DNA of 45,447 bases. It comes from Clostridia bacterium. Its GTDB lineage: Bacteria > Bacillota > Clostridia > Christensenellales > Aristaeellaceae. The stretch covers positions 1 to 45,447 of the forward strand of contig JAFUGS010000014.1 of the NCBI GenBank assembly GCA_017469265.1. The letters run 5' to 3'. A model generated the notes under the pieces. The model saw nothing but the letters and a program-made list of their open reading frames with translations. It was not told where the DNA came from and searched no databases. Of this stretch, positions 1 to 45,447 are shown one piece after another; within the stretch, counting starts at the first letter, position 1; every line of letters begins with the position of its first letter. Made by a program: the position numbers and the translations under genes.

Positions 1-387
1 CTTCTCCTCCAGGCCTACGCGCTTCAGCAGCTCCATGGCCTTCTTTTCCGCCTCCCCCCGGCTCAGGTGCCCGGTGCGGATCGGGGCCAGGGTCAGGTTC
101 TTCAGAATCGTCATGTTGGGAAACAGGTTGAAATGCTGGAAAACCATGCCCATCCGTTGGCGCATCCGGTCGATGTCCGTTTTCGGGTCGGTCATGGACA
201 CCCCGTCAAAGAGGATTTCCCCGCTGGTGGGAATCTCCAGCAGGTTCAGGCAGCGCAGGAAGGTGCTCTTGCCGCTGCCGGAGGGGCCGATGAAGACGAC
301 GCATTCGCCCTTCTCCACCTCCAGGTCCACGCCCCTGAGCACTTCCAGCCCCTCAAAGTTCTTCCGCAGGTTTTTAACGGCGATCAC
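1..387 (-). CDS. Polar amino acid ABC transporter ATPase (partial)
   Basis: This is the nucleotide-binding subunit of a polar amino acid importer (GlnQ/HisP family); it would hydrolyse ATP at the inner face of the membrane. The first 129 residues are in the window and the rest lies beyond base 1. Visible are the Walker A motif GPSGSGKST, the Q-loop segment MVFQHFNLFPNMT and the start of the helical domain. The start is GTG at 387, giving VIAVKNLRKNF, and it overlaps the 3' end of the permease gene by 14 bp, as expected for translational coupling. It is the last gene seen in the operon binding protein-permease-ATPase. Substrate cannot be read from this subunit. Confidence 0.93.
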   Translation of the reverse strand, partial: MIAVKNLRKNFEGLEVLRGVDLEVEKGECVVFIGPSGSGKSTFLRCLNLLEIPTSGEILFDGVSMTDPKTDIDRMRQRMGMVFQHFNLFPNMTILKNLTLAPIRTGHLSRGEAEKKAMELLKRVGLEEK

Positions 388-1138
388 TTGCGCGCAGCCT
401 CCTCTCAAAAATCCCCAGCAGCCAGGTAAAGATCATGACCAGGATCAGGTAAATGACAGCCGCGCCGATATAGGGGAACATGGCCTCATAGGTCCGGCTG
501 ACCACGCCCTTGGCCGCGTACAGCAGCTCCTGCCCGCCGATGACGGAGATCAGGCTGATATCCTTCAGCAGCACGATGAACTCGTTGCCCAGCGCCGGCA
601 GGATGGACTTGACCGCCTGAGGAATCACGATGAACCGCATGGTGTCCACATAGTTCAGGCCCAGGCTGCGGCCGGCCTCCATCTGGCCCGCGTCCACCGC
701 CATCAGGCCGCCCCGGATGATCTCCGAGGTGTAGGCGCCGGAGTTAATACCCAGGGTCAGGGCGCCCACCAGGGAGAATTCCCGGCTGCTGGAGAAGATG
801 ACAAAGCCCATGATCAGCAGCTGCACCATCATGGGCGTGCCGCGAATCACCGTGACGTAGACCTTGAAAATGCCGTTCAGCACCCCCAGCACCGGGTTCC
901 TGTGCCCAGGGCGCTGCTGGTCGTGGGCCGTGCGCACCACGGCCACCATGACGCCCAGCAGCACGCCCAGAATCAGGGCCATGACCGTGACGTACAGGGT
1001 GGTGCCCACCCCGTTCAGATACTGCTGCCAGCGGTCCTTCTCGATGAAGGCCTGGTAAAAATACACATAGAATCTCTGCCACGCGCTGACCCCCTCCCCG
1101 GAGGTAATCAGCGCCTTCCACGCGGTATACGTTTCCAA
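374..1138 (-). CDS. Polar amino acid ABC transporter permease
   Basis: This is a 254-residue inner-membrane permease of the HisM/GlnP family. The N-terminus is hydrophilic, followed by a first membrane helix (about residues 45-70) and several more. The EAA loop that docks on the ATPase is visible as GQMEAGRSLGLNYVDTM. The start is a TTG at 1138 preceded by a G-rich stretch; no better in-frame start is seen. It lies 76 bp downstream of the binding-protein gene, with an attenuator-like hairpin between them, and overlaps the ATPase gene. Family is clear; a preference for arginine or a related cation is suggested only by the ArgR-like box upstream of the operon. Confidence 0.92.
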   Translation of the reverse strand: METYTAWKALITSGEGVSAWQRFYVYFYQAFIEKDRWQQYLNGVGTTLYVTVMALILGVLLGVMVAVVRTAHDQQRPGHRNPVLGVLNGIFKVYVTVIRGTPMMVQLLIMGFVIFSSSREFSLVGALTLGINSGAYTSEIIRGGLMAVDAGQMEAGRSLGLNYVDTMRFIVIPQAVKSILPALGNEFIVLLKDISLISVIGGQELLYAAKGVVSRTYEAMFPYIGAAVIYLILVMIFTWLLGIFERRLRASDRR

Positions 1139-1172
1139 AAACCTGTCCCCCTCATTCCTTGCCGGTGAAAAC

Positions 1173-1198
1173 GAAGAAAAGGGCGGCTTTCACCGCCC
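1173..1198 (-). terminator. Intercistronic hairpin / partial terminator
   Basis: On the minus strand GGGCGG, loop TGAAAG, CCGCCC is followed by TTTTCTT. It sits between the binding-protein gene and the permease gene. In ABC importer operons such hairpins usually raise expression of the binding protein relative to the membrane components; that role is inferred here. Confidence 0.7.
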
Positions 1199-1214
1199 GA
1201 TGCAAGCGTCCGGA

Positions 1215-1961
1215 TTATTCGTTGTACTTCAGGATGATGGCTTCCACGGTGCCATCCTCGATCAGCTCCGCCAGGGCGCCGTTGATGGCGTCCACCAGCG
1301 CGGTGTTGCCCTTGTTGACGCCAAAGGCGTATTCCTCAATCTCGCAGTCCGTGGGCTGGGAGGCCAGGCCGGGGATCTTCTTCACATAGGCGCCGCCCAC
1401 CGCGTCGTCCAGCAGCACGCAGTCCACCTGCCCGTTCTGCAGGGCCTGGAAGGCCAGGGAGTAGGTCTCGTACTTGGTCACGTTCGGGAAGTTGTCCTCC
1501 GCGTAAATCTGGCCGGTGGTGCCGCTCTGCACGCCGATGATCACGTCGTTCAGCTGATCTTTGGTCACCGCGCCGTCCTTGCTGACGATGGCCTGGGTGA
1601 TGGTGGTGTAGGGATTGGTAAAGTCGTAGATCGTCTTCCGTTCCTCGGTCACGGTGACGCCGGACACGATCAGGTCCGCCTTGGCGCCCATGTCCACCCG
1701 GGCCGCCAGCAGCGCGCCGTCAAAATCCATGGGCAGGGGTTCCGCCGTCAGGCCGATCTTCTCGGCGATCAGGGCGATCAGCTCCGGCTCAATGCCGATG
1801 ATTTCATCATTGTCATCCCGGTACTCAAAGGGCGGGAAGTCAGGGCTGGTGGAATAGATCAGCTTTCCTTCCTCCAGGGTCGTAATTCCCTCCGCGCAGG
1901 CCGCGGCCAGGCTCAGGATCATGCACAGCGCCATCAGGCACGCCATCAGCTTCTTCATCAT
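1215..1961 (-). CDS. Polar amino acid-binding protein (SBP family 3)
   Basis: This is a 248-residue extracellular solute-binding protein of family 3, the receptor of the importer encoded downstream. The signal peptide is MMKKLMACLMALCMILSLAAA followed by CAEG; the cysteine could be a lipobox or part of an ordinary cleavage site. Family landmarks are LIYSTSPDFPPFEYRD at the mature N-terminus, the phrase DLIVSGVTVTEERKTIYDF, and the hinge-side segment VDCVLLDDAVGG. The ATG at 1961 is chosen because GGAGG lies 5 bases upstream; a GTG 12 bases earlier overlaps that ribosome site. It is first in the operon, and an ArgR-like box lies about 100 bp upstream, so an arginine-type ligand is plausible but unproven. 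Confidence 0.93.
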   Translation of the reverse strand: MMKKLMACLMALCMILSLAAACAEGITTLEEGKLIYSTSPDFPPFEYRDDNDEIIGIEPELIALIAEKIGLTAEPLPMDFDGALLAARVDMGAKADLIVSGVTVTEERKTIYDFTNPYTTITQAIVSKDGAVTKDQLNDVIIGVQSGTTGQIYAEDNFPNVTKYETYSLAFQALQNGQVDCVLLDDAVGGAYVKKIPGLASQPTDCEIEEYAFGVNKGNTALVDAINGALAELIEDGTVEAIILKYNE

Positions 1962-2059
1962 CTTGTCCTCCACTTTTTATTCATCCCTCCCCCGCGTCTC
2001 CGCTAACCGGAAGGATTGGCGCAAGTATAGCACCGTCACCCCCCGCTGTCAAGCCCATT

Positions 2060-2077
2060 TTTGCATTTTTATGCACA
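2060..2077. promoter_or_regulatory. ArgR-like operator (ARG box)
   Basis: TGCAT-TTTT-ATGCA at 2062-2075 is a perfect inverted repeat with the 5-4-5 geometry and AT core of ARG boxes (TGNAT-WWWW-ATNCA). It lies about 100 bp upstream of the amino acid-binding protein gene. Further AT-rich partial inverted repeats follow at 2095-2125. No confident -35/-10 pair could be set for this operon. Confidence 0.5.
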
Positions 2078-2259
2078 TAATTAGCTTCTTGTACCGAATT
2101 TATACATTTATTCGTGCATATTCATGGTCCTTCATGTATTTCCGTTGTATTCAGGCGCGGGAGGGATATGCTGCGGGGGTTCCAGCGCTGCATCCTCATA
2201 CCGCCAAATGAAAAAACCTCCGTTCCATCTTCCGCCGCGGAACGCCTGCCAAAATGGCG

Positions 2260-2285
2260 AAAAAAAAGCCGCAAACGCTTGCGGC
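2260..2285 (-). terminator. Terminator of tRNA-Leu
   Basis: On the minus strand GCCGCAA, loop GCGT, TTGCGGC is followed by eight T residues. It begins 9 bases downstream of the tRNA-Leu 3' end. Confidence 0.88.
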
Positions 2286-2293
2286 ATAAGGCG

Positions 2294-2376
2294 TGCGGAT
2301 GGCGGGGCTCGAACCCGCACGGCCGTGAGGCCAGGGGATTTTAAGTCCCCGGTGTCTGCCATTCCACCACATCCGC
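2294..2376 (-). tRNA. tRNA-Leu (anticodon TAA)
   Basis: An 83-nt class II tRNA. The acceptor stem GCGGATG pairs with CATCCGC and the discriminator is A. The anticodon loop reads ACTTAAA with TAA in the anticodon position, and there is a long variable arm before a canonical T arm (GCGGGTTCGAGCCCCGC). CCA is not encoded. A strong terminator follows. Confidence 0.95.
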
Positions 2377-2464
2377 CCGATGCCGGCAGTATACCATTTT
2401 CCGGAATCCCCCGTCAAGCCCCACGCCGGGGCGCATCGCACAGGATCTCCACCCGTACTCCCGT

Positions 2465-2493
2465 TTGCCCGAAGGGCCGTTTTCGAATATAAT
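2465..2493 (+). promoter_or_regulatory. Promoter of the galactanase gene
   Basis: TTGCCC (2465-2470), a 17-bp spacer and a perfect TATAAT (2488-2493). Transcription would start near 2500, about 43 bases before the ATG. Confidence 0.75.
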
Positions 2494-2542
2494 AAGGGAA
2501 ACGTCCGGTTTATCCGCAACTGCCCAAAGGAGGAATCCTGTC

Positions 2543-4489
2543 ATGATGGAAAAAGCGCGCTGGAAAAAGCTGGGATGCTTTCTGCTGGCCCTCGCCCTGC
2601 TGGGCGGCGGCCTGACCGTCTCCGCCGCGGAAGGCGGCGAAGGCAGCGGCCTGTATGTGAAAAAGATCGATTCCCTGCCGGAGGATTTCATCCTGGGGAT
2701 GGATGTCTCCAGCCTCCTGTCCCTGGAGAAAAGCGGCGTGACCTACCGGGACGCGGATGGCCGGGAAGCGGACCTTTTCGCCCTGCTGGCGGACGCGGGC
2801 ATCAACACCATCCGCGTCCGGGTGTGGAACGACCCCTGGGACAGCGCCGGCCACGGCTACGGCGGCGGCAACTGTGACGCGGCCGCCGCGGCGGAAATTG
2901 GCCGCCGGGCGGCGGCCCACGGCATGAAGCTGATGGTGGACTTCCATTATTCCGACTTCTGGGCCGACCCGGGCAAGCAGATGGCGCCGAAGGCCTGGCA
3001 GGGTCTCTCCGCGGAGGAAAAGGCGGAAGCCCTCTACGCCTATACCCTGGAAAGCCTGCAAACCATCCGGGACGCCGGGGCGGACATTTCCATGGTGCAG
3101 ATCGGCAATGAGACCAACGGCGCCCTCTGCGGGGAAAAGATCTGGATGAACATCGTCTGGCACCTGATGGCCGCCGGATGCCGGGCCGTGCGGGATTTTG
3201 ACCCGTCCGTGAAATCCGTCATCCATTTCGCCAACCCGGAGAACACGGATACCTTCCTGAACTGGGTCTCCAAGCTGAAGTATTATGACCTGGATTATGA
3301 CGTGCTGGGCATCAGCTACTATCCCTACTGGCACGGAACCCTGGAGAATCTTTCCCGCGTCATGACCGAAATCCGCCAGACCTACGGGAAGGACGTCATG
3401 GTGGTGGAAACCAGCTACGCCTTTACCCTGGAGGACACGGACTTCTCCGGCAACACCATCGGCGAAGGCGGCGCCTACGCCCACCCCTACCCCTTCTCCC
3501 CCCAGGGGCAGGCCAACGCCGTGCGGGATGTGGCCGCCACGGTCAGCGCGGCCGGCGGCCTGGGCATCTGTTACTGGGAGGGGGCCTGGATCTCCGTGGG
3601 CACATCCTCCTGGGAGGAGAATCACGAAAAATGGGAAACCTTCGGCAGCGGGTGGGCCTCCAGCTTCGCCGGGGAATATGACCCGAAGGACGCCGGCAGG
3701 TACTACGGCGGATCCGCGGTGGACAACCAGGCCTTCTTCGGCCCGGACGGAAAGGCGCTGGAGAGCCTGGCCGTCTTCCGGCTTCTGCGGGAGGGCAACG
3801 AGGTCGCCCCGCGGATTGAGTCCCTGGCCCAGGGCGAGGCCGTCGCGGAAATCGGCCAGGACATCGTCCTGCCGGAGACGGTGGAAGCCATCCTGAATGA
3901 CGGCAGCACGGCACAGGTGCCGGTGACCTGGACCCTGCCCCCGGAGGGCCTGGACAGCGGCCGGGAAGCCGCCTGGACCCTGACGGGCGAGGCAGATGGC
4001 ATGGAAACCACCTGCGCGGTGCGGGTGGTGCGCAGCAATCAGGCCCGCAATCCCTCCTTCGAGGAGGATGACCTCAGCATGTGGCGCTGTGAGGATCTGG
4101 CCGGCGCGGATCAGCTGTACTGTGAGGAGAAGGAGCTGGATTCCCTCACCGGCAAAAAGCACTGGCACTTCTACTCCGCCGCCGCGGGCACGGTCCGCTT
4201 CACCCTGGAGCAGGATCTGACCCTGCGCCCCGGCGCCTACGATTACGCCATCTCCGTCATGGGCGGCGACGCCGGGGATCAGGAAATCTACAGCTACGTG
4301 AAGCTGGACGGGGGAATCATCGCTCAGTGCCCCGCCGCCATTACCTCCTGGAACAGCTGGGACACGCCCCGCCTCTCCTTCACCTGCGCCGAAGGTCAGC
4401 AGGTGACCTGCGGCATCTTCGTCCGCTGCGACGGCGCCGGCGCCTGGGGCAAAATCGACGACATGAGCGTCCTCATGGCCGCGGAATAA
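2543..4489 (+). CDS. Secreted endo-beta-1,4-galactanase (GH53)
   Basis: This 648-residue extracellular enzyme should cut beta-1,4-galactan side chains of pectin (arabinogalactan type I). A signal peptide (residues 1-30) precedes a GH53 catalytic domain that opens with ILGMDVSSLLSLEKSGV and contains INTIRVRVWNDPW and MVDFHYSDFWADP. The acid/base glutamate is expected in QIGNETNG (about residue 190) and the nucleophile in VVETSYAF (about 290). After residue 420 comes a bacterial Ig-like domain, then a C-terminal beta-sandwich beginning NPSFEEDD and ending in a GAWGKIDDMSV segment, which resembles galactan-binding CBM61-type modules. The ATG at 2543 has AAAGGAGG nine bases upstream; the reading frame extends further 5' but only across the promoter. 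It stands alone between its own promoter and terminator. Confidence 0.93.
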   Translation: MMEKARWKKLGCFLLALALLGGGLTVSAAEGGEGSGLYVKKIDSLPEDFILGMDVSSLLSLEKSGVTYRDADGREADLFALLADAGINTIRVRVWNDPWDSAGHGYGGGNCDAAAAAEIGRRAAAHGMKLMVDFHYSDFWADPGKQMAPKAWQGLSAEEKAEALYAYTLESLQTIRDAGADISMVQIGNETNGALCGEKIWMNIVWHLMAAGCRAVRDFDPSVKSVIHFANPENTDTFLNWVSKLKYYDLDYDVLGISYYPYWHGTLENLSRVMTEIRQTYGKDVMVVETSYAFTLEDTDFSGNTIGEGGAYAHPYPFSPQGQANAVRDVAATVSAAGGLGICYWEGAWISVGTSSWEENHEKWETFGSGWASSFAGEYDPKDAGRYYGGSAVDNQAFFGPDGKALESLAVFRLLREGNEVAPRIESLAQGEAVAEIGQDIVLPETVEAILNDGSTAQVPVTWTLPPEGLDSGREAAWTLTGEADGMETTCAVRVVRSNQARNPSFEEDDLSMWRCEDLAGADQLYCEEKELDSLTGKKHWHFYSAAAGTVRFTLEQDLTLRPGAYDYAISVMGGDAGDQEIYSYVKLDGGIIAQCPAAITSWNSWDTPRLSFTCAEGQQVTCGIFVRCDGAGAWGKIDDMSVLMAAE

Positions 4490-4560
4490 ACCACCGGATC
4501 CGTTCTATGGCATGCCCGCGCTTCGCTTCGCGGCATGAACCGAATGAACCACAGCAGGCA

Positions 4561-4591
4561 GGGCCGTCTCCGATCGGAAGGCGGCCCTTTT
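4561..4591 (+). terminator. Terminator after the galactanase gene
   Basis: GGGCCG ... CGGCCC with an inner CCGATCGG palindrome, followed by TTTT. It lies between two convergent genes. A second hairpin, CATGCC...GGCATG, lies just upstream at about 4510-4538. Confidence 0.75.
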
Positions 4592-4620
4592 CATCATCGG
4601 CAACAATGCATTGACCGGTT

Positions 4621-5664
4621 TCAGGCATTCTCTTTCACAAATTCATCAAACAGCGGCAGCTCAAACTTTACAATTCCATATGTTTCCCCGGAAATAATGC
4701 CTTTGCGAATCAACCGGGTGCGATAGGGGGTAAACTGATTGCTCGTCATGGACAATTTCTCCCTGATCGCGCTTACCATCCCCCCCTCCGTGGTTGCGAT
4801 GGCGTACAGCACTTTCCTGTCTCCGTCTGACAGCTCTGCCCAGATCTTTTCGTACACATATTCCTCCAGATACTGTTTATACTCGACATGGACGCGGTGC
4901 GGGTCCTTGCGATATTTCCAGGTGAAATAACCCAGCACCTGGAAAGCGAAAGAATACCCTTTGGTTTTCTTAGCCATCTCCAGCGCCACTTTTTGCTCCA
5001 CCCCAAAGATCCTCGCATAGCTGTCCGTCATGCGCCCAATGTTCAGCGGCTCCAGCGCGATTCTCGGGGCGCGGTACAGAAAGGTAAGGGTCTTTTCATT
5101 CTGCAATGATCGGATGTTCTCATACAGACCTGTCATGATCAGAAAAACCGGCAGGTTCTGTCGCAGCAGAATCTGGTACGCGCTGGCAAAGACCCTCATT
5201 CCCGGTGAGTTGGATGCTTCGTCAATCGCGATCAAAACCTTTTTCTGATGCTTTTGAAGGCTCGCCAGCATTCGCGCCAAAGCAACTTCGATGTCGCGAA
5301 TCGGCTCCGCCCCTTCAATCTGCACGCCGATTCCGAACCCGGCGAGATTAATTCTCGCTGCCCTGAAGATCCCCTTCAGCTTTTTCTCCTCATGGAGCTT
5401 GGCCGCCAGGCTTTGCAGCAAGTCCCTTTCCGGATTCAGCTCAACGATAGTCCAGTCCTTTTCCTGCCGAAGCGCTTTGCAGGCGGCGGTCATAAAGACC
5501 GTTTTTCCGCTTCCCCGGACGCCTGTTACGATATAGACATGGGAAGCTGGCTGCTCCGCGGTAAAGGAATCAATTAATTCACGCATCATCCGCGTCCTTG
5601 GAATCATCTCCTGCGGCTCTCTTCCGAAATCCACCGTAAAAGGATTTCCGGTATTCTCCTGCAT
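4621..5664 (-). CDS. AAA ATPase with C-terminal winged helix
   Basis: This is a 347-residue ATP-binding protein of the ORC1/Cdc6-like AAA type common in Clostridia. Walker A is GVRGSGKT (residues 48-55) and Walker B is VLIAIDEA (about 143-150). A sensor-like segment FLIMTGLYENI follows, and the last 80 residues (from ELSDGDRKVLYAIA) look like a winged-helix DNA-binding domain. AAGGAG lies ten bases before the ATG. Its promoter is covered by seven copies of an octamer spaced at helical intervals, which suggests that the protein binds its own control region. Its cellular role is unknown; a substrate cannot be named from sequence. Confidence 0.85.
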   Translation of the reverse strand: MQENTGNPFTVDFGREPQEMIPRTRMMRELIDSFTAEQPASHVYIVTGVRGSGKTVFMTAACKALRQEKDWTIVELNPERDLLQSLAAKLHEEKKLKGIFRAARINLAGFGIGVQIEGAEPIRDIEVALARMLASLQKHQKKVLIAIDEASNSPGMRVFASAYQILLRQNLPVFLIMTGLYENIRSLQNEKTLTFLYRAPRIALEPLNIGRMTDSYARIFGVEQKVALEMAKKTKGYSFAFQVLGYFTWKYRKDPHRVHVEYKQYLEEYVYEKIWAELSDGDRKVLYAIATTEGGMVSAIREKLSMTSNQFTPYRTRLIRKGIISGETYGIVKFELPLFDEFVKENA

Positions 5665-5682
5665 CTTGTGGCGGCTCCTTCT

Positions 5683-5768
5683 TTACAGTTTTTTACAGTT
5701 TAAATGGATAATTACACTTTACTACAGTTCATTACAGTTTCACTGATATTTTACAGTCTTTTACAGTT
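5683..5768. repeat. Phased TTACAGTT octamer array (operator/iteron-like)
   Basis: Seven copies of TTACAGTT, three of them with one mismatch (TTACACTT, CTACAGTT, TTACAGTC), start at 5683, 5693, 5712, 5722, 5732, 5751 and 5761. Steps are 10, 19, 10, 10, 19 and 10 bp, so all lie on nearly one face of the helix. Two copies fall between the -35 and -10 of the AAA ATPase promoter; the rest lie downstream of its expected start site. Confidence 0.85.
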
Positions 5769-5775
5769 TTGTCAA
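5748..5775 (-). promoter_or_regulatory. Promoter of the AAA ATPase gene
   Basis: Minus-strand TTGACA (5775-5770), a 16-bp spacer and TAAAAT (5753-5748). The spacer and -10 are built from the octamer repeats, so a protein bound there would block RNA polymerase. Confidence 0.7.
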
Positions 5776-5850
5776 TCCCCTTTCAGTGAAGAAAGCCGCT
5801 GTACTTTATCCTGCATCAGCATCGCGGATCCCGCGGCGCCCCGTCAATCC

Positions 5851-5879
5851 TTCCGGAAAATCTTTTTCTATGCTATAAT
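5851..5879 (+). promoter_or_regulatory. Extended -10 promoter of the Nudix gene
   Basis: TGC-TATAAT at 5871-5879 is an extended -10 with a perfect hexamer. The -35 position (TTCCGG) is poor, as tolerated with an extended -10. Confidence 0.6.
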
Positions 5880-5934
5880 GCGGATGCTGTCTGACAGCAG
5901 GCATGATTTTATGAGCACACTTGGAGGAAGCCGC

Positions 5935-6525
5935 ATGCAGCATCATCAGCCGGATGAGCGGGATCTCGCCTGGGAAGAGATCTCCACAGAGCATATTGTT
6001 CAGGACGAATGGATTGATTTCAGGAAGAGCGCCTTCCGTTTTCCGGACGGCCGGGTCTTCCAGCCCTATTACAGCTATACCCGCAGGGATTATGCCGTCA
6101 TCGTCGCTTCGGACGAGGAGGGGCAGTTTCTCTGCGTCCGCCAGTTCCGGCAGGGGATCCGCGAGGTGACCACCGAGTTCCCCGCCGGCGCCATCGAGCG
6201 CACGGACGGGCTTTCTCCGGAAGCCGCCGCCCTGGAGGCCGCCAGGCGGGAGCTGCGGGAGGAAACCGGCTACGTCTCCGACTGCTGGCGCCCGCTGCTG
6301 TGCATCCCGTCGGACGCCACCATCTCGGATAATCTGGCCTGGCTCTTTGTCGCTGAAAACTGCCGACCCGCCGGGGCCCAGCAGCTGGACGAGATGGAGC
6401 TTCTGAAGGTCCGGAAGCATTCCGCCCGGGAGATTGATGAAATGGTCCGCGGAGGAACGTTCCGGCAGTCCGTGCATGCCCTGGCCTGGCTCCTGGCCCG
6501 GAGCGGGCTTTCTGACCGTTCGTAG
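5935..6525 (+). CDS. Nudix hydrolase (ADP-ribose pyrophosphatase type)
   Basis: This is a 196-residue cytoplasmic Nudix protein that probably hydrolyses ADP-ribose or a related nucleoside diphosphate sugar. Supporting features are the pre-domain segment ending DYAVIVASDEEGQFLCVRQ, the loop TTEFPAGAIE and the Nudix helix core RRELREETGY that carries the metal-binding glutamates. The loop between the first Nudix glycine and the REL core is a few residues longer than in the classic motif. The ATG at 5935 is chosen for GGAGG 7 bases upstream; the frame is open further upstream but only through the promoter. It is monocistronic, converging on the binding-protein gene at 6688 with a dispersed repeat between them. 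Confidence 0.87.
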   Translation: MQHHQPDERDLAWEEISTEHIVQDEWIDFRKSAFRFPDGRVFQPYYSYTRRDYAVIVASDEEGQFLCVRQFRQGIREVTTEFPAGAIERTDGLSPEAAALEAARRELREETGYVSDCWRPLLCIPSDATISDNLAWLFVAENCRPAGAQQLDEMELLKVRKHSAREIDEMVRGGTFRQSVHALAWLLARSGLSDRS

Positions 6526-6561
6526 AAATGCCCGCGGCATCCTTTCCGCCTGCGTGGAGCT

Positions 6562-6663
6562 AAGGAAACGCTGGTTTATTCAAATCAGCGTGAAAACATT
6601 CGGCTTTCCTTTGTTGGTTTTAATGCTCCCCCGCTTCGCGGGGGAGCATTAATCAGCGTTTCT
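6562..6663 (-). repeat. MITE-like palindromic repeat, copy A
   Basis: Starts AAGGAAACGCTGG and ends ATCAGCGTTTCT, with a GC-rich hairpin (GCTCCCCCGC / GCGGGGGAGC) near its right end. It is in the opposite orientation to copies B and C and lies between two convergent genes, where the hairpin could also stop transcription. It shares the CGCTG-TTTATTC-AAATCAGCG arm with the other two copies. Confidence 0.8.
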
Positions 6664-6687
6664 GAAGGAAACCCGCCGGGGCGGAAT

Positions 6688-7878
6688 CTATTCGATGGTA
6701 ATCAGCTCCGGCAAGTGATAATAGAACGAGGGGTAGGAGGATTCGGCATTTTCGGTGTAGCCTTCCCTCAGGCTGATGGTCACCCCCGGATTCTCCGCGC
6801 TCACGGCGGTGCAGTCGCAGGCGTAGGCGAAGCTTTTCTTTCCCCGCCGGAACTGGGCCGTCAGCTCATTGATCCGCTCCTGGGTGCCGGGGGCAGCCAG
6901 CGTGCTGTTCAGATCCATCACCTCGACCCAGCCCTGGTCGAAGCCGGCGGACATATCGTTCCCGTGGACGGCGCCCTGCACCGTCTGCTCGATGCGCCGG
7001 TCGTTCATCAGGGCCTCCACGGCGCCGGTCACATAGGGCGCCCAGTCGATCCGGCCAGCGATCAGGGCAGCGCGCGGCGCGATGTTCAGCATGCTCTGGT
7101 TGTATCCGACATGGTAGACGGTTCTCGTCTGCGCCGCCTCCTCGCAGGCCAGCGCCGGGCCGATGGTATCCGTGTGCTGCCCGATGACCACGCAGCCCTC
7201 CTCCAGCAGCTCCGCCGCCGCCTGCTTCTCTCTGGAAAAGCTGCTCCAGGTCTGGGTGCAGCGCACGCGCAGCACCGCCTCCGGCGCGGCGGAGCGAACC
7301 CCCATCAGGAAGGCGGTGTAGCCCGAGATCACCTCGGGATCGAGAAACGCGGCCACATATCCCACCAGCGCCTGCTCGGGCCGCAGTTCTCCCCTGTCGA
7401 TCATCTCCCGCAGGGCCATGCCGGCGGCGGCGCCGGTGACATAGCGCGCCTGGAAGGCTTCCCCCTTGAAGCTGTGATAATTCCCGGGCACCGTCTCCCC
7501 GCTGAAGCTCCTGTAGGAGGCCTGACAGAACTGCACGTCGGGATAAGCCCTGGCCATCTCGATGACCTGGGCGCTGTACCCGTTCAGGAAAATGATGTCG
7601 CAGCCGCTCTGGACCAGCTCCCGGAGGGATTCCTCCGTCTGATTTTCCAGCACGTTGCTGCGGGTCAGGATTTCGACCCGGTCGCCGTACCGCTGCTTCA
7701 GCTCGTCCCGCGCCAGGGAGAAATTGTAGGTGTAGGAAATGCTCTCATCCCCGTCAAAGACAAACCCGACGCGGATTGTCGAGGGCGAGAGCGGAGGCGC
7801 GAACCAGTATTGATAGGCATACATCAGCAGAAGGATGACGGCGCAGGTCGCCGTCGTCAGCGTAATCAGCCGCTTCAT
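6688..7878 (-). CDS. BMP-family substrate-binding protein, membrane-anchored
   Basis: This 396-residue protein has an uncleaved-looking N-terminal helix (residues 4-22) and a periplasmic-binding-protein fold of the basic membrane protein (BMP/PnrA) family, which usually binds nucleosides. Landmarks are IRVGFVFDGDESISYTYNF at the start of the first lobe, GSDIIF-like CDIIFLNGYSAQ, and VGYVAAFLDPEVISGYTAFLMG. There is no lipobox cysteine, so it is probably tethered by its helix. It overlaps the upstream HD-GYP gene by 4 bp (ATGA) and no transporter subunits follow, so it may be a ligand sensor for that protein and not an importer receptor. That role is inference. Confidence 0.8.
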   Translation of the reverse strand: MKRLITLTTATCAVILLLMYAYQYWFAPPLSPSTIRVGFVFDGDESISYTYNFSLARDELKQRYGDRVEILTRSNVLENQTEESLRELVQSGCDIIFLNGYSAQVIEMARAYPDVQFCQASYRSFSGETVPGNYHSFKGEAFQARYVTGAAAGMALREMIDRGELRPEQALVGYVAAFLDPEVISGYTAFLMGVRSAAPEAVLRVRCTQTWSSFSREKQAAAELLEEGCVVIGQHTDTIGPALACEEAAQTRTVYHVGYNQSMLNIAPRAALIAGRIDWAPYVTGAVEALMNDRRIEQTVQGAVHGNDMSAGFDQGWVEVMDLNSTLAAPGTQERINELTAQFRRGKKSFAYACDCTAVSAENPGVTISLREGYTENAESSYPSFYYHLPELITIE

Positions 7879-10800
7879 GCGTCGGCCTCCTTTCCGCCGG
7901 ATGGCTGTGAATCCGCCTTCATGGCGGCTGTCTGGGCCTTTTTGTCCTCCTCCGCGCGGCGGGCGAGCTCCTCCTTCGTCCGGGGATCCGCCTCGCTGAT
8001 TTCCGCCGCCTTCTGGGCGTAGAGCTTCTCCAGGTTGATAACTCCCTTGTCCACCAGCCGCAGGAAGGCGTCCAGAGCTTCGGGGTCAAACTGCGTCCCG
8101 CGGCCGCGCCGCATCTCGTTCATCACGTAGTCCGTATCCATCTGGTTGCGGTAAACGCGGTTGGAGGTCATGGCGTCGAAGGCGTCCGCCACGCCGATGA
8201 TGCGGCCGTACAGGGGAATCTCCTTCCCCTTCAGGCCTTCGGGATAGCCCTTGCCGTCGTAGCGCTCGTGATGATAGCGGGCGCCCTCGGCCACATGCTC
8301 CACCAGGGTGAAGTCCTTCAGGATGTCCGCGCCGCGGGTCACGTGGGATTTCATCTCCCTGTATTCGTCATCCGTCAGCCGGCCGGCCTTGTTCAGCACC
8401 TGGTCCTTGATGCCGATTTTGCCGATATCATGCATCTGCGCCGCTTCCCGCAGGTTTTCCAGCTTCTTTTTCCTTTGCCACCAGGAGAAGCACTTCATCT
8501 CGCGGGCGATCATCACGGCGTACTCCGCAACCCGCATGGAGTGCTGGCTGGTCCGCACGTCCTTGGCGTCCACCGTGTTGGCGATGGCCATGACGGTTTC
8601 GTTCGCCATGGCGATCTTCAGCTTCTGGCGGGAGAACTGGCGCTGGACAAACAGCATGATCAGCCAGATCAGGAAGGCGGTGGCCAGCGTCAGCAGGTAG
8701 ACGGGGAAGCCGGGCTGCTCATAGAGCTCGCCCACCTTTTCCACCTTCAGCTGCCGCTCCTCCAGCACCTTCTGACCCGACCGGTCAAAGATGGCCAGGT
8801 GCACCGCGTACTCCCCGGCGGGGAGATTGGTATAGGACAGGCTGGTCAGCCGGCTCTGCGGCATGACCGTCCATCGGGTCTCATAGTTCTCGAGATAATA
8901 GCCCACGTTGGGGTCCTGAATCGTGTAGTTCAGGATCTCCGGCTCGATCTCCACCCGGTCGACCCCCCGCGGAACGGTAATGACCCCGGTGCGGGGCAGG
9001 GGCTGCTGGACGCCGTCGAACCACAGGGAGGCCAGGCGCATGCGGTAGGTGTCCGACTCATGCCGGTAGTTGGCGGCGTCGATAATGTACAGCCCCGTGT
9101 CGCAGGGGAGATAGAGATTCCCGGCGTCGTCGCTGCAGTTCCAGGAGTTCGCGGTCAGGGCGGTGGACAGGCCGCTGCGGGCGTCCAGCAGCTCGCAGGT
9201 CATGTCCTCCGCGTCGCTGACCAGTTCGTCCCGGCTGACCACGTAGATGCCCGCGCTGGACATGACCATCAGCGTCTCCTCGTCCCGGACCCAGATATCA
9301 TAATTGTTGTAATACGGAAAATTACGGATGGGCCGGACGCTGCCGTCCTCCTCCAGATAGCACAGGCCGTTGCTGGTCACCAGCAGGACGCCGCCGGATT
9401 TGGGATCCCGCACCGTGCGGAGGATGACGCCGCTGGTCAGGCCGTCCTCCTGGGTGATGAAGGCTTTCACCTTCTCCGCCTCCAGCACCGCGATGCCGTC
9501 CCCGTCCGTCCCGGCCAGGACGGTGTGATCCGGCATCTCCGTCAGCGTAAGGATCAGTGAATTGATCAGCCCGTCCTGGTTGCGCAGGGTGCGGGCCACC
9601 ACGTGGTCCCGGATATAGCTGATGCCCGTGTCTCCCGCCGCCAGAATCGTGCCGTCCGACAGCTCGATCACCAGGCGGGCCCGGCTGCCAAAGCCGCCGT
9701 TGTCCTCATCGTATCTCCAGATATCCCCCTCCGGGGAAACCTCCATCAGGCCGCTGCCGTAGGTGCAGATCCACAGATGATCCCGGCTGTCGGTGAGCAG
9801 GCAGCGGATCCGCTGCCCCTCCAGCTGTTCCGTCAGCTGGTTGCGCAGCTGGCGGCGGCAGGCGCTGTCCACCACGTCCAGGCCCTTGTCCGTGCCGATA
9901 TAGCAGCAGCCGTCCCAGAACGCGACGGCGTTGACCACCCGGCGGCTCATACCGATGGTTCCGTACACGTCCCGGAAGGAGGACCGGGCCAGGCGGAGCA
10001 GGCCGAGGCGGGTGGAGGTGAACCACAGGTTTCCCTGATAGTCGCGCAGCATCCGATAGATTGAGTTGTTGAAATCGTTGGTGTTAATGGCGTGGCAGAC
10101 CCCGTCCCCGCCGATGTAGGACACGCCGCCGTCCCAGGTGATGAACAGCGTCCCGTCCTCGAGGAAGGCCAGCCGGTTGAGCCTGCTGACGCCGGGCAGT
10201 TCCATCCTGTCCGCCAGGGAAAAGGCGTCCGACGCCACGTCGTAGCAATAGATATGATTGGCGGAAGAGCCGGCCAGGAGCGTACCGTCCGGCGCGAAGG
10301 CGCAGCAGTTGAACACCTCCCCGTCCTCCGTCAGCCGGAGGGAGGACAGGATGCGCCCCGCCTTCATCAGGTACAGGCGTCCGTCCGACGTCACCGCGGC
10401 GACGCGACCCTCCCCGTCCGCCGCCATGCAGTCCGCGTAATTGACCTCCTGCAGGGTGTGCGCGACCCGGAGGCCGTTGTTCATGGTCAGAATCTGCATG
10501 CTGCTGGTGGTGCCCACGTAATAGGTGCCGTCCGCGGACTGGATGATGGATCGCACGGAATTGGAGGGAAGGCCGCTCCGCTGGTCCAGGGTGTTGACCA
10601 CGACCTCGTTGATGGCGATGGACAGGCCGTTGTCATTGGTGCCGATCCACAGGCGCCCCTCCTCGTCCACGTAGAGGCAGTTGACATTCCGCACCGTGTC
10701 ATACGTGTCGATCCAGCGGAAATCCCGCCCGTTATACCGGTACAGGCCCGCGTAGGTTCCGATCCACAGCACGCCGTCCCGGGTCATGGCGATGTCGTTC

Positions 10801-11513
10801 GCCTGGCCGCAGGGAAGGCCGTTGCTGCCCGCGTACACGGTCTGCACGTAATCGTTATAGTCCGTATAGGCGCTGTCCTCCGCCCTGGCGGGGGAGCCGG
10901 CGCCGGAAAGCGCCAGGCACAGGATCAGGGCGCCGGCCGCCGCCCCGGCGGCGGTCTTTTCATCCCCCCGGTGCGCGTACCGGCGCAGAAGCTTCAGCAG
11001 CAGGGCCACGGCCACCATGATCAGCACCTTGTCCGTAAATTCCAGCAGCGTCTGGCCGGCCACCGTGCTGATGACCAGGGGGCAGCCCAGGGAGGTGAGA
11101 TAGTCAATGATGGCGTCTCCCCACAGGTTGCCTGTCATGCCCCCGCTGAAAATCCAGTTGAACGGCACGGAGACCGCCGCCGCCGTCAGCATGGTGACGG
11201 TCGCGGTTTTCATCGTGCCGTAAAGCGTGTCGAGCCAGCGCTTCCGCGCGGCGTAGCCCACAATGAGGCCGATGGCGGCGCTGGTGAGGCTGTAAGCCAC
11301 GGCCTTGGCGTTCATCATGCCGTAGATCAGGTTGCTCGTAAAGCCCACCACGGCGCCGCAGTAAGGCCCGGCCACATAGGCGTTCAGGACGGTGCCCAGC
11401 GTGTCCAGCCAGAGGGGCCACCGCAGCGAGGCGGCCAGCTGGCGCCCGCCGTAGTTCAGCAGCACGCACAGCACGGTGAACAGGATGATCTGCCAGGATT
11501 TCCACTTCTTCAT
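7875..11513 (-). CDS. ECF-like membrane / beta-propeller / HD-GYP signalling protein
   Basis: A 1212-residue multidomain protein. Residues 1-190 hold about six membrane helices resembling ECF-transporter S components (LDTLGTVLNAYVAGPYCGAVVG). A hydrophobic segment ends in SPARAEDSAYTDY (about 215), after which come repeated Reg_prop propeller blades (GVLWIGTYAGLYRYNG, GRLWIGTNDNGLS, DHLWICTYGSGLME). A Y_Y_Y-like domain (about 800-900) precedes one membrane helix (about 925-950) and a cytoplasmic HD-GYP domain. That domain has HDIGK (about 1025) and HHERYDGKGYP (about 1085), so the c-di-GMP phosphodiesterase signature is intact. GGGAGGAGG lies six bases before the ATG. It sits 16 bp after one solute-binding protein gene and overlaps another. 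Confidence 0.85.
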   Translation of the reverse strand: MKKWKSWQIILFTVLCVLLNYGGRQLAASLRWPLWLDTLGTVLNAYVAGPYCGAVVGFTSNLIYGMMNAKAVAYSLTSAAIGLIVGYAARKRWLDTLYGTMKTATVTMLTAAAVSVPFNWIFSGGMTGNLWGDAIIDYLTSLGCPLVISTVAGQTLLEFTDKVLIMVAVALLLKLLRRYAHRGDEKTAAGAAAGALILCLALSGAGSPARAEDSAYTDYNDYVQTVYAGSNGLPCGQANDIAMTRDGVLWIGTYAGLYRYNGRDFRWIDTYDTVRNVNCLYVDEEGRLWIGTNDNGLSIAINEVVVNTLDQRSGLPSNSVRSIIQSADGTYYVGTTSSMQILTMNNGLRVAHTLQEVNYADCMAADGEGRVAAVTSDGRLYLMKAGRILSSLRLTEDGEVFNCCAFAPDGTLLAGSSANHIYCYDVASDAFSLADRMELPGVSRLNRLAFLEDGTLFITWDGGVSYIGGDGVCHAINTNDFNNSIYRMLRDYQGNLWFTSTRLGLLRLARSSFRDVYGTIGMSRRVVNAVAFWDGCCYIGTDKGLDVVDSACRRQLRNQLTEQLEGQRIRCLLTDSRDHLWICTYGSGLMEVSPEGDIWRYDEDNGGFGSRARLVIELSDGTILAAGDTGISYIRDHVVARTLRNQDGLINSLILTLTEMPDHTVLAGTDGDGIAVLEAEKVKAFITQEDGLTSGVILRTVRDPKSGGVLLVTSNGLCYLEEDGSVRPIRNFPYYNNYDIWVRDEETLMVMSSAGIYVVSRDELVSDAEDMTCELLDARSGLSTALTANSWNCSDDAGNLYLPCDTGLYIIDAANYRHESDTYRMRLASLWFDGVQQPLPRTGVITVPRGVDRVEIEPEILNYTIQDPNVGYYLENYETRWTVMPQSRLTSLSYTNLPAGEYAVHLAIFDRSGQKVLEERQLKVEKVGELYEQPGFPVYLLTLATAFLIWLIMLFVQRQFSRQKLKIAMANETVMAIANTVDAKDVRTSQHSMRVAEYAVMIAREMKCFSWWQRKKKLENLREAAQMHDIGKIGIKDQVLNKAGRLTDDEYREMKSHVTRGADILKDFTLVEHVAEGARYHHERYDGKGYPEGLKGKEIPLYGRIIGVADAFDAMTSNRVYRNQMDTDYVMNEMRRGRGTQFDPEALDAFLRLVDKGVINLEKLYAQKAAEISEADPRTKEELARRAEEDKKAQTAAMKADSQPSGGKEADA

Positions 11514-11529
11514 CCGCGTCCTCCTCCCG

Positions 11530-12459
11530 TCAGCCCTCAGGCGCGTACTGGCTCAGCCAGTCCGTATACAGATCCTTTTCCAGCACTTCGCTGATCACGC
11601 CGTTGACAAAGCTGATCAGCTGGATCTCCCCTTTCCGGGCGGCGACGCGGTCGCCCAGGTATTCCTCCCTCAGCCGGAAGCCGGGAACCGGGACAAAGCG
11701 CAGCGGGCAGTCCCGATGCGCGGAGATATGGAGCGCCGCGGACTCGCTGTCCGTGATCCCGGCGTCCACCACCCCCGCCTCCACCGCCGTGATCACGTCC
11801 GTCACGGAGGAAAGCCGGCGGAACTGCCGGCAGGACAGGGCGCTGTCCACCGCCATCGCTTCCTGCAGGGAGCCGCTCTGGGCGGCGATGTCCCTGGCGT
11901 CGAGATCGGCCAGCGAGCGGATACTGTCCGCGTCCTCCTGGCGGATCAGCATGCCGCTGGCGGTTTCGGCCCCGCTGTAGTAATAGCCCCTGGACATCTC
12001 CAGGACCTCCGCCCGGCTCTGGGTGAAGGCCAGCGCGGAGACGGCCAGGTCATACCGGCCCTCCTGCACGCCCGTCAGCACCTCCGAAAAAGCCAGCGGC
12101 ACAATCTCCAGCTCCACGCCCATGCGCTCGGCGATGAGCCTGGCCAGCATCATGTCCGCGCCGGCAAAGCGGTCCTGCCCGGTTTTGCTTTCGTCGATGT
12201 ACTCCTGGGGCGGAAAATAGGGCTCGGTCGCCACCGTCAGCTTTCCCTTTTCCCGGATCTGGGCCAGCCGGCCCACAGCGTCCGCGGGGATGCCCGCGGA
12301 AACATCCATGGCCATGTCCACGTAGTTCCACTGGTTCTCAATGTAAACCGTCTGCTCCGCCCCGGCCCCTCCGGACGGAAAAAACAACAGCGCCAGGACG
12401 CAAAGCAGCGGTGTCACTGACGCATGGAGCCGGCCTTTTCTCTTCTTTCCGCGTGTCAT
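11530..12459 (-). CDS. Solute-binding protein family 3 (sensor-associated)
   Basis: A 309-residue exported protein of the family 3 solute-binding type. A basic N-terminus (MTRGKKRKGR) and hydrophobic stretch (LLCVLALLFFPSGGAGA) form a signal peptide. Mature landmarks are KLTVATEPYFPPQEYID, FAGADMMLARLIAERMGVELEIVP and RYDLAVSALAFTQSRAEVLEMS. The ATG at 12459 is preceded by AGGAAAGGGG and a good promoter; a longer reading frame starting at 12597 would run through the promoter and the dispersed repeat, so it is rejected. First gene of an operon with the HD-GYP protein and a BMP-type protein. No permease or ATPase is nearby, so signalling is more likely than transport. Confidence 0.85.
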   Translation of the reverse strand: MTRGKKRKGRLHASVTPLLCVLALLFFPSGGAGAEQTVYIENQWNYVDMAMDVSAGIPADAVGRLAQIREKGKLTVATEPYFPPQEYIDESKTGQDRFAGADMMLARLIAERMGVELEIVPLAFSEVLTGVQEGRYDLAVSALAFTQSRAEVLEMSRGYYYSGAETASGMLIRQEDADSIRSLADLDARDIAAQSGSLQEAMAVDSALSCRQFRRLSSVTDVITAVEAGVVDAGITDSESAALHISAHRDCPLRFVPVPGFRLREEYLGDRVAARKGEIQLISFVNGVISEVLEKDLYTDWLSQYAPEG

Positions 12460-12499
12460 GATGCATCCCCTTTCCTCGGTTCGCACTGACTGATATATT

Positions 12500-12528
12500 A
12501 TCTTATCATAGAGAAGTGTGGAATGCAA
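12500..12528 (-). promoter_or_regulatory. Promoter of the SBP/HD-GYP/BMP operon
   Basis: Minus strand TTGCAT (12528-12523), 17-bp spacer, TAAGAT (12505-12500). The same -35 hexamer is used by the Rpn promoter at 16377. Confidence 0.6.
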
Positions 12529-12540
12529 GAAACGCCTTTT

Positions 12541-12653
12541 AAGGAAACGCTGATGAAAGCTCCCCCGCGAAGCGGGGGAGCAGGAAACCCATTTCATATC
12601 AGCAGCGTAAGCGGAATGCTTTTACGCTGATTTGAATCAGTCAGCGTTTCCTT
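12541..12653 (+). repeat. MITE-like palindromic repeat, copy B
   Basis: 113 bp with perfect terminal inverted repeats AAGGAAACGCTGA at both ends. It contains the GC-rich hairpin (GCTCCCCCGC, GA, AGCGGGGGAGC) near its left end and the CGCTGATTTGAATCAG arm near its right end. Its right edge coincides with the stop codon of the GH78 gene: the last base of TAA is the first base of the element. Confidence 0.85.
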
Positions 12654-15600
12654 TACGCTGTCACGATGAACCGGTAGGAGCCGCTGCCCAGACATTCCCG
12701 GCGGCCGTCCGGCAGGATCAGGTCCGCGGTGGCGTTCGCGGGGATCACGCATCGGTATTCGACCCGGCCGTCCTTCCGTTCCCAGGCGCTTTCGATCCGG
12801 CCCATGGGGGAATCGAACCCGCCGCTGACGCGGCCGAAGCCCTCAAAGCACGGCCGCAGGGTAAAATGACGGTACCCCGGGCTGGACGCGTCCCGCTGTA
12901 TTCCCAGCAGCGTTTCGTAGAACCAGGAAAGGACGGAGCCCAGCGAATAGTGGTTGAAGGAATTCATGCTGTTGTTTCCGCCGAAGCCTTTTTCCTTTGT
13001 ATAGGAATTCCAGCGTTCCCAGATGGTCGTCGCTCCCTGGGTCACGGGATACAGCCAGGAGGGAAACGCCGTCTGCCGGATCAGGGCGCAGGCGGTATCC
13101 ACATGGCCGCCCGCGGACAGGGCGGGGTTCAGCATGCCCGTGCCGAAGAACCCGGTGTAGACGCGGTATCCCTTCTCCCTGGTTACGCGGTCCAGCTGAT
13201 CGGAGGCGCGCTTCGCTTCCTGATCCTTCAGGATGCCGAACACCACGGGCAGGGCGTAGGAGGTCTGGGTGTCGCAGGGGCTCCCGTCCATTCCCCGGGT
13301 GATGCCGGTTTCCGGGTCCAGAAAATGTCCGATCCAGTAGGCCCGCGTTTCCGCCGCCCACGCCGAGAAGCGTCCCGCGTCCCCGTCCTTGCCCAGAACC
13401 GCCGCCATCCGGGCCATCAGGTCCGCGGCGCGGTAGAAGAAGGCGTTGAACATCAGGGCGTGATCCGTTTCCTCCGGGGCCAGCCAGTCCGCCAGGGACA
13501 GGGCAAACCCCTCCCCGGGCATTCCCTGCTCCCGGGCATACGCCATCCATCCGGCCATGGCGGGATAGAACTCCCTGATGATTTCGGGATCGCCGTACTG
13601 CTGGTACAGCTCCCACGTGATGAAAATCATGGCGGTTTCATAGGTGATGCCCCCAAATCCGCCGCCCATGGGCGCGATGGCGGGCAGGCTGCCGCTTTCT
13701 TCCTGCAGATCCCGCAGCGCTTCCAGATATCTCCGGTAGAAAATCCGCGTATCCGCCTGATACGTGGCGGTGCGGCAGAAAACATGGGTGTCCCCCGCCC
13801 AGCCCATCCGCTCGTTGCGCTGCGGGCAGTCCGTGGGGACGCTGATGAAATTGCACAGCTGGGACCAGCGGACATTCTCAATAAAACGGTTCACCAGCGG
13901 ATCATCCGTTTCCAGGCTTCCGGTCAGCTTCGGCAGGGAGGAAAGCTGAATGCCCTCCACCTCCTCCGGCAGCGGCGGCGTGGAAACCCCGGTGACCTCG
14001 ATGTATCGGAACCCGTGGAAGGTAAAGCGCGGCTGGTAAACCTCCCCTTCCGGGTCTCCCCGCAGGATGATCCGGTCGATGCTTTCCGCGTCCCGATAGT
14101 TCTCCGTCAGGATCATGCCGGTGTTCTGCCGGTATTCCGGAAGATCCGGGTAGCGGATTTCGCCGTAGCGAAGGGTCACCTCTGTCCCGGCCTCCCCACG
14201 CAGCTTCAACCGGGGGATCCCGGCGATTTCCTGTCCCAGGTCGTACAGATAGACACCCGGGCGCGGCTCCAGCCGCTCTTTCGCCGAAAGCCGGCACACC
14301 TCCGAAACGGGGGCGTGAAACGAGCCGGTAATCACGGGGTGGGAATGATCCAGCCGGGGCCAGGCCTTCCCGAATCCCTTCGGGGTGGTCCAGGTTTCCG
14401 GAATGGAATCCGGGATGATTTCCACCGCCGGCATGAGGCCGTCCGTCTCAAAGCCGGGCAGCGAAAAGCGCTCATACAGGTCCATCTTTCTCCGGTCCAG
14501 ATGCTCCCCCTGAAACAGGCCCGCGTACACATAGGGGCCTTCCTCAAAGCAGGCCCATTCCCCGGGATCGGTCACAAAGGCCTCCGCCGTGCCGTCCGCG
14601 TAGCGCACCTCGAGCCGCGCGAGGACGGATTCCCGGTCGCCGTAATAGTTGTAGTTTTTCACCACGAATGTCTGGGCGTCGCTCCACCAGCCGGAGCCCA
14701 GCGTGATCCCCACCCCGTTCTTCCCGGGGCGCATCAGCTCCGTGACGTCGTAGGTCTGGTACAGGATCCGCCTGTTATACTGCGTGTTTCCCGGGTTGAG
14801 CACGGTCCGCGTGATTTCCCGCCCGTTGATCCGGCAGTCGTAAATCCCGCGGGACGTGATGTACAGCCGCGCGGAGGCAAGCTTCTTCCCCGGGTCCACG
14901 GTGAAATCCCGGCGGAGCATCGGCAGGGCGTGGCGGGAGGGATCCTGAAGCCAGCGTGTTCCGCCCGCGTCCGTGCCGGTGACCGTTCTGCCCTCCAGGC
15001 ACGCGGCTTCCCTTCCGGGCTCCCGCAGATATCGCACATGGAGCCCCTCAAAATGAACCGTATCCCCTTCCCCCGCGTAGTAGCCGATTTTGCACAGATG
15101 GGGGAACGGAATGACATCATTGCTTCCCAGCGGGTTCAGCTGACGCGGCTGGGTTTCCCGGCCGCCCCAGAAGGTGGCGGTCTCCACCGCGTCCACAAGC
15201 ACGCCGTCCAGCCGGGCGTAAGCCGCGTTTCCGGGAACCTCGACGGTCAGCGTGTGCGGCTGGCAGCGGTTGGCGTCATGGATGAGCGGAGCCGCGTCCG
15301 GATTGCCCCATTCCTTCAGGGGAACCCTGGCCAGCGGCTCCCCCGTGTCCTCCGGGGCGTATCCGACGCGGAAGATTTCCAGCACCGCGGGCTCCTCCGC
15401 CACGTTCAGCACGTACCGGATCTCGCTGTATCCCGCCAGGCCGTAGATGTTCCGGCTGGCCTCCGCCAGCCGCCGGTCCCCCGCGCCGAAAACAATGCCG
15501 GCGCGATGGCTGCCGGGGGAAAGGGTCAATGTGGCGGACAGGGAAAAGACCCCCATGGTATCGGCCCGCGGGTGGAAATCCGGGGCGCCGATCCACCGGG

Positions 15601-15952
15601 CGCCGCCCCACGCGGAAATGCCGCTGTCCAGCAGCCCCGTCTCAAACCAGTCGGAAACGGCGGCTTCTCCGCCCGCGGCGTCCCGGACTTCCACCGACAC
15701 GACGTACCGCGTTTTCGGGGAAAGCGCCGGCCCGGCATAGGCAATGCCCGTGGAACAGGGGCTGTCCAGGAAGCCCGAGTCCCATACCGGTTCCCTTTCC
15801 GCCTCCCTGAAGACCCGCAGCCTGCAGCCGCGCTGGACCGTTCCCTCCGGTCCTTCCAGTTCCCAGGAAAAGCGGGGGCGGGGCACGTCCAGGCCCAGGG
15901 GCCGGGTCAGGTATTCGGTTCGCAGGTTGACGATCCGGAGCGGCTGATTCAT
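12653..15952 (-). CDS. Alpha-L-rhamnosidase (GH78)
   Basis: A 1099-residue glycoside hydrolase that should release terminal alpha-L-rhamnose from plant or microbial glycans. It has the usual order: an N-terminal fibronectin-like domain (RPRFSWELEG near residue 25), beta-sandwich domains with SARLYITSRGIYDCRINGREI (about 360) and VLNPGNTQYNRRILYQTYDV, an alpha/alpha barrel and a C-terminal domain. The catalytic region DCPQRNERMGWAGD (about 707) carries the acid residues, and TTIWERWNS (about 974) the second glutamate. No signal peptide, so it acts in the cytoplasm on imported oligosaccharides. AGAGG lies nine bases before the ATG. Monocistronic; its stop codon abuts repeat copy B. Confidence 0.94.
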   Translation of the reverse strand: MNQPLRIVNLRTEYLTRPLGLDVPRPRFSWELEGPEGTVQRGCRLRVFREAEREPVWDSGFLDSPCSTGIAYAGPALSPKTRYVVSVEVRDAAGGEAAVSDWFETGLLDSGISAWGGARWIGAPDFHPRADTMGVFSLSATLTLSPGSHRAGIVFGAGDRRLAEASRNIYGLAGYSEIRYVLNVAEEPAVLEIFRVGYAPEDTGEPLARVPLKEWGNPDAAPLIHDANRCQPHTLTVEVPGNAAYARLDGVLVDAVETATFWGGRETQPRQLNPLGSNDVIPFPHLCKIGYYAGEGDTVHFEGLHVRYLREPGREAACLEGRTVTGTDAGGTRWLQDPSRHALPMLRRDFTVDPGKKLASARLYITSRGIYDCRINGREITRTVLNPGNTQYNRRILYQTYDVTELMRPGKNGVGITLGSGWWSDAQTFVVKNYNYYGDRESVLARLEVRYADGTAEAFVTDPGEWACFEEGPYVYAGLFQGEHLDRRKMDLYERFSLPGFETDGLMPAVEIIPDSIPETWTTPKGFGKAWPRLDHSHPVITGSFHAPVSEVCRLSAKERLEPRPGVYLYDLGQEIAGIPRLKLRGEAGTEVTLRYGEIRYPDLPEYRQNTGMILTENYRDAESIDRIILRGDPEGEVYQPRFTFHGFRYIEVTGVSTPPLPEEVEGIQLSSLPKLTGSLETDDPLVNRFIENVRWSQLCNFISVPTDCPQRNERMGWAGDTHVFCRTATYQADTRIFYRRYLEALRDLQEESGSLPAIAPMGGGFGGITYETAMIFITWELYQQYGDPEIIREFYPAMAGWMAYAREQGMPGEGFALSLADWLAPEETDHALMFNAFFYRAADLMARMAAVLGKDGDAGRFSAWAAETRAYWIGHFLDPETGITRGMDGSPCDTQTSYALPVVFGILKDQEAKRASDQLDRVTREKGYRVYTGFFGTGMLNPALSAGGHVDTACALIRQTAFPSWLYPVTQGATTIWERWNSYTKEKGFGGNNSMNSFNHYSLGSVLSWFYETLLGIQRDASSPGYRHFTLRPCFEGFGRVSGGFDSPMGRIESAWERKDGRVEYRCVIPANATADLILPDGRRECLGSGSYRFIVTA

Positions 15953-16376
15953 CTCATTACACCTCTTTTTCTTTCGTGATTTCCGTCCCCGCCAGGGTCC
16001 GGGACGGAAACAGCTCTGTCCGCGTCCATGACGCGGGCATGGTGATTGGTTTATTCTGATAGATCCGCACAGAATGCCGCACGTCGATTGCTTCCGGAAT
16101 CGGCATCACGGTGCACCCCCTCGCGCGGACAGTATATCAGAGAAACGCTTAAGATACAAGGCATTGGCTTTATGCTCCCGTGGTTCAGGGATACCCCCGC
16201 GGAAGATCCAGCTAAAGCATCATCCCTCACCAGCGCCTCCCCCGCCCTCCTCCGGGACGGCATCGCCCGCATCGACGTCCCCGACTCCGCCGCCACCGTC
16301 TGCCGCATCCTCGGCAAATACGGCCTGCCGTAAGAAGCCATGCCCCATACTCCGTCTACATTTTTCCTTCACTGAT
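15953..16376. other. Intergenic region with possible gene remnant
   Basis: 424 bp between divergent genes. The plus strand from about 16190 to 16333 reads as GC-rich, coding-like sequence ending ...ARIDVPDSAATVCRILGKYGLP and a stop, but it has no start with a ribosome site and no recognisable family. It could be the 3' scar of a deleted gene. The GH78 promoter should also lie here, but no clear pair of hexamers was found. Confidence 0.25.
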
Positions 16377-16405
16377 TTGCATATCGCGCTCCCCCGTGTT
16401 ATAAT
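16377..16405 (+). promoter_or_regulatory. Promoter of the Rpn gene
   Basis: TTGCAT (16377-16382), 17-bp spacer, TATAAT (16400-16405). The start codon follows 46 bases downstream. Confidence 0.75.
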
Positions 16406-16451
16406 ATCCCCGGAAAGAAACCAGTACAGACGGAGGCCGAAAGGATTTTTC

Positions 16452-17297
16452 ATGGAACTGACTTTGGAAGAGAAGCAGGAAAGAGTAAAGGATCTCCGCC
16501 CGATTGATGATGTGTTCTTTGAGGTCTTCGCAGACGATAAGGACGTCATGCAGGAAATCCTGCGGACGATCCTCGAGGATGACGGTCTGATCGTGACAGA
16601 CGTGATCCCCCAGTCCAGCGAGCGAAATCTGTACGGACGGTCCATCCGGCTGGATGCCCTCTGTCAGCTGAGCAGCGGCGCGAAGGTCAATGTGGAAGTG
16701 CAGCGAAGCGACCGGGATGATCACACGAGGCGGGTGCGCTTCAACGCCTCCGTGATCACGGCGAAAGAATCCTATCCCGGAGACCGCTTTGCGGACATTC
16801 TGGAGCTGTATGTAGTTTATATCTCGGAGTTCGATATTTTCCGTAAAGGAAAAACGATCTACCATGTCGAAAATGTGATTCAGGAGACTGGGGAGCTCCT
16901 GGATGACGGACTCCACCGGGTGTTTGTGAACACAGAGATCGACGATGGAACCCCCATCGCATCCCTGATGTCCTGTTTCACAAGGAAGATGGTTAACAAT
17001 CCCCGGTTCCCGCTCGTATCGGAACGGGTTACGAATCTGAAGACAACGGAAGGAGGTCAGAACGCTGTGTGCGCTGTAATGGAAAAATATGAAAAGCAGG
17101 CCAGAGAGGCCGGTCTGGCGGAAGGCCGCGCAGAAGGCCGCGCAGAAGGCCGCGCAGAAGGCCGCGCGGAAGGTGAGGACAAGCTGAATCAGCTTCTGAC
17201 GGCCCTGATCGGAAAGAACAGATACAAGGACATCGAAGAAATGACCAGCAACGTGGAGTACCGAAACAAGCTCTACAAAGAGTTCGGCATTGCCTGA
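16452..17297 (+). CDS. Rpn-family PD-(D/E)XK nuclease / transposase-like protein
   Basis: A 281-residue member of the Rpn (recombination-promoting nuclease, YhgA-like) family. The N-terminal half is a PD-(D/E)XK nuclease. The conserved opening is RPIDDVFFEVFADDKDVM, and the active site is visible as IRLDALC...VNVEVQRSD (D, then ExQ). Residues 205-281 form a flexible linker of AEGR repeats and a C-terminal helical tail (LITALIGKN-type, here LLTALIGKNRYKDIEEM). The longer open frame upstream crosses the promoter, so ATG at 16452 is used. Rpn proteins of E. coli are DNA endonucleases with anti-phage activity; a similar role here is by analogy. An internal Shine-Dalgarno lies at 17049-17057, and a terminator follows the gene. 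Confidence 0.85.
   Translation: MELTLEEKQERVKDLRPIDDVFFEVFADDKDVMQEILRTILEDDGLIVTDVIPQSSERNLYGRSIRLDALCQLSSGAKVNVEVQRSDRDDHTRRVRFNASVITAKESYPGDRFADILELYVVYISEFDIFRKGKTIYHVENVIQETGELLDDGLHRVFVNTEIDDGTPIASLMSCFTRKMVNNPRFPLVSERVTNLKTTEGGQNAVCAVMEKYEKQAREAGLAEGRAEGRAEGRAEGRAEGEDKLNQLLTALIGKNRYKDIEEMTSNVEYRNKLYKEFGIA
17067..17297 (+). CDS. Candidate internal-start short Rpn product
   Basis: Inside the rpn reading frame an ideal Shine-Dalgarno (AAGGAGGT, 17050-17057) is followed after 10 bases by an in-frame GTG (17067). Initiation there would give a 76-residue C-terminal protein with the AEGR linker and tail but no nuclease domain. In E. coli, RpnA-type genes make such short internal products that inhibit the full-length nuclease. 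Here the signal is seen in sequence only; no expression evidence exists. Confidence 0.45.
   Translation: MCAVMEKYEKQAREAGLAEGRAEGRAEGRAEGRAEGEDKLNQLLTALIGKNRYKDIEEMTSNVEYRNKLYKEFGIA
17121..17168 (+). repeat. Four 12-bp in-frame tandem repeats in rpn
   Basis: Four head-to-tail copies of GAAGGCCGCGCA (the last with one change) encode E-G-R-A units of the linker. Copy-number change by slippage would alter the linker by four residues without breaking the frame. Confidence 0.95.
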
Positions 17298-17325
17298 TCC
17301 GGCATTTGCTGGAAGGAAATCCCCC

Positions 17326-17362
17326 GGTTCCTGTCGAAAAAAATGCAGGAACCTATTTTTAA
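17326..17362 (+). terminator. Terminator after rpn
   Basis: GGTTCCTG, 12-base loop, CAGGAACC, then TATTTTTAATT. Confidence 0.85.
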
Positions 17363-17463
17363 TTCTGGACATGGTGCCATTGCGAATGATTTAAAATGAG
17401 AATCGATCCTTCAATACGGTGATACCAATTGAAATCCCCGGAGTAAAGGAGGCGGCAAAGCAA

Positions 17464-17733
17464 ATGCAGACAGCGATGAGCAATCAGCAGCAGCGCCAGA
17501 TGATCTGGAGCCGCAAGCTGGCCCAGATGGACCACGACACCCAGCTCGCCAGCGCAAAAAAAGAAGGGCGCGCGGAAGGACGTACAGCAGGAATTGCGGA
17601 AGGAACGAACAAAGCAATGTCGTTAATGTCCAGGCTTTTCTCCCTCGGCAGAACCAACGACGCCATGCGGGCCGCGACTGATGAAGATTTCCGCCGCTCG
17701 TTATATGCGGAATTCGGAATGAGTGAGAATTAA
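17464..17733 (+). CDS. Stand-alone Rpn-type C-terminal tail protein 1
   Basis: 89 residues (MQTAMSNQQQRQMIW... to ...SLYAEFGMSEN) with no nuclease domain. It has the layout of an Rpn C-terminus: a conserved head, a short AEGR-type linker (KKEGRAEGRTAGIAEG) and a helical tail ending in a YAEFG-like segment, comparable to the YKEFG end of the full-length protein. AAAGGAGG lies 11 bases before the ATG. Upstream codons in the same frame (IEIPGVKEAAKQ) look like further Rpn sequence, so the gene may be a remnant of a second rpn copy or a dedicated short gene. Its head is nearly identical to that of the next gene. Confidence 0.6.
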   Translation: MQTAMSNQQQRQMIWSRKLAQMDHDTQLASAKKEGRAEGRTAGIAEGTNKAMSLMSRLFSLGRTNDAMRAATDEDFRRSLYAEFGMSEN

Positions 17734-17736
17734 CAA

Positions 17737-18000
17737 ATGTCTACAGCGATAAGCAATCAGCAGCAGCGCCAGATGATCTGGAACCGCAGGCTGGCCCAGA
17801 TGGACCACGACACCCAGCTCGCCAGCGCGAGAATCGAAGGAGAAGCTCGTGGAGAAGTTCGTGGAAAAGCAAAGGGAGAAAAAAAGTTGGCACAGTTAAT
17901 CTCCAAACTGATCACCCTTGGAAGAAATCAGGATATCCCCATAGCCGCGGAAGACCCCGCATACAGGGAAAAGCTTTACGCGGAGCTGAATATCAAATAA
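17737..18000 (+). CDS. Stand-alone Rpn-type C-terminal tail protein 2
   Basis: 87 residues, starting three bases after the stop of tail protein 1. The first 30 residues (from ISNQQQRQMIW to DTQLASA) match tail 1 almost exactly, also at DNA level (about 17471-17560 against 17744-17833). After that the linker (RIEGEARGEVRGKAKGE) and helical tail (LISKLITLGRNQDI...KLYAELNIK) diverge. The sharp boundary between a constant head and a variable tail suggests duplication with tail exchange. No strong ribosome site of its own; translation is probably coupled to the upstream gene. Confidence 0.55.
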   Translation: MSTAISNQQQRQMIWNRRLAQMDHDTQLASARIEGEARGEVRGKAKGEKKLAQLISKLITLGRNQDIPIAAEDPAYREKLYAELNIK

Positions 18001-18164
18001 CCGAAGCCCTACAACATCAAGTATGAAGGAGGTTAAGCCAAAGGCAAAAAAGAAGAGACGAAAAACCGCAGTGGATCTGTTGCCGCGATTGCAGCACTGC
18101 TGAAAGGCAATGTCCGGATCGCTCCTCCACCTCTTCTGTTATGTCCCCGCCCGAGGCGAAAAAG

Positions 18165-18338
18165 ATGTCAAGAAAGATTTTTACCGCATTGTGTATTGTC
18201 TGCACAGCAACACTCCTGATCCACCTGAATACAGGAGCAGGGAAATGGACGACCATTCTTCTGCTTTTCGAGGGTCTGCTCGCGATAGCCGCCGCAACCC
18301 AGGAAATAATCCGCTTGATACGCAAAAGAAAATGCTGA
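18165..18338 (+). CDS. Small two-helix membrane protein
   Basis: 57 residues: MSRKIFTALCIVCTATLLIHL forms a first helix, a short turn with GAGKW follows, and TILLLFEGLLAIAAATQEII forms a second, ending in basic RLIRKRKC. GAGG lies 8 bases before the ATG and a terminator starts 8 bases after the stop, which together support a real gene. Family not recognised. Confidence 0.5.
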   Translation: MSRKIFTALCIVCTATLLIHLNTGAGKWTTILLLFEGLLAIAAATQEIIRLIRKRKC

Positions 18339-18346
18339 AAAAAAGA

Positions 18347-18385
18347 ATCCCCACTCTCTTCAGGGTGGGGATCTTCTCATTTTTT
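18347..18385 (+). terminator. Terminator after the small membrane protein
   Basis: ATCCCCAC, 10-base loop, GTGGGGAT, then CTTCTCATTTTTT. Confidence 0.8.
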
Positions 18386-18471
18386 GGCATTTCACGGGAA
18401 GTCATGGACGTTCTCTGTTTCCATGCTCCGCATCCGCCGGATTATACAGAACCCATTCCTACAGCATTTCA

Positions 18472-18609
18472 TCAGCACACTGGCTGCACAGCACGTCTCA
18501 AGGATATCGGCCGTCCCAGCTCTTCCGGTTTTGAAGGTTCGTCAATCTTTGCAGCCATTTCTTCTAACGCATCTAAACGCTTTTTTTGGCTCTCACAGTT
18601 TTTGCTCAT
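18472..18609 (-). CDS. Short hypothetical ORF (doubtful)
   Basis: 45 codons, starting MSKNCESQKKRLDALEEM and ending RRAVQPVC, in the otherwise empty stretch 18386-18640. The composition is protein-like (charged, helical) but no ribosome binding site is seen. The remainder of the stretch has no other recognisable feature. Confidence 0.2.
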   Translation of the reverse strand: MSKNCESQKKRLDALEEMAAKIDEPSKPEELGRPISLRRAVQPVC

Positions 18610-18642
18610 CGAAAGTAAGAACTGGAAGTAAAGCCATGAATA

Positions 18643-18651
18643 TGTTATAAT
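18643..18651 (+). promoter_or_regulatory. Extended -10 of the island operon
   Basis: TGT-TATAAT, an extended -10 with a perfect hexamer. The -35 region is poor. The first gene of the three-gene operon starts 90 bases downstream. Confidence 0.5.
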
Positions 18652-18740
18652 TCAATGCATGCACCACCCATAATTCATTTTCATCTGGCACATAGTTATG
18701 ACGGGTAGTAAAAAGAGAAGACAGAGAAAGGTTACAGCGG

Positions 18741-20039
18741 GTGAAGGCAATGGAACAGTATCAGATGAAGAATCTCTACTCAGCGGGTAACTATCAGGAG
18801 ATCATTGCTCTTTGGCAGAACCTTGAGGAACGAAAACAGTTCACGGAATGGGATTACGTGTACGTAATGAACACTTTCTACGCACAAAAAAACTATGAAC
18901 AGTGCCTTGAGGTTTATCGTGCTTTTCATGCTGTATTCCCCGAATCTGATAAGCTGGATGATAAAATGAGCTGGTCTTGCTATCACGCCAGGATCAAAGG
19001 ATTCGACTTCAAAACCGGGGACGCCGAAAAGCTGCGCCGGCAAGCTGAGTATATAATCACACACAGCGGTCAAAGCGTCTACTCTCCGAAGTGGTTTATG
19101 GTAAAGTATATGCTTGAGCATATGAAAAGCGGCGACTTTGGCACAAATATGGACCCAAATCTTGCTCTTCGGTATATTGAACAGGTAGATCCCACATCAC
19201 TCTCTACCAAATCTGAAGAATATACTGCGGAAAATGGCCGAAGGATATCCCTGGCCTCCGATAAAGAAAACTGGTATAAGGAACACACAAAGGTTCTTCT
19301 GGCGGTTGGACAATATGAGAAATGCATTGCAAGCTGCGATGCGGCGCTGTTTAACCTGCACACATTCCACAGCAATAATGATAGCTGGTTTCGGTTTAGA
19401 AAGGCAAAAGCCTTGTATGCCCTGGGAAAAACAGACGAATCCCGGAAATATATCAAAGAAATACAGACCAGAGGCTTAGACCATTGGTGCTTCTATCAGC
19501 TGCTTTACGAAATGGACAAAAGCGAGAATAATATAGAGAATGCGATGATACACGCCTGCATGTGCGCAACTGCCGATCCAAGCCATGAAATGCGCGTAAA
19601 ATTCTATGATGATTTCTCTCAATTTCTCGAAGGCAACGGTTATGAACGCGAAGCCATGCTTCATCGTCAGCTTGTCTTGCTGATTCGAAAAGAGAACGAA
19701 TGGACGTTGCGGGAAAACCACCTTGCATGGAAATTGCCCGACGAAATCGCAAAGATGAATAAGCACGCCGTTTTAAAAGAACTTCAGGAATTCTGGAACA
19801 AATGGAAGAACCGAAACAAAGAGTATTTTACAGGAGTCATAAAACGCCTGCTGAGCGAAGGAAAATCCGGATTTATTGAAGCCAACGATGGAAACAGCTA
19901 TTATTTTAATGCCCGTGACTTTCAGAAACGCGGCACGGTTCCCCAGGAAGGAATGAAAGTAAGATTTGCGCTTACGGACAGACTGGATAAAAGCAAGGGC
20001 GTAGTAAAGAAAAATGCGATAGAATTAACCGTGATCTGA
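18741..20039 (+). CDS. TPR-like protein with C-terminal cold-shock-like domain
   Basis: 432 residues, predicted cytoplasmic. Residues 1-350 are helical and contain TPR-like pairs (MKNLYSAGNYQEIIALWQNL, YAQKNYEQCLEVYRAFHAVFPES, LLAVGQYEKCIASCDAALF, KAKALYALGKTDESRKYI). The last 70 residues, from GVIKRLLSEGKSGFIEANDG to KKNAIELTVI, have the pattern of a cold-shock/S1-like OB fold (GFI, YYF, G..V.F), a nucleic-acid-binding module. The start may be GTG 18741 or ATG 18750; AAAGG nine bases upstream favours the GTG. First gene of a tight operon with the helicase-methyltransferase and DUF1848 genes. Codon use is more AT-rich than in genes outside the island. Likely an adaptor or RNA-binding subunit; this is inference. 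Confidence 0.7.
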   Translation: MKAMEQYQMKNLYSAGNYQEIIALWQNLEERKQFTEWDYVYVMNTFYAQKNYEQCLEVYRAFHAVFPESDKLDDKMSWSCYHARIKGFDFKTGDAEKLRRQAEYIITHSGQSVYSPKWFMVKYMLEHMKSGDFGTNMDPNLALRYIEQVDPTSLSTKSEEYTAENGRRISLASDKENWYKEHTKVLLAVGQYEKCIASCDAALFNLHTFHSNNDSWFRFRKAKALYALGKTDESRKYIKEIQTRGLDHWCFYQLLYEMDKSENNIENAMIHACMCATADPSHEMRVKFYDDFSQFLEGNGYEREAMLHRQLVLLIRKENEWTLRENHLAWKLPDEIAKMNKHAVLKELQEFWNKWKNRNKEYFTGVIKRLLSEGKSGFIEANDGNSYYFNARDFQKRGTVPQEGMKVRFALTDRLDKSKGVVKKNAIELTVI

Positions 20040-20052
20040 GCGAGGTATCGAA

Positions 20053-23000
20053 GTGGCGAAAAATTCATGGTATGCCTGGCGTGATGCAGAGGGAAACGGA
20101 GCAGTTTGCAAAAGCTGGGATGAATGTCAGAAGGCATGCAGCGGAAAGCGCGGCGAAAAGCATAAAGGGTTTAAAACTTATGAGGAAGCGTGGGCATTCG
20201 CTTATCCTGGAAAGCAGTATATCGAGCAAACGAAGGCACCGCCTACGGCATTCCACGAAGCAGCTCCGTCGGCAGCAGTCGATCTTAATGACGAGCTGCC
20301 TCCATGGGAAACTGATGAAAGTCTGACTAATATGTCCTCAGAGCAGATTCTCGAAGCATTGAAAAAACAAATCGAGCCAGAAAGCTTCCCAGAGACTTCT
20401 GCCCCAGTCACACATCTCGATGTTTCACGGGCCGAACAATTCGCAACATCCGACGAAGTAAATACATTCTGCTCCGCGTATCATTTCTCTCATCTGAGCG
20501 AAGAGCAGAGGCGAGCCGTGCAGGCAGTTGACGGCAAGTATCTGCTTTTTGCCGTTCCCGGCAGCGGCAAAACAACCGTTCTCATGGCTAGAACCGGGTT
20601 TTTGATTCACAGCCGTAAAGTTCCCCCAAGTACCCTGATGACGATGACTTTTACGCGTGCCTCTGCCAGGGAGATGCGGAAAAGATACTGCGATTTTTTT
20701 CATCCGGCGGAGGATCAGATACCTGATTTCAGGACAATACACAGTTTCTGTTATTCAATCGTCATTCCCATGCTTCGCCGCGCGGGCTTCAAATGCCCGC
20801 ATCATATCATCAATGAAGATATCAAAGCAAAAAGCGGCAAGAAAAAATATTCGCAGAGACTGATCCTGGCGGATATGCTGAAAATGAACCTGGGAACAGC
20901 GAAAGCTTACGATGAGGCTGCCCAGGAAACAGTTCAGACCGCTTTTTCCAGCATCAAAAACAGAAAAATGACGGAGGAGGAGTATTCCCGCTATTCAGTC
21001 AGTATTGACAAAGCAAAGTATCCTATTGCGCCATTATTTAAAACCTATCAGGAACAGCTTGACAAGATAGACTGCATGGATTTTGACGATATGCTCATCT
21101 ATGCGCTGGATGGACTATATGCGTGTCCGGGAGTTCTGAAATCTCTGCAGAAGACCTATCAATACTGGAGCATTGACGAAGCGCAGGACAATTCCAAGAT
21201 TCAGCACGAACTCATGAACCTCCTCGCTGGACCGGATGGAAACCTGTTTATGGTTGGAGACGATGACCAGAGCATATATGGATTCAGAGGTGCCGAGCCA
21301 AATATGCTGCTGGCGTTTGGGAATCAGCCTGATGTGCACCTGCTGATAATGGGCACAAACTACAGAAGTGATTACAGCATCATTGACGCGGCTAAGCCCT
21401 TCGTCGAACTCAACCACTGCAGAGCGGACAAGAACATGCGCGCCAGTCATACCCAAAGCGGTACCGTAAATATCCCTCTCAGCTTCCCGACAGAATCGCT
21501 GCAGTATGACTACATTATCGAGGCCGCGAAAGAAGCTGTAGCCCACAAGACCAAACTGGGGATTCTTTATCAGCTAAACATTTCAGCGCTTCCGCTTATC
21601 GTCCGCATGCATAAAGCCGGCATCCCCTTCGAAGCATCCATGGGACTGTCCGACCTGCTGCGCAGGCGCGAAACCGGCAATCTTTTCCGGCTGTTAAGCT
21701 TTTCGCAGCAGCAGAACAGTCTGGAGTGCTTCCAGCAATGCCGGAGGGCACTTGGGCTTTACTGGTTTACCGAAGAATGGATGAATCAGCTGAAGCGAGC
21801 ACACGAGCAGAATAAGAAAAAGGATCTTCTGCAAATCATATATGACAGCTTTGAAGAGGAAAGCGCAAGAAGCCGGAGCGTTTTGAGAATTCATAAAACG
21901 CTGCAGTCAATCAAGGATTTATCTCCTTCGCATGCAATTGAGACTCTGCTAAAATGCCCGGATCTGGCGCCTTCAGCTGAAATACTGACTGAAAGGCTGT
22001 CGATCTATGCTGTACTGAGCGTTTGCGATCTTTATGAAACGATTCCCGAAATGCTGCAGTCTCTGGCCAGCATGCGGGAAGCGGAAAAGCAGAAGGAAAC
22101 CGAGATTCCGGAGTATGAGAGCACAGCTGAAACCCAGGCCGTCGTCACCGGAAACAACACCTTCATTACGCTTTCAACAATTCATTCCGCGAAAGGCCGG
22201 GAATGGGATCGGGTCATCTTGATTGACTCATTCCAGGAAACATTTCCCGGTGAACCCCAGTTTGACAGAATCGGATATGACCCTGAAGAAGCGCGGAGAG
22301 TGTTTTATGTCGCAGTGACTCGGGCGATACACAGGCTTGATATTCTAAGCGTTAGATTATGGCATGGAAACGCTGAACAGATCAGCAAATTTATTCCTGA
22401 ATTAGCCTGGATCATAGAACAAGGAACCGGCGAAGTGCTTCCCCATGCGGAAAGAGCCTCCGAAACAAGTATTCCCAGCTCCGAATGCCTGCTTGCCCCT
22501 TCAGTTTTCTATGGTGTACCCGCCGGAAGAGCGCCCGGCGTTTACACAGATTATAAAAAAGCGAATGAGCAGGTCAAAGGATATTCCATACCGCCGGGAA
22601 AGCAGTTGAAAAAATTCCTTACCTTTGACGAGGCATGGAAATATACTTTTCCGGACAAGCCAGTTCCAAAACAAAAAAACCGCCTGGCTACGCAGTCCAT
22701 AAGCAGCATCATTCAATTATCCGGAGGTGTTGCCTTTAACACGGGTGTGGATATTCCCGTTGAAGTTCGAAGAGCAATATGCAGTCATCTGAATGTAGGG
22801 TCATTTGACGATCTGTCTATGGATAGAATCAGAAAGCTGAAAACGGATTGTGACTTTTACGGAGGTAATGCCCAAGCGGATTACCACGGACACGCAGATG
22901 GCTACACAGCCGTTTATCTGCCCGTGAACTATTACAAAGTCTGGCTGCCTCTATGGATTCTTCTATCCGAAGAAAAGCTGCCAAAAAATGCTCGAATCCT

Positions 23001-23592
23001 GGAGCTTGGTCCAGGTCCCGGAACAGCAACCTGGAGTCTGATAGCATTTTACAAAACGCTTGCGAAAGATAATCCGGAACACAACTTTTCGCTTGAATAT
23101 ACCGCGGTTGAAAGAGAATCTGATTTCAGAGAAATATTCCGCGGGATTCAGCGTGAGGTGATAGATGCCCTGCCGGGAAATCTGCAAGTCAGCATGGATC
23201 TGATATCTTCCACAGACGCATTTCAGTTTATTGGAACGAGGAATTGCAACGACTTTGATCTGATTCTGGAAAGCAACATGCTGAACAAAGCGGAAAATAC
23301 CACAGGAAAAGAGATGCGGGATTATCTTTCGGGATTGCAGCAAAACCTGAAAACAGGCGGATACGGTATATTTATTGAGCCAGGCAAAAACAGTGATGTA
23401 GAATTCTTGAATGCGGCCGCAAAGGCGGCGGAAAAAGAATACAACTGTCATCTATTCCGAGAAGCCGTAAAATCCGCCGTCTGCCTGGAGGGAAACTCCC
23501 TTGTGGAACAGTCGATCAAAATTGGGCTTCGATACAGCCAGCGCATGGCGCACTGGTTCAGCTGCATGATTCTGGAGAGAGGTGCAATATGA
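20053..23592 (+). CDS. Viroplasmin-SF1 helicase-viroplasmin-Rsm22-like methyltransferase fusion
   Basis: 1179 residues. Residues 4-55 (WYAWRDAEGNGAVCKSW...KGFKTYEEAWAFA) are an RNase H1 N-terminal/viroplasmin domain, known to bind RNA-DNA hybrids or dsRNA. Residues 145-790 are a UvrD-type SF1A helicase: AVPGSGKTTVL (about 167), SIDEAQDNS, GDDDQSIYGFRGAE, TIHSAKGREWDRV, VFYVAVTRA. A second viroplasmin domain follows (FYGVPAGRAPGVYTDYKK, about 818-870). The C-terminus (about 970-1179) is a class I methyltransferase with the SAM-binding ILELGPGPGTATWS and an ILESNMLNK motif, resembling the Rsm22 rRNA methyltransferase family. It starts 13 bp after the TPR gene and overlaps the DUF1848 gene by 4 bp. 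The domain order is one I do not recognise from any described protein. Confidence 0.85.
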   Translation: MAKNSWYAWRDAEGNGAVCKSWDECQKACSGKRGEKHKGFKTYEEAWAFAYPGKQYIEQTKAPPTAFHEAAPSAAVDLNDELPPWETDESLTNMSSEQILEALKKQIEPESFPETSAPVTHLDVSRAEQFATSDEVNTFCSAYHFSHLSEEQRRAVQAVDGKYLLFAVPGSGKTTVLMARTGFLIHSRKVPPSTLMTMTFTRASAREMRKRYCDFFHPAEDQIPDFRTIHSFCYSIVIPMLRRAGFKCPHHIINEDIKAKSGKKKYSQRLILADMLKMNLGTAKAYDEAAQETVQTAFSSIKNRKMTEEEYSRYSVSIDKAKYPIAPLFKTYQEQLDKIDCMDFDDMLIYALDGLYACPGVLKSLQKTYQYWSIDEAQDNSKIQHELMNLLAGPDGNLFMVGDDDQSIYGFRGAEPNMLLAFGNQPDVHLLIMGTNYRSDYSIIDAAKPFVELNHCRADKNMRASHTQSGTVNIPLSFPTESLQYDYIIEAAKEAVAHKTKLGILYQLNISALPLIVRMHKAGIPFEASMGLSDLLRRRETGNLFRLLSFSQQQNSLECFQQCRRALGLYWFTEEWMNQLKRAHEQNKKKDLLQIIYDSFEEESARSRSVLRIHKTLQSIKDLSPSHAIETLLKCPDLAPSAEILTERLSIYAVLSVCDLYETIPEMLQSLASMREAEKQKETEIPEYESTAETQAVVTGNNTFITLSTIHSAKGREWDRVILIDSFQETFPGEPQFDRIGYDPEEARRVFYVAVTRAIHRLDILSVRLWHGNAEQISKFIPELAWIIEQGTGEVLPHAERASETSIPSSECLLAPSVFYGVPAGRAPGVYTDYKKANEQVKGYSIPPGKQLKKFLTFDEAWKYTFPDKPVPKQKNRLATQSISSIIQLSGGVAFNTGVDIPVEVRRAICSHLNVGSFDDLSMDRIRKLKTDCDFYGGNAQADYHGHADGYTAVYLPVNYYKVWLPLWILLSEEKLPKNARILELGPGPGTATWSLIAFYKTLAKDNPEHNFSLEYTAVERESDFREIFRGIQREVIDALPGNLQVSMDLISSTDAFQFIGTRNCNDFDLILESNMLNKAENTTGKEMRDYLSGLQQNLKTGGYGIFIEPGKNSDVEFLNAAAKAAEKEYNCHLFREAVKSAVCLEGNSLVEQSIKIGLRYSQRMAHWFSCMILERGAI

Positions 23593-24539
23593 TTTTAAGC
23601 GTGAGCCGCCGTACTGATATTCCCGCGTTTTACGCGCCATGGTTTATCCGACGGCTGGAAGAAGGGTATGTGCTCGTCCGCAACCCGATGAATTACCACC
23701 AGGTTAGCAGGGTAAGTTTAGCCCCGGATGTAATTGACTGTATCGTTTTCTGGTCAAAGAATCCGGCACCACTTCTCCGCCATCTTGAATACATCGGAAG
23801 CCGGTACCCATTCTATTTTCAGTATACGCTAAACGCGTATGAAAAAGAAATCGAGCCTGGCCTGGTTCCCCTAAGCGAGCGGATCGATACCTTTCGCCAA
23901 TTGAGCAGGGCGATTGGCCCAGACAGAGTAATATGGAGATATGACCCGATATTCATCTCGCCAAAGTACAATGCGCAATGGCATGCAGAGCAATTCAGGA
24001 ACCTGGTCAAAGCGCTTGCAAAGTATACAGATACATGCGTAATCAGCTTTGTCGATCTGTATGAAAAAGTGAAAAAGACCGCATCATGTTTTGGTATTTC
24101 GGAATGTTCAGAAGAAGAAATGAACAAGCTGGCCTCCGCAATTTCTATAGCTGCAAAGGAAGCTGGCATTCAGGTAAAAACGTGCGCAGAAAAAATAGAT
24201 CTGCAAAAATACGGAATCACGCACAACTGCTGTATTGATGCAGAATTGATTTCAAGGATTACAGGCTGGAAACTGAAAGTAAAAAAGGATCCGAATCAGC
24301 GTGCGGAATGCGGATGCATCGAAAGCATTGATATAGGGCAGTATAATACATGCAAACACGGGTGTAAATATTGCTATGCCACTTTTAATCCCCATAGCGT
24401 GGAAACCTTTTCCAAAAGGCATCTGCCAGAATCATCGCTGCTGATCGGAGAGCTTGAGTCAGAAGATAAAATCACAGACCGAAAAATGAAGAGCTTAAAG
24501 GACCATGTTTCTGGTCAAATATCGCTATTTGACATGTAA
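23589..24539 (+). CDS. DUF1848 protein with C-terminal cysteine cluster
   Basis: 316 residues, matching the DUF1848 family: ILSVSRRTDIPAFYAPWF at the N-terminus, DCIVFWSKNPAPLL, VIWRYDPIFIS and CAEKIDL. Near the C-terminus is CKHGCKYCYATFNP, a CX3CX2C motif identical in spacing to the radical-SAM iron-sulfur ligand set, preceded by CGC. The protein may thus carry a 4Fe-4S cluster. The ATG overlaps the stop of the helicase-methyltransferase gene (ATGA), so the two are translationally coupled and probably act together. An IS256-type element has landed on its stop codon without changing the protein. Catalytic activity is not known for this family. Confidence 0.8.
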   Translation: MILSVSRRTDIPAFYAPWFIRRLEEGYVLVRNPMNYHQVSRVSLAPDVIDCIVFWSKNPAPLLRHLEYIGSRYPFYFQYTLNAYEKEIEPGLVPLSERIDTFRQLSRAIGPDRVIWRYDPIFISPKYNAQWHAEQFRNLVKALAKYTDTCVISFVDLYEKVKKTASCFGISECSEEEMNKLASAISIAAKEAGIQVKTCAEKIDLQKYGITHNCCIDAELISRITGWKLKVKKDPNQRAECGCIESIDIGQYNTCKHGCKYCYATFNPHSVETFSKRHLPESSLLIGELESEDKITDRKMKSLKDHVSGQISLFDM

Positions 24540-24545
24540 GAAGAA
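24538..24545. repeat. Left target-site duplication of the IS element
   Basis: AAGAAGAA, repeated exactly at 26062-26069. The first two bases are the last two of the DUF1848 stop codon. Confidence 0.9.
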
Positions 24546-26061
24546 GGCTCTGTGAAATTTTTTCTGTAAACACCGGTCTTCTACGATAAAACCGTGTGAG
24601 TGGTGGCCGAACGGCAGATTCTGCTGTTCGGCCTCTTGCCTACAACGTACCAGAAATCAGGCAGACATGTCAAGGGCGCCCGGCGAGCCGGGCGTTCATT
24701 TTACCCTTGATATGGCTGGCTGTTTCTGGTATTAGTCGGGCAACCGTCCCTCGTACATAATGGATAATTCACCGTAAATCTTGCCCCAGTTGTGGATCTG
24801 CATCGTCCATTTTTTTGTGGCCTCGAATGTTGACAGATACAATGCTTTCAGCAAAGCTGTATCGCTGGGAAATACACTGCGCTGCCGGTTGAGCTTGCGG
24901 TAAGTGGAGTTCAGGCTCTCAATGGCGTTTGTAGTGTAGATCACAGTTCGGACATCCTTGGAGAACTTAAAGATAGGGCTGACAGCATCCCAGTTGTCGT
25001 ACCAGCGTTTCATGGCCCGGGGATATTTCTCTTCCCATTTTTCTGTGACTTCATCCAGCATTTCCCGGCCTTCTTTTTCGGATGGAGCATTGTAGATCTT
25101 CTTCAGATCTGCGGCAAAAGCTTTTCGGTCTTTATCTGCAACATATTTCAGCGTGTTACGGACCTGGTGGACAATACAGCGTTGGTATTCCGTATTGGGA
25201 AATGCCGCTGCAATAGCTTCCTTGATTCCGGTCAGACCATCAGCGCACAGAATCAGAATATCCTTTACTCCGCGATTCTTGAGCTCATTCAGTACGGAAA
25301 GCCAGTACTTGGAGCTTTCATTCTCCCCGACCTGGATGGTGAGTACCTCTTTCATTCCTTCGCAGTTAATACCCAGGATAACGTAGGCTGCCAGTTTCCG
25401 AATGACATTGTTGTCCCGGACAGAATAATGAATGGCGTCAATGTAAATAACCGGATAAACCTCATTCAGCGGGCGCTTCTGCCACTCTTCGATCTGCGGA
25501 AGAAGCTTGTCCGTCACATCGGAAATGAACCCCTCTGAGGCCTCGAAACCGTAGATATCCATGAGCGTATCGGAGATCTGCCGGGTGGTCATTCCTTTGG
25601 CATACATGGATATGATCTTCTGATCAATCTCAGAGATATCCTTTTGCCGCTTCTTCACGATCTTGGGTTCAAAGGTGGACTTGCGATCCTGCGGAACATC
25701 GATCTCCATACTGCCATAGGTAGTATTGATCCGCTTGGTTTTGTAACCATTCCGGGCATCGTCACTGTCGGAACGCTGAGATTTTTCATATCCGAGATGA
25801 TCATCCATCTCTGCTTCCATCATTTCCTTGATGGTTCCGCCGAGTAGATCTTTCAGGGCTTCCTGAATGTCTGATGCAGACTGTATGTCATATTCCTGCA
25901 GCAATCCCTGAATGATGTTCCGCTTTCCTTCGGTCATGGGTCCCGGTCTGTAGACTTCCTTCTTCTTGTTCGCCATAAAAATCGGCCTCCTCTGATAGTT
26001 TTTATCTTATCATAGAAGACCGTTGCTTTTCAGCTATTTACAGACTTTTTTTCACAAGCTC
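24546..26061 (-). mobile_element. IS256-family insertion sequence, complete
   Basis: 1516 bp. Left end GGCTCTGTGAAATTTTTTCT and right end (inverted) GAGCTTGTGAAAAAAAGTCT are imperfect terminal inverted repeats that continue through TGTAAA and into a shared GGTCTTCTA segment. Flanked by the 8-bp direct repeat AAGAAGAA. It encodes one transposase on the minus strand. About 185 bp of non-coding sequence with a GCCCGGCGAGCCGGGC-type hairpin lies at its left end. Confidence 0.93.
24732..25976 (-). CDS. IS256-family (Mutator) transposase
   Basis: 414 residues, full length for the family. It has the N-terminal region with LLGGTIKEMMEAEMDDHLGYE and RNGYKTKR, then the DDE catalytic residues in VIYIDAIHY (about 178), LCADGLTGI (about 244) and TTNAIESLN (about 351), with the family signature CIVHQVRNTLKYV between. 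No frameshift or stop, so the element is probably active. It would cut and reinsert the surrounding IS. Confidence 0.96.
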   Translation of the reverse strand: MANKKKEVYRPGPMTEGKRNIIQGLLQEYDIQSASDIQEALKDLLGGTIKEMMEAEMDDHLGYEKSQRSDSDDARNGYKTKRINTTYGSMEIDVPQDRKSTFEPKIVKKRQKDISEIDQKIISMYAKGMTTRQISDTLMDIYGFEASEGFISDVTDKLLPQIEEWQKRPLNEVYPVIYIDAIHYSVRDNNVIRKLAAYVILGINCEGMKEVLTIQVGENESSKYWLSVLNELKNRGVKDILILCADGLTGIKEAIAAAFPNTEYQRCIVHQVRNTLKYVADKDRKAFAADLKKIYNAPSEKEGREMLDEVTEKWEEKYPRAMKRWYDNWDAVSPIFKFSKDVRTVIYTTNAIESLNSTYRKLNRQRSVFPSDTALLKALYLSTFEATKKWTMQIHNWGKIYGELSIMYEGRLPD

Positions 26062-26193
26062 AAGAAGAAAAGTCATCATCTTTTGCCCCTATCTTCCGCC
26101 AAATTGGATGATTTTCCCGATAAACAGAATGATTCACTCCCTGTTATTCCAGTGAAATACTGGAATTGACTTCTTTAATCCGGTCTCTGACAT
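26060..26193 (-). other. Two overlapping mini-ORFs, second cut by the IS
   Basis: ATG at 26193 with AAAGGAG five bases upstream opens a 19-codon frame (MSETGLKKSIPVFHWNNRE). Its stop overlaps a GTG (26137) that opens a 25-codon frame (VNHSVYRENHPIWRK...DDDFSS). The second frame ends on a TGA made by the junction of the IS end and its target duplication; without the IS it would run a few codons further. They may be the degenerate end of one gene or a short coupled pair. No family recognised. Confidence 0.3.
26062..26069. repeat. Right target-site duplication of the IS element
   Basis: AAGAAGAA, matching 24538-24545. Confidence 0.9.
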
Positions 26194-26253
26194 TTAATCT
26201 CCTTTACCTGATAATGCCGGGAATATAAGGTTGCGTTAACAGGGGCTGAAAGC

Positions 26254-26655
26254 TCACCAGTCATCGCTGCCAACGTCAAAGTCAAAGCCGTCGGAAGCAG
26301 CATCAAAATAATCTCTATCCGAGAAGTAATTCTCAGTTGTGCCTTCATCGCGTTCAAAATCCACAGTGAACGAATCAGCCTCTTCTGCTTGCTCTTTTTT
26401 AAAAGGGTCACCATGCATCCAGGCGTTTCTCCCCATCAGGATTTCATCATCCATATATCCATATGCGCCACCCCCAGAGAAGGCCTCTCCTCCGAATGCC
26501 GACTCATAAGATTGGCCTACATAGTTTCCATCAGTGTCATAGAAATCTTCTCCGTCCCCGACAATGCTTGGTAAAGAGTATCCTACTTTATTTCCTGCAT
26601 TATCATAAACGTCCGAACCGCCAAAAATACCTCTTATGAGATGGAATCTTTCCAT
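26254..26655 (-). CDS. Small acidic protein with beta-repeat pattern
   Basis: 133 residues, strongly acidic, especially at the C-terminus (DAASDGFDFDVGSDDW). The N-terminal half repeats the pattern (V/F)YD-x-(A/D)GN-x-VG-x-S twice (VYDNAGNKVGYS, FYDTDGNYVGQS), reminiscent of short beta-hairpin scaffold repeats found in small bacterial proteins. AAAGGA lies seven bases before the ATG. It overlaps the preceding 113-residue gene by 22 bp and is third in the operon after the helicase-HEPN gene. Possibly a partner, inhibitor or scaffold; no function can be assigned. Confidence 0.65.
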   Translation of the reverse strand: MERFHLIRGIFGGSDVYDNAGNKVGYSLPSIVGDGEDFYDTDGNYVGQSYESAFGGEAFSGGGAYGYMDDEILMGRNAWMHGDPFKKEQAEEADSFTVDFERDEGTTENYFSDRDYFDAASDGFDFDVGSDDW

Positions 26656-26975
26656 TTATTATTCCTTTCTCTTTCAACGTAGTCACCGTATTCGAGAGAA
26701 TTGTATCCATGATCCTCTGCGAGCTTATCAATATAGGCATCTTCATAGTTTACAGGAAACGCCTCATAGAGCTGTTTAAAAACCAGCGACTGTTTAGCCG
26801 CTTCCGCAAGTTCATGAGGATGATCCACGATGATTTCCCGTCCGCGTTCCAGAAATATATGCATTACGCTGTTCTCTACGAATGCATCAGAAATGGCATC
26901 GGGATTCAAGTATATCAATCTGTAGCTCTTATCACCATATTCCGACTCTATAGCTTCTCGTATCTTCACCAGCAT
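26634..26975 (-). CDS. Hypothetical protein in the helicase-HEPN operon
   Basis: 113 residues, mixed alpha/beta, no signal peptide or membrane segment, starting MLVKIREAIESEYGDKSYRL. GGGGG precedes the ATG. It starts 15 bp after the stop of the helicase gene and overlaps the next small gene, so the three are one transcript. Family not recognised. A small cytoplasmic partner or regulator of the helicase is the likeliest reading from context. Confidence 0.65.
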   Translation of the reverse strand: MLVKIREAIESEYGDKSYRLIYLNPDAISDAFVENSVMHIFLERGREIIVDHPHELAEAAKQSLVFKQLYEAFPVNYEDAYIDKLAEDHGYNSLEYGDYVERERNNKWKDSIS

Positions 26976-26990
26976 TTGATTTCCCCCTTC

Positions 26991-29900
26991 TTACCAGTCT
27001 TGTTGTTGTGGCTCAAGGTAGTAATCATCTAAGCTAATGGATCCTATGCCATATATATTAATAAATTTCCGATCGCATTTCCTGCAACGCAGCATATTCA
27101 GTTTCTTCTTTTTCCCAAGTTTATTCCTTACTTCAAACAGTTCCTGTACTAAATTGCTTCTGTCCGCGGGGCAGATATGAACCTTGCAGTACATGGGATA
27201 ATATTTGAACATACTGTCTTTATACTGTTCATCTCTTGCTGCCTGCATGGACTGTTTGATAGCATCCATATCCTGTTGCAATGGATGATCAATCTTCGTT
27301 GAAATCGCTTGCCGGAAAGTTCTATCGAACATCAGTCCCTGATAATGCTTTTCGTTCTCCTCATATCCAATAAACAGCTGGGTGATGAGCGATCTCAATT
27401 CATTCCAATGGAAGACAGCGCCAGGGTGGGCACATTTGTTCCGATAATCCTTGCATTTCCTTAAGCGCTTTGATAAGCGGCTCCACCATTCTATATCACA
27501 TTCTGGACAACCTATCTTATCCATTGCAATTGCAAGTTCCCTGGCCCTGCTGGAGATGATAGTGGTTACGTCTCCGATCATTACAGACTCTGGCGAAACA
27601 GTAGCAATCTTTTTCCCCTGCACGGTTTCATCAGGGAAAAGCTGCTGGAGCCAAACAAAATAGTTTTGCTTTAGTATTTGCTCATACGCTTTGCAGAAAC
27701 AAATTCCAACAAAAGACGCATCGTAATTATCAGGCAGTGTATCGGCGCTCTGATCGATCCATGTATAAATCCACATTCCAGTGCGCAGCAGGTCCTTTGT
27801 CTTGTCATCAAACAGAGACTCGAACTCATCCATGGATGTCAGGCCAAAGTTTTTCAGCTGCTCAGATGTAAAATCCATAGCCAGGCCGGGTACGGCCGCT
27901 CTGACATTGCCAATACTGGAATCCGTATTAATAACATACTCTGTTTCCCCGGGTTCGTTTTCATCTGTAATATCGGAGATATCAAAAAGTTCAGAGGACG
28001 GCAGTTCAGGTATCTCGAACAGCTTTTCATCATCCTCGTCCAAAGCAAAAGATGAAGCTGCTTCTGCCAGCTGATTAAACTGATGAGCGTCCAGGTCAAA
28101 CTTCATTTCCATGACGGGATCGCATCCACGCCAGGCTTTTACATCTCCTATAGCATAGAGCCGGTATTTGGCCCGGCTCACGGCCACGTTGATAATATTG
28201 CGGTTAACCCAATTAGCGGAGCGTTTGGATTTTTCATCACATCCCAGCAATAAGATAACTTCATCCGCTTCTCTGCCTTGGAAAGTGTGAACCGTACCGA
28301 TATGAGGATTCTGGTCATCCATCAGCCAGTTTTCAACCATTTCTCTGTTTTGCAGCAGAATCGGATGATTCGCGTTAAATGAATTTGAGAGAAGGTTCCT
28401 CATTCCTTCAGCGACGGTATGGAAAGGGCTGATTACGAAGATATCCGGGCCTGCCGCGATTTTAGCTTCATCCCCAGTTAGCGCGACGGTCTCGAAGGCT
28501 GTTTCAAGCAGCTCGATTACGCGTTCCCCCTGAGCGCGGACAAAATGGTTTTTATCAGACTCGGCTTCTCCTGAGACATTAAGCCATTGAGATACCCCAT
28601 AACAGAATTGTTTTTCGCTGCCGGGATTTCCCGTAATACTCAACATGGTATCGCCGTAAGACAACCTGTTGGAAATAGAAAACATTGGCTCAATGCATCT
28701 GGAATGCACATATAAAGGGAGACCAACCCATTTTTTTCCGAATCTTCCGAGAATGTCAAATTGTTCACTTCCATAGGTGGACAAATAATCCGCGATTTTC
28801 TGAACAGAAATTGTTCGGTCTGAGTAAGCGTTGCCGATTGAATCATCCAAAGTTGATTCCAGAAATGCCAATTCGTCCGATACAACCGGGTCTATCTGGT
28901 TCGGATCGCCGACAATAATAGCACGTGAAGCTTTGGAAAAAAGACTGATGGCCATCTGTGGAGTGGCCTGACCGGCTTCATCCACTACAATTGTTCCCAG
29001 AGCATCTGCTTTGGTCACATATTTAAAGAAGCGCCCTGCAGATGCAAATGTGGTCGAGATAACGGGTACCATTAATTGAAGCGTCTGAATCAAAGGCGTC
29101 ATACACTCGCGCAGTTTCAGTTCGCGCTCACCGCTTTCCAGATTCGAAAAGACATTCAGATAAGTCTCAACCCCCCAGGCCATAGATAAGAGCTGGAGAT
29201 TTGCCTTGCAGGCTTCAGAAGACAGGATAAACTCCTTTGTCAGTCTCAAAGCGTACCAGAAAAGCTTTTCTCTTTCTTCATCATATCGTTTGCTCAACCT
29301 GACGCAGGACATCTGTGCTTTTTTTCGGATATCCGGGTTTTCTGAAGAGAGGTCATCCAAAAGCCGCTCGCTTAAGCAAACAAATTTTCCGTCTCCTTCT
29401 CCACCTGTACTCAGGCCGCGCTTTTCGGCGTCTGCTACCTCAGCCTGCAGTTTTTTTCGATGCATCTCAACAATTTTATACTGTTTCTGAAACTCGTCGC
29501 GTGCCTTCAAATAAGATTGCATGCGAGAGCCTGGCGCACCCTGCAGGTATCGATCCCATTTAAGCGAGCTGAGAACCTTTTTATAAAATGCATATATATT
29601 GCTTTTCTTGCCTAACGGCGCGCTAATCAGCCCCCAGCATGGTTCTCTGAGCAAATCGGTTGCGTAGCAGCTGAAATAGATGTCCGGAAACTCAACCTTT
29701 TCCCGGGGGCTTCCTTCCTTTTCGAAATTGGTACGCATTGCAGATTCCAATGGCGCGTTCTCCAAAGAGAATAGCCTTTGGAGATCGGTTTGATCGTCAA
29801 CGTCGTTCATCAGGTTTTTTTCCAGCGTCTCAATCAGCGGAAGCTGCTTGGAAATATTTTCTACTGCGTTGTTATTGGATGAAGCGACTACAATACCATA

Positions 29901-31187
29901 TCGTTTTATGTCCTTCATATCCGGGCGAAAAAGATAATAGTACCTTCTTGTGTTTCCCAGATGCAGTTCCCGGGAAACAAACATCTGATCAGGCTTTTCA
30001 TATTCTGAAAGGATCCGCGCGCGCTGGACAACATTTTCCGCTACGATTTCTTTTAATAGTGTTGTTTTCCCCGTTCCGGGAGGTCCGTTCACGGCGAAAA
30101 CCGGATCGTTTGTATTAATGGCCAGATTAATTGCTGCCTGCTGCATGAAGAAAGGCTGATATTTGGAAGGCCACTTCCCCCAAGGGGATTTTTCTACGGC
30201 CAGTATTGTCTTTAAAGCTTCTCTTGCGATTGGAGCCTTACCAGGATCTTGCAGCGCGGTATTTCCGATATCAATTCTATGCCGAATGACATCATTTTCC
30301 ATGTCATATGGTGCGCATATATAATCCGCTAAAGCCTTCCACATCGCATTGGAAAACCATTTGCCTTGAGCTGCTGCGTTGCGGAATTTAGCCAGATCTG
30401 AGGCATAAAAGCTCATAGACAGGCCAAAGTATTCGTCCGTCTCCCGCTTGCTTTGCTCTCTTTCATCCCTGTAAATTGAATATGTGAAATGAATACCACT
30501 CTCCAGCCCAGCTTCCTCTTTATTTATACAAACAGGAACAACAGTGGTTTCTATTATTTTTTCCGTCAACGCGAACAGGTCTGAATAGGAAACAAGTTCC
30601 TGTTCGGAGGAAGGTTCAAACTCCGTGTTGGAAGTATTATATTCGTCCGGATCCAATGTATCATACATTGATGCTCCCGCTTTTTGATCGTGAATCCGGC
30701 GCAGCGCCCAAACAACGGGGGAAAGGGAGAGCGTTCCTTTGACATATTTTCCGTCATTTGTCAGCTGCAGAGATGCAAGAGCTAGCTTTGCCGAGCTCGG
30801 ATTCAGCGGCGGCTCACAGTTTAATTCCTGTGCGATCGCTATGGATAAAAATGCCTGATCAATCGCGCCAAGATAAACCGTAATCTTCCCGTGCGTAGGT
30901 GGACTTGGTAATTCCGCATTGGGTCCCAGGTATTCCCTTCTCTTTGCTTCGATGCTGGCTTCCACTTCTTTTATCCTGGATACCACATTTTCGCCGGGAT
31001 TGAGATCAGTATGCTGATAAAGAACACTGAATCTGGTGGGATAAGACATCGCAAAGGATCTGTTTTCCCTGTCCCGCCGCGTTTCTTCAGTATTCAGTCC
31101 GCCCTGAGCGAGAAAATCTACAGTATACCAATACTCCAGCACTTGCTCAATTAATTGCTGGCGTTTAGGATCCATCTCCATGGCCAT
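26991..31187 (-). CDS. UPF1-like SF1B helicase with HEPN-like motif and zinc ribbon
   Basis: 1398 residues. The first 340 are of unknown fold. Then comes a DNA2/NAM7 (UPF1)-type helicase split by a long insert: GPPGTGKTTLL (about 366), VASSNNNAVENI, TIVVDEAGQATPQ, GDPNQIDPV, VHTFQGREADEVILL, NVAVSRAKYRLYAIGD (ending near 1010). The C-terminal region has a helical segment with CKDYRNKCAHPGAVFHW (about 1250). RNKCAH fits the R-x4-H motif of HEPN ribonucleases. The last 70 residues carry CX4C and CRKC, a likely zinc ribbon. Start ATG 31187 has AAAGGG upstream; a TTG at 31196 is less likely. Probably a defence or RNA-surveillance protein in which the helicase senses nucleic acid; this is inference. 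Confidence 0.8.
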   Translation of the reverse strand: MAMEMDPKRQQLIEQVLEYWYTVDFLAQGGLNTEETRRDRENRSFAMSYPTRFSVLYQHTDLNPGENVVSRIKEVEASIEAKRREYLGPNAELPSPPTHGKITVYLGAIDQAFLSIAIAQELNCEPPLNPSSAKLALASLQLTNDGKYVKGTLSLSPVVWALRRIHDQKAGASMYDTLDPDEYNTSNTEFEPSSEQELVSYSDLFALTEKIIETTVVPVCINKEEAGLESGIHFTYSIYRDEREQSKRETDEYFGLSMSFYASDLAKFRNAAAQGKWFSNAMWKALADYICAPYDMENDVIRHRIDIGNTALQDPGKAPIAREALKTILAVEKSPWGKWPSKYQPFFMQQAAINLAINTNDPVFAVNGPPGTGKTTLLKEIVAENVVQRARILSEYEKPDQMFVSRELHLGNTRRYYYLFRPDMKDIKRYGIVVASSNNNAVENISKQLPLIETLEKNLMNDVDDQTDLQRLFSLENAPLESAMRTNFEKEGSPREKVEFPDIYFSCYATDLLREPCWGLISAPLGKKSNIYAFYKKVLSSLKWDRYLQGAPGSRMQSYLKARDEFQKQYKIVEMHRKKLQAEVADAEKRGLSTGGEGDGKFVCLSERLLDDLSSENPDIRKKAQMSCVRLSKRYDEEREKLFWYALRLTKEFILSSEACKANLQLLSMAWGVETYLNVFSNLESGERELKLRECMTPLIQTLQLMVPVISTTFASAGRFFKYVTKADALGTIVVDEAGQATPQMAISLFSKASRAIIVGDPNQIDPVVSDELAFLESTLDDSIGNAYSDRTISVQKIADYLSTYGSEQFDILGRFGKKWVGLPLYVHSRCIEPMFSISNRLSYGDTMLSITGNPGSEKQFCYGVSQWLNVSGEAESDKNHFVRAQGERVIELLETAFETVALTGDEAKIAAGPDIFVISPFHTVAEGMRNLLSNSFNANHPILLQNREMVENWLMDDQNPHIGTVHTFQGREADEVILLLGCDEKSKRSANWVNRNIINVAVSRAKYRLYAIGDVKAWRGCDPVMEMKFDLDAHQFNQLAEAASSFALDEDDEKLFEIPELPSSELFDISDITDENEPGETEYVINTDSSIGNVRAAVPGLAMDFTSEQLKNFGLTSMDEFESLFDDKTKDLLRTGMWIYTWIDQSADTLPDNYDASFVGICFCKAYEQILKQNYFVWLQQLFPDETVQGKKIATVSPESVMIGDVTTIISSRARELAIAMDKIGCPECDIEWWSRLSKRLRKCKDYRNKCAHPGAVFHWNELRSLITQLFIGYEENEKHYQGLMFDRTFRQAISTKIDHPLQQDMDAIKQSMQAARDEQYKDSMFKYYPMYCKVHICPADRSNLVQELFEVRNKLGKKKKLNMLRCRKCDRKFINIYGIGSISLDDYYLEPQQQDW

Positions 31188-31225
31188 GTTGCGCAACCCT
31201 TTCGTTCAATTTGTATTCTATCCAT

Positions 31226-31693
31226 CTAGAAAAGAGGATGAAGCGGTCGTCGAAACTTGTAATCCGTCACTTCTGAAAAGGGGAAGGAATCATTATCCAT
31301 CTTGCCCGGCTTCAGCTTCAGCTTGCTCTTTTCATCGATGTTGTACCGGTTGAACCGATCCTCGTTGTACAGATACTTCTGGATGGCGTCCTTTTCCCTC
31401 TCATCCTTCGCGGAATCGCACAGCGCTTTCAGCAGGATGTACAGCGTGGTAAAGCGCTGCTGCCCGTCGATGATGATGTAGTAGTCAATATGGTTCTTCG
31501 TTTCGAGCGGCGCGTAGACAAAGGATCCGCAAAAATGCTCCCGGTCCAGCTGATAGGCCAGCACAATATCCTCAAACAGCTTTTCACACTGTTCCGCCGT
31601 CCAGGCATAATCCCGCTGAAATACCGGTATGCAGTATTGCTTCTTATTCGGCTGGATATAATCATTCAGGATTCTTCCCTGCCCGATCTTCAT
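31226..31693 (-). pseudogene. Truncated DUF262 (GmrSD-type) gene
   Basis: The N-terminal 140 residues are typical DUF262: YCIPVFQRDYAWTAEQCEKLFEDI and DYYIIIDGQQRFTTLYILLKAL, the DGQQR motif being the family hallmark (GmrS-like NTP-binding domain of type IV restriction enzymes). Intact members are about 500-700 residues; this one stops after 155 with an unrelated tail (FPFSEVTDYKFRRPLHPLF). AAGGA is present before the ATG. The truncation point is 38 bp upstream of the helicase-HEPN start, so arrival of that operon may have replaced the 3' part. Confidence 0.75.
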
Positions 31694-31900
31694 CTGTCGT
31701 TCCGTCCTTCCATGGATGTTTTTTCCCAGCGCCGCTGCTTCTGCTTTAACTCGCCCGTTACATCTGTGATATCCCCAACCGTTAAGCCAATTGGCCCTTA
31801 ACAGATCAACTCATGGTCATAAGCGGCGTAAGAAGAAGCATCGATGTCACTATTTACCCTCATGAACATCCTCCCGCTCTCGCGCTCCGTTTTGCTCCTC

Positions 31901-32260
31901 CTATATTACCATACCCCGAAAAAAAAGAAAACCGGAAATCGAAAGAGTCATGTGATGGCAAAGAGATGTTTCTGTATCCCATGAATGGTATTCTCTCTGT
32001 TCTACAAAGAGGATAACATGCGCTGCCTGGCGCACAGACAAAAAAAGAGAGCTGCTTTTCACAGCCCCCCAGGAAATCATTCTTTCCTTACGTCTCTTCG
32101 CAATCACAGGATCCGGCCTGAACCTGATCCGGTCTTTCACTTCATCCACTTTTTCCTGGATGTCATTCACCGCGTTCTCGAAGAAGCTCCCGCCATTCAC
32201 CTGTTCCAGTTCTTTTAGATTCAGTTCGGTCTTCACTTTCTTTTCGCTTTTCGCTTTCAA
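31901..32260 (-). CDS. Double-glycine-leader-like ORF, probably degenerate
   Basis: 119 codons. Residues 10-24 read VKTELNLKELEQVNGG, which fits the leader of double-glycine peptides (bacteriocins and RiPPs exported by C39-peptidase transporters). After GG the sequence is SFFENAVNDIQEKVDEVKDRIRF, then an increasingly non-protein-like stretch. The start is TTG and no ribosome site is visible. There is no C39 transporter or modification enzyme in the window. Frame continuity near 32220 should be checked in reads, because the leader/start junction is sensitive to a single base. Confidence 0.35.
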   Translation of the reverse strand: MKAKSEKKVKTELNLKELEQVNGGSFFENAVNDIQEKVDEVKDRIRFRPDPVIAKRRKERMISWGAVKSSSLFLSVRQAAHVILFVEQREYHSWDTETSLCHHMTLSISGFLFFRGMVI

Positions 32261-32333
32261 TGCTCAAAGACATATTCGGAAATAATCAGACCGGCATCAT
32301 CGTCCCACGCTTTCGCAGTCAGAGTTCGTTTCT

Positions 32334-32382
32334 GGTAGACATCCGGTAGACAATTTTGTTTTCGGTAGACATTCGGTAGACA
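32334..32382. repeat. Four phased GGTAGACA repeats
   Basis: Copies start at 32334, 32345, 32364 and 32375 (steps 11, 19, 11 bp), arranged as two 19-bp GGTAGACATYC-GGTAGACA pairs separated by ATTTTGTTTTC. No open gene is attached. Could be the multi-repeat end of a lost insertion sequence (IS21-type ends are built this way) or an operator. Confidence 0.75.
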
Positions 32383-32424
32383 TAAAGCCATTTTTCACCC
32401 AATTTCCACCTGATTCTTCAGGAT

Positions 32425-32463
32425 AAAAAAATCCCGGAAGCCTTACAAATCAACGCTTCCGGG
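32425..32463 (-). terminator. Terminator of tRNA-Val
   Basis: Minus strand CCCGGAAGC, 13-base loop, GCTTCCGGG, then ATTTTTTT, starting four bases after the tRNA. Confidence 0.88.
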
Positions 32464-32466
32464 GAG

Positions 32467-32540
32467 TGGGATTAGTAGGACTCGAACCTATGACCCCCAC
32501 GATGTCAACGTGGTGCTCTAACCAGCTGAGCTATAATCCC
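32467..32540 (-). tRNA. tRNA-Val (anticodon GAC)
   Basis: 74 nt. Acceptor GGGATTA pairs with TAATCCC with discriminator A. D arm GCTCAGCTGGTTAGAGC, anticodon loop TTGACAT (GAC), T arm CATAGGTTCGAGTCCTA(C). CCA not encoded. It marks the right edge of the AT-rich island and is a plausible former integration site. Confidence 0.95.
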
Positions 32541-32703
32541 ATCATGTCAACCATGCGGTCAACGGATGGAATTATAGCACATGGGCTACTTAATTGCAAG
32601 TCTTTTTTTGAGCGTCTTGCGCTTCTGCCTAAAACAGGTCCAAAACCTTTTGCTTCCGCGCACAGGTCAGGCACATGCCGCTTTAAGGCGCCGGAGTATT
32701 TTC

Positions 32704-34977
32704 CTACTCCTCCGTCTTCAGGGCCGCCACCATGTCGATGTGCCGGTTTTTCCGGGCGATCATCAGGCCCACCAGCAGGGAGACCCCGAAGGTCAGCAGG
32801 ACGCTGACCGCGTAGGTCACCGGGCCGATGACCAGCTTCAGCTCATACTCCGAGGCCAGGGCCGTCAGCAGGTACCGCAGCACCCCGATCCCCGCCGGAA
32901 TTCCCAGCGCAATGCCCACCACCGTGAGCCACAGATTCTGGGTGATCAGCAGCCGGCCGATTTTCCGGTCCTTGAAGCCGACCACCTTCAGCGTCGCCAT
33001 CTCCCGGTACCGCTCCGTATAGCTCATGACGCCCAGGTTGTACAGCACCACGACGCCCAGCACCACCGCGGCGATGACCAGCAGCGCCACCATCACGTTC
33101 ATCAGCTCCATGAAGGTGTCGAAGGAATCCATGATGGCCTTCTTGCTCTGGGCGTTCAGGATCCGTGAATCGGAGGGGATCTCCTCCGCGTCGGTGTAGA
33201 CTGTGTTGATGGTGTACGGAATCCCGGCGGCGTCCGCGCAGGCGTCCGTCATCACGATGCTTTCCGTCAGGGAGCTCAGCACCCCGGCGACGGGCACCGT
33301 GTAGCTGTCCTCGCTGTCGTAGGGCGAGAAGGTCAGGCTGTCCCCGGTTTTCAGCCCCTGATCCCGGGCGATGCGGCCGCAGATATACGCGCCCTCGTCC
33401 CCCAGGGGCGTCACCTTCATGTCCGTGTCCAGAAAGCGCACCTTGTCCCTTTGGATATGATAGATCTCCAGGGACACGGGCTTCTCCCCCATCTGGACGC
33501 TGCCCATGGCGCTCCAGTCCCCCTCATAGGCTTCCGCCAGGGCCTCCGCGTCGCTCCGGGTCACGTTTTCCCCATCCAGGTTGATCCGGTTCCGGTAGTG
33601 GATCGCCACATCATAGAACTGGGTCACAAAGGCGTCCAGCGTGTCCTTCATGCCCAGGCCGCCCACCAGCAGAATCGTGCACCCCAGGACGCCGAAGAGG
33701 GTCATGAAGGACCGGCTCTTATGCCGCAGGCAGTCCCGCAGGTTCCATTTGGTGCCGAAGCCCAGGGCCTTGAAGGCCTTCGTCTCCTCCACCCGCAGGT
33801 GGCGCATCTTCTTCGGCGTGTAGGGCCGCAGGGCGTCCGCCGCCGTGCCGGCCAGCATCTCCCGCACGGAGAGGAAGCCGATGCCGGTCACGAACAGCAG
33901 GATCGCGGCCAGCACGGCCCAGCAGAAGCCCGGCACGTACAGCTTCCACGCCGGCAGGTCGATGTAGGTGGCCATGGCGCCGCCGGGGCTCAGGATGTAC
34001 CAGCCCAGCAGGTATCCCACCCCGATGCCCAGCGCGATGCCCATCAGCCCGATCATCAGCGCGTAGGACGTATAGTGCAGGATGATCCGCCGGTTCCGGA
34101 AGCCCAGGGCCTTCAGGGTGCCGATCTGGGTTTTCTCGCTGGCGGTGACCCGGTGCATCGTGGTCACCATGGTCAGCACCGCGATGGCCAGGAACAGCAC
34201 CGGCAGGATGGAGCCCATGGTCTGCCCCTCTTCGATTTCACCCCGGGACTCGGCCCAGGACACGTTCTCGTCCCGCCCCAGAATCAGGGTCGTCTTCCCC
34301 AGGGCCCGCTCCGCCGCGGCCACGAAATCCGCCTTCGGCAGATCCGAGATCACGTTGATCTGGGGATAGAACTCGAAAAGGATCGCCTTCTTCAGCATCG
34401 CCGGGGAGATGTAGGCAAACCCGTAGGAGTTGTAGTCCGGCATCATCTGGGTTTCATCCGGGAGGCAGATCATATATTCCCCCGCCTTGATGAGCCCCTT
34501 CACCGTTCCCCGCACCTGCATGATCTTATAGGTCAGCCCCAGGCTGTCTCCCACATGGATGCCGTTCTTCTCCGCGTACTGGTCGGACAGCCAGATGCCG
34601 TCCAGGCTTTCCGGGTCGTAGGGCTCCCCGTCCATCAGATAGACGCCGGAGACCTGGATGTTCTCGCTGACGGTCAGCGCCAGCACGTTCGTGTCCCCCT
34701 GCACCGTGGTGTTCACCGACAGGAAGCGGGTTCCTTCCTTCACGCCGTCCACGGCCAGGATTTTTTCCAGATCCTGGGCGGTAAATCCCTTCTCCGAGTA
34801 GATCCGGTAGTCCGCGAAGCCCGTAGCCTCCAGCAGCTCCCCCGTGTCCCGCTCCAGGCTGTACCATTCCATGTTGAAGCCCACGAACACGCCCACGCCC
34901 AGCGCGATCATAATGATCATGGAAATAAACTGGGCCTTGTATTTCAGCAGCGTCCGCAGCCGTTTTTTCCGCAGCAT
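32704..34977 (-). CDS. MacB/FtsX-type ABC exporter permease
   Basis: 757 residues with two FtsX domains. Membrane helices are at about 15-35 (ISMIIMIALGVGVFVGF), three around 245-370, one near 420-440 (FGVLGCTILLVGGLGM) and three in the last 150 residues. Two large extracellular domains lie between. The paired motifs TLKALGFRNRRI and TLKVVGFKDRKI mark the coupling helices of each FtsX unit. It starts one base after the stop of the partner ATPase gene. The pair lies behind a palindromic operator, which suggests an inducible exporter of peptides, lipids or drugs, but the substrate is unknown. Confidence 0.9.
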   Translation of the reverse strand: MLRKKRLRTLLKYKAQFISMIIMIALGVGVFVGFNMEWYSLERDTGELLEATGFADYRIYSEKGFTAQDLEKILAVDGVKEGTRFLSVNTTVQGDTNVLALTVSENIQVSGVYLMDGEPYDPESLDGIWLSDQYAEKNGIHVGDSLGLTYKIMQVRGTVKGLIKAGEYMICLPDETQMMPDYNSYGFAYISPAMLKKAILFEFYPQINVISDLPKADFVAAAERALGKTTLILGRDENVSWAESRGEIEEGQTMGSILPVLFLAIAVLTMVTTMHRVTASEKTQIGTLKALGFRNRRIILHYTSYALMIGLMGIALGIGVGYLLGWYILSPGGAMATYIDLPAWKLYVPGFCWAVLAAILLFVTGIGFLSVREMLAGTAADALRPYTPKKMRHLRVEETKAFKALGFGTKWNLRDCLRHKSRSFMTLFGVLGCTILLVGGLGMKDTLDAFVTQFYDVAIHYRNRINLDGENVTRSDAEALAEAYEGDWSAMGSVQMGEKPVSLEIYHIQRDKVRFLDTDMKVTPLGDEGAYICGRIARDQGLKTGDSLTFSPYDSEDSYTVPVAGVLSSLTESIVMTDACADAAGIPYTINTVYTDAEEIPSDSRILNAQSKKAIMDSFDTFMELMNVMVALLVIAAVVLGVVVLYNLGVMSYTERYREMATLKVVGFKDRKIGRLLITQNLWLTVVGIALGIPAGIGVLRYLLTALASEYELKLVIGPVTYAVSVLLTFGVSLLVGLMIARKNRHIDMVAALKTEE

Positions 34978-34978
34978 C

Positions 34979-35680
34979 TTACCAGTCCACCTCTTCCGCC
35001 GTCATGGGATGCTCCTGATCCTCGCAGGAGACGATCCTTCCGTTCTTCACCCGGACCACCGTGTCCGCCATTTTGGCGATCTGCTGGTTGTGGGTCACGA
35101 CGATGATGGTCTTGCCCATCTCCCGGGCCATGCGCAGCAGCAGCTTCAGCACCAGCACGCCGGTTTCGCTGTCCAGGGCGCCGGTGGGCTCGTCGCACAA
35201 CAGGATCCGCGGGTTCTTGGCCAGCGCCCGGGCGATGGACACCCGCTGCTGCTCGCCACCGGAAAGCTCGGAGGGGAACTGATGAATGTGGTCCGCCAGG
35301 CCCACCTCCTTCAGCATCTCGTGACTGCTCAGGGGATCCGGCGCGATCTCCTTCACCAGCGCCACGTTCTCCAGCACCGTCAGGGTCGGGATCAGGTTAT
35401 AGCTCTGAAAAACAAAGCCCACCGTCGCCGCCCGGTAATCCGCCAGCTGATCCTCCGTCAGGGTGGAAATGTCCTTCCCCGCCACGTGGATGGTGCCGCT
35501 GGTGGGGCTGTCCAGCCCGCCCAGCAGGTTCAGCAGCGTGCTCTTGCCCGCGCCGCTGGGCCCCAGAATCACGATGAATTTCCCTTCCTTCAGGGTCAGA
35601 TCCACCTGTTTCAGCGCGTACTGCTCATGCTCCCCGTTCCGGTAAACCCGGGAAACCGCTTTCAGCTCAACAATCTCCAT
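34979..35680 (-). CDS. MacB/LolD-type ABC exporter ATPase
   Basis: 233 residues, complete. Walker [11 protein letters not shown]-loop [12 protein letters not shown], signature [16 protein letters not shown], Walker [13 protein letters not shown] and switch histidine VVTHNQ are all intact. AAAGGAG lies seven bases before the ATG at 35680; 15 extra in-frame codons upstream fall in the operator region and are rejected. It powers the FtsX-type permease encoded next. Confidence 0.94.
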
Positions 35681-35705
35681 ATCCTTGCTCCTTTGTTTCG
35701 CCTTT

Positions 35706-35725
35706 ATGTTAGCTTTTGCTAACAT
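35706..35725. promoter_or_regulatory. Palindromic operator of the exporter operon
   Basis: ATGTTAGC-TTTT-GCTAACAT, an 8-4-8 perfect inverted repeat placed at about +1 to +20 of the transcript. A further half-site-like TTAGCGTAA lies upstream over the -10 region. The geometry suits a TetR- or MarR-type repressor; no such gene is in the window. Confidence 0.7.
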
Positions 35726-35730
35726 CTGTT

Positions 35731-35759
35731 ATCTTACGCTAATCAGCTGTTGCTGTCAA
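35731..35759 (-). promoter_or_regulatory. Promoter of the exporter operon
   Basis: Minus strand TTGACA (35759-35754), 17-bp spacer, TAAGAT (35736-35731). Confidence 0.75.
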
Positions 35760-35763
35760 CCTC

Positions 35764-35820
35764 CGCGCAAAAAATGAGCGCCGTCCGCGCAAAAAATGAT
35801 CCCCCGCGCGCAAAAAAAGA
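35764..35820. repeat. Three GCGCAAAAAA direct repeats
   Basis: CCGCGCAAAAAATGA occurs twice and a related CGCGCGCAAAAAAAGA once, about 22 bp apart, between the exporter promoter and the potD terminator. The last A tract is also the T tract of that terminator on the minus strand. Confidence 0.6.
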
Positions 35821-35845
35821 AGCCCCTTCTTTCGAAGAGGCTCCC
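35812..35845 (-). terminator. Terminator of the pot operon
   Basis: Minus strand GAGCCTCTTC, loop GAAA, GAAGGGGCTTC, then TTTTTTT. It starts a few bases after the potD stop. Confidence 0.85.
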
Positions 35846-35856
35846 GCGTACGCCCT

Positions 35857-36927
35857 TTATTCCGCCATCACCTTGGCCCACAGATCCGGCTGCTTCGCCT
35901 GCCATTCCGTCGGCAGGTCCACGAACATCTCGTCCTTCTCATACCCGGCCCGGGGCACGTAGGCGGAGTTGCCCTCGTAGTCCCCGCCGGGGCCGGAAAG
36001 CTCCTCCAGCACCCGTGCGTTGGTGGAGGCGTAGCCCACCTCCTGGGAGTTGGCCAGGCTGGCGTCGTAGTCCAGCATGTACTGGATGAACACGTTGGCC
36101 AGCTTCGGGTTCTCCGCGTTGGCGGGAATGACCATGGCGTCCACGGCCACGTTGGTCCCCTGATAGGGCGTGCAGTACGCCATATCCTCATTCTCGGAGA
36201 GGATGTAGGCCGCGTCTCCGCTGTACACCATGGCCATCCACTTCAGGCCTTCCGCCATGCTGTCGATGACCTCGTCCGTCACGTAGGAGGGCTTCAGGGT
36301 CCGGTGCATGGTCCGCAGCCACTCCCAGGCATCCTGAATTTCCTTTTCGTCCGTGGTGTTGGCGGAGTAGCCCAGGGCCTTCTCCGCGACCATGAAGGCG
36401 TCCCGGGAGGAATCGTACATATAGGTATGTCCGGCGTAGGCTTCATTGTGGAAGGCGTCCCATCCCTGGGCTTCCATCTCCTCCACCGGGATTTCGGTCG
36501 TGTCGTACACGATGCCCACCGTCTGCCAGAAATACGGCGCGGAATAGGTGTTGTCCGGGTCGTAGGGCAGATTCTTCACGCCCTCCGCCAGCTGGTCCAG
36601 GTTGGTGACGATGTCCTTGTCCAGGGGCTGCAGCATCTTGTTCGCGATCAGCCGCTCGATCATGTAGTCGCTGGGCACGATCACGTCCCAGGCGTCCCCG
36701 GCCTGCATCTGCAGCCACAGGTACTCGTTGGACTCATAGGTCTTGTAGTTCACCCGGACGCCGTATTCCTTCTCAAACGCCCGGATGACGCTCATATCCA
36801 CATACTCGCCCCAGTTGTACACGTTCAGAGTCGCGCCCTTGAACTCCGCGGGGTCAATCTCCGCCAGGCCCGCCAGGGGCAGCAGCGCCATCACCAGCGC
36901 CAGCAGTACGGTCAGTCCCTTTTTCAT
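35857..36927 (-). CDS. potD: Spermidine/putrescine-binding protein
   Basis: 356 residues. A signal peptide (MKKGLTVLLALVMALLPLAGLA) with no lipobox cysteine precedes a PotD-type binding protein. Landmarks are LNVYNWGEYVDMSVIRAFEKEYG, the second-lobe ligand region WDVIVPSDYMIERL, and APYFWQTVGIVYDT. AAAGGAGG precedes the ATG. It is the last gene of the order potA-potB-potC-potD and starts 2 bp after potC. Without a lipobox it needs another way to stay at the membrane; the uncleaved signal helix is one possibility. Confidence 0.94.
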   Translation of the reverse strand: MKKGLTVLLALVMALLPLAGLAEIDPAEFKGATLNVYNWGEYVDMSVIRAFEKEYGVRVNYKTYESNEYLWLQMQAGDAWDVIVPSDYMIERLIANKMLQPLDKDIVTNLDQLAEGVKNLPYDPDNTYSAPYFWQTVGIVYDTTEIPVEEMEAQGWDAFHNEAYAGHTYMYDSSRDAFMVAEKALGYSANTTDEKEIQDAWEWLRTMHRTLKPSYVTDEVIDSMAEGLKWMAMVYSGDAAYILSENEDMAYCTPYQGTNVAVDAMVIPANAENPKLANVFIQYMLDYDASLANSQEVGYASTNARVLEELSGPGGDYEGNSAYVPRAGYEKDEMFVDLPTEWQAKQPDLWAKVMAE

Positions 36928-36929
36928 CG

Positions 36930-37733
36930 TCAGTATTCCTCCTTTTTATTCTTTCTCTCCCTGAGAGCGGGAATCAGGTTCGCCAGCACCAGCACAATGG
37001 TCACCGCCACCACGATCAGGGTGGAAAGCGCGTTCACGCTGGGGTTGAAGCGCTTCATGGAGTAGACGTACATGGAGATGTTCTGCACGTCCTTCCCCGC
37101 GGTGAAGAAGGAGATCACGAAATCATCGAAGCTCATGCTGAAGGCGATGAGCGCGCCGGATAGAATGGCCGGATAGATCTGGGGAATGATCACCCGGGTC
37201 AGGGCCTGCCAGGGGTTGGCCCCCAGGTCCAGCGCCGCCTCCGCCACGTTGTCGTCCAGCTGCCGCAGCTTCGGCATGACGGACAGAATCACGTAGGGAA
37301 TGCAGAAGGTGATGTGAGCCAGGGTCAGGGTCACGATGGACCGCTGAATCTTCACGCTCAGGAACAGCAGCATCAGGCTGATGGCGGTGACGATGTCCGG
37401 GTTCAGCACCGGCAGATTGTTGATCTCCATCACCACGGACCGGATCAGCGGCCTGGCCTTGGACAGGCCGATGGAGGCGATGGTGCCCACGATGGTGGAA
37501 ACCACGGTGGCGATGACCGCCACGATCACCGTGTATTTGACGCTCTCCAGCATCTCCCGGTTCTCCAGCATGGCCTCATACCACCGGAGGGAAAAGCCCT
37601 CGAAGGAGATCATGGATTTGCTGTCGTTGAAGGAAAACACCACCACGTACAGGATGGGCAGATAGATGAACAGCAGCACCAGAATCAGGTATCCGGAGGT
37701 GAAAAAATGCCACGCGGGTTTTTTCTTTCCCAT
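36930..37733 (-). CDS. potC: Spermidine/putrescine ABC permease PotC
   Basis: 267 residues, six membrane helices. It starts with a charged MGKKKPAWHFF segment, then LPILYVVVFSFNDSKS typical of PotC. The EAA loop that contacts the ATPase is VAEAALDLGANPWQALTRVIIPQ. GGAGG precedes the ATG. Four bases separate it from potB. It forms the membrane channel with PotB. Confidence 0.95.
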   Translation of the reverse strand: MGKKKPAWHFFTSGYLILVLLFIYLPILYVVVFSFNDSKSMISFEGFSLRWYEAMLENREMLESVKYTVIVAVIATVVSTIVGTIASIGLSKARPLIRSVVMEINNLPVLNPDIVTAISLMLLFLSVKIQRSIVTLTLAHITFCIPYVILSVMPKLRQLDDNVAEAALDLGANPWQALTRVIIPQIYPAILSGALIAFSMSFDDFVISFFTAGKDVQNISMYVYSMKRFNPSVNALSTLIVVAVTIVLVLANLIPALRERKNKKEEY

Positions 37734-37737
37734 TTTT

Positions 37738-38520
37738 TCATTCCTCCTTCGCCGTGGTGTCCAGCTTCTTGGTCAGGTACATGGACAGGATGATGATCAG
37801 CGCCATGATCAGCGAAATCGCGCTGCCGAAGTTCCAGTCCCCGGCCACCAGGAAGTAGGTCTCGATCAGGTTGCCGATCAGCACATAGTTTCCGCCGCCC
37901 AGCAGCTTCGGAATCACGAAGCTGGAAACCGCCGGCAGGAAAACCAGCGTGATCCCGCTGATGATTCCCGGCACGCTCAGGGGCAGCGTCACCTTCAGGA
38001 AGGTCTTCCAGGGATTCGCGCCAAGGTCGTAGGCCGCGGTCTTCAGGTTCGGGTCCAGCTTGGCGATGGCCGTATGGATCTGGATGATCATATAGGGCAG
38101 AAAGTCATACACCATGCCGATGAAAACCCGGATCTCGCTGGACAGGTCCTCAAAGTTCATCAGGATGCCCCGCCAGGCGTAGGTCTTCAGCAGCATGTTG
38201 ATCCACATGGGCAGCGTCAGCAGCAGAATCATCAGCGTCTGCCGCTTCTCCGGCAGCCCGGCGATAAACAGCGCCGCCGGGTATCCGATCAGGATGCAGA
38301 ACACCGTCGTCAGGAAGGCGATCCGCAGGCTGGTCCACAGCACCTTCAGGAAGGTGGGATCGCTGAGGAAGCGGGCAAAATTCTCCATCGTGAAGCTGAA
38401 GGTGATGGTCCCGTTGCCGCTCCGGGTCACCGCGTAAAGCAGGATCATCACCATGGGCGCCACGATGAACAGGGCGATCCACAGAATGTAGGGATAGCTC
38501 ATGCGAAAGAATGATTTCAT
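37738..38520 (-). CDS. potB: Spermidine/putrescine ABC permease PotB
   Basis: 260 residues, six membrane helices. It starts [19 protein letters not shown]; PotB-type landmarks are [14 protein letters not shown] and the EAA loop [22 protein letters not shown]. The ATG overlaps the potA stop by 4 bp, so translation is coupled to the ATPase. Confidence 0.95.
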
Positions 38521-40097
38521 ACGTCGCCCACTTCCTTATGCATGACATGGATATCTTCCGGCTCGAAGCTCAGCCCGACCCGGTCCCCCACCTCCAGGCG
38601 GTCCGTGGTCTCCACCTTGTACTCCCGGCCCTGGGTGGCGAAGGTGATGTCGTAGGATCCTTCCGTCACCGCGGCGGGGTCGAAGTCGAATTTCACATCC
38701 GTGATCTCCACGGAGGAGTCATCCTGCAGGTTCCAGGCCTCGGCGCTGGCCCAGGTCTTCAGGTCCGTGGAAATGGCCATGGATTCCTGAATCTCCTCCG
38801 GGGTGATGAAGAAATCCAGCGCGCTGATGCCGATGTTGTGCCGCGGGTCCTCCACGTATTCCGGATGCACCACGTAGACCTTCACGGTCACCTCCGTGCC
38901 CCGGTCCGTGCCGAAGGTGATGCTGTATACCCCCGGCGTCTTCTGAATGTCGTGGGTCACCTTCGTCAGGGACAGATCCCGGTTTTCCTCGTCCCAGGCC
39001 TGGGCGTTGGCGATGGAAATAAAGTCCTGATCCGTCATCTCCTTGTTTTCCAGGTCGTCGGAATCCACATAGAAGTCGTTGGCGCTGATCTTTTCCCCGG
39101 CCTGGGGGTTGTGGATGTCGTGGGAGGTCACCACGTGCATCTTCACGGTCTTGCTGGTGCCGGTTTTGGTCTCCACCATCAGCTCGTAATGCACGCCCTT
39201 GAACACCACGTTCTTGACCTCGCCCCGCATGACGCCGTCCTTGGGCCTGACCACGGTCAGATCCTCCGGCCGGATCAGCACGTCCACCGGCTCATCCGGC
39301 TTAAATCCGGTATCCACGCACTCGAAAACCTTGTCGTCGAAACGCACCCTGCAGTCCGCCTTCATGGTTCCTTCCACGATGTTGCTTTCCCCGATGAACC
39401 GGGCCACGTAGGCGTTGACGGGCTCGTTGTAGATTTCCAGCGGCGTGCCGATCTGCTCGATCTCCCCGGCGTTCATGACCACGATCTTGTCGCTCATGGT
39501 CAGAGCCTCCTCCTGGTCGTGGGTCACGTAGATGAAGGTGATGCCCACCTCCTGCTGAATGCGCTTCAGCTCCCGCTGCATCTCCTTGCGCAGCTTCAGG
39601 TCCAGGGCCCCCAGCGGCTCATCCAGCAGCAGCACGTTCGGCTCGTTCACCAGGGCCCGGGCGATGGCCACCCGCTGCTGCTGCCCGCCGGAAAGCAGGG
39701 TCACATTCCGCTTTCCGTACCCCTCCAGGTTGACCAGGCTCAGCATACGGTTCACCTTCTGGGCGATCAGATCCTCCCCCATCTTCTTGATCCGCAGGCC
39801 GAAGGCGATGTTCTCGTAGACGTTCAGGTGCGGAAACAGGGCGTACCGCTGGAAAACGGTATTGATCTCCCGCTTGTAGGCCGGCACCTTGTCGATGCAC
39901 TGCCCGTCGAAAATCACCGTGCCCTCGTCCTGCTCCAGAAAACCGCCCAGGATCCGCAGCAGGGTCGTCTTTCCGCATCCGGACGGCCCCAGCAGCGTCA
40001 CAAACTCGTTTTCATATATATTCAGGCTGACGCCCTTGAGCACCACCTGGCCGTCAAAGCTCTTGACGATGTTCCGGAATTCAATCAGCTTGCGCAT
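38517..40097 (-). CDS. potA: Spermidine/putrescine ABC ATPase with Ig-like insertion
   Basis: 526 residues against about 350-370 for normal PotA. Residues 1-300 are ordinary: GPSGCGKTT (37-45), [40 protein letters not shown], then TOBE strands ([10 protein letters not shown]). Normal TOBE sequence stops at [10 protein letters not shown] (about 310) and resumes at [27 protein letters not shown] (about 485). Between them lie about 170 residues with two repeats ([13 protein letters not shown]...AQAWD...[23 protein letters not shown], then [13 protein letters not shown]...GSYDITFAT) that look like Ig-like repeats of surface proteins. AGGAGG lies nine bases before ATG 40097. First gene of the pot operon. 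Confidence 0.92.
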
Positions 40098-40175
40098 TTT
40101 CCTTTTCCTCCTGTTCCCGGCCGCTGCCCGGATGATCCCCTCGTCGCGGACAAAATCCGAACGAATCAAAAAGTA

Positions 40176-40204
40176 ATTTAATCATAGTTCGCCCCCCGTG
40201 TCAA
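40176..40204 (-). promoter_or_regulatory. Promoter of the pot operon
   Basis: Minus strand TTGACA (40204-40199), 17-bp spacer, TTAAAT (40181-40176). Confidence 0.65.
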
Positions 40205-40357
40205 TTGATTGCGGCATAGTTTTTTCGCCCGGAATCGGCGGCTTCCGAAAAAAGGCCCGGCCCGCGGCAGGAAGCCGCGTCCTGAGCCCTGTTTTTTGGG
40301 ACCCTAGCGGGGCGCCGGCCGGGGCCGGGACCGCGGAATCTGCTGGACCGCGCCCGG

Positions 40358-40386
40358 TTGCCTTTTCTCCGGATATTTGATAGAAT
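40358..40386 (+). promoter_or_regulatory. Promoter of the small membrane-protein trio
   Basis: TTGCCT (40358-40363), 17-bp spacer, TAGAAT (40381-40386). The stretch 40205-40357 between the two divergent promoters has no other feature I can see. Confidence 0.55.
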
Positions 40387-40531
40387 AAATCATAAAGAAG
40401 GAACAATTTTCCGGATGCTTCGTCTGACAGAATGAAAGGGGAACCCGTCCATGCGCCGGGGCCCCGTCCCACACCCCCGGAGGAACTTCCCCGCCCGGTA
40501 CTTTTCGATTTTCAGAGGAGAACAAACCGTC

Positions 40532-40720
40532 ATGAATCATGATTTTGAAAAAAACGCGGTCCCGGAGAGCGCGGCTGCCTCCGATGCCGCCCCGTCCTTC
40601 GGCCCGGAAGGCCGCCCTGACCCCTTCCGCCTGGGTCTGCGGATTGCCGCCTTTTTGAGCGCGCTCATGGTTCTGCTGGGCCTGGCGGGGTCTGGCTGTA
40701 TTCACAGGAGCAGCCCATGA
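40532..40720 (+). CDS. Small membrane protein (trio, gene 1)
   Basis: 62 residues: a polar N-terminus (MNHDFEKNAVPESAAASD) and one membrane helix (IAAFLSALMVLLGLAGSGC), ending HRSSP. AGAGGAG precedes the ATG. Its TGA overlaps the next ATG (ATGA). With gene 2 it would resemble a single DUF3592-like protein (helix, exposed domain, helix), so the boundary may be a frameshift and not a true gene end. Confidence 0.5.
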   Translation: MNHDFEKNAVPESAAASDAAPSFGPEGRPDPFRLGLRIAAFLSALMVLLGLAGSGCIHRSSP

Positions 40721-41124
40721 CCGCCACCATCACCGCCGTGGGTTCCGTATCCTCCTATACCAGGAGGAATCGGAGGCACGGCTCGACCACCAGCGTCACC
40801 ACCGCTCCCCTGACGGTCCGCATCGAGGAGGACGGGGCCGTCCTGGAGGAAACCATGACCTTCCGGCTCCACAGCCGGTGGCTTGTGCCCCGTCCCGGCC
40901 AGACGGCCCAGATCACCAAAAACCCCTTCGGCGTGTATGTGCCCTGGCCGGACACGGAGCTGGAAACCGCAGGCTTCGTCCTGCTCGTCATCGGAGGCAT
41001 CATCCTGTGCTTCTCCCTGTTCATGCTTCGCGGCATGTCCGACGCGGAACGGGAAAGCCTGCTTCACAGCGCGGAAATCAGCCGGGAAGCGTCGAAGCCC
41101 CCCTTCCCGTGTCCGAGCAGGTAA
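40717..41124 (+). CDS. DUF3592-like membrane protein (trio, gene 2)
   Basis: 135 residues. An exposed beta-rich part (MTATITAVGSVSSYTRRNRR...APLTVRIEEDGAVLEE...GQTAQITKNPFGVYVPWP) has the DUF3592 pattern, followed by one membrane helix (FVLLVIGGIILCFSLFML) and a short charged tail. Starts within the stop of gene 1 and overlaps gene 3 by 16 bp in another frame. No function known. Confidence 0.6.
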   Translation: MTATITAVGSVSSYTRRNRRHGSTTSVTTAPLTVRIEEDGAVLEETMTFRLHSRWLVPRPGQTAQITKNPFGVYVPWPDTELETAGFVLLVIGGIILCFSLFMLRGMSDAERESLLHSAEISREASKPPFPCPSR

Positions 41125-41600
41125 CGGACCGGGTCACCCTGCAGCCCGGCGGTTTTTACAGCTGGTACGGAAACATGGATAACGCCTATTACCGGAATCA
41201 GCAGTATAACGGCCTGAAGCTCTTCATCGGGATCCTGCTGTTCATGATGCTGATCATGTTCACGCTCCTGCAGTCCCTGGAATTCATTCTCATCGTGGGA
41301 GGGATTTTCGCTTTTGTCATTCTGCTGACCCTGGGCATCATCCTTCTGACCGTCCGCGGCGAAGGCGTAACCCGGGAGATTTATACCATGACCGACTCGT
41401 GGGTCAGAGCCGGCTCCGGAAGATCCTCCAGCTATTTCACCTTTTCCAAAGCGCGCCAGGTCACCTTCATGCCCCGCTACGTGGAGCTGCGGGGCCGGCT
41501 CAAGGTCCTGCGCGTTTATGTGCCCCAGGAGGATATGCCCTTTGTCCGGGAGCATATCCGTTCCCACCTGCTCCCCGGCACCGGGATCACCGAGCCGTAA
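41109..41600 (+). CDS. Two-helix membrane protein with PH-like tail (trio, gene 3)
   Basis: 163 residues from GTG 41109. A short N-terminal part (QPGGFYSWYGNMDNAYYRNQ) precedes two membrane helices (LKLFIGILLFMMLIMFTLL and FILIVGGIFAFVILLTLGIIL). The cytoplasmic tail (EIYTMTDSWVRAGSGRSSSYFTFSKARQVTFMPRYVELRG...VYVPQEDMPFVREHI) follows the pattern of YcxB-like/PH-like domains. The start is uncertain: the frame is open further upstream and no strong ribosome site is visible, so coupling to gene 2 is assumed. Confidence 0.55.
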   Translation: MSEQVTDRVTLQPGGFYSWYGNMDNAYYRNQQYNGLKLFIGILLFMMLIMFTLLQSLEFILIVGGIFAFVILLTLGIILLTVRGEGVTREIYTMTDSWVRAGSGRSSSYFTFSKARQVTFMPRYVELRGRLKVLRVYVPQEDMPFVREHIRSHLLPGTGITEP

Positions 41601-41641
41601 GTCTTTTCCCTTTCGCTTGTTATTCCGCTCCGGATGATGTA

Positions 41642-41745
41642 TAAGAAAGCGCTGATGGAAGCTCCCCCGCGAAGCGGGGGAGAAAAACCGTTTAAAATCA
41701 ACTGAACAGATGGAAAGCTGCGGCGCTGATTGGAATAAACCAGCG
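41642..41745 (+). repeat. MITE-like palindromic repeat, copy C
   Basis: Starts TAAGAAAGCGCTGATGG, with the same GC-rich hairpin (CTCCCCCGC, GA, AGCGGGGGAG) and a right arm GCGCTGATTGGAATAAACCAGCG. More diverged at its ends than copies A and B. It lies just upstream of the truncated secreted-protein gene. Confidence 0.8.
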
Positions 41746-41772
41746 TTGATAATAAATGGCAACAATCGGTTT

Positions 41773-42636
41773 TTACAATTTAATGATCAAAGGAGGCGAG
41801 CACATGAAAAAGTTTCTGTCCATCGTCCTGGCCCTGGCGCTGCTCTTCAGCATCGCGGCGCCGGCCGGGGCCGCGGCGGCGGAATCCCTGACGGATTTTG
41901 TCTGCGGGGAAGAGTCCTTCTCCGTCCGGATTCCTGCCTCCGCCATGGCCCGCATCAGGTTCCGGGCGTAACGGAGGTTGTCGTCGGCGTCGTTTTTCAG
42001 CGCCGCCACCTCCATGCGCCGCTTTCCGGCCTTCATGTTCAGCTGTTTCAGAAACGCGGCGTTTCCCGCCAGGGCGCTGGCATGCTTTTCCACCACCGCG
42101 CCAAAGGCGTGGATGCTGCTGTCAAAGGCGGAATCGTATTCCCGGTCCACGTAGACGATCCCGCAACGGCCCTTTCCGGCCCGCTCCCGCCCGTAGGCCA
42201 CGGATCGGGCATTGACGCCATAGATCAGCAGCAGCGGCCCCCTTCGCAGCAGCGTGACCCGCAGGCTCCGCAAAACCCGCTGCCCTACGGCGGCAATGGC
42301 CGCGCTGGCCATCACGTAATAGGCCAGAAAATGCGCCAGCCAGAAAACCGCCAGAACCAGCCGGTTCTGGAGCAGCGGCGCGGCCTTGATGGCGTCCAGG
42401 TCGCTGGATCCGACAAACATCTTGCACAGGGAAAACAGGGCCCGCAGGAAGGAAATCCCGTTCACGCCCTGGGTCCACGCATACCCGTATCCGTAAAAGA
42501 AAATCCCGGCAGCGCCTACGAAAACCAGTTCGAACCGGATCCACGCCCGGTGAAACCGGTTGTCCGTGGCCAGGTTCAGGATCAGGGCCAGAAAAACCGC
42601 CGCGAGAGCCAGCATCATCGAAATAGAAGAAACCAA
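41773..42636 (-). pseudogene. Truncated membrane protein gene with Rossmann-like segment
   Basis: 287 codons from TTG 42636 (AAGGAG nine bases upstream). The longer frame from 42729 overlaps the -10 hexamer, so the TTG is preferred. Membrane helices at MMLALAAVFLALILNL, FELVFVGAAGIFFYGYGY and LVLAVFWLAHFLAYYVMA precede a Rossmann-like start (LLLIYGVNARSVAYGRERAGKGRCGIVYVD), as in RCK/TrkA-N-type proteins. The last 60 codons are antisense to the signal-peptide gene and not protein-like, so the 3' part is lost. Probably non-functional. Confidence 0.6.
41804..41971 (+). pseudogene. Truncated secreted protein gene
   Basis: A strong ribosome site (AAAGGAGG, 9 bases before the ATG) and a full signal peptide (MKKFLSIVLALALLFSIAAPAGA) begin a secreted protein. 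After AAAESLTDFVCGEESFSVRIP the frame runs into the reverse strand of the converging gene and stops after 55 codons. The junction is near 41930. Looks like the 5' stump of a larger gene. Confidence 0.65.
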
Positions 42637-42699
42637 GCGTATTCGCTCCTTCCGGTTGTCGCTCTTGATCGTCCCATATGCCGCTTCTGTGTTGATTTC

Positions 42700-42729
42700 A
42701 TTATAGCAGAAATCCATCCTCTCCCGCAA
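42700..42729 (-). promoter_or_regulatory. Promoter of the truncated membrane protein gene
   Basis: Minus strand TTGCGG (42729-42724), 18-bp spacer, TGC-TATAAT extended -10 (hexamer 42705-42700). Confidence 0.65.
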
Positions 42730-42820
42730 TAGACTCCGGTTTCAATGTTTCATCTTCATTCCGTCCCCCGTGTACGCGTTCGGAGGGAACGCGCGGAATG
42801 ATTTCCGCCTGATTTTCTGT

Positions 42821-42849
42821 TTGACCTTCCATCCTGTTTATATTATAAT
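42821..42849 (+). promoter_or_regulatory. Promoter of thrH
   Basis: TTGACC (42821-42826), 17-bp spacer, TATAAT (42844-42849). Confidence 0.82.
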
Positions 42850-42915
42850 CTTTCCCGGTTCGTGACAGTGCCCTTCGGGCTTTTGTCCGCTGAAAACGAA
42901 AGGGGAAAACCGTGT

Positions 42916-43515
42916 ATGAATATCGTTTGTCTTGACCTGGAAGGGGTGCTGGTTCCCGAAATCTGGATCGCCTTTTCCGAAGCTTCCGGCATTCCGGAGC
43001 TCCGCCGCACCACCCGGGATGAGCCGGATTACAACAAGCTGATGCGCTTCCGGCTGAATATCCTGAAGGAGCGCGGACTGGGCCTGAATGAAATCCAGGC
43101 CGTCATCGCCAGAATCGATCCCATGCCCGGTGCCCGGGAATTCCTGGATACCCTCCGTTCCGAGACCCAGGCGGTGATCCTTTCCGACACCTTCACCCAG
43201 TTCGCCAGGCCCCTGATGGAAAAGCTGGGCTGGCCCGCCCTCTTCTGCAACGAGCTGGAGGTGGCTCCCGATGGCATGGTAACCGGCTTCCGCATGCGTT
43301 GTCAGCAATCCAAGCTGACCACCGTGAAGGCCCTCCAATCCTGCGGCTTCGAGACCATCGCCGTGGGCGACAGCTTTAACGACCTGGGGATGATCCAGGC
43401 GGGCAAGGCCGGCTTCCTCTTCCGCTCCACCGCGGCCATTCAGCAGGCGCATCCGGAGCTTCCCGCCTTCACGGAATACGATGACCTGCTGAAGGCCATC
43501 CGGGCGGTACTGTAA
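42916..43515 (+). CDS. thrH: ThrH phosphoserine phosphatase / homoserine phosphotransferase
   Basis: 199 residues, HAD superfamily. It matches ThrH with the variant motif I DLEGVLVPEIW, in which the second acidic residue of DxD is replaced (DLE). It continues RTTRDEPDYNKLMRFRL, motif II VILSDTFTQFARPLMEKLG, CNELEVAPDG and motif III/IV VGDSFNDLGMI. ThrH from Pseudomonas dephosphorylates phosphoserine and can transfer the phosphate to homoserine, linking serine and threonine synthesis. ATG 42916 has AAAGGGG ten bases upstream; the frame upstream reaches towards the promoter and is rejected. Likely co-oriented but separate from trpS, 111 bp downstream. Confidence 0.88.
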   Translation: MNIVCLDLEGVLVPEIWIAFSEASGIPELRRTTRDEPDYNKLMRFRLNILKERGLGLNEIQAVIARIDPMPGAREFLDTLRSETQAVILSDTFTQFARPLMEKLGWPALFCNELEVAPDGMVTGFRMRCQQSKLTTVKALQSCGFETIAVGDSFNDLGMIQAGKAGFLFRSTAAIQQAHPELPAFTEYDDLLKAIRAVL

Positions 43516-43626
43516 CGCGGAATTCCCTCTGAAGCACGTCATCCGCCCGTGCTTTCACGTCCGCGCGGCGCGGAAATCCGACGCGTCATCCAATGATTTC
43601 TATTCACCCAGAAACAGGAGTACATC

Positions 43627-44643
43627 ATGGAACAGCAGATTGAACGCAAAAAAAGAATCTTCTCCGGCATTCAGCCCAGCGGTACCCTGACCATCGGCAA
43701 TTACATCGGCGCCCTCCGCCATTTTCCGGAGCTGCAGGACGCCTATGACTGTATTTACTGCATCGTGGATGAGCATGCCATCACCGTCCGCCAGACGCCC
43801 GCGGATCTGCGCCGCCGCTGCCTGGAGCTGGCCGCCATCTACCTGGCCTCCGGCCTGGATCCGGAAAAATGCATCATCTACTGCCAGAGCCATGTCAGCG
43901 CCCACGCGGAGCTGGCCTGGATTCTGAACTGCTTCACCTACATGGGTGAGCTGCAGCGGATGACCCAGTTCAAGGACAAGTCCGCCAAGCACGCGGACAA
44001 CATCAACGCCGGCCTCTTTACCTATCCCGTGCTCATGGCCGCGGACATCCTGCTCTATCAGACGGACGCGGTCCCCGTCGGCGCGGACCAGAAGCAGCAT
44101 CTGGAAATCACCCGGGATATCGCCCAGCGCTTCAACGCCGTCTACGGCGATGTCTTCACCGTGCCGGAACCCCTGATCACCAAGGTGGGCGGCCGGGTCA
44201 TGTCCCTGCAGGATCCCTCCCGGAAGATGAGCAAAAGCGACCCGGAGGACTGCTTCATTTCCCTCCTGGATGACCCGGACACCGTCCGCCGGAAGATCCG
44301 CAAGGCGGTGACCGATTCCGACGGGGAAATCCGCTTTGATCCGGAAAACAAACCCGGCGTCAGCAACCTGCTGAGCATCATCAACTCCCTCACCGGGGAG
44401 GACATGGACGCCCTCTGCGCCGAGATGGCCGGCAGGGGTTACGGCGACCTGAAGGCCCGCACCGCTGATGCCGTCATCGCTGCCCTGGATCCCCTGCAGG
44501 CGGAGTTCAGGCGTCTCATCGCCGACAAGCAGTTCCTGCTGGACACCCTTCTGGCCGGCGCCGAAAAAGCCAGTTACCTGGCCACCAAAACCCTGCGCAA
44601 GGTGCAGAAAAAGATCGGCTTCGCTCCCCGCAGCCTGAAATGA
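43627..44643 (+). CDS. trpS: Tryptophan-tRNA ligase
   Basis: 338 residues, a class I aminoacyl-tRNA synthetase charging tRNA-Trp. The N-terminal [18 protein letters not shown] holds the HIGH-equivalent (TIGN). [19 protein letters not shown] lies in the tryptophan/ATP site region, and [10 protein letters not shown] is the KMSKS loop. Length is normal for bacterial TrpRS. CAGGAG precedes the ATG. The 111-bp upstream gap is too short for a T-box leader and none is seen. Confidence 0.97.
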
Positions 44644-44644
44644 T

Positions 44645-44673
44645 TTGACAACCCTCCCCTTCCCCGGTATAAT
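44645..44673 (+). promoter_or_regulatory. Consensus promoter of the tRNA-Arg region
   Basis: TTGACA (44645-44650), 17-bp spacer, TATAAT (44668-44673): a perfect sigma-70/SigA promoter. It begins two bases after the trpS stop codon. Transcription would start near 44680, ahead of the first tRNA-like unit. Confidence 0.9.
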
Positions 44674-44702
44674 AATTTCCGCCCTTTTCAGGGGCGGATT
44701 CC

Positions 44703-44982
44703 GGTTCCGTAGCTCAGCAGGATAGAGCGGTCGCCTCCTAATAAGAAGTCGGACAGCCGCCTGAGACGAGCGATCAAGTACCCAGAATCCCCCGGAATCT
44801 GTTCGATTTTCCCTCTCAGAGCTACCGCCAAACAGCTAACGCGAGGCGGAAGATAAAGGGCCTGTGAAAGTCGAACACGCCGCCCGCAGTTAGCCAGCTA
44901 ACGCGGAAAGCCCGGATTACTCCCCTCGGTCAGGAAGACCGAAAAGCCCGAAAGCCTTGTAAAATAAGGATTTCGAGCATAT
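44703..44982 (+). ncRNA. tRNA-Arg-headed RNA unit 1
   Basis: Begins with a tRNA-Arg 5' half (acceptor GGTTCCG, D arm GCTCAGCAGGATAGAGC, GTCGC, CTCCTAA) identical over 34 bases to the intact tRNA at 45275. After CCTCCTAA it leaves the tRNA sequence. A GCGAT at 44770-44774 could close the anticodon stem over a 35-nt loop, and CGGAATC at 44793-44799 would pair with this unit's own acceptor GGTTCCG, but no proper T arm fits. The rest has repeated CAGCTAACGCG segments and ends with a hairpin (44949-44975). No protein-like ORF. Transcribed from the promoter at 44645. Confidence 0.5.
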
Positions 44983-45271
44983 GGTCCCGTACCTCAGCAG
45001 GATAGAGGGTCCGCCTCCTAAGAAAAAGGCCGACTGCCGCTTTTCCGGAAGCTGAAAACGGGCGTAGCGTTCGGATATGACCCGGAAATGGAATCAGTCC
45101 GACGCCCCTGATCCGTAAGGTCAGTATCAGCAGGTGGGAAAATGTCCTACCGCCCAAATTAGAAAAGCTGATTAGAAATCGACCTTCCCGATTAGCAAAA
45201 ACCACTCCCAAGCATCACGGTGAACAATCACCGAAGCCTCGAAAGTCTTGAAAAATAAGGACTTTCGAGAA
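44983..45271 (+). ncRNA. tRNA-Arg-headed RNA unit 2
   Basis: Second tRNA-like head: acceptor GGTCCCG, then CCTCAGCAGGATAGAGG, then GTCCGCCTCCTAA. Against the intact tRNA the D stem changes on both sides (GCTC/GAGC to CCTC/GAGG), which keeps pairing. A stem GTCCGCC/GGCCGAC could enclose the CCTAA loop. The 220-base remainder is unrelated to unit 1 except for a terminal hairpin (CGAAAGTC...GACTTTCG, 45240-45267) that matches the one ending unit 1. No protein-like ORF. Confidence 0.5.
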
Positions 45272-45274
45272 CGA

Positions 45275-45351
45275 GGTCTCGTAGCTCAGCAGGATAGAGC
45301 GGTCGCCTCCTAAGCGACAGGCCGTGGGTTCGAATCCCGCCGGGATCACCA
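45275..45351 (+). tRNA. tRNA-Arg (anticodon CCT)
   Basis: 77 nt including encoded CCA. Acceptor GGTCTCG pairs with CGGGATC (two wobbles). The anticodon stem GTCGC/GCGAC encloses CTCCTAA (anticodon CCT), and the T arm is GTGGG-TTCGAAT-CCCGC. Last of three tandem units sharing its 5' half. Confidence 0.93.
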
Positions 45352-45356
45352 TTTTT

Positions 45357-45420
45357 CCTACCAGATCGACAGATTTGCCCTCAAAAAGGCAGCTGTGAAG
45401 CTGGTAGGATTTTTCTTTTT
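45357..45420 (+). terminator. Terminator of the tRNA-Arg region
   Basis: CCTACCAG (45357-45364) pairs with CTGGTAGG (45401-45408) around an inner GCC/GGC hairpin, followed by ATTTTTCTTTTT. It closes the transcript that starts near 44680. Confidence 0.85.
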
Positions 45421-45447
45421 CACGGTGCTGTGGAACACAAATAAATC

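Follow-up and report, generated by a model that had tools for sequence, protein, structure and literature searches.

What might three tightly packed genes do that combine a TPR-cold-shock (TPR-CSD) protein, a helicase carrying two viroplasmin domains and a putative methyltransferase, and a DUF1848 protein? They lie in the window, the whole stretch of 45,447 nucleotides analysed here, from a Clostridia bacterium (contig JAFUGS010000014.1). Gene order, domains and island setting were computed directly (Table 1). The plus-strand operon spans 18741-24539, with a 13-bp gap between genes 1 and 2 and a 4-bp overlap between genes 2 and 3; ORF calls and GC bins agree with the packing and AT-richer island described in an earlier note on this DNA. 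In 1.5-kb bins, GC content is 44-49% across about 18.0-31.5 kb, with two edge bins at 53% and 51%, versus 58-66% outside the island (one exception, bin 4501-6000, at 51%). The same note had placed one extended -10 before the operon: the string TGTTATAAT is present, yet the promoter scan listed no site at 18643-18651. Terminator-like hairpins in the region, one of them 5′ of the operon, are not above chance (6 found versus 7.5 expected).

The island carries several unrelated genes as cargo; it also carries a helicase most similar to Mokosh MkoC, together with a GmrSD fragment, and the neighbourhood of the operon includes a Mutator-family transposase gene. A tRNA-Val gene adjoins the end of the island. 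Its use as an integration site with an att repeat was rejected, the repeat list being without a direct repeat that matches the tRNA end, and no integrase was seen by eye among the island ORFs.

Table 1. Coordinates of the operon, its domains and motifs, and the surrounding island in the window.
Feature	Position	Strand	Basis
AT-rich genomic island holding the operon (left edge approximate)	16500-32465		GC bins
Terminator-like hairpin, 11-bp stem, 5′ of operon	18347-18372	+	hairpin scan
Extended -10 string TGTTATAAT, possible operon promoter	18643-18651	+	string match only
TPR-cold-shock (OB) protein, 432 aa, GTG start	18741-20039	+	ORF + Pfam/PADLOC
OB/CSD part of TPR-cold-shock gene	about 19830-19991	+	Pfam/PADLOC
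Viroplasmin-UvrD helicase-viroplasmin-methyltransferase, 1179 aa, GTG start (methyltransferase part weakly supported)	20053-23592	+	ORF + Pfam
First viroplasmin/RNase H1 N-terminal domain (Pfam-matched part)	20104-20199	+	PF01693 2.1e-07
UvrD/PcrA-type SF1 helicase core	20494-22344	+	PF00580 UvrD-helicase 7.5e-59; PF13361 UvrD_C 1e-22
Second viroplasmin domain, residues 819-864	22507-22644	+	PF01693 2.3e-11
C-terminal class-I SAM methyltransferase domain, weakly supported	22690-23589	+	motif I + weak profile matches
Methyltransferase motif I (ILELGPGPG)	22996-23022	+	sequence
DUF1848 protein, 316 aa, ATG start; putative circularly permuted radical-SAM enzyme	23589-24539	+	Pfam + profile comparison
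CX3CX2C motif (C255, C259, C262) of DUF1848	24351-24374	+	sequence + alignment
tRNA-Val, adjoining island's end	32466-32540	-	

The first protein matches PADLOC model PDLC01170 (6.5e-49) over residues 44-430, almost its whole length, bearing out the earlier description of a TPR protein with a cold-shock-like OB fold; its Pfam matches are TPR_14 (2.8e-05), DUF7017 (3e-07) and, below cut-off, CSD (0.028). In 13 of the 14 loci read (a count that leaves aside seven weak partial hits, five from one search and two from another), the TPR-CSD gene has a co-directional neighbour whose product is TBP-like, RnlA-like or a viroplasmin protein. The gene families sit in conflict-system neighbourhoods. An SF1 helicase is the partner in eight of the loci read; outside the window, TPR-CSD is partnered by RnlA/RnlB toxin-antitoxin genes, by NERD nuclease-helicases and by TBP-TOTE helicases. 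A search of plasmid records found no TPR-CSD gene, and among phages only MT837669.1 has one.

In the second protein, both viroplasmin (Cauli_VI) stretches, each scanned alone, exceed the PF01693 cut-off of 21 (31.5 and 44.2 bits). With the Pfam helicase matches and motifs intact by eye (GSGKT, DEAQD, GDDDQSIYGFRG and VAVTRA), they uphold the proposed pair of viroplasmin domains and UvrD-type helicase. The best NCBIfam model of the core is PcrA (2.1e-72, below that model's cut-off), and the core also matches the Gabija GajB and PADLOC RTasHel models. A TBP-TOTE domain was matched in eight helicase relatives, in seven of them above cut-off; even with E values up to 1 admitted, Pfam matched neither TBP-TOTE nor RnlA in any of the three window proteins, and scans with Pfam, PADLOC and NCBIfam revealed no nuclease or toxin domain in the operon.

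The C-terminal end had been read as an Rsm22-like SAM methyltransferase, of which the general class holds up better than the name. Besides motif I, the isolated domain matches Methyltransf_28 (0.0035) and Methyltransf_23 (0.027), both below the Pfam cut-off; PADLOC C3a159 also matches (7.3e-4), and hhalign against standalone methyltransferases gives a probability of 45% over 161 columns. A class-I methyltransferase is thereby weakly supported. The Rsm22 identity was rejected as lacking a specific match: PF09243 matches neither the window protein nor its isolated domain, and one standalone relative, L033, matches at 0.083. Against PDB sequences the domain has one match only (E 1.8), the standalone methyltransferase family HMMs do not match it, and a C3a159 search of the window's genome gave no match.

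The third protein is a clear DUF1848 member (Pfam, 5.8e-111), and the CX3CX2C cluster noted earlier is invariant across 43 aligned proteins (the window's and 42 relatives). Its relationship to radical-SAM profiles was computed directly: against PA0069 (30 of 30 proteins used), 119 columns align, only once permuted, with a score of 80.9 that was reached by 0 of 60 block-shuffled controls. PA0069 is the radical-SAM family closest to DUF1848 in these comparisons; rSAM_link_UDG, a putative DNA modification/repair family (25 of 30 proteins used, five being dropped at 343 aa or less), gave no signal outside the Cys motif. This indicates that DUF1848 is probably a radical-SAM enzyme in circularly permuted form, akin to the PA0069 family, a candidate identity for a protein family not named in the literature searched. 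The partial TIM barrel that comes after the cluster in radical-SAM enzymes would have its order circularly changed in DUF1848. Spore photoproduct lyase is a relative of the PA0069 radical-SAM group. NCBIfam radical-SAM matches alone prove little, because single members of the 43 match unrelated families at similar E-values (for example, 0.0015 for a metallo-beta-lactamase model). Comparison with PDB sequences, as single sequence or profile, returned nothing meaningful. The window protein also matches the PADLOC RTasDUF1848 model.

The full three-gene set recurs in a gut virome contig (L016, MT837669.1), where the three genes keep their order, the second protein has 33% identity, and helicase and methyltransferase are again fused in one chain. 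The co-occurrence elsewhere on which the earlier note had staked its reading was thus found, once in full. The window and L016 being the only known occurrences of the full set, these two loci are all that links the helicase to the other two genes. A phage-integrase-family gene lies near the other end of the L016 contig. In L041 (IMG/VR 3300027373_000207), a TPR-CSD gene is followed, with 8-bp and 1-bp gaps, by an RnlA-domain-methyltransferase fusion and DUF1848, after which comes a serine-recombinase gene. Viral contigs searched with the second protein yielded no further full operon; nor did genome and viral contigs searched with the methyltransferase-domain alignment. A search of 299 phylum genomes with the C-terminal 380 residues matched, apart from the window itself, four sequences weakly (3.1e-7 to 8.7e-4) and across the viroplasmin stretch; the methyltransferase alignment had no convincing match and two weak partial ones in the 296 genomes of the order besides the window's own, five of which belong to its genus. 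No plasmid record covered 80% of the second protein. The whole second-protein alignment retrieved 17 viral loci, in all of which the helicase core alone matched and none of which matched the TPR-CSD, methyltransferase or DUF1848 models.

Recurrent pairings were likewise computed directly, and the methyltransferase and DUF1848 recur as a pair, virus-classed contigs included. Of 52 viral loci, 9 have a methyltransferase gene immediately 5′ of DUF1848 (L037 and L038 repeat L036; L032, with a methyltransferase-like match 3.5 kb away, was left out), as do 4 of 6 genomes that the methyltransferase family matched among 391. The HMMs were built partly from counted loci (L033, L035, L036, L041 and L043); only L034 and L040 of the nine lie outside the HMM-building loci, and the L040 methyltransferase scores the same as that of L035. 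On the DUF1848 tree, which omits L040 and the partial L016 and labels L039, without upstream sequence, as unlinked, methyltransferase-linked rows cluster (5 changes; the mean after shuffling is 11.9, and none of 500 shuffles gave so few). The tree groups the window with L029, which has no upstream methyltransferase; other clades have one in 0 of 41 loci, several of these with little upstream sequence (about 500 bases in L049 and L073). DUF1848 is far wider than the window-type system, and in other clades some of its genes lie after Sir2-like genes. The gene that follows DUF1848 in L045 is similar to S-adenosylmethionine synthase along a stretch of about 50 residues (7.5e-08).

The reading we favour, to which we give somewhat less than an even chance, is a TOTE-like conflict system with a hybrid-binding helicase for recognition and a two-enzyme SAM-dependent modification module as effector; that it binds and unwinds hybrids, which reaction modifies which target, and that it serves in defence are all inferred from sequence. 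The TPR-CSD protein would be a shared sensor or adaptor, with the OB fold as its nucleic-acid-binding part, and the second protein would replace the TBP- or RnlA-containing partner of its relatives. Its two viroplasmin domains may recognize RNA-DNA hybrid or dsRNA, onto which the UvrD core would load and unwind; the methyltransferase and DUF1848 could then chemically modify the exposed nucleic acid, disabling replication or transcription of the invader. A bolder and rather unlikely form would be a non-cutting class of anti-invader system, in which the TOTE-type sensor calls in the helicase and this delivers hypermodification by the methyltransferase and DUF1848 onto invader R-loops or replication primers, leaving them chemically blocked.

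Repair instead of defence is an unlikely alternative: a mobile cassette for nucleic-acid repair would use its UvrD-like helicase to open damaged hybrids, and the radical-SAM DUF1848 with the methyltransferase to reverse the damage. The closeness of DUF1848 to PA0069 fits this, as does a Planktothrix plasmid on which a DUF1848 gene lies two genes from AlkB; the missing signal to rSAM_link_UDG beyond the Cys motif and the conflict setting of TPR-CSD partners elsewhere speak against it. It is distinctly improbable that the substrate of the methyltransferase-DUF1848 pair is a nucleotide or protein, for example to make a viperin-like modified nucleotide that is released once TPR-CSD and helicase sense an invader. 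Methyltransferase and DUF1848 do also occur without a window-type helicase, and DUF1848 weakly matches the PADLOC viperin-kinase model (6e-05), but that match is confined to the Cys-motif region, and the methyltransferase-helicase fusion in the window and L016 suits a nucleic-acid substrate. Equally doubtful is a restriction-modification-like scheme in which the helicase attacks with TPR-CSD while methyltransferase and DUF1848 mark host nucleic acid for self-protection. The pair follows type I restriction-modification genes in L033 and L040, and the third gene of RnlA loci is an antitoxin; against this, methyltransferase and helicase share one chain, and, as the domain scans revealed neither a nuclease nor a toxin in the operon, an attack without modification would depend solely on unwinding. 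Three accessory genes merely sharing an island are very improbable, for although the cargo is mixed and the full set rare, the tight spacing, the conserved order in L016 despite divergence and the return of TPR-CSD, methyltransferase and DUF1848 in L041 largely refute chance.

Among known systems, Gabija was rejected: no GajA lies beside the helicase or was found in the island, the neighbours being TPR-CSD, DUF1848 and the Mutator-family transposase. GajA is an OLD ATPase-TOPRIM protein. DRT and UG-Abi systems were rejected since their partner gene is missing, no reverse transcriptase being found among island proteins scanned with Pfam (unscanned gap ORFs are at most 173 aa). The RnlA/RnlB (RNase LS) toxin-antitoxin loci L017 and L018 share TPR-CSD as first gene, but an RnlA-type toxin and RnlB antitoxin replace the helicase-methyltransferase and DUF1848. 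L041 is alike in having TPR-CSD first, a methyltransferase-containing gene second and DUF1848 third; it differs in that an RnlA_toxin domain replaces the viroplasmin-helicase and its methyltransferase is of the C3a159 type. TOTE (TPR, OB, TBP, Effector) conflict systems are named in PMC12458937 with reference to Aravind, Iyer et al. 2022; in the accessible text of that paper, TPR-CSD counts among the core genes and as a hallmark of TOTE, and RNase H domains are described as common there. TALON, in that same text, is likewise a helicase operon, carrying RNase H-fold domains along with the TPR-CSD and TBP genes that it has in common with TOTE; it differs in its YprA-type helicase and NERD nuclease, with viroplasmin, methyltransferase and DUF1848 not mentioned in that text. 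The claim that no system of this composition had been described stands for the full three-gene set, of which no description was found in the literature searched, but not for its parts: TPR-CSD is core to TOTE according to the accessible text of PMC12458937, and the PADLOC models RTasHel, RTasDUF1848 and C3a159 match window proteins or relatives. PADLOC candidate PDC-M16 looks like a helicase-TBP version of TOTE. The window operon shares with TOTE a TPR fused to a cold-shock-like OB fold and adjoining a nucleic-acid-binding partner. It differs in its two viroplasmin domains, its UvrD/PcrA-type rather than AAA_30/PIF1-like helicase and its candidate effector of methyltransferase plus DUF1848; it also lacks a TBP domain and is therefore TOTE-like, not a TOTE member. 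If our favoured reading is true, the range of TOTE-type systems would widen beyond TBP-guided nucleases and toxins to include a helicase that binds hybrids and has a modification effector.

The three ORFs of the operon (listed in the table below) were confirmed at the positions given by the earlier note, spaced as it had described by a 13-bp gap and then a 4-bp overlap. In the second protein, the UvrD parts (7.5e-59 and 1e-22) and both stretches read as viroplasmin domains (each scanned by itself, 2.1e-07 and 2.3e-11) passed the Pfam cut-offs, as did DUF1848 in the third protein (5.8e-111). With an E-value of 6.5e-49, the first protein (TPR-CSD) matched the PADLOC model 'TPR repeats containing protein fused to cold shock-like domain (OB-fold)'. 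The methyltransferase is the weakest of these domain assignments: motif I was recognized by eye, Pfam matches were sub-threshold (best 0.0035) and the PADLOC model C3a159 gave 7.3e-4. Its proposed Rsm22 identity was not borne out, as no Rsm22 match was found in the window protein. Of the proposed extended -10, the string is present at 18643-18651, yet a consensus scan gives no promoter at that site.

Features of the operon and its surroundings in the window
Feature	Position	Strand	Remark
PD-(D/E)XK transposase-family gene	~16.4-17.3 kb		other cargo
12-bp-unit repeat	17106-17177		within the PD-(D/E)XK transposase-family gene
107-bp direct repeat (91%)	17461-17840		just past the PD-(D/E)XK transposase-family gene
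TPR-CSD ORF	18741-20039	+	first gene of the operon
Viroplasmin-UvrD-viroplasmin-methyltransferase ORF	20053-23592	+	second gene of the operon
DUF1848 ORF	23589-24539	+	third gene of the operon
Mutator-family transposase	24732-25976		other cargo
Two small ORFs after the MkoC-like helicase	26634-26975, 26254-26655	-	no Pfam or PADLOC match
SF1 (UPF1-like) helicase, 1401 aa	26991-31196	-	best PADLOC match Mokosh MkoC, 1e-56
GmrSD N-terminal fragment, 155 aa	31226-31693	-	apparently truncated
tRNA-Val	32466-32540		adjoins island end

The three families also occur together elsewhere: a human-gut virome contig (L016, MT837669.1; tblastn coverage 88%, identity 31%) has all three genes in the identical order. 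Its TPR-CSD (43% identity) has an in-frame stop near the 5′ end of the gene relative to the window, its second protein (33%) has the two viroplasmin domains as well as the methyltransferase domain, and its DUF1848 covers the first 82 residues (77% identity) before the contig ends; a phage-integrase-family fragment (3.2e-16) lies near the opposite end. No further complete copy was found in plasmid, phage, viral-contig and genome-contig searches. Across 297 genomes of the order (5 listed as same-genus), the methyltransferase alignment matched convincingly in the window's own genome only, with weak partial matches in two others (1.3e-4 and 6.1e-4), and the C-terminal 380 residues searched against 299 genomes of the phylum returned the window plus four matches, all weak and covering the viroplasmin stretch.

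The operon lies in an island of 44-49% GC (~18.0-31.5 kb), against 58-66% outside (1.5-kb bins; the exception is bin 4501-6000, at 51%). No integrase gene was seen among the island's ORFs inspected by eye, and no direct repeat with the tRNA-Val end is in the repeat list of the window. The MkoC-like helicase and the two small ORFs are possibly a second defence operon.

Fourteen TPR-CSD loci were read (the window, L016-L018, L022-L026, L041 and L101-L104, L-numbers denoting loci from other contigs), and in 13 of them a same-strand neighbour encodes a nucleic-acid-binding partner. In L022, L025, L026, L101 and L102 this partner is a helicase carrying a TBP-TOTE domain; it is a NERD nuclease-helicase with TBP-TOTE in L024, L103 and L104 (the Pfam domain being above cut-off in seven of these eight and below it in L102, 2.3e-4), and a viroplasmin-helicase in the window and L016. 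L017 and L018, which have type I restriction genes nearby, encode an RnlA-type protein with RnlB as the next gene (RnlA-toxin_DBD and RnlB exceed the cut-off; RnlA_toxin is below it). The partner in L041 (IMG/VR 3300027373_000207) is a protein with an RnlA_toxin domain, which passes the cut-off when its N-terminal part is scanned alone (9.7e-07) and narrowly misses it over the full length (1.1e-05). The exception is L023, where the helicase is on the opposite strand and a TBP match is absent. TPR-CSD counts among the core genes of the published TOTE conflict systems (PMC12458937). In the TPR-CSD tree the window clusters with L016 (support 100/100), and the TBP-helicase loci L101 and L102 are placed next to this clade (85/90). 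The three DUF1848-linked rows do not make up a single clade with support (2 changes needed, a value that 112 of 500 shuffles equalled or undercut). An RnlA/HEPN RNase LS gene (HEPN_RnaseLS 6.9e-26) was also seen at 16969-18000 of L103, ~4 kb from the NERD-helicase-TBP and TPR-CSD pair.

The pair METHYLTRANSFERASE-DUF1848 was examined through a DUF1848 scan of viral contigs, which gave 52 loci. A methyltransferase gene is directly upstream of DUF1848 in nine (L033-L038, L040, L041 and L043, with L037 and L038 repeating L036), all of them among the 11 closest loci (L033-L043), where L039, one of the other two, is without upstream sequence; none of the remaining 41 has such a gene in that place. 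Within a phage collection, L027 and L028 have the upstream methyltransferase, L029-L031 do not and L032 gave a distant match only. Among 391 genomes of the class, six were matched by C3a159, the window's own genome being unmatched, and in four of the six the match is directly upstream of DUF1848. On the DUF1848 tree (54 rows), the 13 methyltransferase-linked rows (window included) need 5 changes (shuffled mean 11.9; 0/500 as low) and fall in more than one clade; the window DUF1848 groups with L029 (96/89), a locus without the methyltransferase. Compared with standalone methyltransferases, the window domain is colinear but weak (hhalign probability 45%, 161 columns), and against a second standalone group hhalign gave 34% over 39 columns. 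Type I restriction genes precede the pair in L033 and L040. The order in L041 is TPR-CSD, RnlA-domain-methyltransferase (C3a159 7.3e-17), DUF1848 and then a serine recombinase, so that TPR-CSD company and the methyltransferase-DUF1848 pair are united in one locus. Separately, a DUF1848 clade without methyltransferase was seen in viral contigs (L045, L047, L048, L051-L053, L055 and L057), with a Cys-rich gene of ~155-170 aa upstream and, by eye, ParB-like genes downstream.

DUF1848 probably represents a radical-SAM enzyme in permuted order, a fold predicted from profile comparisons. Its alignment (n=43; window plus 42 relatives) contains seven invariant cysteines, including those of CX3CX2C near the C-terminus, after which comes Y and then, in nearly all sequences, A. 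The Cys motif of the PA0069 radical-SAM family sits near the N-terminus. The PA0069 model was matched by 19 of the 43 (NCBIfam, per sequence; window residues 249-269), all sub-threshold (best 0.0035) and at E-values similar to those at which single members match unrelated models. When hhalign profiles of the 43 and of 30 PA0069 proteins were compared, the native order scored 68.4 over 26 columns, while permutation at window residue 236 gave 80.9 over 119 columns (probability 97%). Segments after the cluster share one register (SVSRRTDIP/SGNTDCYQP, SKNP/TKNA and EPGLVPLSERIDTF/EPRTSTPANRLKAI; DUF1848/PA0069). When the body was block-shuffled and the Cys block in front of it kept, scores stayed at or below 77.6 (0/60 at 80.9). 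Without the Cys block, the body gave 25.7 in the matching register and its shuffles ≤22.9 (0/60), though the hhalign probability of the body was only 4%; a reversed profile scored 15.8. With 25 rSAM_link_UDG proteins the alignment was confined to the Cys motif, and PDB sequence searches with DUF1848 found nothing. In L045, a virus-classed contig, the gene after DUF1848 (6227-7030) resembles N-terminal S-adenosylmethionine synthase over ~50 residues (7.5e-08), a hint that DUF1848 there uses SAM. In the window's own genome a further version of DUF1848 comes after a Sir2-like gene (L002, contig C36, 46021-46800, minus strand; by eye), and a Roseburia sp. 831b plasmid (L183 4322-6942) has the annotated order protein-ADP-ribose hydrolase, Sir2, DUF1848; a link with NAD/ADP-ribose systems is possible.

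The analysis observed gene order, domains and pairings; what the operon binds, its chemistry, its target and any role in defence are inferred. On the likeliest reading, TPR-CSD would be a sensor or adaptor, and the second protein would bind RNA-DNA hybrid or dsRNA via its two viroplasmin domains. RNase H1 N-terminal domains bind these substrates. For RNase LS proteins with an RNase H1 N-terminal domain, similar binding is proposed in PMC3710099. The helicase protein would then unwind the bound hybrid or dsRNA, and the opened strand would be modified by the fused methyltransferase and DUF1848. Rival explanations are that the operon has a repair function, that it makes a small-molecule or protein product, or that the methyltransferase-DUF1848 pair provides self-protection.

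A literature text search, with most subscription papers outside its scope, found no paper naming DUF1848, none joining it with reverse transcriptase and none combining viroplasmin, helicase, methyltransferase and operon. A single paper bringing together viroplasmin, helicase, TPR and defence deals with HEPN domains, and TPR-CSD appeared in one preprint, which is also the one that names TOTE conflict systems. Circular permutation and radical SAM are mentioned together in nine papers, and the text examined from one of these has no bearing on DUF1848. The reverse-transcriptase-associated PADLOC models stem from UG/Abi reverse transcriptase surveys. The operon would work like a TOTE (TPR, OB, TBP, Effector) conflict system, from which it differs in the absence of the TBP feature; it is therefore not filed as a TOTE member, and its candidate effector is unusual.
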